A stretch of DNA of 44,119 nt, taken from contig CAJQOL010000118.1 of assembly GCA_905479925.1 (NCBI GenBank), positions 1 to 44,119 of the forward strand, written 5' to 3'. Below the pieces are notes generated by a model. It worked only from the letters and a program-made list of their open reading frames with translations. It was not told where the DNA came from and did no database searches. This document shows, one piece after another, positions 1 to 44,119 of the stretch; within the stretch, counting starts at the first letter, position 1; each line of letters starts with the position of its first letter. Both the position numbers and the translations under genes were made by a program. This stretch comes from an uncultured Kangiellaceae bacterium. Its GTDB lineage: Bacteria > Pseudomonadota > Gammaproteobacteria > Enterobacterales > Kangiellaceae.

Positions 1-470
1 AAATTTCGTTTAAATTTGCTTTCACTAAACCCTGTCATCTTTTTATTTCCAGCTATTATGACCGGCACTCCTTTGCCACCGATTTGGTCAAACTCTTCTC
101 GAAACTGAGTATCAAGCTCAATATTCTTTTCACTAAACTCAATGCCGTGATCAGCAAAATAACGACGCGCCTTAGCACAATAACCACAACGGCTAGTGGT
201 ATACATAACTAAAAGGGATGCATCTCTGCGGGCATTTTGGTTTGGACCAAAATCGATAGCAACTATTTGAACCGATACATTAGTGTAACTACTAATATTC
301 TTAGAGAGAGCCAACTCATCAACTTTCTCTATAGTTTCATCGGCAACCGGCGTATCACTATAGTGCACTTTGCCATTTTTGTCGGTCCATTTGTATATCT
401 CGGCACCGGTAATCAGCGGCAGCAAAGCGACTGATAGCAATAAACACCTTAATCCTTTTATTAGTGTCAT
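1..470 (-). CDS. DUF4124-glutaredoxin domain protein (partial, C-terminus off the window)
   Basis: The reverse strand is open from an ATG at 470 to the window edge, about 156 codons. The protein starts with a hydrophobic signal-like segment (MTLIKGLRCLLLSVALLPLITG). A DUF4124 motif follows (EIYKWTDKNGKVHYSD, about residues 24-39). Then comes a glutaredoxin-type domain with the redox motif CGYC inside SRCGYCAKARRYF, and a cis-Pro segment (GKGVPVI). It is probably an exported or membrane-anchored thiol-disulfide protein, since DUF4124 proteins are usually envelope proteins. Domain recognition is from visible motifs; the substrate is unknown. The C-terminal end lies outside the window. Confidence 0.85.
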   Translation of the reverse strand, partial: MTLIKGLRCLLLSVALLPLITGAEIYKWTDKNGKVHYSDTPVADETIEKVDELALSKNISSYTNVSVQIVAIDFGPNQNARRDASLLVMYTTSRCGYCAKARRYFADHGIEFSEKNIELDTQFREEFDQIGGKGVPVIIAGNKKMTGFSESKFKRN

Positions 471-496
471 GACTGTCCTTTATTTCCTTGGTCTTA

Positions 497-517
497 GGTT
501 AGAGGTTAGAGGTTAGC
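497..517. repeat. Heptamer tandem repeat, 3 copies
   Basis: Three head-to-tail copies of a 7-bp unit: GGTTAGA, GGTTAGA, GGTTAGC. The array lies 27 bp upstream of the start of the reverse-strand glutaredoxin-like gene, so within its likely promoter or leader region. A similar 3x7 array occurs at 23997-24017. Confidence 0.8.
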
Positions 518-577
518 TAAGTACTTGAATTATTTGATTGATCTACATAGTTGATTTGCTTAGTTGACTTATTTAGT

Positions 578-618
578 CCTGAATTAGCTTAAACTCGTTG
601 TTCCTGAATTAGTTTAAA
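578..618. repeat. Imperfect 16-bp direct repeat
   Basis: CCTGAATTAGCTTAAA (578-593) and CCTGAATTAGTTTAAA (603-618) differ at one position and start 25 bp apart. They lie in the divergent intergenic region between the glutaredoxin-like gene and the NTF2-like gene. A paired regulator site is possible, but there is no direct evidence. Confidence 0.55.
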
Positions 619-744
619 ACCGGATTAACTAATCTGAGCTCAGTAAAACTAATCTAAAACCGCAAGCTATCGATTTTGCAGTCTATTTATTATACGTTAT
701 GCTGAGTGCAAACAAAATGTCCGACAATCCTAGGAATAATCGCA

Positions 745-1185
745 ATGAACCGCTTCTATATATTGATCTTGTTAGCCTTCACTAGCTCAAGTTTGCTAGC
801 GAAAGATAACGACCAGCAAATTATTATTGATAATATCCACGCAATGTGGAGCGCCATTGAGCATCAAGATTTACCAAAATACCTTAAATATATTCATGAT
901 GATTACTCTGTTTTTGGTGAGAGTGATGTCTATTTACATGAAGGGAAAGACAAGGAAGCCATTGATATCGGAGAATTCATTAAACGCGCTAAAGGAGTCC
1001 GTACCTTTATGCATCAACCTAAGGTAACGATAAACGGCAACACCGCATTAATTACCTACTACTGGAGCGATGCTGGGGAAATCAACGGCAGTCGTTATAC
1101 CTCAAGGGGCAAATCAACTCGTATTTTTTTTAAAGAAAATGGCCGCTGGTTATGTTTACACTCTCACTTTACCGAAATTCCATAG
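745..1185 (+). CDS. Secreted NTF2-like (SnoaL/DUF4440-type) protein
   Basis: The 146-aa protein has an N-terminal signal peptide (MNRFYILILLAFTSSSLLA-KD). A single small alpha+beta domain follows, resembling SnoaL/DUF4440 NTF2-like folds: a first helix IDNIHAMWSAIEHQDLPKYLKYIHDDYSVF and a C-terminal sheet ending in RWLCLHSHFTEIP. I chose the ATG at 745 rather than an upstream in-frame GTG at 706 because the signal peptide begins there and an AGGA lies about 8 bp upstream. Proteins of this fold are small-ligand binders or enzymes; the role here is unknown. It is monocistronic, with 295 bp before the next gene. Confidence 0.7.
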   Translation: MNRFYILILLAFTSSSLLAKDNDQQIIIDNIHAMWSAIEHQDLPKYLKYIHDDYSVFGESDVYLHEGKDKEAIDIGEFIKRAKGVRTFMHQPKVTINGNTALITYYWSDAGEINGSRYTSRGKSTRIFFKENGRWLCLHSHFTEIP

Positions 1186-1340
1186 TACTGGTTAAAATTA
1201 GCCTGCCCTAATAACGACTGATAGCTTCTAATAGCTAATCGCACATTTAATTTGAGTAACATTTATCTCAGAATTAGAACTCGCGCAAATCGAACCGCTT
1301 CTTTTTAGCTACAATAACAGTGGCTGAAAGGTTAAATTAT

Positions 1341-1352
1341 CCCAAATTTGGG
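1341..1352. other. 12-bp perfect palindrome upstream of the kinase operon
   Basis: CCCAAATTTGGG lies about 130 bp upstream of the STPK start, in an otherwise featureless 295-bp spacer. It could be an operator half-site pair or a chance palindrome. Confidence 0.4.
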
Positions 1353-1480
1353 TTAATTAATCACTTTGCAGCATTTGTTGCCTTGATACCTAAATTGTTG
1401 CTAACAAATGGGGAATTGTTAACGTCACCAATCGCAATACTCGACTAAAATAATAATTACAATCAATGTGAGCAGTGATA

Positions 1481-3793
1481 ATGTCAAAAAATCACCTTCC
1501 AATTAAACGATCTGGCTGGCTTTACCTATGGGTAGGCTTAGTTAGTCTTTTGTTATGGATGGATGGCAGCGGTCGACTGAGCACCCTAGAAACACTAAAT
1601 ATCTCGCTATGGTCTAAGCAATTATCAACCAATCAACCGATACAGCTTCTTCGTATTACTGATTTAACTCTGACGGCTAAGGGAATAGAACACATAGAAC
1701 AGTTGCGCCTTAACTACCCGAAAGCGACCATAGCAATTATCAGCCAACACGCTAATCAATACACAAACAACTTTGCGAAAACTAAAGCGCACAAAGATAA
1801 AACGACAACAAAAACTGGCCGCATTCCTATTATTTATAGCCCAGCAACGGCAAACTCATTGCCAGCAATAACAACAAACAAGCAGATGATCTGGAATAGT
1901 ATTCCGTCCTACGGCGATATCCGTTGGCTCACTCAGAACAACTTTGGTGTCGCTTTTCAACCAATCAATGATTCCGCTAAGCCATTACTTCTTTGGAAGA
2001 GTGAAGGCCAGTATTATCCAAGCTTTATAACTCAAGTCCTAATCGCTCGCTATAGCAATAACCGAGACTCAAGGGCAATAGGGCATCATTTAGAAGCAAA
2101 TTTGTCTAGTTTTGGCCTGTTAGAGCTTAGTATCAACCAGCACAAATTTACCGTCAGCAGCGATGGTTCAACCATTCCAAGGGCTGCTAGCTCCGTTAGC
2201 TATTCCGCCGATCAAATAGAGCAGCTCATAGATAGTAGCTACCAGGGTATTTTGTTGTTTGATGACCTATCTGATGCTAGCGCTACAAATATTGCCCGTT
2301 CATTATCAGCGGTAATAAATCAACAAACTCTCAATATTAACTGGTTAACGCTTACTGCAAAACTAGCTCTTTTGTTTATTATTTCTTTTACCGTTTTTAA
2401 AATACAGCAACAACCGTTTAAGCGACAATTAATAGCACTGGCGGTAGCAATACCTTTGCTCATACTTATTCAGTCGTTCTTCGTTAGCCAGTCACTTTGG
2501 ATGCCTATCCATCAAATTATTCTAGTTGCGATAATAAGCTGGGTTAGTTTTAGTGGCTATCAACGCGAAAATCGTCAGCACATAAACAACAGCAATCTTT
2601 GCAATCGCTTACTAATACAAACATTACCCTATTTTTATGAGTCTCAAAGAATAGAAGAGCTTCTTCCGGAGTTGCAGCAAATAACCCCCGATCACAATGT
2701 GTTAAAACGTGTTTACGATGTTGCCATTGAAGCGGAGGCCGCGGGAAACCTTTCATTAGCAAGTAAATTGCATTTATGGAATATCGAGCATCAGCCAAAC
2801 TACCCGGCCAGTAGCGAAAGACTGGAGGCGATAAAACAACAAACCGAACAACCGGAAGATCTTGAGCAGACCTTGGTTATAGATGCAAACGGAAACAAAA
2901 AACCAACCGCTAGCTCTCATTTGCTGAATATCTCACATTTTGGACGGTATGAGGTTCTAGGGGTATTAGGCAAAGGCGCAATGGGGATCGTATTTCAAGG
3001 GGTTGACCCCAAAATTAACCGACATGTTGCGGTTAAGACACTTCAACTTAGCGAGGCCCTTGATGACGAAACCGTAAAAGAAAGCACGCAGCGCTTTTTT
3101 AGGGAAGCCGAAACCGCTGGAAACCTGAGTCACGCCAACATTGTCACGATTTATGATGTTGGCGAACAAACCCTTGATTCGTCGCGGCAGACTCTTGGTT
3201 ACATTGCAATGGATTTACTGACTGGAGCACCACTGTCTGAATTCACAAAACCTAATAAACTATTACCCGCGGCTTTGGTTTACCAACTAATGATTCAAAT
3301 TACCGACGCGCTTGATTACGCGCACCGGCAAAATGTCATTCATCGCGATATAAAACCCGGCAATATTATTTATGATGATGAGCAAAACCGCGGAACGCTT
3401 ACTGATTTTGGAATTGCTTACATTTCAGACCATAGCAAAACGAAAACCGGCACCATTATGGGTAGTCCTTATTATATGTCGCCGGAGCAGGTACTCGGTG
3501 TACCGGTAGATGGTCGAAGCGATATTTTTAGCCTTGGGGTCACTTTTTATCAGTTACTTAGCGGTGAGCTACCATTTGATGGCGAATCAATCGCTTCGGT
3601 TGCTTTTCATATTACCAAGACCAAACATGAACCGGTAAGAAACTGGAACAAAAAGCTACCAACTAGCGCTACCCGAATAACCAACAAAGCGATGCAAAAA
3701 GATCCCATAAAACGCTATCAAACTATGCAGGAATTTAAACAAGCACTTATAAACGCACTAAAACGCGATTATAAAAAGGCACCCTTATCATGA
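1481..3793 (+). CDS. Membrane Ser/Thr protein kinase with CHASE2-like sensor region
   Basis: The product is about 770 aa. One N-terminal TM segment (about 12-28) is followed by a roughly 250-residue extracytoplasmic region and three further TM segments (about 287-358), the topology of CHASE2 sensors. After a linker comes a complete Hanks-type kinase domain from about residue 487. It has a glycine loop (GKGAMG), a catalytic Lys in HVAVKTL (about 517), the catalytic loop HRDIKPGN (about 620-627), DFG (about 641) and the APE-like YYMSPEQ. It phosphorylates Ser/Thr on cytoplasmic proteins in response to an unknown envelope cue. An in-frame GTG lies two codons upstream; I prefer the ATG. The stop overlaps the next start (ATGA), so kinase and phosphatase are translationally coupled. 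Confidence 0.9.
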   Translation: MSKNHLPIKRSGWLYLWVGLVSLLLWMDGSGRLSTLETLNISLWSKQLSTNQPIQLLRITDLTLTAKGIEHIEQLRLNYPKATIAIISQHANQYTNNFAKTKAHKDKTTTKTGRIPIIYSPATANSLPAITTNKQMIWNSIPSYGDIRWLTQNNFGVAFQPINDSAKPLLLWKSEGQYYPSFITQVLIARYSNNRDSRAIGHHLEANLSSFGLLELSINQHKFTVSSDGSTIPRAASSVSYSADQIEQLIDSSYQGILLFDDLSDASATNIARSLSAVINQQTLNINWLTLTAKLALLFIISFTVFKIQQQPFKRQLIALAVAIPLLILIQSFFVSQSLWMPIHQIILVAIISWVSFSGYQRENRQHINNSNLCNRLLIQTLPYFYESQRIEELLPELQQITPDHNVLKRVYDVAIEAEAAGNLSLASKLHLWNIEHQPNYPASSERLEAIKQQTEQPEDLEQTLVIDANGNKKPTASSHLLNISHFGRYEVLGVLGKGAMGIVFQGVDPKINRHVAVKTLQLSEALDDETVKESTQRFFREAETAGNLSHANIVTIYDVGEQTLDSSRQTLGYIAMDLLTGAPLSEFTKPNKLLPAALVYQLMIQITDALDYAHRQNVIHRDIKPGNIIYDDEQNRGTLTDFGIAYISDHSKTKTGTIMGSPYYMSPEQVLGVPVDGRSDIFSLGVTFYQLLSGELPFDGESIASVAFHITKTKHEPVRNWNKKLPTSATRITNKAMQKDPIKRYQTMQEFKQALINALKRDYKKAPLS

Positions 3794-4542
3794 GTTTTAA
3801 TTTTCAATCTGTCTGTGACCAAGGCGCGGTTAGGCCAAACAACGAAGACGCGGTTAACTATGGCATCCACCTCACTCAAAATTTCGCATGGGCTATTATT
3901 GCCGATGGTATGGGCGGACATTTGGCGGGGGAGGTTGCTAGCGAGTTACTAATTGACGAAATTGAAAGTGCTATAAACGAGCTGGTAATAGAAGAGCAAC
4001 ATGATTGGTTATGTTGGATTGAAATAGAACTAAACCGTGCTAATAACCGCATTTTTGCCGAATCGAAAACCACCCCTAAACAATCGGGTATGGGCACAAC
4101 AGCGGTATTGGTTATCATTGACCAATTTGACTGTTATATCGGATGGGTTGGAGATTCTCGTGGTTATCTCTATCGCGCTGAACAACAACCATCACTGCAG
4201 CAACTCACCCAAGATCATACGATGATTCAAATGCTATTAGATAAAGGCGCTATTTCTCCCCGCGACGCTGAAAATTCAACGAGCAAAAATATGCTCTCTA
4301 GGGCTATCGGTGTAAAACGCGGGGTTGATGTAGAAACCACCCAATTGAAGTTGAAAAACAACGATATAATCCTATTATCAACCGATGGATTACATGATAG
4401 TCTTGATGAAAAGCAATTCATTAGTAGTATTAGTAAAATTGAGAGCGGCGAGCATATCGCCAACGAACTCATAGAAAAAGCAATTAGCGGCGGTAGTAAG
4501 GATAATATTACCTTTGCTAGTATCCAAATAGTTAATGATTAG
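3790..4542 (+). CDS. PP2C-family Ser/Thr phosphatase
   Basis: The 250-aa cytoplasmic phosphatase of the PPM/PP2C (Stp1) type carries the expected metal-binding motifs: RPNNEDA near the N-terminus, ADGMGGH (about residues 38-44), GMGTTAV, GDSRGYLYR, STDGLHD and the C-terminal DNITFASI. It has no signal peptide or TM segment. It overlaps the upstream kinase by 4 bp and precedes the FHA gene by 16 bp, so it is presumably the opposing phosphatase for the kinase and its targets. The length is typical for the family. Confidence 0.93.
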   Translation: MSFNFQSVCDQGAVRPNNEDAVNYGIHLTQNFAWAIIADGMGGHLAGEVASELLIDEIESAINELVIEEQHDWLCWIEIELNRANNRIFAESKTTPKQSGMGTTAVLVIIDQFDCYIGWVGDSRGYLYRAEQQPSLQQLTQDHTMIQMLLDKGAISPRDAENSTSKNMLSRAIGVKRGVDVETTQLKLKNNDIILLSTDGLHDSLDEKQFISSISKIESGEHIANELIEKAISGGSKDNITFASIQIVND

Positions 4543-4558
4543 ATAAAAGTGACATAAA

Positions 4559-4906
4559 ATGGCCTATATAGCTCTGGTAGTTGAAGATGTTGTAATTAAT
4601 AAATGGGAACTGATTGAGGATGTCACCATTCTCGGTCGTGCCAAGGACTGTGATATACAAATCGAAGACCAATCCGTTAGCTCCAAGCATGCCCGTATTG
4701 TTGCCGAAGAAGATGATTATCTTGACGGACATCATGTTATGTTCTTAGAAGATCTAAAAAGTACCAATGGAACCGAGCTTAATGGTGAGAGCATTGAGCG
4801 TGTTAAACTAAATGACGGTGATTGGTTCCGCCTAGGTTTTACCGAATTTCAGTTTGTTGCTAATACAACCCCAAACCTTGATCAAACATCGGTGATTGTT
4901 TCGTAA
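4559..4906 (+). CDS. FHA-domain protein
   Basis: The 115-aa protein is essentially one forkhead-associated domain. The hallmark residues are present: GRAKDCDIQIEDQSVSSKHARI (Gly-Arg, Ser and His of the phosphothreonine pocket) and LKSTNGTELNG (the conserved Asn-Gly). FHA domains bind phosphothreonine peptides, so this is the likely reader of the kinase two genes upstream. It is the third gene of the kinase/phosphatase operon, 16 bp after the PP2C stop. There is no strong ribosome binding site, which fits coupled translation. Confidence 0.93.
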   Translation: MAYIALVVEDVVINKWELIEDVTILGRAKDCDIQIEDQSVSSKHARIVAEEDDYLDGHHVMFLEDLKSTNGTELNGESIERVKLNDGDWFRLGFTEFQFVANTTPNLDQTSVIVS

Positions 4907-5031
4907 ATCACGCTTATCAAATAGCTGGTTAATTTAAAAAGTCATTCTCTGATACCAGTAGAATTAGACGCTCATACTGACGTCCTGTTTAATGTAACTG
5001 GCGCCTTGTTTTTGTGTTGCTGAGATCAGCA

Positions 5032-5916
5032 TTAAAGTCGCTGTAAACTGTCGAAGATTATTTCAACAAACGCATCTTCTTTGATAAAGCCATTACCCCA
5101 ACGCCCGCTTAGGTGCTTAAGTACCTTTTCAGATTTGATAGTCGCTATATCTCCGCGCCCCTTAATGGCGTCACGCACCAAGGAGCGAGACTCAATCAGC
5201 ATATTACGGTAAGCCAGCAGATCTTCCATGGTTGATAAAGAACCATGTCCAGGGATAATCCTGGTATTGCGGTCGGCGTTCTCAAGAACCCAGTTAACAG
5301 CACTAATTAATCCATCAATCGAACCGCCGGATGAGATATCTATAAACGGAAAATTACCGGCAAAGAAAATATCACCCATATGTATAACATTAGAGCTTCT
5401 AAACCAGACGATCGAATCACCATCAGTGTGCGCATGCGGCATATGAATAACATCTACCGTTTCTCCATTGAAATGAAAGCTGACATCGCTTGAAAAGGTA
5501 ATAACTGGCAATGCGGCATCTGGGCTAGGTTTTACTTTTCGCTTGAACAACGTAATAAACTGCTCGCTGCTCATGCGTTTACGGACATTTTTATGGGCTA
5601 CAACCACCGCTCCTTGCTGTGAAAAATTTTGATTGCCTCCCACATGATCACCATGCCAATGGGTATTTAGCAGAAACTTAATTGGACTTGCGGAAACTTC
5701 ACGAATGGCATCAGATAACGGATCTGACATTGCTGCAAACTGGTCATCAACCATAAATACGCCGTCCTTCCCGATCGATAGGCCGACATTTCCGCCACGC
5801 CCCGTCAACATATGAACCTGCCCTGCAACCGCAACTCGGTCAATGACAACCTCTTTTTGCTGAGAAGTGGCGCTAAACGAGGCTATCAACAAACCTAAAA
5901 CGATTACGATTTTCAT
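5032..5916 (-). CDS. Secreted metallo-beta-lactamase-fold hydrolase
   Basis: The 294-aa protein has a signal peptide (MKIVIVLGLLIASFSATS). The MBL-fold zinc site is complete: THWHGDHVGG gives His86, His88, Asp90 and His91; His163 is in HAHTDGD; Asp182 in MGDIFF; and His224 in IPGHGS. Having Asp rather than Cys as the bridging ligand resembles glyoxalase II-like or generic periplasmic MBL hydrolases rather than B1 beta-lactamases. The substrate is unknown. It is transcribed alone, divergently from qmcA. Confidence 0.85.
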   Translation of the reverse strand: MKIVIVLGLLIASFSATSQQKEVVIDRVAVAGQVHMLTGRGGNVGLSIGKDGVFMVDDQFAAMSDPLSDAIREVSASPIKFLLNTHWHGDHVGGNQNFSQQGAVVVAHKNVRKRMSSEQFITLFKRKVKPSPDAALPVITFSSDVSFHFNGETVDVIHMPHAHTDGDSIVWFRSSNVIHMGDIFFAGNFPFIDISSGGSIDGLISAVNWVLENADRNTRIIPGHGSLSTMEDLLAYRNMLIESRSLVRDAIKGRGDIATIKSEKVLKHLSGRWGNGFIKEDAFVEIIFDSLQRL

Positions 5917-6116
5917 TTAACTCATCCTTTATAGAGGCGGTAACATAACTCGAAATATCATACCCTTAAGTCGTGGAATTGGGAATAATTGCAATTAGAG
6001 TTCGTTTAGATTGAAGCATTTGTTAAATACTAGGCTTGCTTTCCTGCTTTAAATTGTGCCTACTATTAAACTGATAATAACAGGATAAAGACAAACATTT
6101 ATAAGAGGAATAGATT

Positions 6117-7031
6117 ATGGCAGGTGAATATATTGTTTATGCCGTTTTAGGTTTAGTGGTTTTCCTAGTCCTTCTAGGCGCTAAAACCGTTGAGCAAGGA
6201 TACGAATACACAATTGAGCGTTTCGGTAAATATACCAAGAGTTTGCGTCCTGGTTTCAACTGGATAACACCCGTTATCGAAACGGTTGGAGCGCGTGTCA
6301 ATATGATGGAGCAAGTACTGGATATTCCAGAGCAGCAAGTTATCTCTCAAGATAATGCAACGGTCACGATTGATGCGGTATGCTTTTATCAGATTGTAAG
6401 CTCAGCGCAAGCGATGTACGAAGTTAATGATTTGGAACGCGCCATGCAGAATTTGGTTACAACCAATATGAGAACGGTCCTTGGTTCTATGGACCTAGAT
6501 GAAATGCTTTCTAAACGAGATTCGATTAACGCTAAAATTTTGGGAATTGTGGATGAAGCAACTAACCCTTGGGGCGTTAAAATTACTCGTATTGAAATAA
6601 AAGACATATTGCCACCCAAAGATCTTGTTCAAGCAATGGCTCAACAAATGAAAGCGGAAAGAATTAAACGAGCTAATATATTGGAAGCGGAAGGTTTTAA
6701 GCAATCTGCCATTTTGAAAGCTGAAGGTGAAAAAGAATCAGAAATTAGACAAGCCGAAGGCCAAAAACAGGCGGCTTTTCTGGAAGCTGAAGCACGTGAA
6801 CGTCAAGCGGAAGCCGAGGCAAACGCTACCGAAATGGTTTCTAAGTCTATTGCTAATGGTGACATTCAAGCGGTTAACTACTTTGTTTCTCAGAAATATA
6901 TAGAAGCATTAACTGAAATTGGGAAAGCTGAGAACTCAAAGTTAGTGTTAATGCCGTTGGAGGCGAGCTCGGTAATTGGCTCAATTGCTGGCATCGCAGA
7001 ACTTGCCAAAAATGCAGGCCTTGGCAAGTAG
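6117..7031 (+). CDS. qmcA: SPFH/stomatin-like membrane protease modulator (QmcA type)
   Basis: The 304-aa protein has one N-terminal TM segment (about 5-22), then an SPFH/band-7 domain ([14 protein letters not shown] to about 180). An Ala/Glu/Lys/Gln-rich coiled coil follows (about 180-245), then a hydrophobic C-terminal tail. This is the QmcA/paraslipin architecture and usual length. SPFH proteins oligomerise in the inner membrane as scaffolds, often paired with NfeD proteins. An nfeD-like gene follows 71 bp downstream, supporting the assignment. The start has a clear SD (AAGAGGAA). Confidence 0.93.
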
Positions 7032-7102
7032 TAGAACCAACAAAAATTGCTAATTCAATTTAAGTAATAGATATTTCGTTTTAGAGACAGGAGAGATCAA
7101 AG

Positions 7103-7543
7103 ATGTTAGAAGACTTAGTTTATTGGCACTGGTTAGTGCTAGGTTTTTTATTTCTCATATTAGAAATGTTAGCGCCAGGTGCGATTTTGATGTGGTTTGG
7201 TGCAGGCGCATTATTGGTCGGTAGCATACTATTTTTCTTTCCAGAAATGAGTGGCGAGTGGCAAGTATTTATATTCGCCATTTCATCAATATCTAGCATC
7301 TTTTTGTGGCGAAAACTAAGGAAAGATAAGCCTGTTGATAATACCGAATCAGGTACTTTGAATCAGCGAGGCAAAGCGCTCATCGGTCGAAAAGTGCCAC
7401 TAGTGGAGGCTATCACCAACGGCGTAGGTCGTGTACAAATCGATGATACCTTTTGGCGAGTTGAAGGTGAAGATATGGAACAAGGTACCTTAATCAATGT
7501 TACCGACTCAGACGGGGCGACGCTAAAGGTAGAAGCTGCATAG
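7103..7543 (+). CDS. NfeD-like inner-membrane protein (YbbJ family)
   Basis: The 146-aa protein has two or three TM helices in the N-terminal half (about 8-65). A C-terminal OB-fold domain follows (LNQRGKALIGRKVPLVEAITNGVGRVQIDDTFWRVEGE). This is the short NfeD1b/YbbJ form that partners a stomatin-like protein in the same operon, here the upstream QmcA-type gene. AGGAGAG precedes the ATG. Confidence 0.9.
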   Translation: MLEDLVYWHWLVLGFLFLILEMLAPGAILMWFGAGALLVGSILFFFPEMSGEWQVFIFAISSISSIFLWRKLRKDKPVDNTESGTLNQRGKALIGRKVPLVEAITNGVGRVQIDDTFWRVEGEDMEQGTLINVTDSDGATLKVEAA

Positions 7544-7595
7544 TCGCCAATTTAATATTATAAAAGCTCTGCAATTCCTAACATAAACCTTCTAA

Positions 7596-7630
7596 GGACT
7601 TATCGATCGAGGTAAGTCCGATTGTTTTGC
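7596..7630 (+). terminator. Probable Rho-independent terminator after nfeD
   Basis: A perfect 7-bp stem GGACTTA / TAAGTCC (7596-7602 and 7613-7619) with a 10-nt loop is followed by an imperfect T-rich run (GATTGTTTTG). It lies about 50 bp after the nfeD stop. The T tract is interrupted, so strength is uncertain. Confidence 0.5.
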
Positions 7631-7689
7631 TAGAACTTCCCCCCTTTATCTCGGTATAATTCCATTTTTACCCAGTCACGTACCTTACA

Positions 7690-8598
7690 ATGTTATCAAG
7701 AATTATGCCTCGATTTTTAATCGGGACTCTTTCATTTTTATGCCATGTAGTGAATACCCTATTCTGGGTCGTTCCTATTTTTCTATTCGCTTTCTTTAAA
7801 ATTTTATTACCACTGCATGCCGTTCGAAAAATACTGGATAACCTTCTTAATGCCTGTGCTAGTAACTGGATTACCTGCAATGGCTTTATTATCAAAATCA
7901 GCAAACCGATAAGTTGGGACATTGATATCAGTGGTGAGCTTTCCACTAAAGACTGGTACTTGGTTATGGCTAATCACCAAAGCTGGGTAGATATTTTGGT
8001 CTTACAGCATGTTTTTAATCGTAAAATCCCTTTTCTGAAATTCTTTCTCAAACAGCAGTTAATCTGGGTGCCTGTATTAGGTTTGGCCTGGTGGGCATTA
8101 GATTTTCCTTTTATGCGCCGCTACTCGAAGTCTTATATCAAGAAGAATCCACATCAAAAAGGTAAAGATTTTGAAACCACCAAAAAGGCCTGTGAGAAAT
8201 TTAAAACCATCCCGATTTCAATCATGAACTTTTCCGAAGGAACTCGTTTTACCGAAGCTAAGCATGCACAGCAAAAGTCCCCGTTTAACAATCTGCTAAA
8301 ACCTAAGGCTGGCGGTATTGGTTATGTTTTAACGCTGATGGGGGATGAAATAGATAAAGTGCTTGATGTTACAATTGATTACCCTAACCACCACTCACCA
8401 AGTTTCTGGGACCTGATGACCGGCAAACTCGATAAGATAGTGGTCAAAGCCAAATTAATGGACATTCCTGAACATGTTCAGGGAAGCTATATTGAAAGTT
8501 CTCAACAAAGAAAGAAGGTTCAACAATGGATCAACGAACTTTGGCTGGCCAAAGACAGAACCTTGACCGAAATTCGCAGTACCGAAGACAAACAATAA
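7690..8598 (+). CDS. Lysophospholipid acyltransferase family protein (YihG-like)
   Basis: The 302-aa PlsC-superfamily membrane protein has a hydrophobic N-terminal segment (about 8-38). The catalytic HX4D box is NHQSWVD (His96/Asp101), and the acceptor-binding motif is NFSEGTRF. Length and motif spacing match the YihG/LPLAT group that transfers acyl chains to lysophospholipids at the inner membrane. An alternative ATG occurs 15 bp downstream; neither start has a strong SD. It is convergent with the SirB2 gene, with a 2-bp gap. Confidence 0.85.
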   Translation: MLSRIMPRFLIGTLSFLCHVVNTLFWVVPIFLFAFFKILLPLHAVRKILDNLLNACASNWITCNGFIIKISKPISWDIDISGELSTKDWYLVMANHQSWVDILVLQHVFNRKIPFLKFFLKQQLIWVPVLGLAWWALDFPFMRRYSKSYIKKNPHQKGKDFETTKKACEKFKTIPISIMNFSEGTRFTEAKHAQQKSPFNNLLKPKAGGIGYVLTLMGDEIDKVLDVTIDYPNHHSPSFWDLMTGKLDKIVVKAKLMDIPEHVQGSYIESSQQRKKVQQWINELWLAKDRTLTEIRSTEDKQ

Positions 8599-8600
8599 AA

Positions 8601-8975
8601 TCACAGTCCCGGTTTTATGGAAGCAATCGCAAAGATTAGTAAGATACAAGTCAACGCTATTGCAAATGCCACTAATCGTCCTTGCTCTGTTTTAGCGCGT
8701 TTTAACGCAAAAATACCGGCGACCACATAACCAACCAACAAAAAGACTTTAGCCGTTAACCAATTTTGAGATAACGGGTATAAACCGCTCATTATCGATA
8801 GGCTTATAGCGGCTACCAACAAAACCGTATCGTTAATGTGTGGCAAAATTTTTACTAATTTTTTGCTCATCATCGGACTGTTTTTCTTAACCCACCAAAA
8901 TCTTAAAACAAAGCCTATTAGTGAAATAGCAGCTGTCGCCATATGTACATGTTTAACTAAGGAGTAATATTCCAC
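8601..8975 (-). CDS. SirB2-family integral membrane protein
   Basis: The 124-aa protein has four predicted TM helices. The N-terminal YSLVKHVHMATAAISLIGFVLRF and the central LPHINDTVLLVAAISL are characteristic of the SirB2/YchQ family. The start is a GTG preceded by AAGGA; it is preferred because the conserved KHVHM segment would be lost with the next ATG. It overlaps the upstream IMPACT gene by 19 bp. The molecular role of the family is poorly defined. Confidence 0.85.
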   Translation of the reverse strand: MEYYSLVKHVHMATAAISLIGFVLRFWWVKKNSPMMSKKLVKILPHINDTVLLVAAISLSIMSGLYPLSQNWLTAKVFLLVGYVVAGIFALKRAKTEQGRLVAFAIALTCILLIFAIASIKPGL

Positions 8976-9568
8976 TCAATTTTTCCTTTTAATTGATCGG
9001 TTAGTTGATTTTTAAAGTCTTCTATTTCATCAGAAGCGACGTCTAATGTCACCTGTATACGAGCCAAGTAGTCTATCTGAAACCGCTGAGTTTGAAAATT
9101 CTTGATAAGATGCTGACAGTCATTAATCTGATGATAATCAATGCAAAAAGACAGCTTCTGGTAATTCACTTTGGTTTCGGTTGTTAATTGTTCAATCGCT
9201 TGCTTAACGCCGCCACCATAAGCGCGAGCTAATCCACCGGTTCCCAATTTGGTGCCGCCAAAATAGCGAGTACATACAACAACAATATCTCCGATTGAAG
9301 AATGCTGTAATACATGTAGCATTGGCTTTCCAGCGGTCCCCGATGGCTCTCCATCGTCACTACAACCAAGCAAAGTTGTAGACTCTGGATTTCCGACAAT
9401 ATAAGCCCAACAGTGATGTGATGCATCGGGAAAACTTGTATTCATTTGCTTTACAAAGGCTTTTGCTTGCTCAGCCGTTGTTACATTTCGTACACGGGTG
9501 ATAAATACACTATTTTTAACATCCGCCTCAACCTTTAATGGTGATGCAGGTACAAGATAGCTACTCAT
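8957..9568 (-). CDS. IMPACT/UPF0029 family protein (YigZ-like)
   Basis: The 203-aa protein has the signature of the bacterial IMPACT (YigZ) family: DDGEPSGTAGKPML and the glycine-rich YFGGTKLGTGGLARAYGGGV in the N-terminal domain. A smaller C-terminal ferredoxin-like domain follows. Full length for the family. It forms a two-gene unit with the overlapping SirB2 gene. The biochemical function of the bacterial family is not firmly established. Confidence 0.9.
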   Translation of the reverse strand: MSSYLVPASPLKVEADVKNSVFITRVRNVTTAEQAKAFVKQMNTSFPDASHHCWAYIVGNPESTTLLGCSDDGEPSGTAGKPMLHVLQHSSIGDIVVVCTRYFGGTKLGTGGLARAYGGGVKQAIEQLTTETKVNYQKLSFCIDYHQINDCQHLIKNFQTQRFQIDYLARIQVTLDVASDEIEDFKNQLTDQLKGKIEWNITP

Positions 9569-9600
9569 CTCAAAAAAAGCCGTAACCAGTGATCAACAAG

Positions 9601-10923
9601 CTATAACTTAGCAAACGCTTCGCGCGTCATATTCTTAATGCCATCCTTTTTAATAACAATATCATCTTCTATTCTTATACCACCGAACGGCATTAAAGCG
9701 TCTATCTTAGCCCAATTAAATGCTTGCTTGTATTTTCCATCGCGGTGCTTGCTTAATAAGGCGTCAATGAAATACAAACCCGGCTCAATCGTAAAAGCCA
9801 TATTGGTTTCCATTTTTCGGGTACTTCTCAAAAACGGGTGGGCGCTAGGGGGTGGATTACTCTTACCACTGGCATCAGCAAATTGTCCTCCCACATCATG
9901 TACCTGAAGCCCAATCAAGTGGCCTAAGCCATGGGGAAAAAAGGCTCCTGAAATGCCTGACTCAACGGCTTCTTGCGGTTGTAAAGACAAGATATCAAAC
10001 CGATTCAATATTTCAGAAATTTGCAAATGGGCATTGATATGGAGATCGAGGTATTCCTGACCGTTGATAATTGAGTCCATACAATTTAACTGCATCTGCT
10101 CCATTGCATCGATCAATTCAGAAAACTCATTTTTTTCTGCGCTGTAGGTACGTGTAATATCTGAATGATAACCATTAACTGTTACCCCAGCATCAATAAG
10201 GAAGGAACGTGAAAGCTCCGGTACCTTTGCTTCACACTCCATATAATGCAAAATAGCGCAGTTTTGATTTAACGCGATAATATTCCCATAGGGCATTTGA
10301 TGTTCCAACATGCCGGTTGCTTCAACGTAAGCTAAATGGATTTGTTGCTCACTTTTGCCATCCCTAAATGCCAGCTCGGCCACTCGGTGAGCATAGGCCG
10401 CTTTATCATTAGCCTGCTGCATACATTCAATCTCGTAGTCACTCTTATAAGCACGTTGCCAATAAATCGCATTCAACAACTCGCTAGGGTTTTGTTTTGT
10501 TTTGTTTAGTCGGCTTGTGAGCCTGGTTGCTTCTCCAAGTACCGCAACTCGATCACTGTTTTCAGGGAAATAGCGAAGCGCTTGTTCAAACTCGGTAATC
10601 ACCTGAATATCAAAATGCTCTGGCCAATAACCAGACGGGTCCGAAGGTGGTGTATGCCAAAAATCGACCGGTTGATAATAGACCAATACGGGTTTACCGG
10701 TTAAACCGATAATCAAATAACTGTCGGCAACCTCGGTAAGCGGCAAGTAGGTTCGGAATAGAAAGCTAGATTTAAAGGGATAATACATATCATCCAGATA
10801 AATTTTTAGCGGCGCACCCGATGGAATAAGCAAATAATCTAGGTCATTTTCTTGCATTAGCTGACGATGACGCGCCAGTAAGTCACTTAAATGTGCGCCA
10901 TACAATTGGTCAATACTCGACAT
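9601..10923 (-). CDS. pepQ: Xaa-Pro dipeptidase PepQ
   Basis: The 440-aa M24 metallopeptidase hydrolyses dipeptides with C-terminal proline. The dinuclear metal ligands of the pita-bread fold are visible: the two Asp in DAGVTVNGYHSDITRTY, the His in FPHGLGHLIGLQVHD, and the Glu residues in TIEPGLYF and GIRIEDD. An N-terminal creatinase-like domain precedes the catalytic domain. I chose the ATG at 10923 (SD AGGA 7 bp upstream) over an in-frame TTG two codons earlier. It lies 32 bp upstream of the IMPACT gene on the same strand. Confidence 0.93.
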   Translation of the reverse strand: MSSIDQLYGAHLSDLLARHRQLMQENDLDYLLIPSGAPLKIYLDDMYYPFKSSFLFRTYLPLTEVADSYLIIGLTGKPVLVYYQPVDFWHTPPSDPSGYWPEHFDIQVITEFEQALRYFPENSDRVAVLGEATRLTSRLNKTKQNPSELLNAIYWQRAYKSDYEIECMQQANDKAAYAHRVAELAFRDGKSEQQIHLAYVEATGMLEHQMPYGNIIALNQNCAILHYMECEAKVPELSRSFLIDAGVTVNGYHSDITRTYSAEKNEFSELIDAMEQMQLNCMDSIINGQEYLDLHINAHLQISEILNRFDILSLQPQEAVESGISGAFFPHGLGHLIGLQVHDVGGQFADASGKSNPPPSAHPFLRSTRKMETNMAFTIEPGLYFIDALLSKHRDGKYKQAFNWAKIDALMPFGGIRIEDDIVIKKDGIKNMTREAFAKL

Positions 10924-11054
10924 AAACAAATCCTAATAAATGGGGTGTAACCCGATAAACAGCCGGCTCATACTTATTAATCACGCAATATAGCATGAAT
11001 TGGCTAAGCGAAAACACCGCCATAACTGGGAGAAGCAAAGAGTTAGAAAAAGCG

Positions 11055-11579
11055 CTACGCAGAATGTTCTAGAGCGCGCCTTTTCTCGACTGCTAAGGGG
11101 GTAATTTGTTGTTGCAATGGCTTAAGTAAACCTAACATAAAGAACACTTCGGCCATCAGGAATAACGGTCCAATCAATAATTGGTTGATATCATCGGCAA
11201 ATGCTGGTTTTGCTTTTTCGAAATAGTGACCAATAAACTGTATTACCCAGCCGATAAAAAATACTGCCAATGCTATCCACAACGCATAAGGCATTTGAGC
11301 GACGAGGTGCGCGCTGTAAGCGGTAGGTAAAATAAACGCCAGTAACGCCACTGCTAGCGGAAGATTTAACCAAAAGTAATAAATTAAGACCACAATTGTG
11401 AAAGGTAGTGCCAAGGTAAGTAGGTAATCACTATGCAAAGAAAAAGGTAGTTGCACGAAGCTGATTAAAACGAAAACTGACCAAATAATCAGTGGTACAC
11501 CAACAAAATGAGTGCGAATGTTATTTTTGTTTAAGTGTACGCTTTTGTACGTTGATAGTTGCTCAACTACATCTTTCAT
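11055..11579 (-). CDS. Mpo1-like (DUF962) membrane protein
   Basis: The 174-aa protein has four to five TM segments. Its His-containing motifs fit the Mpo1/YGL010W family: HLNKNNIRTHFVGVPLIIW near the N-terminus and QFIGHYFEKAKPAFADD near the C-terminus. The characterised yeast member is an Fe-dependent dioxygenase acting in alpha-oxidation of 2-hydroxy fatty acids; in bacteria the substrate is not known. Its position next to fadBA is compatible with fatty-acid metabolism, but it is divergently transcribed. Confidence 0.85.
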   Translation of the reverse strand: MKDVVEQLSTYKSVHLNKNNIRTHFVGVPLIIWSVFVLISFVQLPFSLHSDYLLTLALPFTIVVLIYYFWLNLPLAVALLAFILPTAYSAHLVAQMPYALWIALAVFFIGWVIQFIGHYFEKAKPAFADDINQLLIGPLFLMAEVFFMLGLLKPLQQQITPLAVEKRRALEHSA

Positions 11580-11751
11580 CGCTTTATAACTCTCGTTGGC
11601 ATCAAAACTTAACGGGCTTAACTATGACTAACTAGGCCTTCTCATCTGACCAGATTACATAATCATGCTCAATTTCGCAAATTGATTAATGCTGCGCCAC
11701 AGATGCGTGACGGATGCGCCACGGAAAAGAGTTGATAAATAACAACAAAAT

Positions 11752-11775
11752 AAATTCAAACAAGTGTTTGAATTT
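11752..11775. promoter_or_regulatory. Putative PsrA-type fatty-acid operator
   Basis: A perfect inverted repeat, AAATTCAAACA and TGTTTGAATTT, has 11-bp arms and a 2-bp spacer. Its core CAAAC-N4-GTTTG fits the published PsrA consensus (G/C)AAAC-N2-4-GTTTG(C/G). It overlaps the -35 hexamer of the fadBA promoter, as expected for acyl-CoA-relieved repression by a TetR-family regulator. Confidence 0.75.
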
Positions 11776-11795
11776 TTCCTCGATGTCGTTATAAT
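11768..11795 (+). promoter_or_regulatory. Sigma70-type promoter of fadBA
   Basis: TTGAAT (11768-11773) and a consensus TATAAT (11790-11795) are separated by 16 bp. The -35 lies inside the right arm of the inverted repeat. The predicted leader to the fadB ATG is about 90 nt. Confidence 0.7.
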
Positions 11796-11892
11796 CAGAT
11801 TCATTAATTTCAATAAATCCCATTAAATCGAGTTAAATCCTTAGCTTTAACCGCTATTTACCTCAAGCTAATGACTACTAACGGAGCAACCT

Positions 11893-14037
11893 ATGATATA
11901 CGAAGGTCAAACACTTCGCTGTGAAATGCTGGACAACGGCATAGCGGAATTAATTTTTGATAGCAAGACCGGTTCAGTTAATAAGTTTGATAACGAAACA
12001 TTAACCGAGTGGGGTGAAGCGATAAAAGCACTAAATGCTACTGATGGTATTCGTGGTGCAATTGTTACTAGCGCAAAAAGCGTATTTATTGTCGGCGCTG
12101 ATATCACTGAATTTTTGGCGATGTTCAAGGAAACACGCGAACAAATGATTGCTTGGTGTGCCCAAGCCAATACTATTTTTACTGGTTTCGAAGATCTTCC
12201 TTTTCCAACGGTTGTTGCTATTGATGGTTTTGCATTGGGTGGCGGTATGGAAATGGCACTAACCTGTGATTTTAGAATCGCGACGCCCAATTCAAGGGTT
12301 GGATTACCTGAAACACAGCTTGGTTTAATCCCTGGCTTCGGTGGAACGGTTCGTTTGCCACGACTCATTGGAGCGGATAACGCACTCGAATGGATCGCAA
12401 TGGCTAAACCGTACAAACCAGATGCTGCATTAAAAATGGGAGCTCTCGATGCTGTAGTCGCTCCGGAGCAATTAAAAGAAATAGCTATTCAAATGGCCAG
12501 CGACGCCGCAGACGGAAAACTAGACTGGAAAGGTCGACGCACCGTTAAGCAAAGCCCGCTAATGCTAAACAAACTAGAAAGCACCATGGCGTTTAATGTT
12601 GCTAAAGGTGTCATCGGAGCGAAAGCGCTTCCACATTATCCAGCACCGATGGAAGCAATCAGAGTAGTAGAAGAAGGTGCTCGTTTATCACGTGATGAAG
12701 CGCTAAAAATTGAGCATGAAGGTTTTGTAAACGTTTGCCAAACACCACAAGCAAGAGCAATGGTGCAAATTTTCCTGAGTGACCAGTTATTAAAAGGAAA
12801 AGCAAAAAAAGCCGCTAAAACAGCCACCAAAGCAGTTAAACAGGCAGCCGTTCTTGGCGCAGGTATCATGGGCGGCGGCATTGCGTACCAATCTGCTAGC
12901 AAAGGCATTCCGGTGATTATGAAAGATATTAATCAACCGGCACTAGACTTAGGCATGAACGAAGCGATTAAGATTTTAAGCAAAGGCGTTAAGTTGGGTA
13001 AGTTAAAAGCCGACAAAATGGCCAAAGTGGTCGCAACCATTACTCCAACACTTGATTACGCCAGTGTTAAACACGCAGATCTAGTCGTTGAAGCGGTTGT
13101 TGAAAACCCTAAAGTGAAAGACGCAGTATTACAGGAAGTCGAGGGCATTATTGCAGAAGACGCTATCTTGACTTCAAACACCTCAACCATTTCAATCGAT
13201 TTGCTTGCCAGAAACCTCAAACGTCCTGAGCTTTTCTGTGGAATGCATTTCTTTAATCCGGTACACAAAATGCCTTTAGTTGAGGTCATTCGCGGCGAGA
13301 AAACCTCCGATGAAACGATTGCTGCGACGGTTGCTTATGCATCAGCGATGGGTAAATCAGCAGTCGTCGTTAAGGATTGCCCTGGATTTTATGTAAACCG
13401 TGTTTTATTCCCTTATTTCCGTGGGTTTAGCTTACTCATGAATGAAGGAGCGGATTTCCGCCAGATTGATAAAGTCATGACCAAGTTTGGTTGGCCAATG
13501 GGTCCGGCTTACTTGCTGGATGTTGTCGGGATAGATACCGCCCATCATTGTGCAGACGTATTAGCCGAAGGGTTCCCAGAGCGTATGGCGACTATTGATG
13601 GCGATGTCGTTGCTGGCTTATTCCTCCAAGGTAAATTTGGTCAAAAAACTGGAAGCGGATTTTATTCATATAGCGTCGACAAAAAAGGTCGACCTAAGAA
13701 AGACTTTGTTGAAGAAGTCTTCGAAATCATCGGAACACCAAAGAAAGAATACGATACTAATGAAATCATTGAGCGAATGATGCTTCCATTAATATTTGAA
13801 GTGGCACGCTGTCTCGACGAAGGAATTGTGGCCACCGCAGAAGAAGCTGATATGGCTTTATTGTTCGGCATCGGATTCCCTCCATTTAGAGGTGGCGCTT
13901 TGCGTTATGCCGACGAAACTGGACTAGAAAACATTGTCGCAATGGCGGACAAATATCAAGCACTTGGCGTTAGTTATGAAGTACCAGAGCTGATTAAGCA
14001 AATGGTTGCTGATAACAAAACTTTTTATAACGCATAG
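11893..14037 (+). CDS. fadB: Fatty acid oxidation complex subunit alpha FadB
   Basis: The 714-aa multifunctional beta-oxidation enzyme has an N-terminal crotonase domain whose oxyanion and catalytic region contains Glu120 (GGGMEMAL) and Glu140 (LPETQLG). A Rossmann-type 3-hydroxyacyl-CoA dehydrogenase domain starts with LGAGIMGGG at about residue 318. The HAD catalytic His452 lies in [11 protein letters not shown], followed by the C-terminal HAD domains. Length and residue spacing match E. coli FadB. It forms an operon with fadA 33 bp downstream. SD: GGAG before the ATG. Likely controlled by the upstream inverted-repeat operator. Confidence 0.98.
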
Positions 14038-15231
<1,194 letters not shown>

Positions 15232-15264
15232 TCCTCAAGAATCCTATTCCATTGCAAAATCTTA

Positions 15265-15295
15265 AAAAAAGGGAAATATTTTATTTCCCTTTTTT
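15265..15295 (+). terminator. Rho-independent terminator of fadBA (possibly bidirectional)
   Basis: A 14-bp perfect stem with a 3-nt TTT loop has arms 15265-15278 and 15282-15295. The core GGGAAATA / TATTTCCC is flanked by A6 and T6, so it reads as an intrinsic terminator on either strand. It separates fadBA from the downstream RiPP-like locus. Confidence 0.9.
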
Positions 15296-15327
15296 ATTGC
15301 TTGAATAATTACATTAACGCTAAACCC

Positions 15328-15356
15328 TTGTAATTGAGGCAATCAGCGGCTATAAA
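15328..15356 (+). promoter_or_regulatory. Sigma70-like promoter of precursor/kinase module 1
   Basis: TTGTAA (15328-15333) and TATAAA (15351-15356) have an optimal 17-bp spacer. The promoter lies about 38 bp upstream of the small precursor gene and just after the fadA terminator, so the module has its own transcription start. Confidence 0.6.
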
Positions 15357-15393
15357 GTAATCCAACATAATAAAATTTAAAAAGGAAACCAAA

Positions 15394-15612
15394 ATGTCTC
15401 AACAATTAACTAATTTTCTATCTCAATTAGCAACCGATAACGACCTTGTTGATGCCTTTAAGAATGATAAAGCGGGAACCATGAAGCAACACGATATCTC
15501 AGACGAGCATATAGACTTAGTCGTCAATAAAAAATATGATGAGATACAGAACATACTTGGTGCCAACTATTCGATCGCCAACAATGACATTATTAAAGCT
15601 TATAAGAACTAG
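15394..15612 (+). CDS. Split-borosin precursor-like protein A1 (SonA/LigA fold)
   Basis: The 72-aa protein is predicted all-helical: MSQQLTNFLSQLATDNDLVDAF, then FKNDKAGTMKQHDISDEHI, then a short C-terminal tail. The pattern F-L-x2-L ... A-F-x-N-D ... M-K ... S-D-E is that of the LigA-like borosin-binding domain in SonA of Shewanella oneidensis (recalled from memory). The tail carries Ile66-Ile67, about where the methylated core residues of SonA lie. The protein aligns without gaps to the protein at 18602 (about 34 identical positions of 72). SD AAAGGAAA precedes the ATG. The stop is 8 bp before the histidine kinase start, so the two are probably translationally coupled. It is likely the methyltransferase substrate, though a purely regulatory small protein is possible. 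Confidence 0.75.
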   Translation: MSQQLTNFLSQLATDNDLVDAFKNDKAGTMKQHDISDEHIDLVVNKKYDEIQNILGANYSIANNDIIKAYKN

Positions 15613-15620
15613 GACAACCA

Positions 15621-17486
15621 ATGTCCGTCGGTAAGGCCAACTATTTTATCCAAATACTTGGCCTACTCTTTGTTTGTATCTCACTATCATCACATGCTGA
15701 GTCGCTGCAGACCTCTTCATTTTTAAATGACAAGGCCTACACCTTTTTTAGGGCTGGAAATTACACAGAATCCTATCAATTATCGCTTGATGCCCAACAA
15801 CAAGCGATCGCTGAAAACAATAATAAGGAACTAGCGCGAGCACTCAGTAATATTGCGTCAAACCTATCATTCCTAGGTAACAATGAAAAAGCCGCTCAAC
15901 TCTATAATCAGTCACTAGCACTTGCAGAAAATGAAAATGATACCCAAGGCATCCTTAGAGCGCTTAATAATATAGCGTCTATCTATCGTCAGGTTGGTAA
16001 CAACAGTGAAGTACTTTTTTACCACCAAAAACAGTATCAAGTGGCAATAAATCTGTCGGAGCCAAAAGAGCAAATACATGCACTTATTGGATTATCTCAA
16101 GCGCATAGGCGTATTGGTGAAATTGAGCAAGCAAAAAAACACCTTCAATCTGCAAGAGAATTGCTTAATAAATCACCCGATGACTTTACCGAAATTTATT
16201 TTAATTTTGCCACGTCGAGTATTTATGAAACGCAGGATAATTGGGAAGGCGCACTAGATTCTCTTGAGAAAGCATTATTTCTAGCTAAGAAAAATAACTT
16301 TGGTGGTCTAATAGCCAGCACTTTGTCAAATATTGCAGTCGTAAAATATGAGCAGCAAGAATATACGTCCGCCGAAAATTTCACTACTAAGTCATTAAAT
16401 TTAGCAATCGAGCTACAGCTTAACGCAAAAATAGTAGAATCCAGACGCCTGCTAGCAAAGATTTATGAAACGAACAAAGACTACAAAAATGCCCTGAATC
16501 AAATCAAGTTACTTGAGGAAATTGAGCTAAAGTTAACTGGTGAAAAAGTAAAAATATTCTCGGAGATCACTCGAATCGATCGACAGATGGCTGAGACGGA
16601 AAAGCAATTAGAACAAAGTAACCAAAGACGAAAGATTGCCGAATTACGTTATGAAAATCAGCAGCGCTCGCAGGTTATTATTGCAGTAGCAGCTGCGTTC
16701 ATTTTAATCAGTGGATTTTTCTGGTTTTATAGACGTGCAAGCCGTTTGCAAATAAGTCGGCAGAAAAAAGTTAATCAAGAACTGCTAGAGCTTGACCAAC
16801 TAAAAGATAGAATTCTCACCAACACATCCCATGAACTTCGCACCCCACTAAACGGCATTATCGGTTTAGCCGATGTTATACTTATGACTAGCGAAGATGA
16901 GCTATCGGAATCAACCAAAGAACAAATTAAATTAATCGGCAATAGTGGCAAACAACTCTCTGAGATCGTCGATGATATATTAGATTTAGCGCAACTTAGA
17001 ACCCGTAAAATGACATTCCATTTTAGTCGTTTCGATATCAACTTGCTGATAGAGGAAGTTATTCAGCTTTGCCAGACCACTCAGAATAAATCAGTAGCGA
17101 TCGAATTTTTCAAGTCCGATATACCGCTAATGATAAATCAGGACAAGAAAAGAACACGACAGATTTTATTCAACTTAATCGGTAACGCAACTAAGTTTAC
17201 TCAGAAGGGTTCTATTAGTATTAACTGCTCCTTGGATGACCAATTTGTATTGTTTTCCGTTCAAGATTCTGGAATTGGTATTCCAGAAAACAAACTAGAA
17301 CGAATTTTTGAAGGCTTTGAACAGGTGGATAGCAAAGACAGCCGACAATTCGGAGGCTCCGGCCTAGGGTTAGCTATCTGCCGTGAAATAGCGACGGCAT
17401 TAGGTGGAAACATTATAGTCGAGTCGGAGATTAACATCGGCACCACAATGACGGTATACTTACCGGCAGTAAAACAAACCTCCTAG
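15621..17486 (+). CDS. TPR sensor histidine kinase, copy 1
   Basis: The 621-aa protein has a signal peptide (cleavage near SSHA-ES, about residue 27). An extracytoplasmic array of tetratricopeptide repeats spans about 33-310, followed by a short coiled coil (about 312-345) and one TM helix (about 350-371). The HisKA domain has phosphoacceptor His404 in NTSHELRTPLNGIIGL. The HATPase has NLIGNATKFT (N box), DSGIGIP and GGSGLGLAI (G boxes). There is no receiver or output domain and no response regulator gene nearby. The SD overlaps the stop of the preceding precursor-like gene. It is a close paralogue of the kinase at 18866. The TPR array suggests it senses a peptide or protein in the periplasm; the linked small protein is the obvious candidate. 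Confidence 0.92.
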   Translation: MSVGKANYFIQILGLLFVCISLSSHAESLQTSSFLNDKAYTFFRAGNYTESYQLSLDAQQQAIAENNNKELARALSNIASNLSFLGNNEKAAQLYNQSLALAENENDTQGILRALNNIASIYRQVGNNSEVLFYHQKQYQVAINLSEPKEQIHALIGLSQAHRRIGEIEQAKKHLQSARELLNKSPDDFTEIYFNFATSSIYETQDNWEGALDSLEKALFLAKKNNFGGLIASTLSNIAVVKYEQQEYTSAENFTTKSLNLAIELQLNAKIVESRRLLAKIYETNKDYKNALNQIKLLEEIELKLTGEKVKIFSEITRIDRQMAETEKQLEQSNQRRKIAELRYENQQRSQVIIAVAAAFILISGFFWFYRRASRLQISRQKKVNQELLELDQLKDRILTNTSHELRTPLNGIIGLADVILMTSEDELSESTKEQIKLIGNSGKQLSEIVDDILDLAQLRTRKMTFHFSRFDINLLIEEVIQLCQTTQNKSVAIEFFKSDIPLMINQDKKRTRQILFNLIGNATKFTQKGSISINCSLDDQFVLFSVQDSGIGIPENKLERIFEGFEQVDSKDSRQFGGSGLGLAICREIATALGGNIIVESEINIGTTMTVYLPAVKQTS

Positions 17487-17537
17487 AATTAGTCTTTTGT
17501 AACCAGATAAAATGATTAAGCTTGGTATTAGTCTGAT

Positions 17538-17607
17538 ACTGCTGGTCTCGTACTGCTGGTCTCGTACTAAAGATCCCGTACTACGGCTCCAGAACTGCTA
17601 GTCTCGT
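17538..17607. repeat. 14-bp tandem repeat array, about 5 units
   Basis: Five contiguous 14-bp units: ACTGCTGGTCTCGT twice exactly, then ACTAAAGATCCCGT, ACTACGGCTCCAGA and ACTGCTAGTCTCGT. Degenerate half-related units may flank on both sides (17524 and 17608). The array fills most of the 197-bp gap between histidine kinase 1 and the methyltransferase. It is noncoding, and the period is not a multiple of three. Confidence 0.8.
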
Positions 17608-17683
17608 ATCGCTAGCGCGATGCGACTAGAGCAATGACTGATTCGTCAAATAACCACTATGAAATATCGAAGAAGGAAGAATT

Positions 17684-18496
17684 ATGAATAATGAGGGAAC
17701 GCTGACGGTGGTCGGAACCGGTATTTTAACCCCAGCACACCTTTCACAAGAATCCATTGCGAGTATTAAACATGCTGATGTTGTGCATGTTCTTGTCCCT
17801 GATCCACTAGGCCTTTCAACCATAAAACAACTTAATCAAAACATTAAGAACCTGGCAGATCTTTATTTCGACAGCGAGAGTGAACGCAATGGCAAAAATC
17901 GCCTCGAAGCCTATGACAAAATGGTCGCTGTAATTTTAGAAGATGTTCGAAGTCATCAAAAAGTTTGTGCTATTTTCTACGGGCACCCCGGCGTATTCGT
18001 CTATCCGTCCCATGTTAGTATTAAAAAAGCAAAGCAAGAAGGTTTTGATGCCCAAATGCTGCCGGCGATATCCGCCGAAGACTGTCTGTTCGCAGATCTC
18101 GCTGTAGACCCAGGCGATTTAGGGTGCCAGGCTTATGAAGCGAGTCAGCTAATTTTTTACCAGCACACCCCGAACATCCACGCAGCACTAATACTCTGGC
18201 AAATAGGCGTCGTTGGCGACGAAACCCTTACTCAATTAAAACCGTCTAAACATGGACTAGCCATGTTAAGAGAACGTTTACTGAATTGGTACCCGGCAGA
18301 TCACGAGGTAACGCTCTATGAGGCCAGCACTCTTCCCATAATGCCTCCGAGGATAGAGCAAGTAACTATTGATCAACTGGTAAACGCAGAAGTAAAAACA
18401 ATAACGACACTTTATGTACCACCATTAGAAACACCTCGTCTGGATGTTGAATTTTGTAAAAAGTGGTCTGTTGATATGGATATGCTGACTAATTGA
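17684..18496 (+). CDS. Split-borosin peptide alpha-N-methyltransferase (SonM-like)
   Basis: The 270-aa protein has the tetrapyrrole-methylase fold used by borosin enzymes (OphMA, SonM). It shows an N-terminal VVGTGI SAM loop (9-14), the GHPGVF motif (100-105) followed by SHVSIKKAKQEGF, and ISAEDCLFADLAVDPG (129-144). The WQIGVVG segment, NWYPADHEVTLYEA (201-214) and APRIE-like PPRIEQV come next. Residues expected near the active site, Tyr61 and the R73-x3-Y77-x2-M set, are present. As I recall SonM, the match runs nearly end to end, including length. SAM-dependent methylation of backbone amides in a separately encoded precursor is the family function. A strong SD (AAGGAAG) lies 5 nt before the ATG. 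It lies between two precursor-like genes. Confidence 0.88.
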   Translation: MNNEGTLTVVGTGILTPAHLSQESIASIKHADVVHVLVPDPLGLSTIKQLNQNIKNLADLYFDSESERNGKNRLEAYDKMVAVILEDVRSHQKVCAIFYGHPGVFVYPSHVSIKKAKQEGFDAQMLPAISAEDCLFADLAVDPGDLGCQAYEASQLIFYQHTPNIHAALILWQIGVVGDETLTQLKPSKHGLAMLRERLLNWYPADHEVTLYEASTLPIMPPRIEQVTIDQLVNAEVKTITTLYVPPLETPRLDVEFCKKWSVDMDMLTN

Positions 18497-18527
18497 CAAC
18501 CAAATTTCTAACGATCTAGCCAACAAC

Positions 18528-18556
18528 TTGTTTTTTATAAGATAAGACGTTATAAC
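18528..18556 (+). promoter_or_regulatory. Sigma70-like promoter of precursor/kinase module 2
   Basis: TTGTTT (18528-18533) and TATAAC (18551-18556) have a 17-bp spacer. It lies about 46 bp upstream of the second precursor-like gene, after the methyltransferase stop. It mirrors the promoter in front of module 1. Confidence 0.55.
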
Positions 18557-18601
18557 TAGCTTGCATTACCAATAAATACAACAACTAGAATGGAGTTCTA
18601 T

Positions 18602-18826
18602 ATGTCCCAAAAACTGACTGAATTTTTAACTGAAATTACAACTAATAAAAATCTACGCGAAGCTTTTTCCAACGATCGCGCCGCGACTATGAAAAAGTAT
18701 GGTGTTTCAGACGAAGATGCGGCGTTAGTTATTAACCATGACTACGAAGCTGTTTTGAAAAAGCTTGGCCCCGGCTACGACATCGCTAAAAATACCATTA
18801 TTGATGCGTTTAAAATCAAGAAATAG
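18602..18826 (+). CDS. Split-borosin precursor-like protein A2 (SonA/LigA fold)
   Basis: This 74-aa protein aligns without gaps to A1: MSQKLTEFLTEITTNKNLREAF, then FSNDRAATMKKYGVSDED, then a tail with Ile66-Ile67 and a basic end KIKK. I place the start at the second ATG (18602), because GGAG sits 6 bp before it and overlaps the in-frame upstream ATG at 18590; the shorter form also aligns with A1 from its first residue. It lies 105 bp after the methyltransferase and 39 bp before histidine kinase 2. The shared helical body is presumably the methyltransferase docking domain and the last dozen residues the candidate core. No protease or export gene is apparent, so processing is unclear. Confidence 0.75.
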   Translation: MSQKLTEFLTEITTNKNLREAFSNDRAATMKKYGVSDEDAALVINHDYEAVLKKLGPGYDIAKNTIIDAFKIKK

Positions 18827-18865
18827 TCGCGTTAATTAGTATCAACAGGGAAAGGGGCAGCGTAT

Positions 18866-20728
18866 ATGCATAAGAAAATAGTTATTTTCTGGCTTATCGC
18901 TTTGTTTTTTTTACGCATAAATGCCCCTCTTTTTGCTGAAGAAACAATAGAAAACGCCGAGCTACATAACCAGCTCGCTTATTCCGCGCTAAAAAACGGC
19001 GACTATAAACAAGCATTCATCGAGGGAAAGACTGCCGAATCCCTCGCTTTAAAAGAGAAAAACACCATTGAACTTGCTCGCGCAATCTCCAATATTGCCT
19101 CAACCCATCTCTATTTTGGTGAATATGATAAAGCCCTTGGGATGTACCTTGAGTCATTAGATATTTCAAAAAAAGACAACAATTTAGATGGTATTGAGCG
19201 AGCCCTCAATAATATCTCAGCAATATATACGCGTATTGATAGAAGCGAAGAAGCGCTTCAGTATTTGCTAAAATTACCGGTGGTCAATGGTATAGAGCGT
19301 TCTTCACACGACCAATTAGTGGGATACATCAGCCTTGCTTCTAGATATAGAGAAGTCGGCAATATCGAACAAGCCGAGAAATACATCGGTCTCGCAGAGG
19401 CGGTAGCCAAATCCCACCCCGAACCTTTTCTCGAAGTGTATTTGTTTTTAGAGTTAGCCAAACTGAAAAAAGAGAATAACATCATTTCGGATTCGGTCAG
19501 TTATCTAAAAAAAGCCCTTGCACTAACCAAACGAGAAAACTTCGATGAATTACGTGTTGTCATTCTCAGAAATTTAGCGGAACTTCACTTTCATTTTAAT
19601 GATCTTCAACAGGCAAAACTATATGCCTTGCAAGCCTTAGATTTTTCGACTGAACTTGGTTTACCCACCGAACAGGAAATGACCTACGTCAACCTAATAC
19701 TTATAGAAAGAAAGTTAGGGAATTACAAAAAAGCACTTAGTTACGTGGATTTAAATAAGCAACTAACTGAACGTATAAAAAGTGCCAAAATTCAGCAGTT
19801 AGCCGAGATAACTAAAGTTGATAGAAATATGGCCGAAACTGAAGAAAAACTAAGACAAAGTATTCAGCAACGTGAAATTGCTGAACTAAAGTACGAGCGG
19901 CACAAACAGCTTCAGATAAACACCACGATTCTTTTCTTGATAGTAATCGCGCTTATATCATTCTGGTTTTACCGCAGAAATTCTCGAATGGCTTTACAGC
20001 GACAAATCGATAAAAATGCACAGCTCCAAGAACTCGATCATTTAAAAGACCGTATTCTTACCAATACTTCTCACGAATTACGAACACCACTTAACGGGAT
20101 CATTGGTTTATCCGAAGCTATTTTGATTGATGCCAATGGTACACTCGACGAAGATACTAAAAGCTACGTTAGATTGATTGGTAAAAGCGGTTCGCAACTA
20201 TCCGAGATTATCAATGACATTTTAGACCTTGCTCAATTGCGGGCTAACAAAATGGTATTTAACAATACAACCTTCAAGGTAAATACCCTAGTAACCGATG
20301 TAGTGACTCTTTGCCAGCCATTGTTAGGTGATAGAGATATTCGAATAAAACTAGCGCCGCTCGAACCGGATGTAGAAGTTTGTCTTGATGAAAAAAGAGT
20401 TAGACAAATTTTATTTAATATTGTTGGAAATGCCATTAAATTCACTAAAAAGGGATTCGTAAAAGTCTCCATCGAACACAATAAAAATTGGCTTCAATTA
20501 ACGGTTGAAGATACTGGCATCGGCATCCCCAAAGATAAAATAGAGCGGATTTTTGAAGGGTTTGAACAAGTTAACCAAAGTGATACTCGAGAGCAGGGCG
20601 GTTCAGGCTTAGGACTGGCCATATGCAATCAACTATTATCGGCTTTAGGCGGAACCATAGCTGTTAGCTCCGAGCTAAACAAAGGCACTACAATGGTTAT
20701 AAAATTACCGACCGAACCCGCTGGTTAA
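18866..20728 (+). CDS. TPR sensor histidine kinase, copy 2
   Basis: The 620-aa paralogue of the kinase at 15621 has the same layout: signal peptide (about 1-24), TPR array (about 30-310), and a coiled coil with the conserved DRNMAETEEKLRQS segment. One TM helix (about 350-370) is followed by HisKA with His403 in NTSHELRTPLNGIIGL. The HATPase has NIVGNAIKFT, DTGIGIP and GGSGLGLAI. It has no receiver domain. The kinase halves are much more alike than the TPR halves, suggesting diverged input specificity and shared output. It ends 5 bp from the convergent nitroreductase gene. Confidence 0.92.
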   Translation: MHKKIVIFWLIALFFLRINAPLFAEETIENAELHNQLAYSALKNGDYKQAFIEGKTAESLALKEKNTIELARAISNIASTHLYFGEYDKALGMYLESLDISKKDNNLDGIERALNNISAIYTRIDRSEEALQYLLKLPVVNGIERSSHDQLVGYISLASRYREVGNIEQAEKYIGLAEAVAKSHPEPFLEVYLFLELAKLKKENNIISDSVSYLKKALALTKRENFDELRVVILRNLAELHFHFNDLQQAKLYALQALDFSTELGLPTEQEMTYVNLILIERKLGNYKKALSYVDLNKQLTERIKSAKIQQLAEITKVDRNMAETEEKLRQSIQQREIAELKYERHKQLQINTTILFLIVIALISFWFYRRNSRMALQRQIDKNAQLQELDHLKDRILTNTSHELRTPLNGIIGLSEAILIDANGTLDEDTKSYVRLIGKSGSQLSEIINDILDLAQLRANKMVFNNTTFKVNTLVTDVVTLCQPLLGDRDIRIKLAPLEPDVEVCLDEKRVRQILFNIVGNAIKFTKKGFVKVSIEHNKNWLQLTVEDTGIGIPKDKIERIFEGFEQVNQSDTREQGGSGLGLAICNQLLSALGGTIAVSSELNKGTTMVIKLPTEPAG

Positions 20729-20733
20729 GTCGG

Positions 20734-21411
20734 TTACTCTATAAACGTACTAATATCCGTTAAGGATTTTTTAATTAGTGCGTGATCTGGAACCGTAGCG
20801 GCAACTGCTGGATAACCCACCACTAATAAAATGTAGGCCTTATCATTTTTGGGCCGCTCACAAATTTCATTAAGAAAATTCATCGGCTTAGGTGTATGGG
20901 TTAAAGTTGCCAGTCCAGACTGATGTAATGCATTAATCAAAAAACCAGTGGCTATTCCTACAGACTCTCTCACATAATAATTTTTTTGGCTTTGCTCAAT
21001 CGTTACACCACCTTTTTGTTGCGCAAAAATGGCAATTAACCATGGCGCCGTTTCCAAGTATGGCTTTTGATCGTCGGTGCCAAGCTCGCTAAGCGCTTGT
21101 ATCCATTCATCGCCACCACGCCCCTCATAGAATGCTCGCTCTTCTTTTTCGGCGGCGCTACGAATGGCGGCCTTGGTATCTGGATTTGAAATAGCAGTAA
21201 AATGCCAAGGTTGATGATTGGCGCCGCTAGGTGCAGTGCCAGCGGCTTTAATGCAATTTTCAATTATACGTTTATCAACCGCTCGGTCGGAAAACTCTCG
21301 AACAGTATGTCGTCGTTTAATCGATTGATAAAACTGGCTCGAACGCGCAATCATTTCTTCTGGCTGATATTCAACAAAATCAGATAGTGGTTGAGAATTA
21401 TGCTCTTTCAT
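20734..21411 (-). CDS. Nitroreductase-family flavoprotein, iodotyrosine deiodinase-like
   Basis: The 225-aa FMN-dependent protein has the FMN phosphate motif RRHTVREFSDRAV near the N-terminus, APSGANHQPWHF in the first third and a C-terminal ILLVVGYPA strand. The lid region has a Glu and Tyr in EEERAFYEGR-like sequence and a Lys in DDQKPYLETAPW. These could be the E-Y-K zwitterion-binding set of iodotyrosine deiodinase (IYD), which bacteria also carry. Plain nitroreductase or another BluB/IYD-branch activity is the alternative. It lies 24 bp upstream of the APH-aminotransferase gene's end and is probably co-transcribed with it. Confidence 0.75.
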   Translation of the reverse strand: MKEHNSQPLSDFVEYQPEEMIARSSQFYQSIKRRHTVREFSDRAVDKRIIENCIKAAGTAPSGANHQPWHFTAISNPDTKAAIRSAAEKEERAFYEGRGGDEWIQALSELGTDDQKPYLETAPWLIAIFAQQKGGVTIEQSQKNYYVRESVGIATGFLINALHQSGLATLTHTPKPMNFLNEICERPKNDKAYILLVVGYPAVAATVPDHALIKKSLTDISTFIE

Positions 21412-21435
21412 TGGTTAAATCCTTATTGATAATTA

Positions 21436-23826
21436 TTATTGTAATAATGACTCATCTAACGCTATCTCTTTCAATCCCTGCTCAAAAACCGCCAAGAAAC
21501 GTTCAACATTTTCTTGATTAAAGACAATGGGAGGCTTAATTTTTAGAATGTTATAATAAGGCCCTTCAGAGGTCAGTAAAATTTGGTTTCTCTTGAAATG
21601 CTCAATTAACCAATCCATCGCCTTTGACGCAGGTATTTTTGTATCACGATCAGTAACCAGCTCAACACCAATAAAAAGTCCTAACCCTCTGATATCACCA
21701 ATTAGAGAATAACGTTTCTTTAACACACGCAAACCATCTTGCATCAGTACACCCATTTCCAGAGCATTTTTTTGCAGCGACTCTTTTTCAATCACCGATA
21801 GCACAGCTTCACCGATAGCGCAGGATACGGGGTTTCCACCAAAGGTGTTAAAGTACTCCATGCCGTTAGCAAACGAATCGGCAATTTCCTTTGTCGTAAT
21901 CACCGCCGCCAAAGGATGTCCATTACCAATCGGTTTACCCAAAGTAACAATGTCAGGAATAACCCCTTGGGTCTCAAACGCCCACATATGCGTTCCAACT
22001 CTTCCGAAACCCACTTGCACTTCGTCAGCGATACATAAACCGCCAGCCTCTCTAACGCGACGATAAGCGGCTTTTAGGTAGCCGTCCGGCATTATTATCT
22101 GTCCCGCGACACCTTGTAATGACTCACAAATAAAAGCGCCTACTTCTTCACCTTGCTGTTTAATTTCTAAAAGAGCTCGGTCAATATCCTTAGCGTAGGC
22201 TTCTCCAACCGATGCAGCGTAACCGGTAAATTCGCCGCGATAGGGATCAGGCAAACTCACGGGGTGAATATGAGACTGCCGACCGGTACCACCGGGTCCG
22301 TTAAATTTATACGGACTTGCCGCAACGCAGGCCGCAGTATTACCATGGTAAGCTTGGTCAACCACGATCAGTTGTTTTGACTTGGTAAAATTATTGGCTA
22401 AGCGAAAAGCCAATTCATTGGCTTCACTACCCGAGTTAACTAAAAGACAAACCGACAACTGTTTTGGAAAAGTTGCTAATAGTTTCTCACTAAAATTGAT
22501 GATGTTGTCATGAAGATAACGGGTATTAGTATTTAACAAAGCCATTTGAGCTTGTCCCGCCGCAACCACGTCAACATGGCAATGGCCCACATGACAAACA
22601 TTATTGACCATATCTAGATATGGAGTACCTTGTTCATCATATAAGAAAGCACCTTGACCTCTAACAATTTTTAAAGGCTTTTGATAACTTAAGCTTAATG
22701 AACGCACCAAATGGCTCTTCCTGAAAGCCAATAACTCTTGATTGTTTCTAGTCCGTGAATGCGCTCTTTTGTTTGTTAATGATTCGCTAGTTTTGGCTTC
22801 TATTAAAGTCTCATCTATCTGTGATAAACGATTTTCGAGGCTTTGAATATTTACTTTCTGTAATTGTTTTAGTGCATCTATTGCCGGTAACGTAGAAATT
22901 ACCAAGTACTCGTTGTCTGGCTCTTTCTTAATGGCCTCAGCAGCATTACATAAGGTGGTACAAAGCCTTAATGCGATTAAATAATACAAGCTTTGTACTT
23001 CTGCTAACTTCAGTGGTCTGTGTTGATGATAACCTTTCACCATATTTATGATAACGTTAGCAGGGTCACTTTGTTTCATAATTGCATAGGCACAGCTAAT
23101 AGCCAGCTCATTGATCGTATGGGTATACACCATATCGCCAAAATCAATTAAACCGACAATCTTGTTTGGCTTTTTCTCGTTATCCACCAAAAGATTATAG
23201 TCATTGGCGTCGCTATGAATAATGCTTTCCGGCAATTTGTCCAATAACGGCAGCACGTTCAATTTGTAACGCTTGAGAAAATGATCAACCAACTGCAAAT
23301 GCTGCGGATTAAGTTGGCTCTTTTTCATTTGGCAAACCGAAAAGCCGTTAGCCAAATCCCACTCAAGAAAACGGTAAGCACCTGCATGTTTAAACTCAGC
23401 CATTGTGGCATTAACCTGCCCCAAAATACTTCCAAGATGTTGCCACAAAGGTTCACTAGTTTGAGTTATCTGAGACTCGGCATAAATAACACCCTTAAGA
23501 AAACTAATCACTCTAAAGAAATGGCGTTGCCCATCCCCGTCGATTTCATTTACACGCTTGCCATTTCTATCACGCAAGACTTTAGGGACAGCGACACCTT
23601 GTTTAGATAAAAAAGACATGGCTTCATTTTGCATGGTTATATTAGAAGCTGAATCATTCGAAGCGGCTACTTTTACAACCCACTGATTATTATCACTATC
23701 AGTTAAACAATAGTTAATATCGCTATAACTGGGCAAAGCTGTTAACTCACCGCTAAGGTGATAATAATTGGCTAAGTGCTCAAGAATTTGAGCCTTAGAA
23801 ATATTTGGACGATTAGAATTTGACAC
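21436..23826 (-). CDS. Fused APH-like kinase and class III aminotransferase-fold PLP enzyme
   Basis: The product is about 796 aa. The N-terminal third is an aminoglycoside-phosphotransferase/choline-kinase-type domain with catalytic HSDANDYN (about 204) and the metal-binding GLIDFGDM. The C-terminal part (about 365-796) is a class III aminotransferase fold: SGSEANELAFRLAN, DEVQVGFGRVG and the PLP lysine (about 631) in TLGKPIGNG. This pairing matches hydroxylysine or ethanolamine kinases with their phospho-lyase (AGXT2L-type) partners. A likely role is phosphorylating an amino-alcohol and then eliminating phosphate, but the substrate is not determinable. I prefer a GTG start at 23826, with GAGAGAG about 7 bp upstream; a TTG lies two codons earlier. 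Confidence 0.85.
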   Translation of the reverse strand: MSNSNRPNISKAQILEHLANYYHLSGELTALPSYSDINYCLTDSDNNQWVVKVAASNDSASNITMQNEAMSFLSKQGVAVPKVLRDRNGKRVNEIDGDGQRHFFRVISFLKGVIYAESQITQTSEPLWQHLGSILGQVNATMAEFKHAGAYRFLEWDLANGFSVCQMKKSQLNPQHLQLVDHFLKRYKLNVLPLLDKLPESIIHSDANDYNLLVDNEKKPNKIVGLIDFGDMVYTHTINELAISCAYAIMKQSDPANVIINMVKGYHQHRPLKLAEVQSLYYLIALRLCTTLCNAAEAIKKEPDNEYLVISTLPAIDALKQLQKVNIQSLENRLSQIDETLIEAKTSESLTNKRAHSRTRNNQELLAFRKSHLVRSLSLSYQKPLKIVRGQGAFLYDEQGTPYLDMVNNVCHVGHCHVDVVAAGQAQMALLNTNTRYLHDNIINFSEKLLATFPKQLSVCLLVNSGSEANELAFRLANNFTKSKQLIVVDQAYHGNTAACVAASPYKFNGPGGTGRQSHIHPVSLPDPYRGEFTGYAASVGEAYAKDIDRALLEIKQQGEEVGAFICESLQGVAGQIIMPDGYLKAAYRRVREAGGLCIADEVQVGFGRVGTHMWAFETQGVIPDIVTLGKPIGNGHPLAAVITTKEIADSFANGMEYFNTFGGNPVSCAIGEAVLSVIEKESLQKNALEMGVLMQDGLRVLKKRYSLIGDIRGLGLFIGVELVTDRDTKIPASKAMDWLIEHFKRNQILLTSEGPYYNILKIKPPIVFNQENVERFLAVFEQGLKEIALDESLLQ

Positions 23827-23996
23827 CCACAACTCTCTCTAACAAATGCTCTATCGATGTTTTCTCTTCAAAAGAGTGGTTTCTTATTTTTTCTTATTTT
23901 TCTTTCTAACTACTTGTTACTTGCTCTTTCTTACTGATCACTAATTACTGATTGCTAATTAGCCAATATCTGACGTCTAATTGCTAATATTTAACA

Positions 23997-24017
23997 CCTA
24001 GCTCCTAGCTCCTAGCT
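23997..24017. repeat. Heptamer tandem repeat, 3 copies
   Basis: Three exact copies of CCTAGCT, followed by degenerate CCTAATCCTAA. They lie in the 260-bp gap upstream of the APH-aminotransferase gene. The surrounding sequence (about 23940-24030) is rich in CTAAT/GCTAAT words, as if built from decayed short repeats. Confidence 0.75.
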
Positions 24018-24086
24018 CCTAATCCTAAATACTTAACACTGGATAAAAAGCATTTTTTCATATTGTAGAACTAGGGAAAAATTATT

Positions 24087-24569
24087 CTACAGCTCATCAT
24101 CAAAATCGCTTTCATCAGCTTCAACTTCAAACAAACTGTCCGCTTCATCATCATAGTTAAAGGCACCAACAAGCGTCACGTAGTCATCTTTCTCCACACC
24201 TGAAAGCTTTGAAGAATATTCGTATTCAAATAAAAGGATAACCCAACTTACCTTCAATAAGTTTTTCTTGGTCGCTTTGCTCATTAACGGCTCTATAAAA
24301 GATTTTGAAAAGGAACATTCACCAATAGCCTGTTTAATGTCGACTAAACCTTCATGAGATCCGTTGGTTTCCATTGCTTCAGGGTCAAAATATCTCATTT
24401 TAAAATTATCCGACCAACTATTTCTAGCGCGAGTATTGTTCTTACTGAATGTTTCTTCAAAATACTCATCGGGTATTTCTGCATAAGGCACTTGCGAGGC
24501 CCAGACAGAGACTTTATACTTTTTATTAAATAGAAATCCTTTTGAGGTATTAATTGAAGGCTTTTTCAT
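24087..24569 (-). CDS. Acidic protein of unknown function downstream of RIO kinase
   Basis: I do not recognise this family. The 160-aa cytoplasmic protein has no signal or TM segment. A basic N-terminus (MKKPSINTSKGFLFNKKYK) is followed by a mixed domain, and the C-terminus is strongly acidic (DDEADSLFEVEADESDFDDEL). I chose the ATG at 24569; another at 24578 is possible, while the longest frame would overlap the kinase gene by 26 bp. It follows the RIO kinase by about 22 bp on the same strand, suggesting co-transcription. The acidic tail could be a phosphorylation target or an interaction surface; this is speculation. Confidence 0.6.
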   Translation of the reverse strand: MKKPSINTSKGFLFNKKYKVSVWASQVPYAEIPDEYFEETFSKNNTRARNSWSDNFKMRYFDPEAMETNGSHEGLVDIKQAIGECSFSKSFIEPLMSKATKKNLLKVSWVILLFEYEYSSKLSGVEKDDYVTLVGAFNYDDEADSLFEVEADESDFDDEL

Positions 24570-24591
24570 TAGGTGCATTACTCGTATTCGT

Positions 24592-25461
24592 CTAGGCGCC
24601 GTCTTGCTGAGGTTCATTAGCTAGTCGTTTGCGTTCTTGTCTAGCTTGCTCTTCTTCAAAAGCCGCTTTAATTTCTAACAGGATATCATCAACGTCCGCG
24701 GTATGTTCACTTTCTTTATACTGGCCGGTCAACTCAAAGCTACTCGAAAGCTCTGCATTTTCATACAATTCCCAGATTTCCTTAGCATACTGACTGTTTG
24801 ATAGCTGAGGTGCAAATTGAGCGTAATAGTTAGTCATGTTTTCAACATCTCTTTCGAGCATGCGCTTAGCGTTGTTATTACCCGATGCATCAACCGCTTG
24901 CGGCAAGTCGATAATCACTGGCCCATATTCGTCTAGCAGTACATTAAACTCCGATAAGTCACCATGAACAACACCCGCGCCGAGCATTTTTGCGACGTTA
25001 TGCATAATCACCGCGTGATCCTCAAGTGCTTGCTCTTCGGTCAAATGAACATCGTTAAGACGCGGTGCAACATCGCCGTCGCCATCCGTCACTAACTCCA
25101 TCAATAATACGCCATCAAAGCAACCAAACGGTTGCGGAACCCTAACACCGGCGTCAGCAAGACGATAAAGAGCATCTACCTCTGCATTTTGCCAAGCTTC
25201 TTCTTGTTGTTTACGCCCAAAACTGGACTTTTTATCCATAGCCCTATTTCGACGACTATTTCGACCCCGTCGGCCTTCTTGGTATTCAACCGCCTTTTTA
25301 AAACTGCGTTTCGCCGCTTCTTTATAGACCTTCGCGCAGCGCACATCGCTGCCGCACCTTACAACATAGACTGTCGCTTCTTTTCCACTCATCAATTGGC
25401 TCAAGACTTCATCGACAATTCCGTCTTCGTAGAGTGGTTTAATTCGTTTTGGCATTTTCAT
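24592..25461 (-). CDS. RIO1-like serine protein kinase (PA4780 family)
   Basis: The 289-aa atypical protein kinase has a RIO-type nucleotide loop SGKEATVYVV, the catalytic loop VVHGDLSEFNVLL (Asp and Asn) and the metal-binding VIIDLPQAVD. These are hallmarks of the RIO1 family in proteobacteria (PA4780 type). A C-terminal Glu/Arg-rich helix follows. The ATG has AAGG 6 bp upstream. Its bacterial targets are not established. It is divergent from the acyl-CoA synthetase gene. Confidence 0.93.
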   Translation of the reverse strand: MKMPKRIKPLYEDGIVDEVLSQLMSGKEATVYVVRCGSDVRCAKVYKEAAKRSFKKAVEYQEGRRGRNSRRNRAMDKKSSFGRKQQEEAWQNAEVDALYRLADAGVRVPQPFGCFDGVLLMELVTDGDGDVAPRLNDVHLTEEQALEDHAVIMHNVAKMLGAGVVHGDLSEFNVLLDEYGPVIIDLPQAVDASGNNNAKRMLERDVENMTNYYAQFAPQLSNSQYAKEIWELYENAELSSSFELTGQYKESEHTADVDDILLEIKAAFEEEQARQERKRLANEPQQDGA

Positions 25462-25640
25462 GGCGCCTTTATACCTCAGCGGCGGCCGGATTGAAACTAA
25501 CTCTGCAGCTCCCTCCTAAAAATACCTAAGAAAACTATGTTCCCGGGCTGTTTAGCAGGGTTTTTGGTCTAATTAATCTGATAAAACGTACACAAAATAA
25601 CACTCAGAAATGGGTGGCATTATTTCACTACCCGCTCTCT

Positions 25641-25654
25641 CTTGGATATCCAAG
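25641..25654. promoter_or_regulatory. 14-bp perfect palindrome in the RIO kinase / acyl-CoA synthetase divergent region
   Basis: CTTGGATATCCAAG is a perfect palindrome about 90 bp upstream of the acyl-CoA synthetase start and 180 bp upstream of the RIO kinase. It is a plausible operator for an unknown dimeric regulator. It does not fit the PsrA consensus seen upstream of fadBA. Confidence 0.4.
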
Positions 25655-25741
25655 GATTGAGTGATACTCTTTGAAAAAGCCATAAGAATAACAATGAGCC
25701 TTAATCAATACCCAAAAAGACTCAATTAAATAGGAGCTTAC

Positions 25742-27373
25742 ATGCAATACTCGCTACCTCTTCCTCAATTTGCACAGATGGTTGAACGGTTTGGTGACCA
25801 AAATTATTTACATCAGCCAGTCAATCGTCAGCTTAAATCATTTACCTGGACAGAAGTCGATAGACAAGCAAGGGGAGTAGCAGCCTCGTTACTGTCAATG
25901 GATTTTGTGGCTGGCGATCGTATTGGCATATTGTCAAAAAACTGTGCCGAGTGGTTTATCTGTGATTTGGCGATCATGATGGCGGGAATGATTTCGGTGC
26001 CTATTTACCACACCGCTAATCGCGACACTATTTCTCATATTATTGAAGATAGCCAGTGCAAAGCGGTATTTGTTGGAAAGCTCGATGGGGTTGATGAAGC
26101 GGAAGCGGGCCTCAAAGCCGAATTACCTCGCATCATATTCCCTTATCCAAGTCTTGACGGTCAGCACCTGTGGAACGACTTTATCGAGCACTCTCCCCTT
26201 GAGGAAGTTCACCAAGCCAAACCAAACGATACAATGAGCATTGCCTACACCTCTGGCAGTACCGGTAAGCCTAAAGGGGTTGTTATTAGCTTCTTGAATA
26301 TAGCTTCAGCGGCCACCGAGTCGGGAAGACTACTTGAAGTAAAAACCGGTGACCGTCTTGTCTCCTACTTACCACTAGCCCATATTACCGAACGAAGCCT
26401 TATTGAAACCTTGTCTTATTATATGGGTACAGTGGTTTATTTTGTTGAAAGTTTAGATACCTTCGTCGGCGATCTAAAAGTTGCTCAGCCAGACTTGTTT
26501 GTTTCGGTACCAAGGCTTTGGAACAAATTCCAAGGTGAAGTTCTTAATAAAATGCCCGATCGAAAGCTGCAATTTTTGCTAAAACTTCCTTTCATTGGAA
26601 AATTAGTCGCCAAAAAAATCCGATTAGCTTTAGGGCTAAATAGTTGCCGTGCGTTTGGCTCAGGAACAGCACCTATTTCACCTAGTATCTTGCGTTGGTT
26701 CCATCGTATAGGCATGCCTATTTCTGAAGGATGGGGGATGACGGAAACTTCGGGAATGTCGTGCGGTAATACACCATTTACCGAAGCTGGACTCGGCACA
26801 ATCGGTCGACCGATCCCTTGTGTAGAAATGAAACTCGGTGATAACCAAGAAATTTTAATCAAAGGCCCGGCGGTTTTTAGCGGATACTACAATCGACCCG
26901 ATGCCACTGAAGAAAGCTTCACTGGTGAGTGGTTTCATACCGGTGATATGGGAGAAATTACAGATAACGATGAATACAAAATTATTGGTCGAACGAAGGA
27001 ACAATTTAAGAGTGCCAAAGGTAAATACGTCGCACCAGCACCAATCGAAAACCTGATAGGCAGGAACAACGATGTTGAGCAGGTTTGCGTCATGGGCCAA
27101 GGAAGAAAACAGCCCATTGCATTAGTCGTGTTGAATGAAAATAATAAAGAGCGAACTGATGTCAACCATAATGGCTTAGAGAAAACCCTACATATCGTTA
27201 ATAAGAAATTGGAAAAACATCAACAGCTCGATCACATTATTGTGCTGAAAGATAATTGGACCATTGAGAATGAACTACTAACACCAACCATGAAAATTAA
27301 ACGTCCTGATATTGAGTCTAAGTTTGAAGAGTATTTGGGAAAAGAGATGGAAAATAAAGTCCATTGGGAGTAG
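25742..27373 (+). CDS. Long-chain acyl-CoA synthetase-like AMP-forming enzyme
   Basis: The 543-aa ANL-superfamily ligase has the ATP loop YTSGSTGKPKGV (about 167-178), the A5-like GWGMTETSG, the adenylate motif GEWFHTGDMGEI and the hinge IIGRTKEQFKSAKGKYVAP with a C-terminal catalytic region. The hinge and overall layout resemble the FAA1/long-chain branch. It activates a carboxylic acid, probably a fatty acid, to acyl-CoA. SD AGGAG lies 7 bp before the ATG. It is monocistronic. It could feed the fadBA pathway encoded in the same window; the chain-length preference is unknown. Confidence 0.88.
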   Translation: MQYSLPLPQFAQMVERFGDQNYLHQPVNRQLKSFTWTEVDRQARGVAASLLSMDFVAGDRIGILSKNCAEWFICDLAIMMAGMISVPIYHTANRDTISHIIEDSQCKAVFVGKLDGVDEAEAGLKAELPRIIFPYPSLDGQHLWNDFIEHSPLEEVHQAKPNDTMSIAYTSGSTGKPKGVVISFLNIASAATESGRLLEVKTGDRLVSYLPLAHITERSLIETLSYYMGTVVYFVESLDTFVGDLKVAQPDLFVSVPRLWNKFQGEVLNKMPDRKLQFLLKLPFIGKLVAKKIRLALGLNSCRAFGSGTAPISPSILRWFHRIGMPISEGWGMTETSGMSCGNTPFTEAGLGTIGRPIPCVEMKLGDNQEILIKGPAVFSGYYNRPDATEESFTGEWFHTGDMGEITDNDEYKIIGRTKEQFKSAKGKYVAPAPIENLIGRNNDVEQVCVMGQGRKQPIALVVLNENNKERTDVNHNGLEKTLHIVNKKLEKHQQLDHIIVLKDNWTIENELLTPTMKIKRPDIESKFEEYLGKEMENKVHWE

Positions 27374-27567
27374 AAAGAAAAATTACTACCGCCAAGTTGA
27401 AAGGTAGAAGCTTTAAAGCGCGATATATGCGGTTATAGACCATTGTTTGCGGCTTGCTAGTAACATAGAAACCCTAACAGCAATAGTTGGAGTGTCGAAA
27501 TATTGAAAATGGATTTGAATAATTTAGATATAGGTCTCCATTAGCGCTTCGAGTCCGTTAATAAGTG

Positions 27568-27610
27568 TGACATGGTCTAATGGATTGATGCAGTCCATCA
27601 GATCGTGTCA
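27568..27610. other. Long imperfect inverted repeat (hairpin) between convergent genes
   Basis: The 17-nt arms (27568-27584 and 27594-27610) pair at 14 Watson-Crick positions plus two G-T wobbles on the + strand, around a 9-nt loop. No T tract follows on either strand, so it is not a classical terminator. The rest of the 261-bp spacer shows no gene. Confidence 0.55.
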
Positions 27611-27634
27611 TTCGGTTGATAATTTGTCAAATGG

Positions 27635-28234
27635 TTAAAAATGATAATGTACTTGTGCGAATACCATATCCATATCTGCATCAAGGTCTATGCTTGCGGT
27701 TTTTAGTACGAAGCTCCAGTTGTTTACTCTATATTTTGCACCAAAGGAATAATATAGACTTGTATCGCTGCCATCTTGCAATGTTACTTCATCGCTAGGA
27801 GAAGATGCTAAAAGCCTTGTTTCATCTATATCTAAGTTTATCGACATACCGCCAAACTCAGCAAAAATATCGACTGCCTCAAAGATAGGGTAGCTTGTTA
27901 TCACACTTATACTTACTCCAGAGCCTTTCATTCCAAGTTCTTTGTGATCTCCTAAATTTAACAAAGATACTTCAGTACTTAAGTAATTTGAAAACTCATA
28001 ACCTCCAATTATAGTCACTCCTATGTCTTCACTAGTGATACCTTTTTCTTCAGCAGCTATATTAGTAAAGCCGATACCACCATAAAAACCAGAGTCTAAG
28101 TCATCAGCTATACTCGTAGGTATAAAAAATAGAAAATATAGTCCTAGCATTAACTTTGTATACAGTCCATTCAGGGCGTATTTACGTGTCGATGCACTAT
28201 TGTTATTTGGTTTGTTATTGTTTGTTAAGATCAT
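27635..28234 (-). CDS. Outer-membrane beta-barrel protein
   Basis: The protein is up to 199 aa. A hydrophobic signal (YTKLMLGLYFLFFIPTSIADD, about 25-45) precedes alternating beta strands typical of small 8-strand barrels (GFYGGIGFTNIAAEEKG, IIGGYEFSNYLSTEVSLLNLG). The protein ends in an aromatic-rich strand with terminal Phe (VFAQVHYHF), the outer-membrane insertion signal. The long N-terminal extension before the signal makes the start uncertain; an internal ATG at MLGLYF would give a conventional signal peptide. The function is unknown. It borders an IS66 remnant and lies at the left edge of the accessory region. Confidence 0.7.
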   Translation of the reverse strand: MILTNNNKPNNNSASTRKYALNGLYTKLMLGLYFLFFIPTSIADDLDSGFYGGIGFTNIAAEEKGITSEDIGVTIIGGYEFSNYLSTEVSLLNLGDHKELGMKGSGVSISVITSYPIFEAVDIFAEFGGMSINLDIDETRLLASSPSDEVTLQDGSDTSLYYSFGAKYRVNNWSFVLKTASIDLDADMDMVFAQVHYHF

Positions 28235-28554
28235 AATATTGAATCAGCCTTTATAAAATTTTGTCTTGAGTTTAGTGGTTTGTTACGCGTGAATTAAAAC
28301 GTTTCATAAGCCAACATTTACTAAGCTTTACTCCCTCCTATCGATCCCAAATAAGCAGGATCTTTAGGCTGACAAAATAAGAGTGAATATTAAACTCGTT
28401 ATCACAAGTTCGTGAGATATAAGGATATGATTATTTACTGAAGATTTACTGAAGGTATGCATTTTTATAAATAAATGGTAACTATTCAGCGTATTTTTCT
28501 GAAAATACGAGGACGCTCGCTATTTATCTTTAATCATATGCTTAAAAGATCAGT
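28235..28554. other. AT-rich noncoding region with a small hairpin
   Basis: No gene is supported here. The region contains a perfect 8-bp inverted repeat CGTATTTT/AAAATACG (28490-28509) with a 4-nt loop and a short direct repeat TTTACTGAAG (about 28434-28456). It probably holds the promoter of the outer-membrane gene (left) and possibly the decayed left end of the IS66 element (right). Confidence 0.4.
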
Positions 28555-29192
28555 GTGATCGACAGTGACCTTTCTCCTGCACTTTGGTCGATGATTGGTA
28601 TTTTTATCCTGGTTGTCAAATTGTTGAGAAACTATATCGGATTAAATAGCAGTAACAGCAGTAAGCCTCCGTCGATTTTTCCAAATAGAAAGAAAAATCT
28701 CGAGATAAGTCTAATAATAATGCTGGCGGTCAAAAGAAGCATCCAGGAACCACTTTAAAACAAATTACTACAGCCGATGAAATTGAGGCGTTTAAGGTTG
28801 AACGAAGAAGTTTGCCAAAAGGACATAATTATCAGGATGCTGAGTTTCAAGCCAGACAGGTCTTTGATATAGAGATCTTCCGCATAACAGGAAAACATGG
28901 AGGACTCAAAAGAAGTCAAGCAAGAAATTTGCTCAACTATGAATCGGATGTCTAGAGGTTTATGAATAATCCAAATGTTGTTTTTACTAACAATCTAGGC
29001 GAAAACGATATCAGGATGACGAAAGTCCAGCAAAAAATATCCGGTTACTTTCGGAGTATGGAAGGCGCTGAAATATTTTGTCGAGTCCTAGGTTACTTAT
29101 CGACTTGTCGAAAGCATGGTGTGAGTTCTTGTCAGGCAATGAATTTGATATTTGAAGGAAAACTAGCCGATTTTGTTCCTGGGCTTTCATGA
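28555..29192 (+). pseudogene. Decayed IS66-family transposase (TnpC)
   Basis: The N-terminal fragment reads LNSSNSSKPPSIFPNRKK, the IS66/DUF6444 signature. A frameshift near 28715 moves the reading to another frame with GGQKKHPGTTLKQITTADE and RRSLPKGHNYQDAEFQARQVFDIE. Most of the catalytic core is then missing, and the sequence jumps to KRSQARNLLNYESDV. An amber stop follows where Leu is usual. In the same frame it continues RFMNNPNVVFTNNLGENDIRMTKVQQKISGYFRSMEGA to the family C-terminus at 29192. Frameshift, nonsense codon and internal deletion make it clearly non-functional. I see no intact terminal repeats or accompanying tnpA/tnpB. Confidence 0.88.
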
Positions 29193-29253
29193 ATTAAGCT
29201 GAATGGTTACAATAAATGATTAATATGGCTGCTCCTCAATTCGAGATGCTTCG

Positions 29254-32200
29254 ATGTCACAACATATTTTTCGTAAAAAACTTAGCATAGTATCGTTAAC
29301 TTCTCTGTGGGTAGTTGTCTCTTGTTTCCTTTCACTGTCATTGCATGCGCAACATAGTCATGAATTAGACACCATAAAGTTCAATTCACTTTCCCAGCAA
29401 AATGGTCTTTCACTCAATAGCGTTAATGCCGTGATTCAAGATAGCAGAGGCTTTCTTTGGATCGCAACGGAAAACGGACTAAACCGTTTTGATGGTTATG
29501 AATTTGTAGTGTATGAACATATCCCTTTTGATAAAACCAGCTTATCCCACAATGAAGTAGTGACTTTACTCGAAGATGACAACGGATTTATCTGGTTAGG
29601 CACGGAAGGTGGTGGGCTTAATCGTTTTGACCCGACAGCTGGAACTTTTATTCATTATACGAATCAATATAATCAGGAAATCAATTGGGATGCATTAAGT
29701 GATGAGGATGAAATTCCACTTGATGATATTTCTTCATCAGCTGAGTATACGGTTAATGGCCTTGAAACAGATAGAATAAGCCATAATGTCATTCATTCGT
29801 TAGCGCAAGATAAAGAAGGTCACCTTTGGATTGGTACTGAAGGTGGCGGTCTGAACAGGCTAAACCAGCAAACAGGCTTGTTTACCCATTATACCGCGGT
29901 TGGTAATAATAATTCTCTTTGTGATAATGAAATTAAAGCCTTAGTGATCGATCAGCAACGAATTATATGGGCAGGTACTGAAAGTGGCTTAGCCCGTTAT
30001 GACCCCCAAACAGATCAGTTTACTTGCTATAAGCACCATAACGAGCAGCCAACCAGTTTGAGCCATAATGAAATATCGACCCTAGTACTTGATAATAATA
30101 ATAACCTTTGGGTGGGCACTGAAGAAGGCGGCTTAAACTTTTTCAATCGACAAAGCGATACCTTCACACGCTATATGCATGATAAAACCGTAGCTGGCAG
30201 CATCAGCAGTAATGCTATAGAAAGTTTGCTTTTTGATCACAACAATCAGCTTTGGGTGGCAACAGAAAACGGTTTAAACCTATTTAATGCGCATAGCCAG
30301 ACATTTTATCACTTTCATTACCAAGCGAGTGCCAAGGCCACATTAAGCAGTAACAAGTTATCGACGTTATGGCTAGACAATGCTAACAACCTTTGGATAG
30401 GAACTAAAAACGCAGGCCTTAATTATGTTGATTTAAAGCCTCGAAAGTTTCCATCAAGCTCACAAAGCCCAACAGAGGAGCACTCATGGTCTGGCTATAC
30501 CGTCAATGCGGTCTATCAAGATCATTTGAATCATTTGTGGGTAGGTACCGAAACTGAAGGGTTATTCGAACAGCAATCTGATGGGGTTATTCATCATTAC
30601 AACACGTCAAATAATAACTCAGGTTTAGGAAATAATGATATTACTGCGATTGCTGAGGATGGCAACAACACACTCTGGTTGGGGACTGATGATGGCGGGC
30701 TTTATAAATTTAATCGTAAGGGACATAACTTTGAGTCGATAGCATTGACGGGGGATAAGCATGCAATTACTGCTATGCATTTAGGCAAGTCTCAGCAACT
30801 ATGGGTCAGCATTGGAATTGGCGTTTTGATTACGATTTCAGCTAATGAAAGCTCTATTCAATATCATGCCTTATCAATGACTCATCCCGATGGCACCGTA
30901 TTAGGTGATATCACAAGCATTGTTGAATTGGCTGATCGCTCTCTCTGGTTGGCGACGAAAGATGCAGGGCTGATTCATTATAACCCTCAAACAGGTAGAA
31001 CTTCAGCCATTCAACATAATCTTAACAATCCTAATTCATTAAGCACTAATATGGTGAGTGCTGTGGTGGCAATTAAAGAGTCTGACCTTTGGATTGGAAC
31101 ACATCAAGGCCTCAATCACTATAACCTTGATACGGGACTATTTACGCTATATTTAAAAGAGCACGGTTTACCTTCAAATTTTATTTCGAATGTTGTTATT
31201 GATAATGATGAAAATCTATGGTTGACAACAAATCGTGGGATTACACGTTTCGCGCCTAACGCTTTAACATTCAGTAATTTCGATCGGGATGACGGCTTAC
31301 TCAATGATTATTTTACTGCAGGTGCTAGTTTCATCAATAAACAAGGAAAATTACTTTTTGGCGGCAGCAAAGGTGTTGATTCTTTTCATCCTGAAACGGT
31401 AGTTGGAAATCCATTTCCACCTAAAATACAAGTTACAGAGTTTCAATTGATGAATAAGCCAGTCACGCCTTTGCATAGTGATGTACTAACTCAAGCAATT
31501 GGCGCGACTGATGCGATAGCCCTAAATTATCGACAAAGTATGTTTGCGTTTGAGTTTAGTGCCTTAGACTTTACTATTGCCAAGAAAAACCAATATGCCT
31601 ATCGACTGGTAGGATTTGATAAAGCATGGCAATTTGTTGGGCCACGACGTTATGCTTCTTATACTAATATCCCACCAGGAAAATACCGCTTTGAAGTCAA
31701 AGGCACAAATAATGACGGACTCTGGACGACTAAACCTGTTGCTATTAATATTGAACAACATGCCGCGCCTTGGCAAACATGGTGGGCTAAGCTTGTGTAT
31801 CTTTTAGCAGCATTAAGTTTACTGGCATTACTGGTTTTCTTGCGCTTTCGCCATGAAAGAAATCAATTAATAGTGGAACAAAAGAAAGAAGAAGCCCGAT
31901 TTTTAAAAGAGTGTTTTGACAAAGAGCAACGTTTTACCGCTGATGTGGCTCATGAATTACGCACTCCTATTGCCGAGTTGCGCACTATGGCAGAGGTTGC
32001 GCTAAAATGGCCAGGTGATCCAGCACAAGCCTTACCATTCTATCAAGATACCTTAGATGCCACTTTACAAATGCAGCAAATGGTTAATAATCTACTTGCT
32101 TTAGTTCGGGCTGACTTGGGGATTGCTTCGATACACTTATCTGCCGTAGATATAAATGATGAGTTACAACGCTGTTGGCACAACTATAGTGAACAAGCCA

Positions 32201-32598
32201 ATAGTAAGCAACTCAACTTATCTGCTAATTTTAGTCGTTTTACGGCTATCATCACCAGTGCGACAGAGTTTAGATTAATTCTTAACAATGTTTTGTCTAA
32301 TGCTATTGAATACTCTCCTGAGCATGCCACTATCGACGTCAACTTATCTGGTGATGACACTGGATTTTATTGTTTAAGCGTTAGCAACCCGATGATAGAC
32401 GCTCTAACAGAACAAGATTTGAACGCTATGTTTGACCGTATGTGGCGAAAAGACGCTGCACGTTCTTCAGAAAATCACGCCGGCCTTGGTATGTCGTTAA
32501 TTAAGTCATACGCACAAATGTTGTCTTTGACGGTAAAGGTTGATGTCAACGAAAAACAGGTGTTTCGCATTTGCATAGGAAATATTCAGGTTGACTAA
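29254..32598 (+). CDS. Two-propeller (Reg_prop) sensor histidine kinase
   Basis: The 1114-aa protein has a signal peptide (cleavage near LHA-QH). About 14 Reg_prop blades follow, each with an LW(I/V/L)GT-like core (for example HLWIGTEGGGLNRL, DLWIGTHQGLNHY), enough for two seven-bladed propellers. A Y_Y_Y domain (about 776-836; YRLVGFDKAWQ, NIPPGKYRFEVKG) precedes one TM helix (about 844-866). The HisKA phosphoacceptor is in DVAHELRTPIAELR (about 900), and the HATPase has NNVLSNAIEYSP and HAGLGMSLI. The sensor half resembles Bacteroidetes hybrid systems, but here the regulator is a separate gene 30 bp downstream. It probably senses a polymer-derived or envelope ligand. Confidence 0.93.
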   Translation: MSQHIFRKKLSIVSLTSLWVVVSCFLSLSLHAQHSHELDTIKFNSLSQQNGLSLNSVNAVIQDSRGFLWIATENGLNRFDGYEFVVYEHIPFDKTSLSHNEVVTLLEDDNGFIWLGTEGGGLNRFDPTAGTFIHYTNQYNQEINWDALSDEDEIPLDDISSSAEYTVNGLETDRISHNVIHSLAQDKEGHLWIGTEGGGLNRLNQQTGLFTHYTAVGNNNSLCDNEIKALVIDQQRIIWAGTESGLARYDPQTDQFTCYKHHNEQPTSLSHNEISTLVLDNNNNLWVGTEEGGLNFFNRQSDTFTRYMHDKTVAGSISSNAIESLLFDHNNQLWVATENGLNLFNAHSQTFYHFHYQASAKATLSSNKLSTLWLDNANNLWIGTKNAGLNYVDLKPRKFPSSSQSPTEEHSWSGYTVNAVYQDHLNHLWVGTETEGLFEQQSDGVIHHYNTSNNNSGLGNNDITAIAEDGNNTLWLGTDDGGLYKFNRKGHNFESIALTGDKHAITAMHLGKSQQLWVSIGIGVLITISANESSIQYHALSMTHPDGTVLGDITSIVELADRSLWLATKDAGLIHYNPQTGRTSAIQHNLNNPNSLSTNMVSAVVAIKESDLWIGTHQGLNHYNLDTGLFTLYLKEHGLPSNFISNVVIDNDENLWLTTNRGITRFAPNALTFSNFDRDDGLLNDYFTAGASFINKQGKLLFGGSKGVDSFHPETVVGNPFPPKIQVTEFQLMNKPVTPLHSDVLTQAIGATDAIALNYRQSMFAFEFSALDFTIAKKNQYAYRLVGFDKAWQFVGPRRYASYTNIPPGKYRFEVKGTNNDGLWTTKPVAINIEQHAAPWQTWWAKLVYLLAALSLLALLVFLRFRHERNQLIVEQKKEEARFLKECFDKEQRFTADVAHELRTPIAELRTMAEVALKWPGDPAQALPFYQDTLDATLQMQQMVNNLLALVRADLGIASIHLSAVDINDELQRCWHNYSEQANSKQLNLSANFSRFTAIITSATEFRLILNNVLSNAIEYSPEHATIDVNLSGDDTGFYCLSVSNPMIDALTEQDLNAMFDRMWRKDAARSSENHAGLGMSLIKSYAQMLSLTVKVDVNEKQVFRICIGNIQVD

Positions 32599-32628
32599 TC
32601 TGAATCGTATATAGGAATAGTTTAGTTT

Positions 32629-33300
32629 ATGAAGTTGTTGATAGTTGAAGATTCACAACGTTTACGAAGATCATTAGAGTTGGGCCTTAGGAATCTCGGT
32701 TTTTCAGTCGATTCTACTGACAATGGCCGAGAAGCTATGGCTTATTTACGCGTAAATACCTATGATGTTGTACTGTTAGATCTAATGCTACCCGAGGTAG
32801 ATGGGCTAACGGTACTTAAAGAAATTCGTCATAAGAAAAAAGACAGTGCTGTTTTAATAATCTCCGCTAAAGATCAAGTTGATGATCGTATTACAGGGCT
32901 CGATTTAGGCGCGGATGACTACTTATGTAAACCGTTTGACTTTGATGAGTTGCATGCACGGATAAAATCATTGATCCGACGAAAGCATCAATTACACGGT
33001 AATGTTATAGTTTTTGAAGAGCTTAAGCTTGATATAGGTATGCGCTCAGTCTCGGTAGGTAATGAAACAGTGAACTTAACACCGAATGAATTTTCTTTGC
33101 TCGAACTTCTCGCTGTCAATAACGGCAAAGTGATGACTTATAGCAATATCGAAAATCATTTATACGACAGTTATACCTGCGTAACTCGCAACGCCATTGA
33201 AGCTCATGTCTCTGCCGTAAGAAAAAAATTAAAGTCACATAATATCAATGATCTAATTAAGACTCGACGTGGCTTTGGTTATTATGTCGACAGCATTTAA
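32629..33300 (+). CDS. OmpR/PhoB-family response regulator
   Basis: The 223-aa protein has a receiver domain with the acidic pair Glu7-Asp8, phosphoacceptor Asp51 (VVLLDLMLPEVDG) and the Lys of YLCKPFDF. A winged-helix DNA-binding domain follows (LTPNEFSLLELL, RNAIEAHVSAVRKKL, TRRGFGYYV). It is the cognate regulator of the Reg_prop kinase 30 bp upstream. It likely controls the adjacent outer-membrane protein gene 30 bp downstream, and possibly other targets. Confidence 0.95.
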   Translation: MKLLIVEDSQRLRRSLELGLRNLGFSVDSTDNGREAMAYLRVNTYDVVLLDLMLPEVDGLTVLKEIRHKKKDSAVLIISAKDQVDDRITGLDLGADDYLCKPFDFDELHARIKSLIRRKHQLHGNVIVFEELKLDIGMRSVSVGNETVNLTPNEFSLLELLAVNNGKVMTYSNIENHLYDSYTCVTRNAIEAHVSAVRKKLKSHNINDLIKTRRGFGYYVDSI

Positions 33301-33330
33301 CCTCAACGATAGGTTATTACATTACACCTT

Positions 33331-35682
33331 ATGAATAAAACACATACTTTGCGTTCAAAAATATGGCAATACTGGTTAAGCGCCTGCCTATTGTTTTGTG
33401 CATCTCTCACTCAACCGATATATGGCCAAGAATATGTTGGTAGTATTGATGGTGACTTAGAAGAGGATCATTGGTATGAAGCAATGCTGTATAAAAACTT
33501 ACAAATTACCCAACCATTTTCATTAAACACACCAGACTTAACAACTGATGTATTAGTTCATAGCGATGAATACGGCTTGTATATTGGCTTTATTAACCAG
33601 CAATTACGTAAGGATCATATTCCCCATACCAGCCTTAGAGATGAAGAAATAAAAACTGATTATAATGAAGTAATTATCGACTTTGATGGACAAGGTAAGC
33701 GAGGTTATGGTTTTAAAGTCAGTCGAAATAATGCGGTACAAGATTCCGTATGGCGCGATCAAAATCGCGAAGAAACCAATTGGAACGGTGATTGGTTACA
33801 TGGCGCTAAAATTGATGATGAGCAATGGCAGACAGAAATATTTATTCCGTGGTCTGCAGTTGTTAGAGTAGCCAACCCAGGTTTTACTCGTGAAATAAAA
33901 CTATACTTTAGTCGTTGGAACCAAAGGAAAAGACAACGCTTTTCTTTTCCTGCAACCGATCGTGTTCAGATTGGCTTTATGGAAAATTTTTACCCATACA
34001 AAGCCGTTATAGGGTACGAGCCACAGGTTGACTTTTTCCCTTATGCGACCCATGCTCGCGATCTACTCCGTCAAGATAACAATGACAACATCGGTATGGA
34101 TATTTTTTGGAAACCCGCTAGTAATCAACAAGTTAACCTTTCGTTAAATCCAGATTTCGGTCAAGTTGAGTCAGAAGATTTAGTGATTAATTTTAGTGCA
34201 ATCGAGACATTTGAATCGGAAAAGCGGCCTTTTTTCAAAGAAAATAATGATCTTTTCGATATTTGGGGGCCAGAAAACTTACGTGTGATTCATACACCAC
34301 GTATTGGTGGAGATGATAATGAAGAAAAAGCGCGAGATATAGATGCAGCGGTTCGCCTAACACAAATTGGTCAGCAGTTTGATGTTAGCTTACTCAGTGC
34401 ATTTGAAGACGATACACACCAGTTTGACGGGCGTAATTTTTTTGCTTTGAGAGGGCAATACAAGTCAGACAACTGGAACATGGGATTTATTCAAACTTTG
34501 GTTGATAGGTCTAGAATACAAAGAAAAGCAAAAACGACCTCATTAGATGCGTTAGTCGAAGTTAATGATCAATTGTTTATTACTGGTCAATACATTCGCA
34601 GTAATATCGAACTCAAAGCGCTTGATACAGCCAAAACAAACAACGATACCAGTGATGATGCCTGGTGGTTAAAAGCAGACTATCAGGTCAGTGAAGTATG
34701 GTTTAATGAAATCGCTATTTTAAATTATGGGGCTAAATTTGATATTTCAGATTTTGGTTTTGTTAAACAGGTTGATCGACAACAATTTGAATATAAAACC
34801 AGTTATGAATGGCCTGATATTGATAGTCAATTAATACGCGATATTAAAGTAGAATCTAGTTTTACCAGCAAAGATAATGAGCATAATGATGATTTACCAT
34901 TTGAGTTTGAATTAGACATGAATTTTGTTCAACCTTCATCTGCGGTTTGGGAGTTTGAAACCGTTTATATTGCCGCCGGCGATGATGACCTGATCACACG
35001 AGGTGGCAATGTTGCCAGCCTCGCTAAGCAAACTGAATTCGTCATCGGTTACACCACTATTCAGGATTATTGGCTGCAACTAGAGCTATCTGCTGGTCTT
35101 GGTAAGCAAGGCTTAGATGGAGATTATGAAGTATTTGAAATTACGCCGTCTATTCAGGTCGGCAAATGGCTCAACATCGAACTTGAGGTGGAGTATCAGT
35201 CATTTGATAACTGGTTAATCTGGTTGGGCGATGATGACGATGATAATTTAATGGTAAAAGACCTTGATGACGACTTAGATGATGACGACGGAAATCCAAA
35301 CCTTTTAGGTGATTTTTTTATGCATGAGCTTTCCATTGCCTTGAATGTCTCCGCGCGTATTAGTGAAAAGCATGAATTTCGAATAAAATTAGAGTCGGTA
35401 AGTTTAGAGGCTGATGCTAATCAAGTATATGAAGTCGCTAGCGATAAAAGGCTGTATTGGAGTGATGAGGAAGATCCCGAAAGCTTTTCAGAAAGTGAAT
35501 TTGCTATGCAAGTTCGTTATCGCTATGAAATAGGACCGCTTTCAGAAATTTATCTCGTTTATAGCCGAGGCGGTGAATACGAAATTGATGGACTGCCAAA
35601 ATCAAGAAGTCAGTTTCTTAACAGTGCCGTTAATCGTCCAGACGTTGAAAGCTTAATAATGAAGGTTAAGTACCACTTTTAG
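33331..35682 (+). CDS. CBM9-like / DUF5916 outer-membrane protein
   Basis: The 783-aa protein has a signal peptide (to about YGQ-EY). The N-terminal CBM9-like beta-sandwich (about 35-190) contains DYNEVIIDFDGQGKRGYGFKVSRNN and WQTEIFIPWSAV. A long DUF5916-type beta-barrel region follows, including FFPYATHARDL, NPDFGQVESED and ESEKRPFFKENNDLF, and ends in a C-terminal strand with terminal Phe (IMKVKYHF). It is expected in the outer membrane, binding or passing a carbohydrate or other ligand. A very acidic loop with runs of Asp (about residues 631-655) is unusual. Being in one unit with the kinase and regulator suggests they sense or control its substrate. Confidence 0.85.
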   Translation: MNKTHTLRSKIWQYWLSACLLFCASLTQPIYGQEYVGSIDGDLEEDHWYEAMLYKNLQITQPFSLNTPDLTTDVLVHSDEYGLYIGFINQQLRKDHIPHTSLRDEEIKTDYNEVIIDFDGQGKRGYGFKVSRNNAVQDSVWRDQNREETNWNGDWLHGAKIDDEQWQTEIFIPWSAVVRVANPGFTREIKLYFSRWNQRKRQRFSFPATDRVQIGFMENFYPYKAVIGYEPQVDFFPYATHARDLLRQDNNDNIGMDIFWKPASNQQVNLSLNPDFGQVESEDLVINFSAIETFESEKRPFFKENNDLFDIWGPENLRVIHTPRIGGDDNEEKARDIDAAVRLTQIGQQFDVSLLSAFEDDTHQFDGRNFFALRGQYKSDNWNMGFIQTLVDRSRIQRKAKTTSLDALVEVNDQLFITGQYIRSNIELKALDTAKTNNDTSDDAWWLKADYQVSEVWFNEIAILNYGAKFDISDFGFVKQVDRQQFEYKTSYEWPDIDSQLIRDIKVESSFTSKDNEHNDDLPFEFELDMNFVQPSSAVWEFETVYIAAGDDDLITRGGNVASLAKQTEFVIGYTTIQDYWLQLELSAGLGKQGLDGDYEVFEITPSIQVGKWLNIELEVEYQSFDNWLIWLGDDDDDNLMVKDLDDDLDDDDGNPNLLGDFFMHELSIALNVSARISEKHEFRIKLESVSLEADANQVYEVASDKRLYWSDEEDPESFSESEFAMQVRYRYEIGPLSEIYLVYSRGGEYEIDGLPKSRSQFLNSAVNRPDVESLIMKVKYHF

Positions 35683-35695
35683 TCGTGCATAAATT

Positions 35696-36064
35696 TTAGT
35701 CTCCATCATCAACGTTTGGATCAATTTGTACCTTTAATATGCGTCCTGATGCTGTAATAAAGGCTTCATAGGGTTTACCACGAAAAATAAAATCAACATC
35801 ATATACTTTCTGGCCATTATACAATTCAATATCAACATCTTTAACACGAGCCGTTTTATAGCGTTTTTTAATAATCGATTTTAATTCACCTTTGGTTAAC
35901 GCTTTTTTCTTAGGTTGAGAACCGTGTTTGATCACTTTAGCGCCATCGTTTACATTAATTTCAGATGCTTGAATGGGATTTAAATTTGAAAAGCCTACAA
36001 CTTCTACCAGTAGGTTGACGAGGATAACTTGAGATAGAAAAAATAGGTTTCTAAAAGTGGCCAT
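35696..36064 (-). CDS. Secreted PepSY-domain protein
   Basis: The 122-aa protein has a signal peptide (cleavage near IQAS-EI). A single PepSY-like domain follows: LTKGELKSIIKKRYKTARVKDVDIELYNGQKVYDVDFIFRGKPYEAFITASGRILKVQID. PepSY domains are small periplasmic inhibitory or binding modules, often next to two-component systems. It is convergent with the DUF5916 gene (13-bp gap). A link to the upstream kinase system is plausible by position only. Confidence 0.8.
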   Translation of the reverse strand: MATFRNLFFLSQVILVNLLVEVVGFSNLNPIQASEINVNDGAKVIKHGSQPKKKALTKGELKSIIKKRYKTARVKDVDIELYNGQKVYDVDFIFRGKPYEAFITASGRILKVQIDPNVDDGD

Positions 36065-36230
36065 TGTCTGTTCATATTTTTAATTTGTTAACGAAAGAAT
36101 ACAACTGCCGTGATTACGAGTGAAGTATACTCATAGTGTTTTCAAGATATAATCACCCATTATACTACATTTTAAATTTAAGGTGCTTTTCAATTACAAT
36201 ACTTCAGTTTGGTTAATATTTCAATTAGAT

Positions 36231-36860
36231 CAGGGTGGCAAGCAGGGCAAGATCATTATAAATTGAACTAATTGTAAAATCATTGATCAGATCTTCTAAT
36301 TAACTAGGAGATCTTAAAAATGAGTGATTTTATAAGCCATTTCAGTAGCATTCCCGCGCCAAGAATAGAACGATGTCGCAAACATGAGCTATTAGATATA
36401 CTATTTTTGTCAATTAGCGCCATTCTTTGCGGTGCTGATGGTTGGGAAGAGATAGAAGATTTTGGTCGCGCAAAACGGGATTGGTTATGTCGTTATTTTC
36501 CATATACAGAAGGTATTCCCAAGCATGACACCATCGCTAGAGTCCTCAGTCGCTTAGATCCAGAAGCCTTACAAAAGAGCTTTATCTCATGGGTTAACGC
36601 GGCTAGCGAGTTAACCAACGGAGAAGTGATCGCGATAGATGGAAAGACCGTTAGACGCTCATTTCAAAAAGGAAATAGGAAGAGCGCTATTCATATGGTG
36701 AGTGCTTGGGCTTGCCAGAATAATCTTGTTTTAGGACAACAAAAAGTTGATGCCAAGAGTAATGAAATCACGGCTATTCCGGCTTTACTCGATTTGCTTG
36801 ATATTAAAGGTTGTATCATTACCATTGATGCCATGGGCTGCCAAACAGGCATCAAAAAAG
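36231..36860 (+). mobile_element. ISAs1-family insertion sequence remnant (right part deleted)
   Basis: The left part of an ISAs1-type element. A possible terminal repeat starts CAGGGTGGCAAG at 36231, about 90 bp before the transposase, where ISAs1 ends commonly begin CAGGG. The element stops abruptly inside the transposase at about 36855-36860, where an unrelated esterase-like reading frame begins. No right end is visible. The left boundary is an inference. Confidence 0.6.
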
Positions 36861-36883
36861 AAACACTACCCACTATATTTTAA
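36320..36883 (+). pseudogene. Truncated ISAs1 transposase
   Basis: The open frame gives 187 aa. The first 175 or so match the ISAs1 transposase N-terminal half: the DUF4338-like PRIERCRKHELLDILFLSISAILCGADGWEEIEDFG, the KHDTIARVLSRLDP segment and the first DDE aspartate in IAIDGKTVRRS. The second DDE region starts with IITIDAMGCQ. The frame then leaves the family after GCQTG and ends in 9 foreign residues (KKETLPTIF). The usual protein is about 370 aa, so the catalytic C-terminal half is lost. SD GGAG lies upstream of the ATG. Confidence 0.88.
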
Positions 36884-37829
36884 CCTTGGTGCTGATGATG
36901 CATTTGCGGCTACCGCCGGTATTCTGGAATCCCTCAGTCATAACCAAGAATATCCGATGCCCGAAACCATTTTCGTTTCCCTGACCACTGAAACAGCAGT
37001 AAGCATCATTAATCGTGGCGTCAAAAGTGAAGATTTTATTAACTTCCTCGAAATCGATGTTATTCCCTATATCGACAAGCATTATCGTACCCAACCTTTT
37101 AGAATATTAGCGTCTGGTGAAAGGTTTGGGATGGCACCTTTATACGGGCTTATCCATAAACCTCAATTATTTCAAGCTTATATAGCTATAAGTCCCTGGA
37201 TAACAGCTAAGTCTGGTTTGGTAAGTGAATTTGAGGCCTTTTTAAAAAGTAAAAAGGAAACCTCAGCCTTTCTATGGTTAAGTTCAGGAGATGAACCTAA
37301 AGTCGCGCCAAACTACAATAAATTGGTCTCACTTTTACAGCAACATGCCCCGGAAAATCTTGAGTGGAAAAATGCAGAATACTACCAAAATATCAGCTCA
37401 GTGCAATCTATGCTCAGTTTGCCAAATGCATTAGTTTCTTTATTTGCTGACAGGGTGTTAGCGTCAGACTCTCCGGTAATTAGCGCAGGAGTCGATTCAA
37501 TAAAAAACTATTACCAGCAGCTCTCGGAGAATAAATACGGCTATGCAATCTCTTCAGAAAACGCAATGCGTGATTTAGGCTATGCAATATTCAGAGATAA
37601 AGGGGCCAAAAAAGCGATAGAAGTCTTTCAAATTAATATCAATGATTATCCAGACTCACCACATGTTTATGCCACCATGGCCAGAGCTTTAACGGAAGAC
37701 GGAGATCTGCCTGGTGCATTAGCAATGCAAAAAATTGCGTCTGAACTAGCAACTAAACAAAATGACGCCTGGGCAAGCTACTACAAGAAAGTGCTTAGTG
37801 ACATAGAGAGTAAATTATCGGCAAAATAA
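36862..37829 (+). pseudogene. 5'-truncated esterase-like (COG2819) protein with TPR-like tail
   Basis: The open frame runs to 37829. Family-like sequence begins only at the IS junction: KKHYPLYFNLGADDAFAATAGILESLSHN. It continues through an alpha/beta-hydrolase core (DVIPYIDKHYRTQPFRILASGERFGMAPLYGLIHKPQLFQAYIAISPW) and a C-terminal TPR-like helical hairpin (KKAIEVFQININDYPDSPHVYATMARAL). The signal peptide and first strands are missing. The nucleophile elbow, normally GHSFGG, reads GERFGM, so the catalytic Ser is absent. An ATG at 36747 in the same frame lies inside the transposase and would give a chimera. It is either a pseudogene or an inactive homologue truncated by IS-mediated deletion. 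Confidence 0.7.
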
Positions 37830-38485
37830 TAATCATTTATTGGTTAGCATTGTAAGGAATTATGAGGGCTAGAACAACTCGATAAGAATGAGAAATTTAA
37901 GCTCATCTTAGAGAATAGGGTCAGATGAACTTGATGGCAAATAGGCTCTTCCATCACAGGCGGTGTTAAAAGCGTATGATGATCAAATTCCATCACACTG
38001 CGGACACTCATAGACACACTAGTTTTAGTCGGAAGCTTATCTAAAGAAGACATCGAACTTCCGGCTAATTCAGTTACCATCTTTTGCTCGGAAACTCACT
38101 CCACCGTCGTTTGATGGCGGCATTGTTCAAGTACGCCACTTGAGAGTGCTCAGCGGCTGAGCGTTTAGCCTTTTTTGCATACCTTTTTCAGCTCTTGGAA
38201 AAAGCTGGTTATGGTCAGGAATGATTTGTATACAGTTTTTTCAGGAGCAAAAGACTGTCGCAGGCAAGTGTAACGCTGCGAAATACAAGTTAGGAAAGAA
38301 TCCGAGGGGAGTCAATCTGAAGTCGTACAAGTTATTAGTTATGACTTCCCTCTCCCCAACCCTTAGTATGCTCCGCTTCTTGGGTACTCCCGAAGGGTGA
38401 TTGCATAATCGTTAAGTATAAGCGAGCCGGTTTTTGAATTAGCCTACCTAAACTAATGCATTCACTATATTGCGTTGACAATGCC
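37830..38485. other. Noncoding spacer with decayed sequence and an inverted repeat
   Basis: No convincing gene. A 78-codon reverse frame at 37844-38080 has no recognisable domain or ribosome binding site. An inverted repeat with 11-bp arms (38304-38314 and 38342-38352, one G-T pair) and a 27-nt loop is present, without a T tract. The last 89 bp (38397-38485) are a near copy of the spacer at 39428-39516. Confidence 0.5.
38397..38485. repeat. 89-bp spacer repeat, copy 1
   Basis: It matches 39428-39516 at 85 of 89 positions. Each copy lies immediately 3' of a PD40 gene and ends at its stop codon. Homology stops abruptly at the distal end (38397/39428), marking the boundary of a tandem duplication of about 1.03 kb. 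Confidence 0.9.
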
Positions 38486-39391
38486 TTACCCTTTTGGTCG
38501 TACATTCTCAATAACTTCTGTACTCACCCAAAAAATTTTTAATGCCTGTCCTTCGGTACGTCGGCTAAAAATTAAATATTTTCCATCAGGCGTGACATTC
38601 GCACTTTTTTCATCAAACGTCGAGTTTACTGTCATGCCAAGGTTTATTGGTTTTGTCCATGCACCGTCTTTCTTTTTAAAATAAACATAAAAATCCGATT
38701 TTTGATTCTTGTCTTCTTTGTTTCGAGCATCCACGATTAAATAATCTTGAGATGGGGAAATAAACGGGTGACCTCCAAACTCAATTTCAGCTTCCTGAAA
38801 CTTAGAGTATTTACCATTTACCTTAGAAGCATAGTAGGTTTTTCTTTTAGAAAAGTTGGTATAATAAAGGTCTCCGTTTTTCGCGAAAGTTGAAGTCATC
38901 ACATCATCCTCATTTAAAGGTGAATCAAGTTTTATTGCATCACTCCAGCCATCGTTCTCACGGTTTACATACCAAATACTATTGTCCGTAAAGTCAGCGT
39001 TATACGCCGAGAAATATAGTTTTTTACTGTCATGACTCACAGTTGGTTTCATTTCTCCCGATTTTTTACCTTTGGTAAAATTTGCTTTTTTAAACGGTGT
39101 CCATTTGTTATCTACAAGTTTCGAAGAATAGATTTCAGCAGGTACGCCAGTTTTTTCCTGAAGTGCAAAATACATTTCATCTAAACCCGGAGAAAACGAC
39201 ACACCCATTTCGTGTTTCCCACTGCCACTCATTGAAATAATGCCAGGTGCAAAAGGTTCAGGAATTATACCCGGCGGCTTTTGTCCAAAATATGGTCCTT
39301 GCAAGACTGGAAACGTATCTTGGCCATAACTATTACTACTGTAAGCTAGAATAGAAAACAGAACTGCAATTGAACTACAAATATACTTCAT
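38486..39391 (-). CDS. Secreted PD40 (WD40-like) beta-propeller protein, copy 1
   Basis: The 301-aa protein has a signal peptide (MKYICSSIAVLFSILAYSSNSYG). It opens with LQGPYFGQKPPGIIPEPFAPGIIS and has PD40-type blades ending in motifs such as SHDSKKLYFSAY, SPSQDYLIVDAR and TPDGKYLIFSRR. It is about three quarters identical by eye to the next gene upstream and homologous to the C-terminal domain of the beta-lactamase-fold fusion. It is the last gene of a three-gene reverse-strand operon. The function is unknown; PD40 propellers bind proteins or sugars in the periplasm or on the surface. SD AAGGG before the ATG. Confidence 0.85.
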   Translation of the reverse strand: MKYICSSIAVLFSILAYSSNSYGQDTFPVLQGPYFGQKPPGIIPEPFAPGIISMSGSGKHEMGVSFSPGLDEMYFALQEKTGVPAEIYSSKLVDNKWTPFKKANFTKGKKSGEMKPTVSHDSKKLYFSAYNADFTDNSIWYVNRENDGWSDAIKLDSPLNEDDVMTSTFAKNGDLYYTNFSKRKTYYASKVNGKYSKFQEAEIEFGGHPFISPSQDYLIVDARNKEDKNQKSDFYVYFKKKDGAWTKPINLGMTVNSTFDEKSANVTPDGKYLIFSRRTEGQALKIFWVSTEVIENVRPKG

Positions 39392-39427
39392 GATTTACCC
39401 TTATTTCTGTTGATATTTTATTTAATC

Positions 39428-39516
39428 GTGATTGCATAATCGTTAAGTATAATCGAGCCGGTTTTTGAATTAGCCTACCTAAACTAATGCATTCACTATA
39501 TTGTGGTGACGATGCC
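39428..39516. repeat. 89-bp spacer repeat, copy 2
   Basis: Second copy of the 3' spacer described at 38397. The two copies differ at four positions, while the coding sequences they follow have diverged considerably more. Confidence 0.9.
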
Positions 39517-40431
39517 TTACCCTTTTGGCCGTAAATTCTCAATAACCTCTGCACTCACCCAGTAAAGGTTTAATGCGTTGCCTTCGGTACGTCGGCTAAA
39601 AATCAAGTATTTTCCATCTGGTGTAACAGTCGCAACTGTTTCATCAAATTTTGAGTTTATTGTCATGCCAAGGTTTATTGGTTTTGTCCACGTATCATCT
39701 TTCTTTTTAAAATATACATAGAAATCTGCTTTTTGACTTTTGTCTTCTTTGTTTCGGGCATCTACGATTAAATAATCTTGAGACGGGGAAATAAAGGCGT
39801 GGCCTCCAAGCTCAATTTCAGCTTCCAAGTTTTTAGGGTATTTACCATTGATACTAGGAGAATAGTAGGTCCTAAATTTTTTAGATAAGTTAGTGTAAAA
39901 AATATCTCCGTTCTTCGCTACAGTTGAAGTCATAACTTCATCTTCATTAAAAGGTGAATCAATTTTTATTGCATCACTCCAACCATCGTTCACTCGGTTT
40001 ACATACCAAATACTAGTGTCGCTAAAGTCTGCGTTATAGGCAGTGAAATATATTCTTTTGCCGTCATAACTGACATTGGGTTCCATCTCTCCAGCTTTCT
40101 GTCCCTTGGTAAAATTGGCCTTTTTGAACGGTGTCCAATTTTTTCCTTCGAGTGTTGAATAATAGATTGCAGCAGGTACCCCATATTTTTTCTGAACTGA
40201 AAAATACATTTCTTTTAAATCAGGAGTAAATGAAACACCATATTCAGATCTTCCACTGATTGAAATAATATCCGATGCAAAAATTTCAGGAATTAGACCC
40301 GGTGGTTTTTGTCCAAAATAAGGACCTTCCAGCTCTGGAAAGCTATCTTGGCTATTACTTTTAGTACTCACCAACATAACGAAGACGAGAAAGAGAGAGA
40401 GAAAGAGAGTAAAAATTAAATTAGGTTTCAT
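39517..40431 (-). CDS. Secreted PD40 (WD40-like) beta-propeller protein, copy 2
   Basis: The 304-aa protein has a signal peptide (LIFTLFLSLFLVFVMLVSTKSNS). It starts its mature part with LEGPYFGQKPPGLIPEIFASDIIS and repeats the same propeller motifs as copy 1 (SYDGKRIYFTAY, SPSQDYLIVDAR, TPDGKYLIFSRR). It starts 3 bp after the stop of the beta-lactamase-fold gene, and its SD (AAGGA) overlaps that stop, so the two are translationally coupled. It arose with copy 1 by tandem duplication. Confidence 0.85.
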   Translation of the reverse strand: MKPNLIFTLFLSLFLVFVMLVSTKSNSQDSFPELEGPYFGQKPPGLIPEIFASDIISISGRSEYGVSFTPDLKEMYFSVQKKYGVPAAIYYSTLEGKNWTPFKKANFTKGQKAGEMEPNVSYDGKRIYFTAYNADFSDTSIWYVNRVNDGWSDAIKIDSPFNEDEVMTSTVAKNGDIFYTNLSKKFRTYYSPSINGKYPKNLEAEIELGGHAFISPSQDYLIVDARNKEDKSQKADFYVYFKKKDDTWTKPINLGMTINSKFDETVATVTPDGKYLIFSRRTEGNALNLYWVSAEVIENLRPKG

Positions 40432-40434
40432 GAG

Positions 40435-42504
40435 TTAATCCTTAATAGAGGCTATAGAAGTCTTGTAATTCGATTGTGACTTAAGTCTGAGCGTTTCAAT
40501 AAATTGCGCATCCACCCAAAAAGTATCGGAATCTTCTTCACTTACCTTTTTATTAAAGAAAAAATATTTCCCATCTGGCGATACGACTCCGCCGGTATCA
40601 GGGCCCTCTGTATTTATAGTGTTCCCTAGGTTAACTGCGTCACCCCAAGAGCCATCTCGATTCTTGAAACTGATATACAAATCCGAACCGCCGTATCCAC
40701 TTTCATGTTCACTATCCCAAATCATGTAACTTTCGTCTGGCGCAATAAAAGGATGAGCCGTCCATTTTCCAGTGTTGATCCCTTTGCCAAATTCTCTTGG
40801 TGCTTCTCGCTTTCCATTGATCAACCGGGAATACCTAAGCTTGTCAGATTTGTAATCATCAAAAACATAAGTACCCTGAGATGAAGCCGTTATAACCATG
40901 ATCCCCATGTCTTCGTAATCAGCTCCAAGACTTTTTAACTCCGACCAACCATTATCAGTACGCTCCCTATATTGATTGCCAGAGTACATAGTCTTACCAT
41001 CCGGTGAAATAGCTCCACCCATATGAGGTTTCGCTTGTGACTCGTGCCATCGATTATTCTCGAATTTAAAAACAAGCCTCGAGGTTTTCCCTGTTGCTTT
41101 GTAGTTCCTACCAAAGTGGTATTCTTTCATGTCAGGTGTGAACCTACCGGTCCAATCACGATCCCCTTTAGACACAATTCCGGGTGCGAAAACTTCTGGG
41201 GTTAAGCCTGGTGGCTTTTGGCCAATATATGGACCTTCAAGGATTGGAAGTCTATCTTGGTTGGTGTTTTTTACGCTTTTAGTGGCTATAGTATTTTCAA
41301 TAAAAGCCGGTAAGATTCTCTCAGCGGTTAATTGTAAAGTGGTGTTATCGTTATCATGATCAGTAAACACTATTAGTAAATCAAGCGCCTCGATCAAAAT
41401 GATATACTGGCCACCACCGCCTTGAGCGGAAGAGTTGAAATAGCTTTTATTGTCAACTCTAAGATCCGAGCTCCACCAGTAGTAGCCGTATCCTTGTTTA
41501 GAAACATCTTTGCCGCCGCCATAGACATCGTCATCGCCGGTAGTGAGGATCCTGCTTGTTGCTTTGGCGATAAATGCTTTCGGTACCAATTGTTCACCAT
41601 TCCACTTGCCCTTGTTGATCGATAAAGTTCCCCACTTGAGCATGTCCCGTGAGGTCATGCTAGAAGAGTGAGGCGCCGTTGGTAATCCACTAACATCCGT
41701 CCGCCAGCGATAATTAGTAATACCGAGTTTGTCGAGAAGCTCTTTTTTGATGAAGTCTTCAGCGCTACCCGGTACCACAGCGTCAAGTACTTGCATTACC
41801 AAGATAGGATCGAATTGATACTTAAAACTCTGAGAATCCTTGGTAATAGGCGCACTATGCTCAAGGTAAACCTGAACTTGTCCCTGACCTTTTAATTGAC
41901 TCGGGTTTTTCTCAAATTCTTCTCTTTGCTCTCTACTCAAACGGATACCTGAGCGCATAGTCATCGCCTGATGCAAGGTTATTTTTTCTACTCCCTCAAC
42001 CAGTTTTGATGGGTCAAGATCTTTAAGAAAACTGATTACCGGTTTGTCTAGATCGGCCATAGTTAGGTAACCCATTTGTATAGCACGACCGAGTGCCATG
42101 CTAGTGTAAACTTTGGTTGCGGACGCTTGAAAGTGAGGCAAATTGACTCGCCCCCTTGAATAGTAGGATTCAAATAATAGCTTGCCTTTATGGGCGATTA
42201 GCAGGCTATCGTAGGAACCATGTTTTTTATTAGCAATCTCCTTCGCTAGCTTAACAATCATAGCTTTATTGCCACTATCGGTGCCCAGTTGACCAACCGA
42301 AATACCGTCTTTCAGGTCCGCCGGCGTTGTATCGATAAAGGTTTTTTTGAGCTCGGGAATTTCCCTGAATGAGAGCGTGGCTTCAGCGGCTGTAGCCATG
42401 GGCGCCCGGTCATTACTTTCTTTGGTATGTGCCATGGTAAAGCTACTAAGAGAGCTCAACAGAGCAACAGCTAGCAAACTCTTAAAATTTAAATTGAAGG
42501 TCAT
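40435..42504 (-). CDS. Serine beta-lactamase-fold hydrolase fused to a PD40 propeller
   Basis: The 689-aa protein has a signal peptide (LLAVALLSSLSSFTMA-HT). A class C beta-lactamase/EstB/NylB-like domain (about 75-400) has the nucleophile motif SATK (QASATKVYTS) and a Gly-rich third box AQGGGGQYIIL. A C-terminal PD40 domain (about 420-680) opens with LEGPYIGQKPPGLTPEVFAPGIVS and is homologous to the two downstream proteins. The expected YxN box reads YQF: the Tyr is kept and the Asn replaced. Probably a periplasmic esterase, amidase or peptidase rather than a beta-lactamase. It is the first gene of the operon; SD AAGGGG before the ATG. Confidence 0.85.
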   Translation of the reverse strand: MTFNLNFKSLLAVALLSSLSSFTMAHTKESNDRAPMATAAEATLSFREIPELKKTFIDTTPADLKDGISVGQLGTDSGNKAMIVKLAKEIANKKHGSYDSLLIAHKGKLLFESYYSRGRVNLPHFQASATKVYTSMALGRAIQMGYLTMADLDKPVISFLKDLDPSKLVEGVEKITLHQAMTMRSGIRLSREQREEFEKNPSQLKGQGQVQVYLEHSAPITKDSQSFKYQFDPILVMQVLDAVVPGSAEDFIKKELLDKLGITNYRWRTDVSGLPTAPHSSSMTSRDMLKWGTLSINKGKWNGEQLVPKAFIAKATSRILTTGDDDVYGGGKDVSKQGYGYYWWSSDLRVDNKSYFNSSAQGGGGQYIILIEALDLLIVFTDHDNDNTTLQLTAERILPAFIENTIATKSVKNTNQDRLPILEGPYIGQKPPGLTPEVFAPGIVSKGDRDWTGRFTPDMKEYHFGRNYKATGKTSRLVFKFENNRWHESQAKPHMGGAISPDGKTMYSGNQYRERTDNGWSELKSLGADYEDMGIMVITASSQGTYVFDDYKSDKLRYSRLINGKREAPREFGKGINTGKWTAHPFIAPDESYMIWDSEHESGYGGSDLYISFKNRDGSWGDAVNLGNTINTEGPDTGGVVSPDGKYFFFNKKVSEEDSDTFWVDAQFIETLRLKSQSNYKTSIASIKD

Positions 42505-43008
42505 AGGAATCCCCTTGGTCGATTATCTATCAGTGTCCAATGTAACGGATCGAAATTTAGATACTTGAAGTTCTACTGACTTTTTGCTGATTTCTTTATG
42601 ACGTTGAAAATTAGGCTAAATATCAGCTGGTTAGAGACTCTGTGGGGGAGAAGTAAAAGTATTGCTTTCATAAGTAATAGAGGAAATAAAGCGAAGTTTG
42701 TACGCTTTCAAAGTTCATTATTCAGGGCGTGCTTGTGTAAGAACTCAATAAGCTCAGGATTTTAAGCGTGGAAGCGTGTGAAGGGCAACTCCATCACAAT
42801 CCATTCATTAATAGCTTCGCAAGATTATAATATGTACGATCAAAAGCAGACATCCTTGATATCGACTGTTCTAATTCTACTGGTCGAAATCCGGCTCTTA
42901 AAAACGACATGAAAAGTGGATACGTCAATTGGGCGTTTAAGAAACAGTTAGCATCTTCTGCCTGCTTGTACTAAGATGTATTACAAGCGAGTACATATAG
43001 GCAAAATA
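42505..43008. other. Spacer between the PD40 operon and the toxin-antitoxin pair
   Basis: About 500 bp without a supportable gene. The left part is the presumed promoter region of the reverse-strand beta-lactamase-fold operon. The right end carries inverted repeats around the antitoxin start. The middle (about 42600-42950) shows only short broken frames. Confidence 0.5.
42964..42995. promoter_or_regulatory. Inverted repeats upstream of the antitoxin, probable autoregulatory operator
   Basis: A perfect 7-bp inverted repeat GCTTGTA (42964-42970) / TACAAGC (42982-42988) is interleaved with TGTACT (42967-42972) / AGTACA (42990-42995). They lie 14-45 bp before the antitoxin ATG, where ribbon-helix-helix antitoxins typically bind. 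Confidence 0.5.
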
Positions 43009-43275
43009 ATGGGCACTACAAGTATAAGATTTTCAGATGATGTGGAAAAACCCTTAGAATCTCTTTCAAAACAGCTTGATAGAAGTAAAAATTACATCAT
43101 AAATCAAGCAGTTAAGGAATATCTTGCGAGGCGTTCTATGGATAATTCAAGGTGGCAAGATACTTTGGAAGCATTAAGTTCTTTAGAAGAAGGAAAGAGC
43201 ATCGATGAGGATGAAGTTAACGCTTGGTTAAACTCTTGGGGTACTGAAACGCGTTCTTCACCGCCGAAACCATGA
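43009..43275 (+). CDS. CopG/ParD-like ribbon-helix-helix antitoxin
   Basis: The 88-aa protein has an N-terminal ribbon-helix-helix domain (TTSIRFSDDVEKPLESLSKQLDRSKNYIINQAVKEYLARR). A toxin-binding C-terminal segment follows (WQDTLEALSSLEEGKSIDEDEVNAWLNSWG). I chose the ATG at 43009 because the RHH strand starts right after it and AGG lies 8 bp upstream; an earlier in-frame ATG at 42976 falls inside the likely operator. It overlaps the toxin start by 4 bp (ATGA). Confidence 0.9.
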   Translation: MGTTSIRFSDDVEKPLESLSKQLDRSKNYIINQAVKEYLARRSMDNSRWQDTLEALSSLEEGKSIDEDEVNAWLNSWGTETRSSPPKP

Positions 43276-43559
43276 AAGTAACTTATTCGCCCGAGTCAAT
43301 TGGCGATTTGCAAAGGGTCTTAGAGTTTGTAGAGTTAAAGAATCCTTTTGCCGCTCGTAGAATTGCCATTGATATTCAGGAGGGTATTGAGAAGCTCAAA
43401 CAATTCCCATCAGTCGGGCTGCCTGTTATCAATGCCTTTGACCCGGAAAAAATACGCGATTTATATATAAGCAACTACACAGCACGTTATCTTGTCGAAA
43501 ATCAAAGAATTCATATTTTAAGGGTCTGGCACAACAAAGAGAATGAGAAAAATTCATAA
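43272..43559 (+). CDS. RelE/ParE-family toxin
   Basis: The 95-aa protein is typical of the ParE/RelE fold: VTYSPESIGDLQRVLEFVELKNPFAARRIAIDIQEGIEKLKQFPSVGLP at the N-terminus, then RDLYISNYTARYLVENQRIHILRVWHNKE. The terminal ILRVWHNKE strand is the family hallmark. It is translationally coupled to the upstream antitoxin. Whether it targets gyrase (ParE) or ribosomal mRNA (RelE) cannot be told from sequence alone. Confidence 0.9.
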   Translation: MKVTYSPESIGDLQRVLEFVELKNPFAARRIAIDIQEGIEKLKQFPSVGLPVINAFDPEKIRDLYISNYTARYLVENQRIHILRVWHNKENEKNS

Positions 43560-43775
43560 CCAATAGCAGGGAATTGAAATATCAAAAAATAGATTCAATT
43601 CAGCTCTACGTTGAACGGCGGCTTTCTCGAAACAAACCTTCAGTTACTTTCTAAAACTTCCAATGGCAACAATATTGCAATTCTTGACATAATCATTATG
43701 GGCACGGACGTTCGTTCTAGCGGCATTATAAATAGTGTGAATTGGCCTTAATCATCGCTTTCTAGTCGTTCAGCC

Positions 43776-43895
43776 GCAGCGTTATTGCGAGGAGGAACGA
43801 CGCGGCAATCTCTTTCAGACAACTACTCATTCCATGCTATAACTATTCTCGTGCTGAGGGAGATTGCCGCGCTTCGCTTGCAATGACGAAGCTGC
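43776..43895. repeat. MITE/REP-like palindromic element, about 120 bp
   Basis: Long imperfect inverted arms: the left (43776-43817) contains ATTGCGAGGAGGAACGACG and CGGCAATCT; the right (43854-43895) contains AGATTGCCGCGCTTCGCTTG and CAATGACG. The words CATTGCGAG / CGGCAATCT are those of a dispersed palindromic repeat seen in many bacterial genomes. It has no coding capacity. The 216 bp between the toxin and this element show no gene. Confidence 0.75.
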
Positions 43896-43999
43896 TTAAA
43901 ACTCTCCTAAATCGCAGTTTCGGCCATACAAGCAATACGGCTTCCATTCTGCGAGAACTGACTCGGATTTCTTTTTTCGGGAAAAACATCGGAATAATA

Positions 44000-44119
44000 C
44001 TATTCATCATCTCGATTATTTTTCCTTCTACTAACCGCTATAGCAATCCCAATAGCAATACCGATAGATAATCCCGCCGCAATATTTCCCATTGCGGTAC
44101 CAAGTGCTATACCAACTCC
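44000..44119 (-). CDS. Glycine-zipper membrane protein (partial, C-terminus only)
   Basis: The reverse strand carries the last 39 codons of a gene entering from the right edge. A Gly/Ala/Ile-rich hydrophobic helix (LGTAMGNIAAGLSIGIAIGI) is followed by a charged tail SRRKNNRDDE and a stop at 44000-44002. The GxxxG-like spacing suggests a small glycine-zipper inner-membrane protein. The function is unknown. Confidence 0.65.
   Translation of the reverse strand, partial: GVGIALGTAMGNIAAGLSIGIAIGIAIAVSRRKNNRDDE

What the first reader, a model, noticed from the sequence alone, without database searches (positions are those of the whole stretch)
15394..20728. Split borosin-type locus wired to two TPR sensor kinases
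A SonM-like peptide backbone N-methyltransferase is flanked on each side by a module of a SonA-like small protein followed by a TPR sensor histidine kinase. RiPP precursors normally sit with maturation, protease and export genes. Here the only partners are two sensor kinases, one per precursor. This suggests N-methylated peptides, or their carrier proteins, act as ligands or modulators in signal transduction. Seen directly: the gene order, the paralogy and the spacing. Family assignment of the methyltransferase is from remembered SonM features. The signalling role is inference. I do not know whether this exact arrangement has been described.
Basis: partly seen in the sequence, partly recalled or inferred. 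Interest (0 to 1): 0.93.

Follow-up and report, generated by a model that had tools for sequence, protein, structure and literature searches.

The report
Methylated-peptide cassette driving two sensor kinases
One gene for an enzyme of the family that methylates peptide backbones lies between two pairs of a small substrate-like protein and a membrane sensor kinase; in many bacteria such enzyme-substrate pairs sit beside membrane sensor proteins, which likely means that the modified peptides are read as signals.

Summary
Window 17684-18496 encodes a SonM-family (type IV split borosin) backbone N-methyltransferase with every checked catalytic and lock residue. It is flanked by two paralogous units, each a 72-74 aa SonA-like precursor followed by a sensor kinase with a predicted periplasmic TPR domain. 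The pairing is not a local accident. In 137 distinct methyltransferase loci from relatives, 109 have a neighbour within four genes matching TPR-sensor profiles; away from the methyltransferase, 12 of 505 long ORFs do. The output domain varies: GGDEF (71), histidine kinase (22), none recognised (16). Shewanella sp. ANA-3, of the founding SonM genus, has methyltransferase, precursor and TPR-GGDEF in a row. In 99 genomes (own included), 13 of 14 strong matches to the HK-type TPR domain sit beside a borosin methyltransferase. Most likely the methylated tail, freed or still on its carrier, is read by the TPR domain of the neighbouring sensor. That step is inference: the locus has no exporter, peptidase or response regulator, and the precursors show no secretion signal. 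New here are the doubled precursor-kinase layout around one enzyme and the exchangeable-output pattern. A GGDEF label already appears in a published borosin figure legend, and key subscription papers could not be read.

The parts
15394..15612 (+). precursor A (72 aa): SonA-like borosin-binding domain plus C-terminal tail; predicted methyl sites I67 and A69 by alignment with SonA L63/I65 (uncertain)
   Evidence: (LigA weak, 16.9 bits); AGGA sequence before the ATG
15621..17486 (+). TPR sensor kinase 1 (621 aa): signal-peptide-like N-terminus, TPR domain, membrane segment about 352-370, HisKA with H404, HATPase_c; no receiver domain
17684..18496 (+). SonM-family peptide backbone N-methyltransferase (270 aa); Y61, R73, Y77 match SonM catalytic Y58, R67, Y71; F105 and W172 match lock residues F99 and W166
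   Evidence: residue roles from PMC8429565
18602..18826 (+). precursor B (74 aa; a longer reading starts at 18590): SonA-like five-helix domain plus tail; predicted methyl sites I67 and A69 (uncertain)
   Evidence: (LigA 31.7 bits, on the 78 aa reading)
18866..20728 (+). TPR sensor kinase 2 (620 aa): same architecture, H403

Best explanation
This is a split-borosin signalling cassette in which one SonM-family methyltransferase is predicted to N-methylate the tails of two flanking SonA-like precursors, and each methylated tail would then likely be read by the TPR domain of the sensor kinase encoded just after it. Shown: gene order, family membership by sequence and active-site residues, a precursor model resembling SonA, kinases with intact H-boxes, and a recurring linkage of methyltransferase, precursor and TPR protein whose output is a histidine kinase, a GGDEF domain or nothing recognised. 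Inferred: methylation of both tails; release of the peptide or use of the whole carrier protein; contact with the TPR domain; change of kinase activity. Because the TPR domain is predicted periplasmic and no exporter is encoded at the locus, the likeliest route is a freed N-methylated peptide that crosses the membrane by itself or by a general transporter. TPR domains as peptide receptors have a precedent in the Rap proteins. The two units would give one enzyme two signalling channels.
For: Methyltransferase: SonM is the best PDB match (4.7e-66); catalytic and lock residues are invariant in 20 aligned sequences. Precursors: SonA 7e-9 from a Shewanella-free profile; five helices then a tail; top Foldseek hits are SonA, TM by target up to 0.89, though at E 0.04 or weaker. 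Linkage: in 137 distinct loci the first long same-strand gene downstream is GGDEF in 65 and HK in 22, a further 7 have one only upstream, while 40 of 667 other long ORFs are HK/GGDEF. 109 of 137 have a TPR-profile neighbour against 12 of 505 elsewhere. 14 strong places for the HK-type TPR domain in 99 genomes, 13 beside a methyltransferase. Precursor-sensor gap median 9 bp, at most 60 bp in 77 of 81 loci. TPR parts of HK and GGDEF partners align over 313 columns, probability 99.5%. 91 of 94 HK/GGDEF partners have both an N-terminal hydrophobic stretch and an inner membrane-like segment. In the own genome 35 places (itself included) match kinase 1, and besides itself only kinase 2 does so at 40% identity over nearly the full length. 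The TPR model resembles peptide-binding TPRs, including Rap with its peptide (4gyo, TM 0.59). L074 adds a response regulator and a CheX-like gene after the hybrid kinase.
Against: The precursors show no signal-peptide-like stretch (hydropathy only), and the five-gene locus encodes no exporter, peptidase or response regulator; a PepQ-type dipeptidase lies 4.5 kb upstream on the other strand. No pepsin-like peptidase is found in the own genome or in 4 same-genus genomes. 27 of 137 loci have no recognised TPR or sensor neighbour, and 16 have a TPR protein without a recognised output domain, which does not fit a pure kinase readout; in six Kangiella-like loci such proteins also lack a clear membrane segment. 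Precursor A groups with the precursor of G004 (93/86), but kinase 1 does not group with the G004 kinase, which pairs with that of G003 (98/95), so precursor and kinase did not plainly travel as fixed pairs. Mantel results are mixed: in HK loci the methyltransferase tracks the TPR part better (0.82 against 0.47), in GGDEF loci the reverse (0.64 against 0.74). TPR-to-TPR matching is easy, and no unrelated TPR control was run. The doubled precursor-kinase layout was seen only in the window. Methylation and binding are untested.
Confidence: 0.5

Rival explanations
1. The methylated precursor is a cytoplasmic regulatory protein: the five-helix domain with its modified tail binds the cytoplasmic side of the sensor (linker, kinase or cyclase part) and tunes it, while the TPR domain senses something else in the periplasm.
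For: The window's precursors show no export signal; HK-type loci lack the pepsin-like peptidase and the acetyltransferase (0 and 0 of 23, against 13 and 34 of 71 GGDEF loci), so the precursor may stay whole; precursor and sensor genes nearly touch.
Against: The shared part among partners is the TPR/membrane region, with outputs swapped or not recognised; a cytoplasmic binder should follow the output domain more closely.
Confidence: 0.25
2. Ordinary regulated natural-product cluster: the kinases sense a condition (or the product itself) and control expression of a borosin that acts outside the cell, as in autoregulated lantibiotic systems.
For: Sensor kinases beside RiPP genes are common in general (recalled); L074 carries a response regulator.
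Against: No response regulator, exporter or immunity gene in the five-gene locus; most relatives with a sensor carry a GGDEF protein, and some an output-less TPR protein, instead.
Confidence: 0.15
3. The small proteins and methyltransferase belong to borosin chemistry, but the neighbouring TPR sensors are inherited hitch-hikers with an independent role.
For: 27 of 137 loci lack any recognised sensor neighbour.
Against: 13 of 14 strong HK-type TPR places lie beside a methyltransferase; a sensor after methyltransferase and precursor is seen in Kangiellaceae, Shewanella, Rheinheimera, Luteimonas, Lysobacteraceae and Paraglaciecola records, with near-zero precursor-sensor gaps; 12 of 505 background ORFs match.
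Confidence: 0.08

Closest known systems
Type IV split borosin SonM/SonA of Shewanella oneidensis (PMC8429565; PDB 7ltc and others)
   Same: Separate SonM-family methyltransferase with the same catalytic and lock residues; about 70-75 aa precursor with a five-helix binding domain and short tail; in Shewanella sp. ANA-3 (L124) methyltransferase, precursor and a TPR-GGDEF protein follow each other
   Different: Window has two precursors around one enzyme, each with its own TPR histidine kinase; Shewanella ANA-3 has one precursor and a TPR-GGDEF protein; tail sequence differs; methylation untested. The S. oneidensis MR-1 locus itself was not looked at
Borosin architecture with a GGDEF label in Figure 1 of PMC11395268
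   Same: A GGDEF domain is already drawn in a borosin scheme
   Different: Only the figure legend and passages were seen; no kinase-type partner and no signalling role was found in them
Shewasin (pepsin-like peptidase of Shewanella, PMC4814920; a borosin precursor as substrate of shewasin A is recalled, that paper is not held)
   Same: A pepsin-like peptidase gene lies near some GGDEF-type relatives (13 of 71)
   Different: None near any of 23 HK-type loci, none found in the window's genome
RRNPP/Rap-type TPR peptide receptors
   Same: TPR domain as candidate peptide receptor; model matches Rap bound to its peptide (4gyo, TM 0.59)
   Different: Here a membrane sensor with predicted periplasmic TPR and kinase output, in a Gram-negative bacterium; a work-alike at most

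Membership tests
Type IV split borosin | Stand-alone alpha-N-methyltransferase homologous to SonM/OphMA | tested here: met
   SonM 4.7e-66, OphMA about 2e-47; 270 aa ORF, against 263 aa for SonM and 417 aa for the fused OphMA (lengths from PMC8429565)
Type IV split borosin | Catalytic residues Y58, R67, Y71 and locks F99/W166 of SonM | tested here: met
   Y61, R73, Y77, F105, W172, invariant in 20 sequences
Type IV split borosin | Adjacent separate precursor of about 75 aa with five-helix borosin-binding domain | tested here: met
   Profile hit to SonA 7e-9 without Shewanella rows; model with five helices; Foldseek top hits SonA, best E 0.04, none at 0.001
Type IV split borosin | Core tail that is iteratively backbone-methylated | not testable with these tools
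   Needs MS/MS; alignment suggests I67 and A69
Tetrapyrrole (cobalamin/siroheme) methylase | Match above curated cut-off of a tetrapyrrole methylase equivalog | tested here: not met
   Best NCBIfam 40.1 bits against 525 (YabN), CobI/CbiL 25.4 against 163; only the broad Pfam superfamily PF00590 is met; the profile of 20 relatives reaches a precorrin-2 methylase at 3.1e-9 against 3.9e-112 for SonM
Two-component sensor kinase | HisKA with phospho-acceptor H and HATPase_c | tested here: met
   Both kinases
Two-component sensor kinase | Cognate response regulator encoded next to it | tested here: not met
   None adjacent; the one regulator found among the window ORFs scanned is 32629-33300, beside another kinase
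RRNPP peptide receptor | TPR domain that binds a short peptide | tested here: inconclusive
   Fold resemblance only
RRNPP peptide receptor | Cytoplasmic location (feature recalled) | tested here: not met
   Hydropathy suggests a signal peptide plus an inner membrane segment; no topology predictor was run

The most novel reading that the evidence does not exclude
Split borosins of this clade are not secreted natural products but built-in ligands of a modular signalling receptor: a SonM/SonA pair makes an N-methylated peptide that a periplasmic TPR domain reads, and evolution plugs in kinase, hybrid kinase or c-di-GMP output at will; this genome runs two such channels from one enzyme.
Probability: 0.4. 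Interest if true: 0.92.

Novelty: new variant of a known kind. Interest (0 to 1): 0.74.

Why it matters
PMC8429565 (2021) states that none of the split borosin pathways was then tied to a final natural product. A conserved, output-independent link to TPR membrane sensors gives a concrete function to test and would make backbone N-methylation a signalling modification in bacteria. The window's doubled layout is a natural experiment: one enzyme, two precursors, two receptors whose TPR parts differ more (32% identical) than their kinase parts (53%).

Tried and rejected
Cobalamin/siroheme methylase: rejected. LigAB dioxygenase subunit for the small proteins (Pfam name LigA; LigAB is also among the Foldseek hits): rejected as function because SonA itself carries that label in the PDB and the gene context is borosin. 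Chance adjacency: rejected. Strict co-inheritance of precursor A with kinase 1: not supported by the trees. Mantel comparison of TPR against output part: mixed, not used as support. First genome-contig scan with a single protein found nothing; repeated with an alignment. Promoter scan found fewer than expected (9 against 15.6) and terminator scan 8 against 4.7; neither used. Paper searches: 'borosin' with 'histidine kinase' and N-methylat/backbone/RiPP/histidine kinase each gave one review, whose passages do not make the link; 'borosin' with 'GGDEF' gave only PMC11395268; searches listed nothing on it. Imani 2022 is not held; Cho 2022 and the recalled shewasin-borosin paper are not among the 30 of 32 'borosin' papers listed and were not read, so absence from print is not established. 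Counts are lower bounds: my gene picker did not count the kinases of L082 and L083 that one search shows.
Full report
What is in the window. Five + strand genes run from 15394 to 20728: precursor A (72 aa), kinase 1 (621 aa), methyltransferase (270 aa), precursor B (74 aa from 18602; 78 aa from 18590), kinase 2 (620 aa). Upstream are the two fatty-acid oxidation genes (11893-14037 hydratase/dehydrogenase, 14056-15231 thiolase), downstream a nitroreductase on the other strand. The genome (94.83% complete) shows one such methyltransferase. The family is inferred to be Kangiellaceae, because one same-family contig of 49,311 bases (G017) has the same length and match as the named Kangiellaceae record behind L091.

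The enzyme. Pfam gives the broad PF00590, and tetrapyrrole equivalogs score far under their cut-offs. In the PDB, SonM is first (4.7e-66), followed by the fungal OphMA group (about 2e-47). PMC8429565 (passages and sections 6 and 16 seen) gives catalytic residues Y58, R67, Y71 and locks F99, W166; these match Y61, R73, Y77, F105 and W172, invariant in 20 aligned sequences.

The precursors. Precursor B passes the Pfam LigA cut-off and precursor A does not; SonA carries the same LigA label in the PDB. A single-sequence search with B finds SonA only weakly (0.016). A profile of 8 precursors (the window's two and six family relatives) without Shewanella rows finds it at 7e-9; with Shewanella rows 3.5e-19, which is partly circular. 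The predicted model of B (mean pLDDT 81.5) has five helices and a tail drawn as a hairpin. Of its 54 Foldseek hits none reaches E 0.001; the top ones are SonA chains (best E 0.037, TM by target up to 0.89), with LigAB at rank 6. Both tails share N-x-I-I-x-A-[YF]-K. By alignment the SonA sites L63/I65 fall on I67/A69; this is a prediction.

The kinases. Both have TPR repeats, HisKA, HATPase_c and no receiver; H404 and H403 sit in intact H-boxes. Hydropathy gives an N-terminal hydrophobic stretch and a membrane segment starting near 351-352, so the TPR domain is predicted periplasmic; no topology predictor was run. The TPR model of kinase 1 (mean pLDDT 88.2) matches solved TPR domains, several in complex with peptides, including Rap with its signalling peptide (4gyo, rank 29). 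Of 35 places in the own genome that match kinase 1 at 1e-10 or better (itself included), only kinase 2 matches at 40% over nearly the whole length; one other (27%, with one stop) covers 58-610.

The neighbourhood test. I took 60 stretches around hits, not all of its hits (54 of 99 genomes, the own one included, have the enzyme), and 79 named loci (the best kept from 571 confirmed candidates of a capped list). They hold 145 methyltransferase ORFs, 137 distinct (65 from the first set, 72 from the second); the window itself is not counted. A precursor-like ORF lies within two genes in 118 of 137; its profile was grown from small ORFs near the enzyme, so this count is partly circular. The first long (300 aa or more) same-strand gene downstream is GGDEF in 65 and HK in 22; 7 more have one only upstream. 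Of 667 other long ORFs in the same loci, 40 are HK or GGDEF. With TPR profiles built from 9 HK and 9 GGDEF partners, 109 of 137 loci have a match within four genes (71 GGDEF, 22 HK, 16 without recognised output), 27 have none, and 1 has an HK without TPR; background 12 of 505. 16 of the 137 loci supplied profile rows. Conversely, the HK-type TPR profile at 1e-30 finds 14 places in 13 of 99 genomes, 13 of the places beside the enzyme (in larger genomes only the 19 best candidates were scored). The exception, in same-genus genome G001, sits by a DDE transposase near a contig end, and no enzyme is found in that genome. Another same-genus genome (G002) has enzyme, precursor and GGDEF. L072 is the only locus of the 137 with an HK or GGDEF gene on both sides, but its upstream one is a 1415 aa protein and no precursor was seen beside it.

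Named examples. Shewanella sp. ANA-3 (L124) has enzyme, SonA-like precursor and a 594 aa TPR-GGDEF protein. Pleionea loci (L094, L096, same contigs as L038, L039) end in a TPR protein with a membrane segment but no recognised output. Paraglaciecola (L155) and Aliiglaciecola (L167) have kinases of 1087 and 1059 aa. L074 continues with a response regulator and a CheX-like gene. An Acidobacteria record (L139) has an unrelated beta-propeller kinase upstream. Some loci from other phyla or classes lack a sensor, for example L142, L147, L158 and L159.

Tightness and history. In 81 loci with the order enzyme, precursor, sensor, the precursor-sensor gap has a median of 9 bp and is at most 60 bp in 77. 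HK and GGDEF partners' TPR parts align over 313 columns at 99.5% probability, without an unrelated TPR control. Trees of enzyme and kinase largely recover the same broad groups, with L085 placed differently; within the Kangiellaceae group many forks are open, and precursor A and kinase 1 do not place with the same relative. Mantel correlations are all positive with 0 of 2000 permutations reaching them, but shared ancestry is not removed and the TPR-against-output comparison is mixed.

Processing genes. Within three genes of the enzyme a GNAT acetyltransferase (34 of 71) and a pepsin-like peptidase (13 of 71) occur at GGDEF-type loci, 10 and 5 of 43 at loci with neither output, and 0 and 0 of 23 at HK-type loci. 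The peptidase family was not found in the own genome or 4 same-genus genomes, but was found in 10 of 17 genomes searched. The window has a PepQ-type dipeptidase at 9601-10929 (-), 4.5 kb upstream; I take it as housekeeping. A paper that I recall, not held, reports a borosin precursor as substrate of shewasin A; shewasin D is mainly cytoplasmic (PMC4814920, abstract and passages).

Mechanism. The constant elements are the enzyme, the precursor and a TPR protein, nearly always with a membrane segment when an output domain is present; the output changes. This fits best a module in which the TPR domain meets the modified tail and passes the event inward. Steps shown: genes, families, linkage. Steps inferred: methylation, release, crossing, binding, kinase control. 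The rivals are a cytoplasmic role of the whole precursor, ordinary regulation of a secreted product, and hitch-hiking.

Novelty. In the held library 'borosin' with 'histidine kinase' gave one review without the link and 'borosin' with 'GGDEF' gave only PMC11395268 (legend seen). PMC8429565 has no GGDEF or TPR in its main text, and its one 'kinase' is a cloning enzyme. The decisive subscription papers were not read. I file this as a new variant of split borosins: the kinase-type partner and the doubled unit around one enzyme.

Noticed in passing
window 24087-24617 (-): DUF4284 / Immunity protein 22 family gene next to a RIO1-type kinase (24592-25461); possible polymorphic-toxin immunity gene.
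   Followed up: no
window 1475-4906 (+): Serine/threonine protein kinase (772 aa) overlapping by 4 bases a PP2C phosphatase, followed by an FHA-domain gene.
   Followed up: no
window 21436-23832 (-): Fusion of an APH-type kinase domain with a class III aminotransferase, 798 aa.
   Followed up: no
window 29254-33300 (+): Beta-propeller (Reg_prop) sensor kinase of 1114 aa followed by a response regulator with a Trans_reg_C domain.
   Followed up: no
window 36320-37829 (+): Transposase-like ORF (DDE_Tnp_1-associated, 187 aa) overlapping a 360 aa ORF without Pfam match: likely an insertion-sequence remnant.
   Followed up: no
window 17537-17568: 14-bp tandem repeat (2.3 perfect copies) in the gap between kinase 1 and the methyltransferase.
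   Followed up: no
L181 7995-10901: Same-genus genome G001 keeps a TPR kinase of this family but has a DDE transposase right upstream near the contig end, and no methyltransferase was found in that genome.
   Followed up: partly
L074 7744-13085: Borosin methyltransferase and precursor followed by hybrid TPR kinase, lone receiver protein and CheX-like protein: a whole relay in one run of genes.
   Followed up: partly
L158 6541-8403: Caldilineaceae borosin-type methyltransferase followed by a LodA-like lysine oxidase gene.
   Followed up: no
L071 7362-8831: 489 aa ORF overlapping the methyltransferase ORF on the same strand, with a weak LigA-like stretch inside.
   Followed up: no
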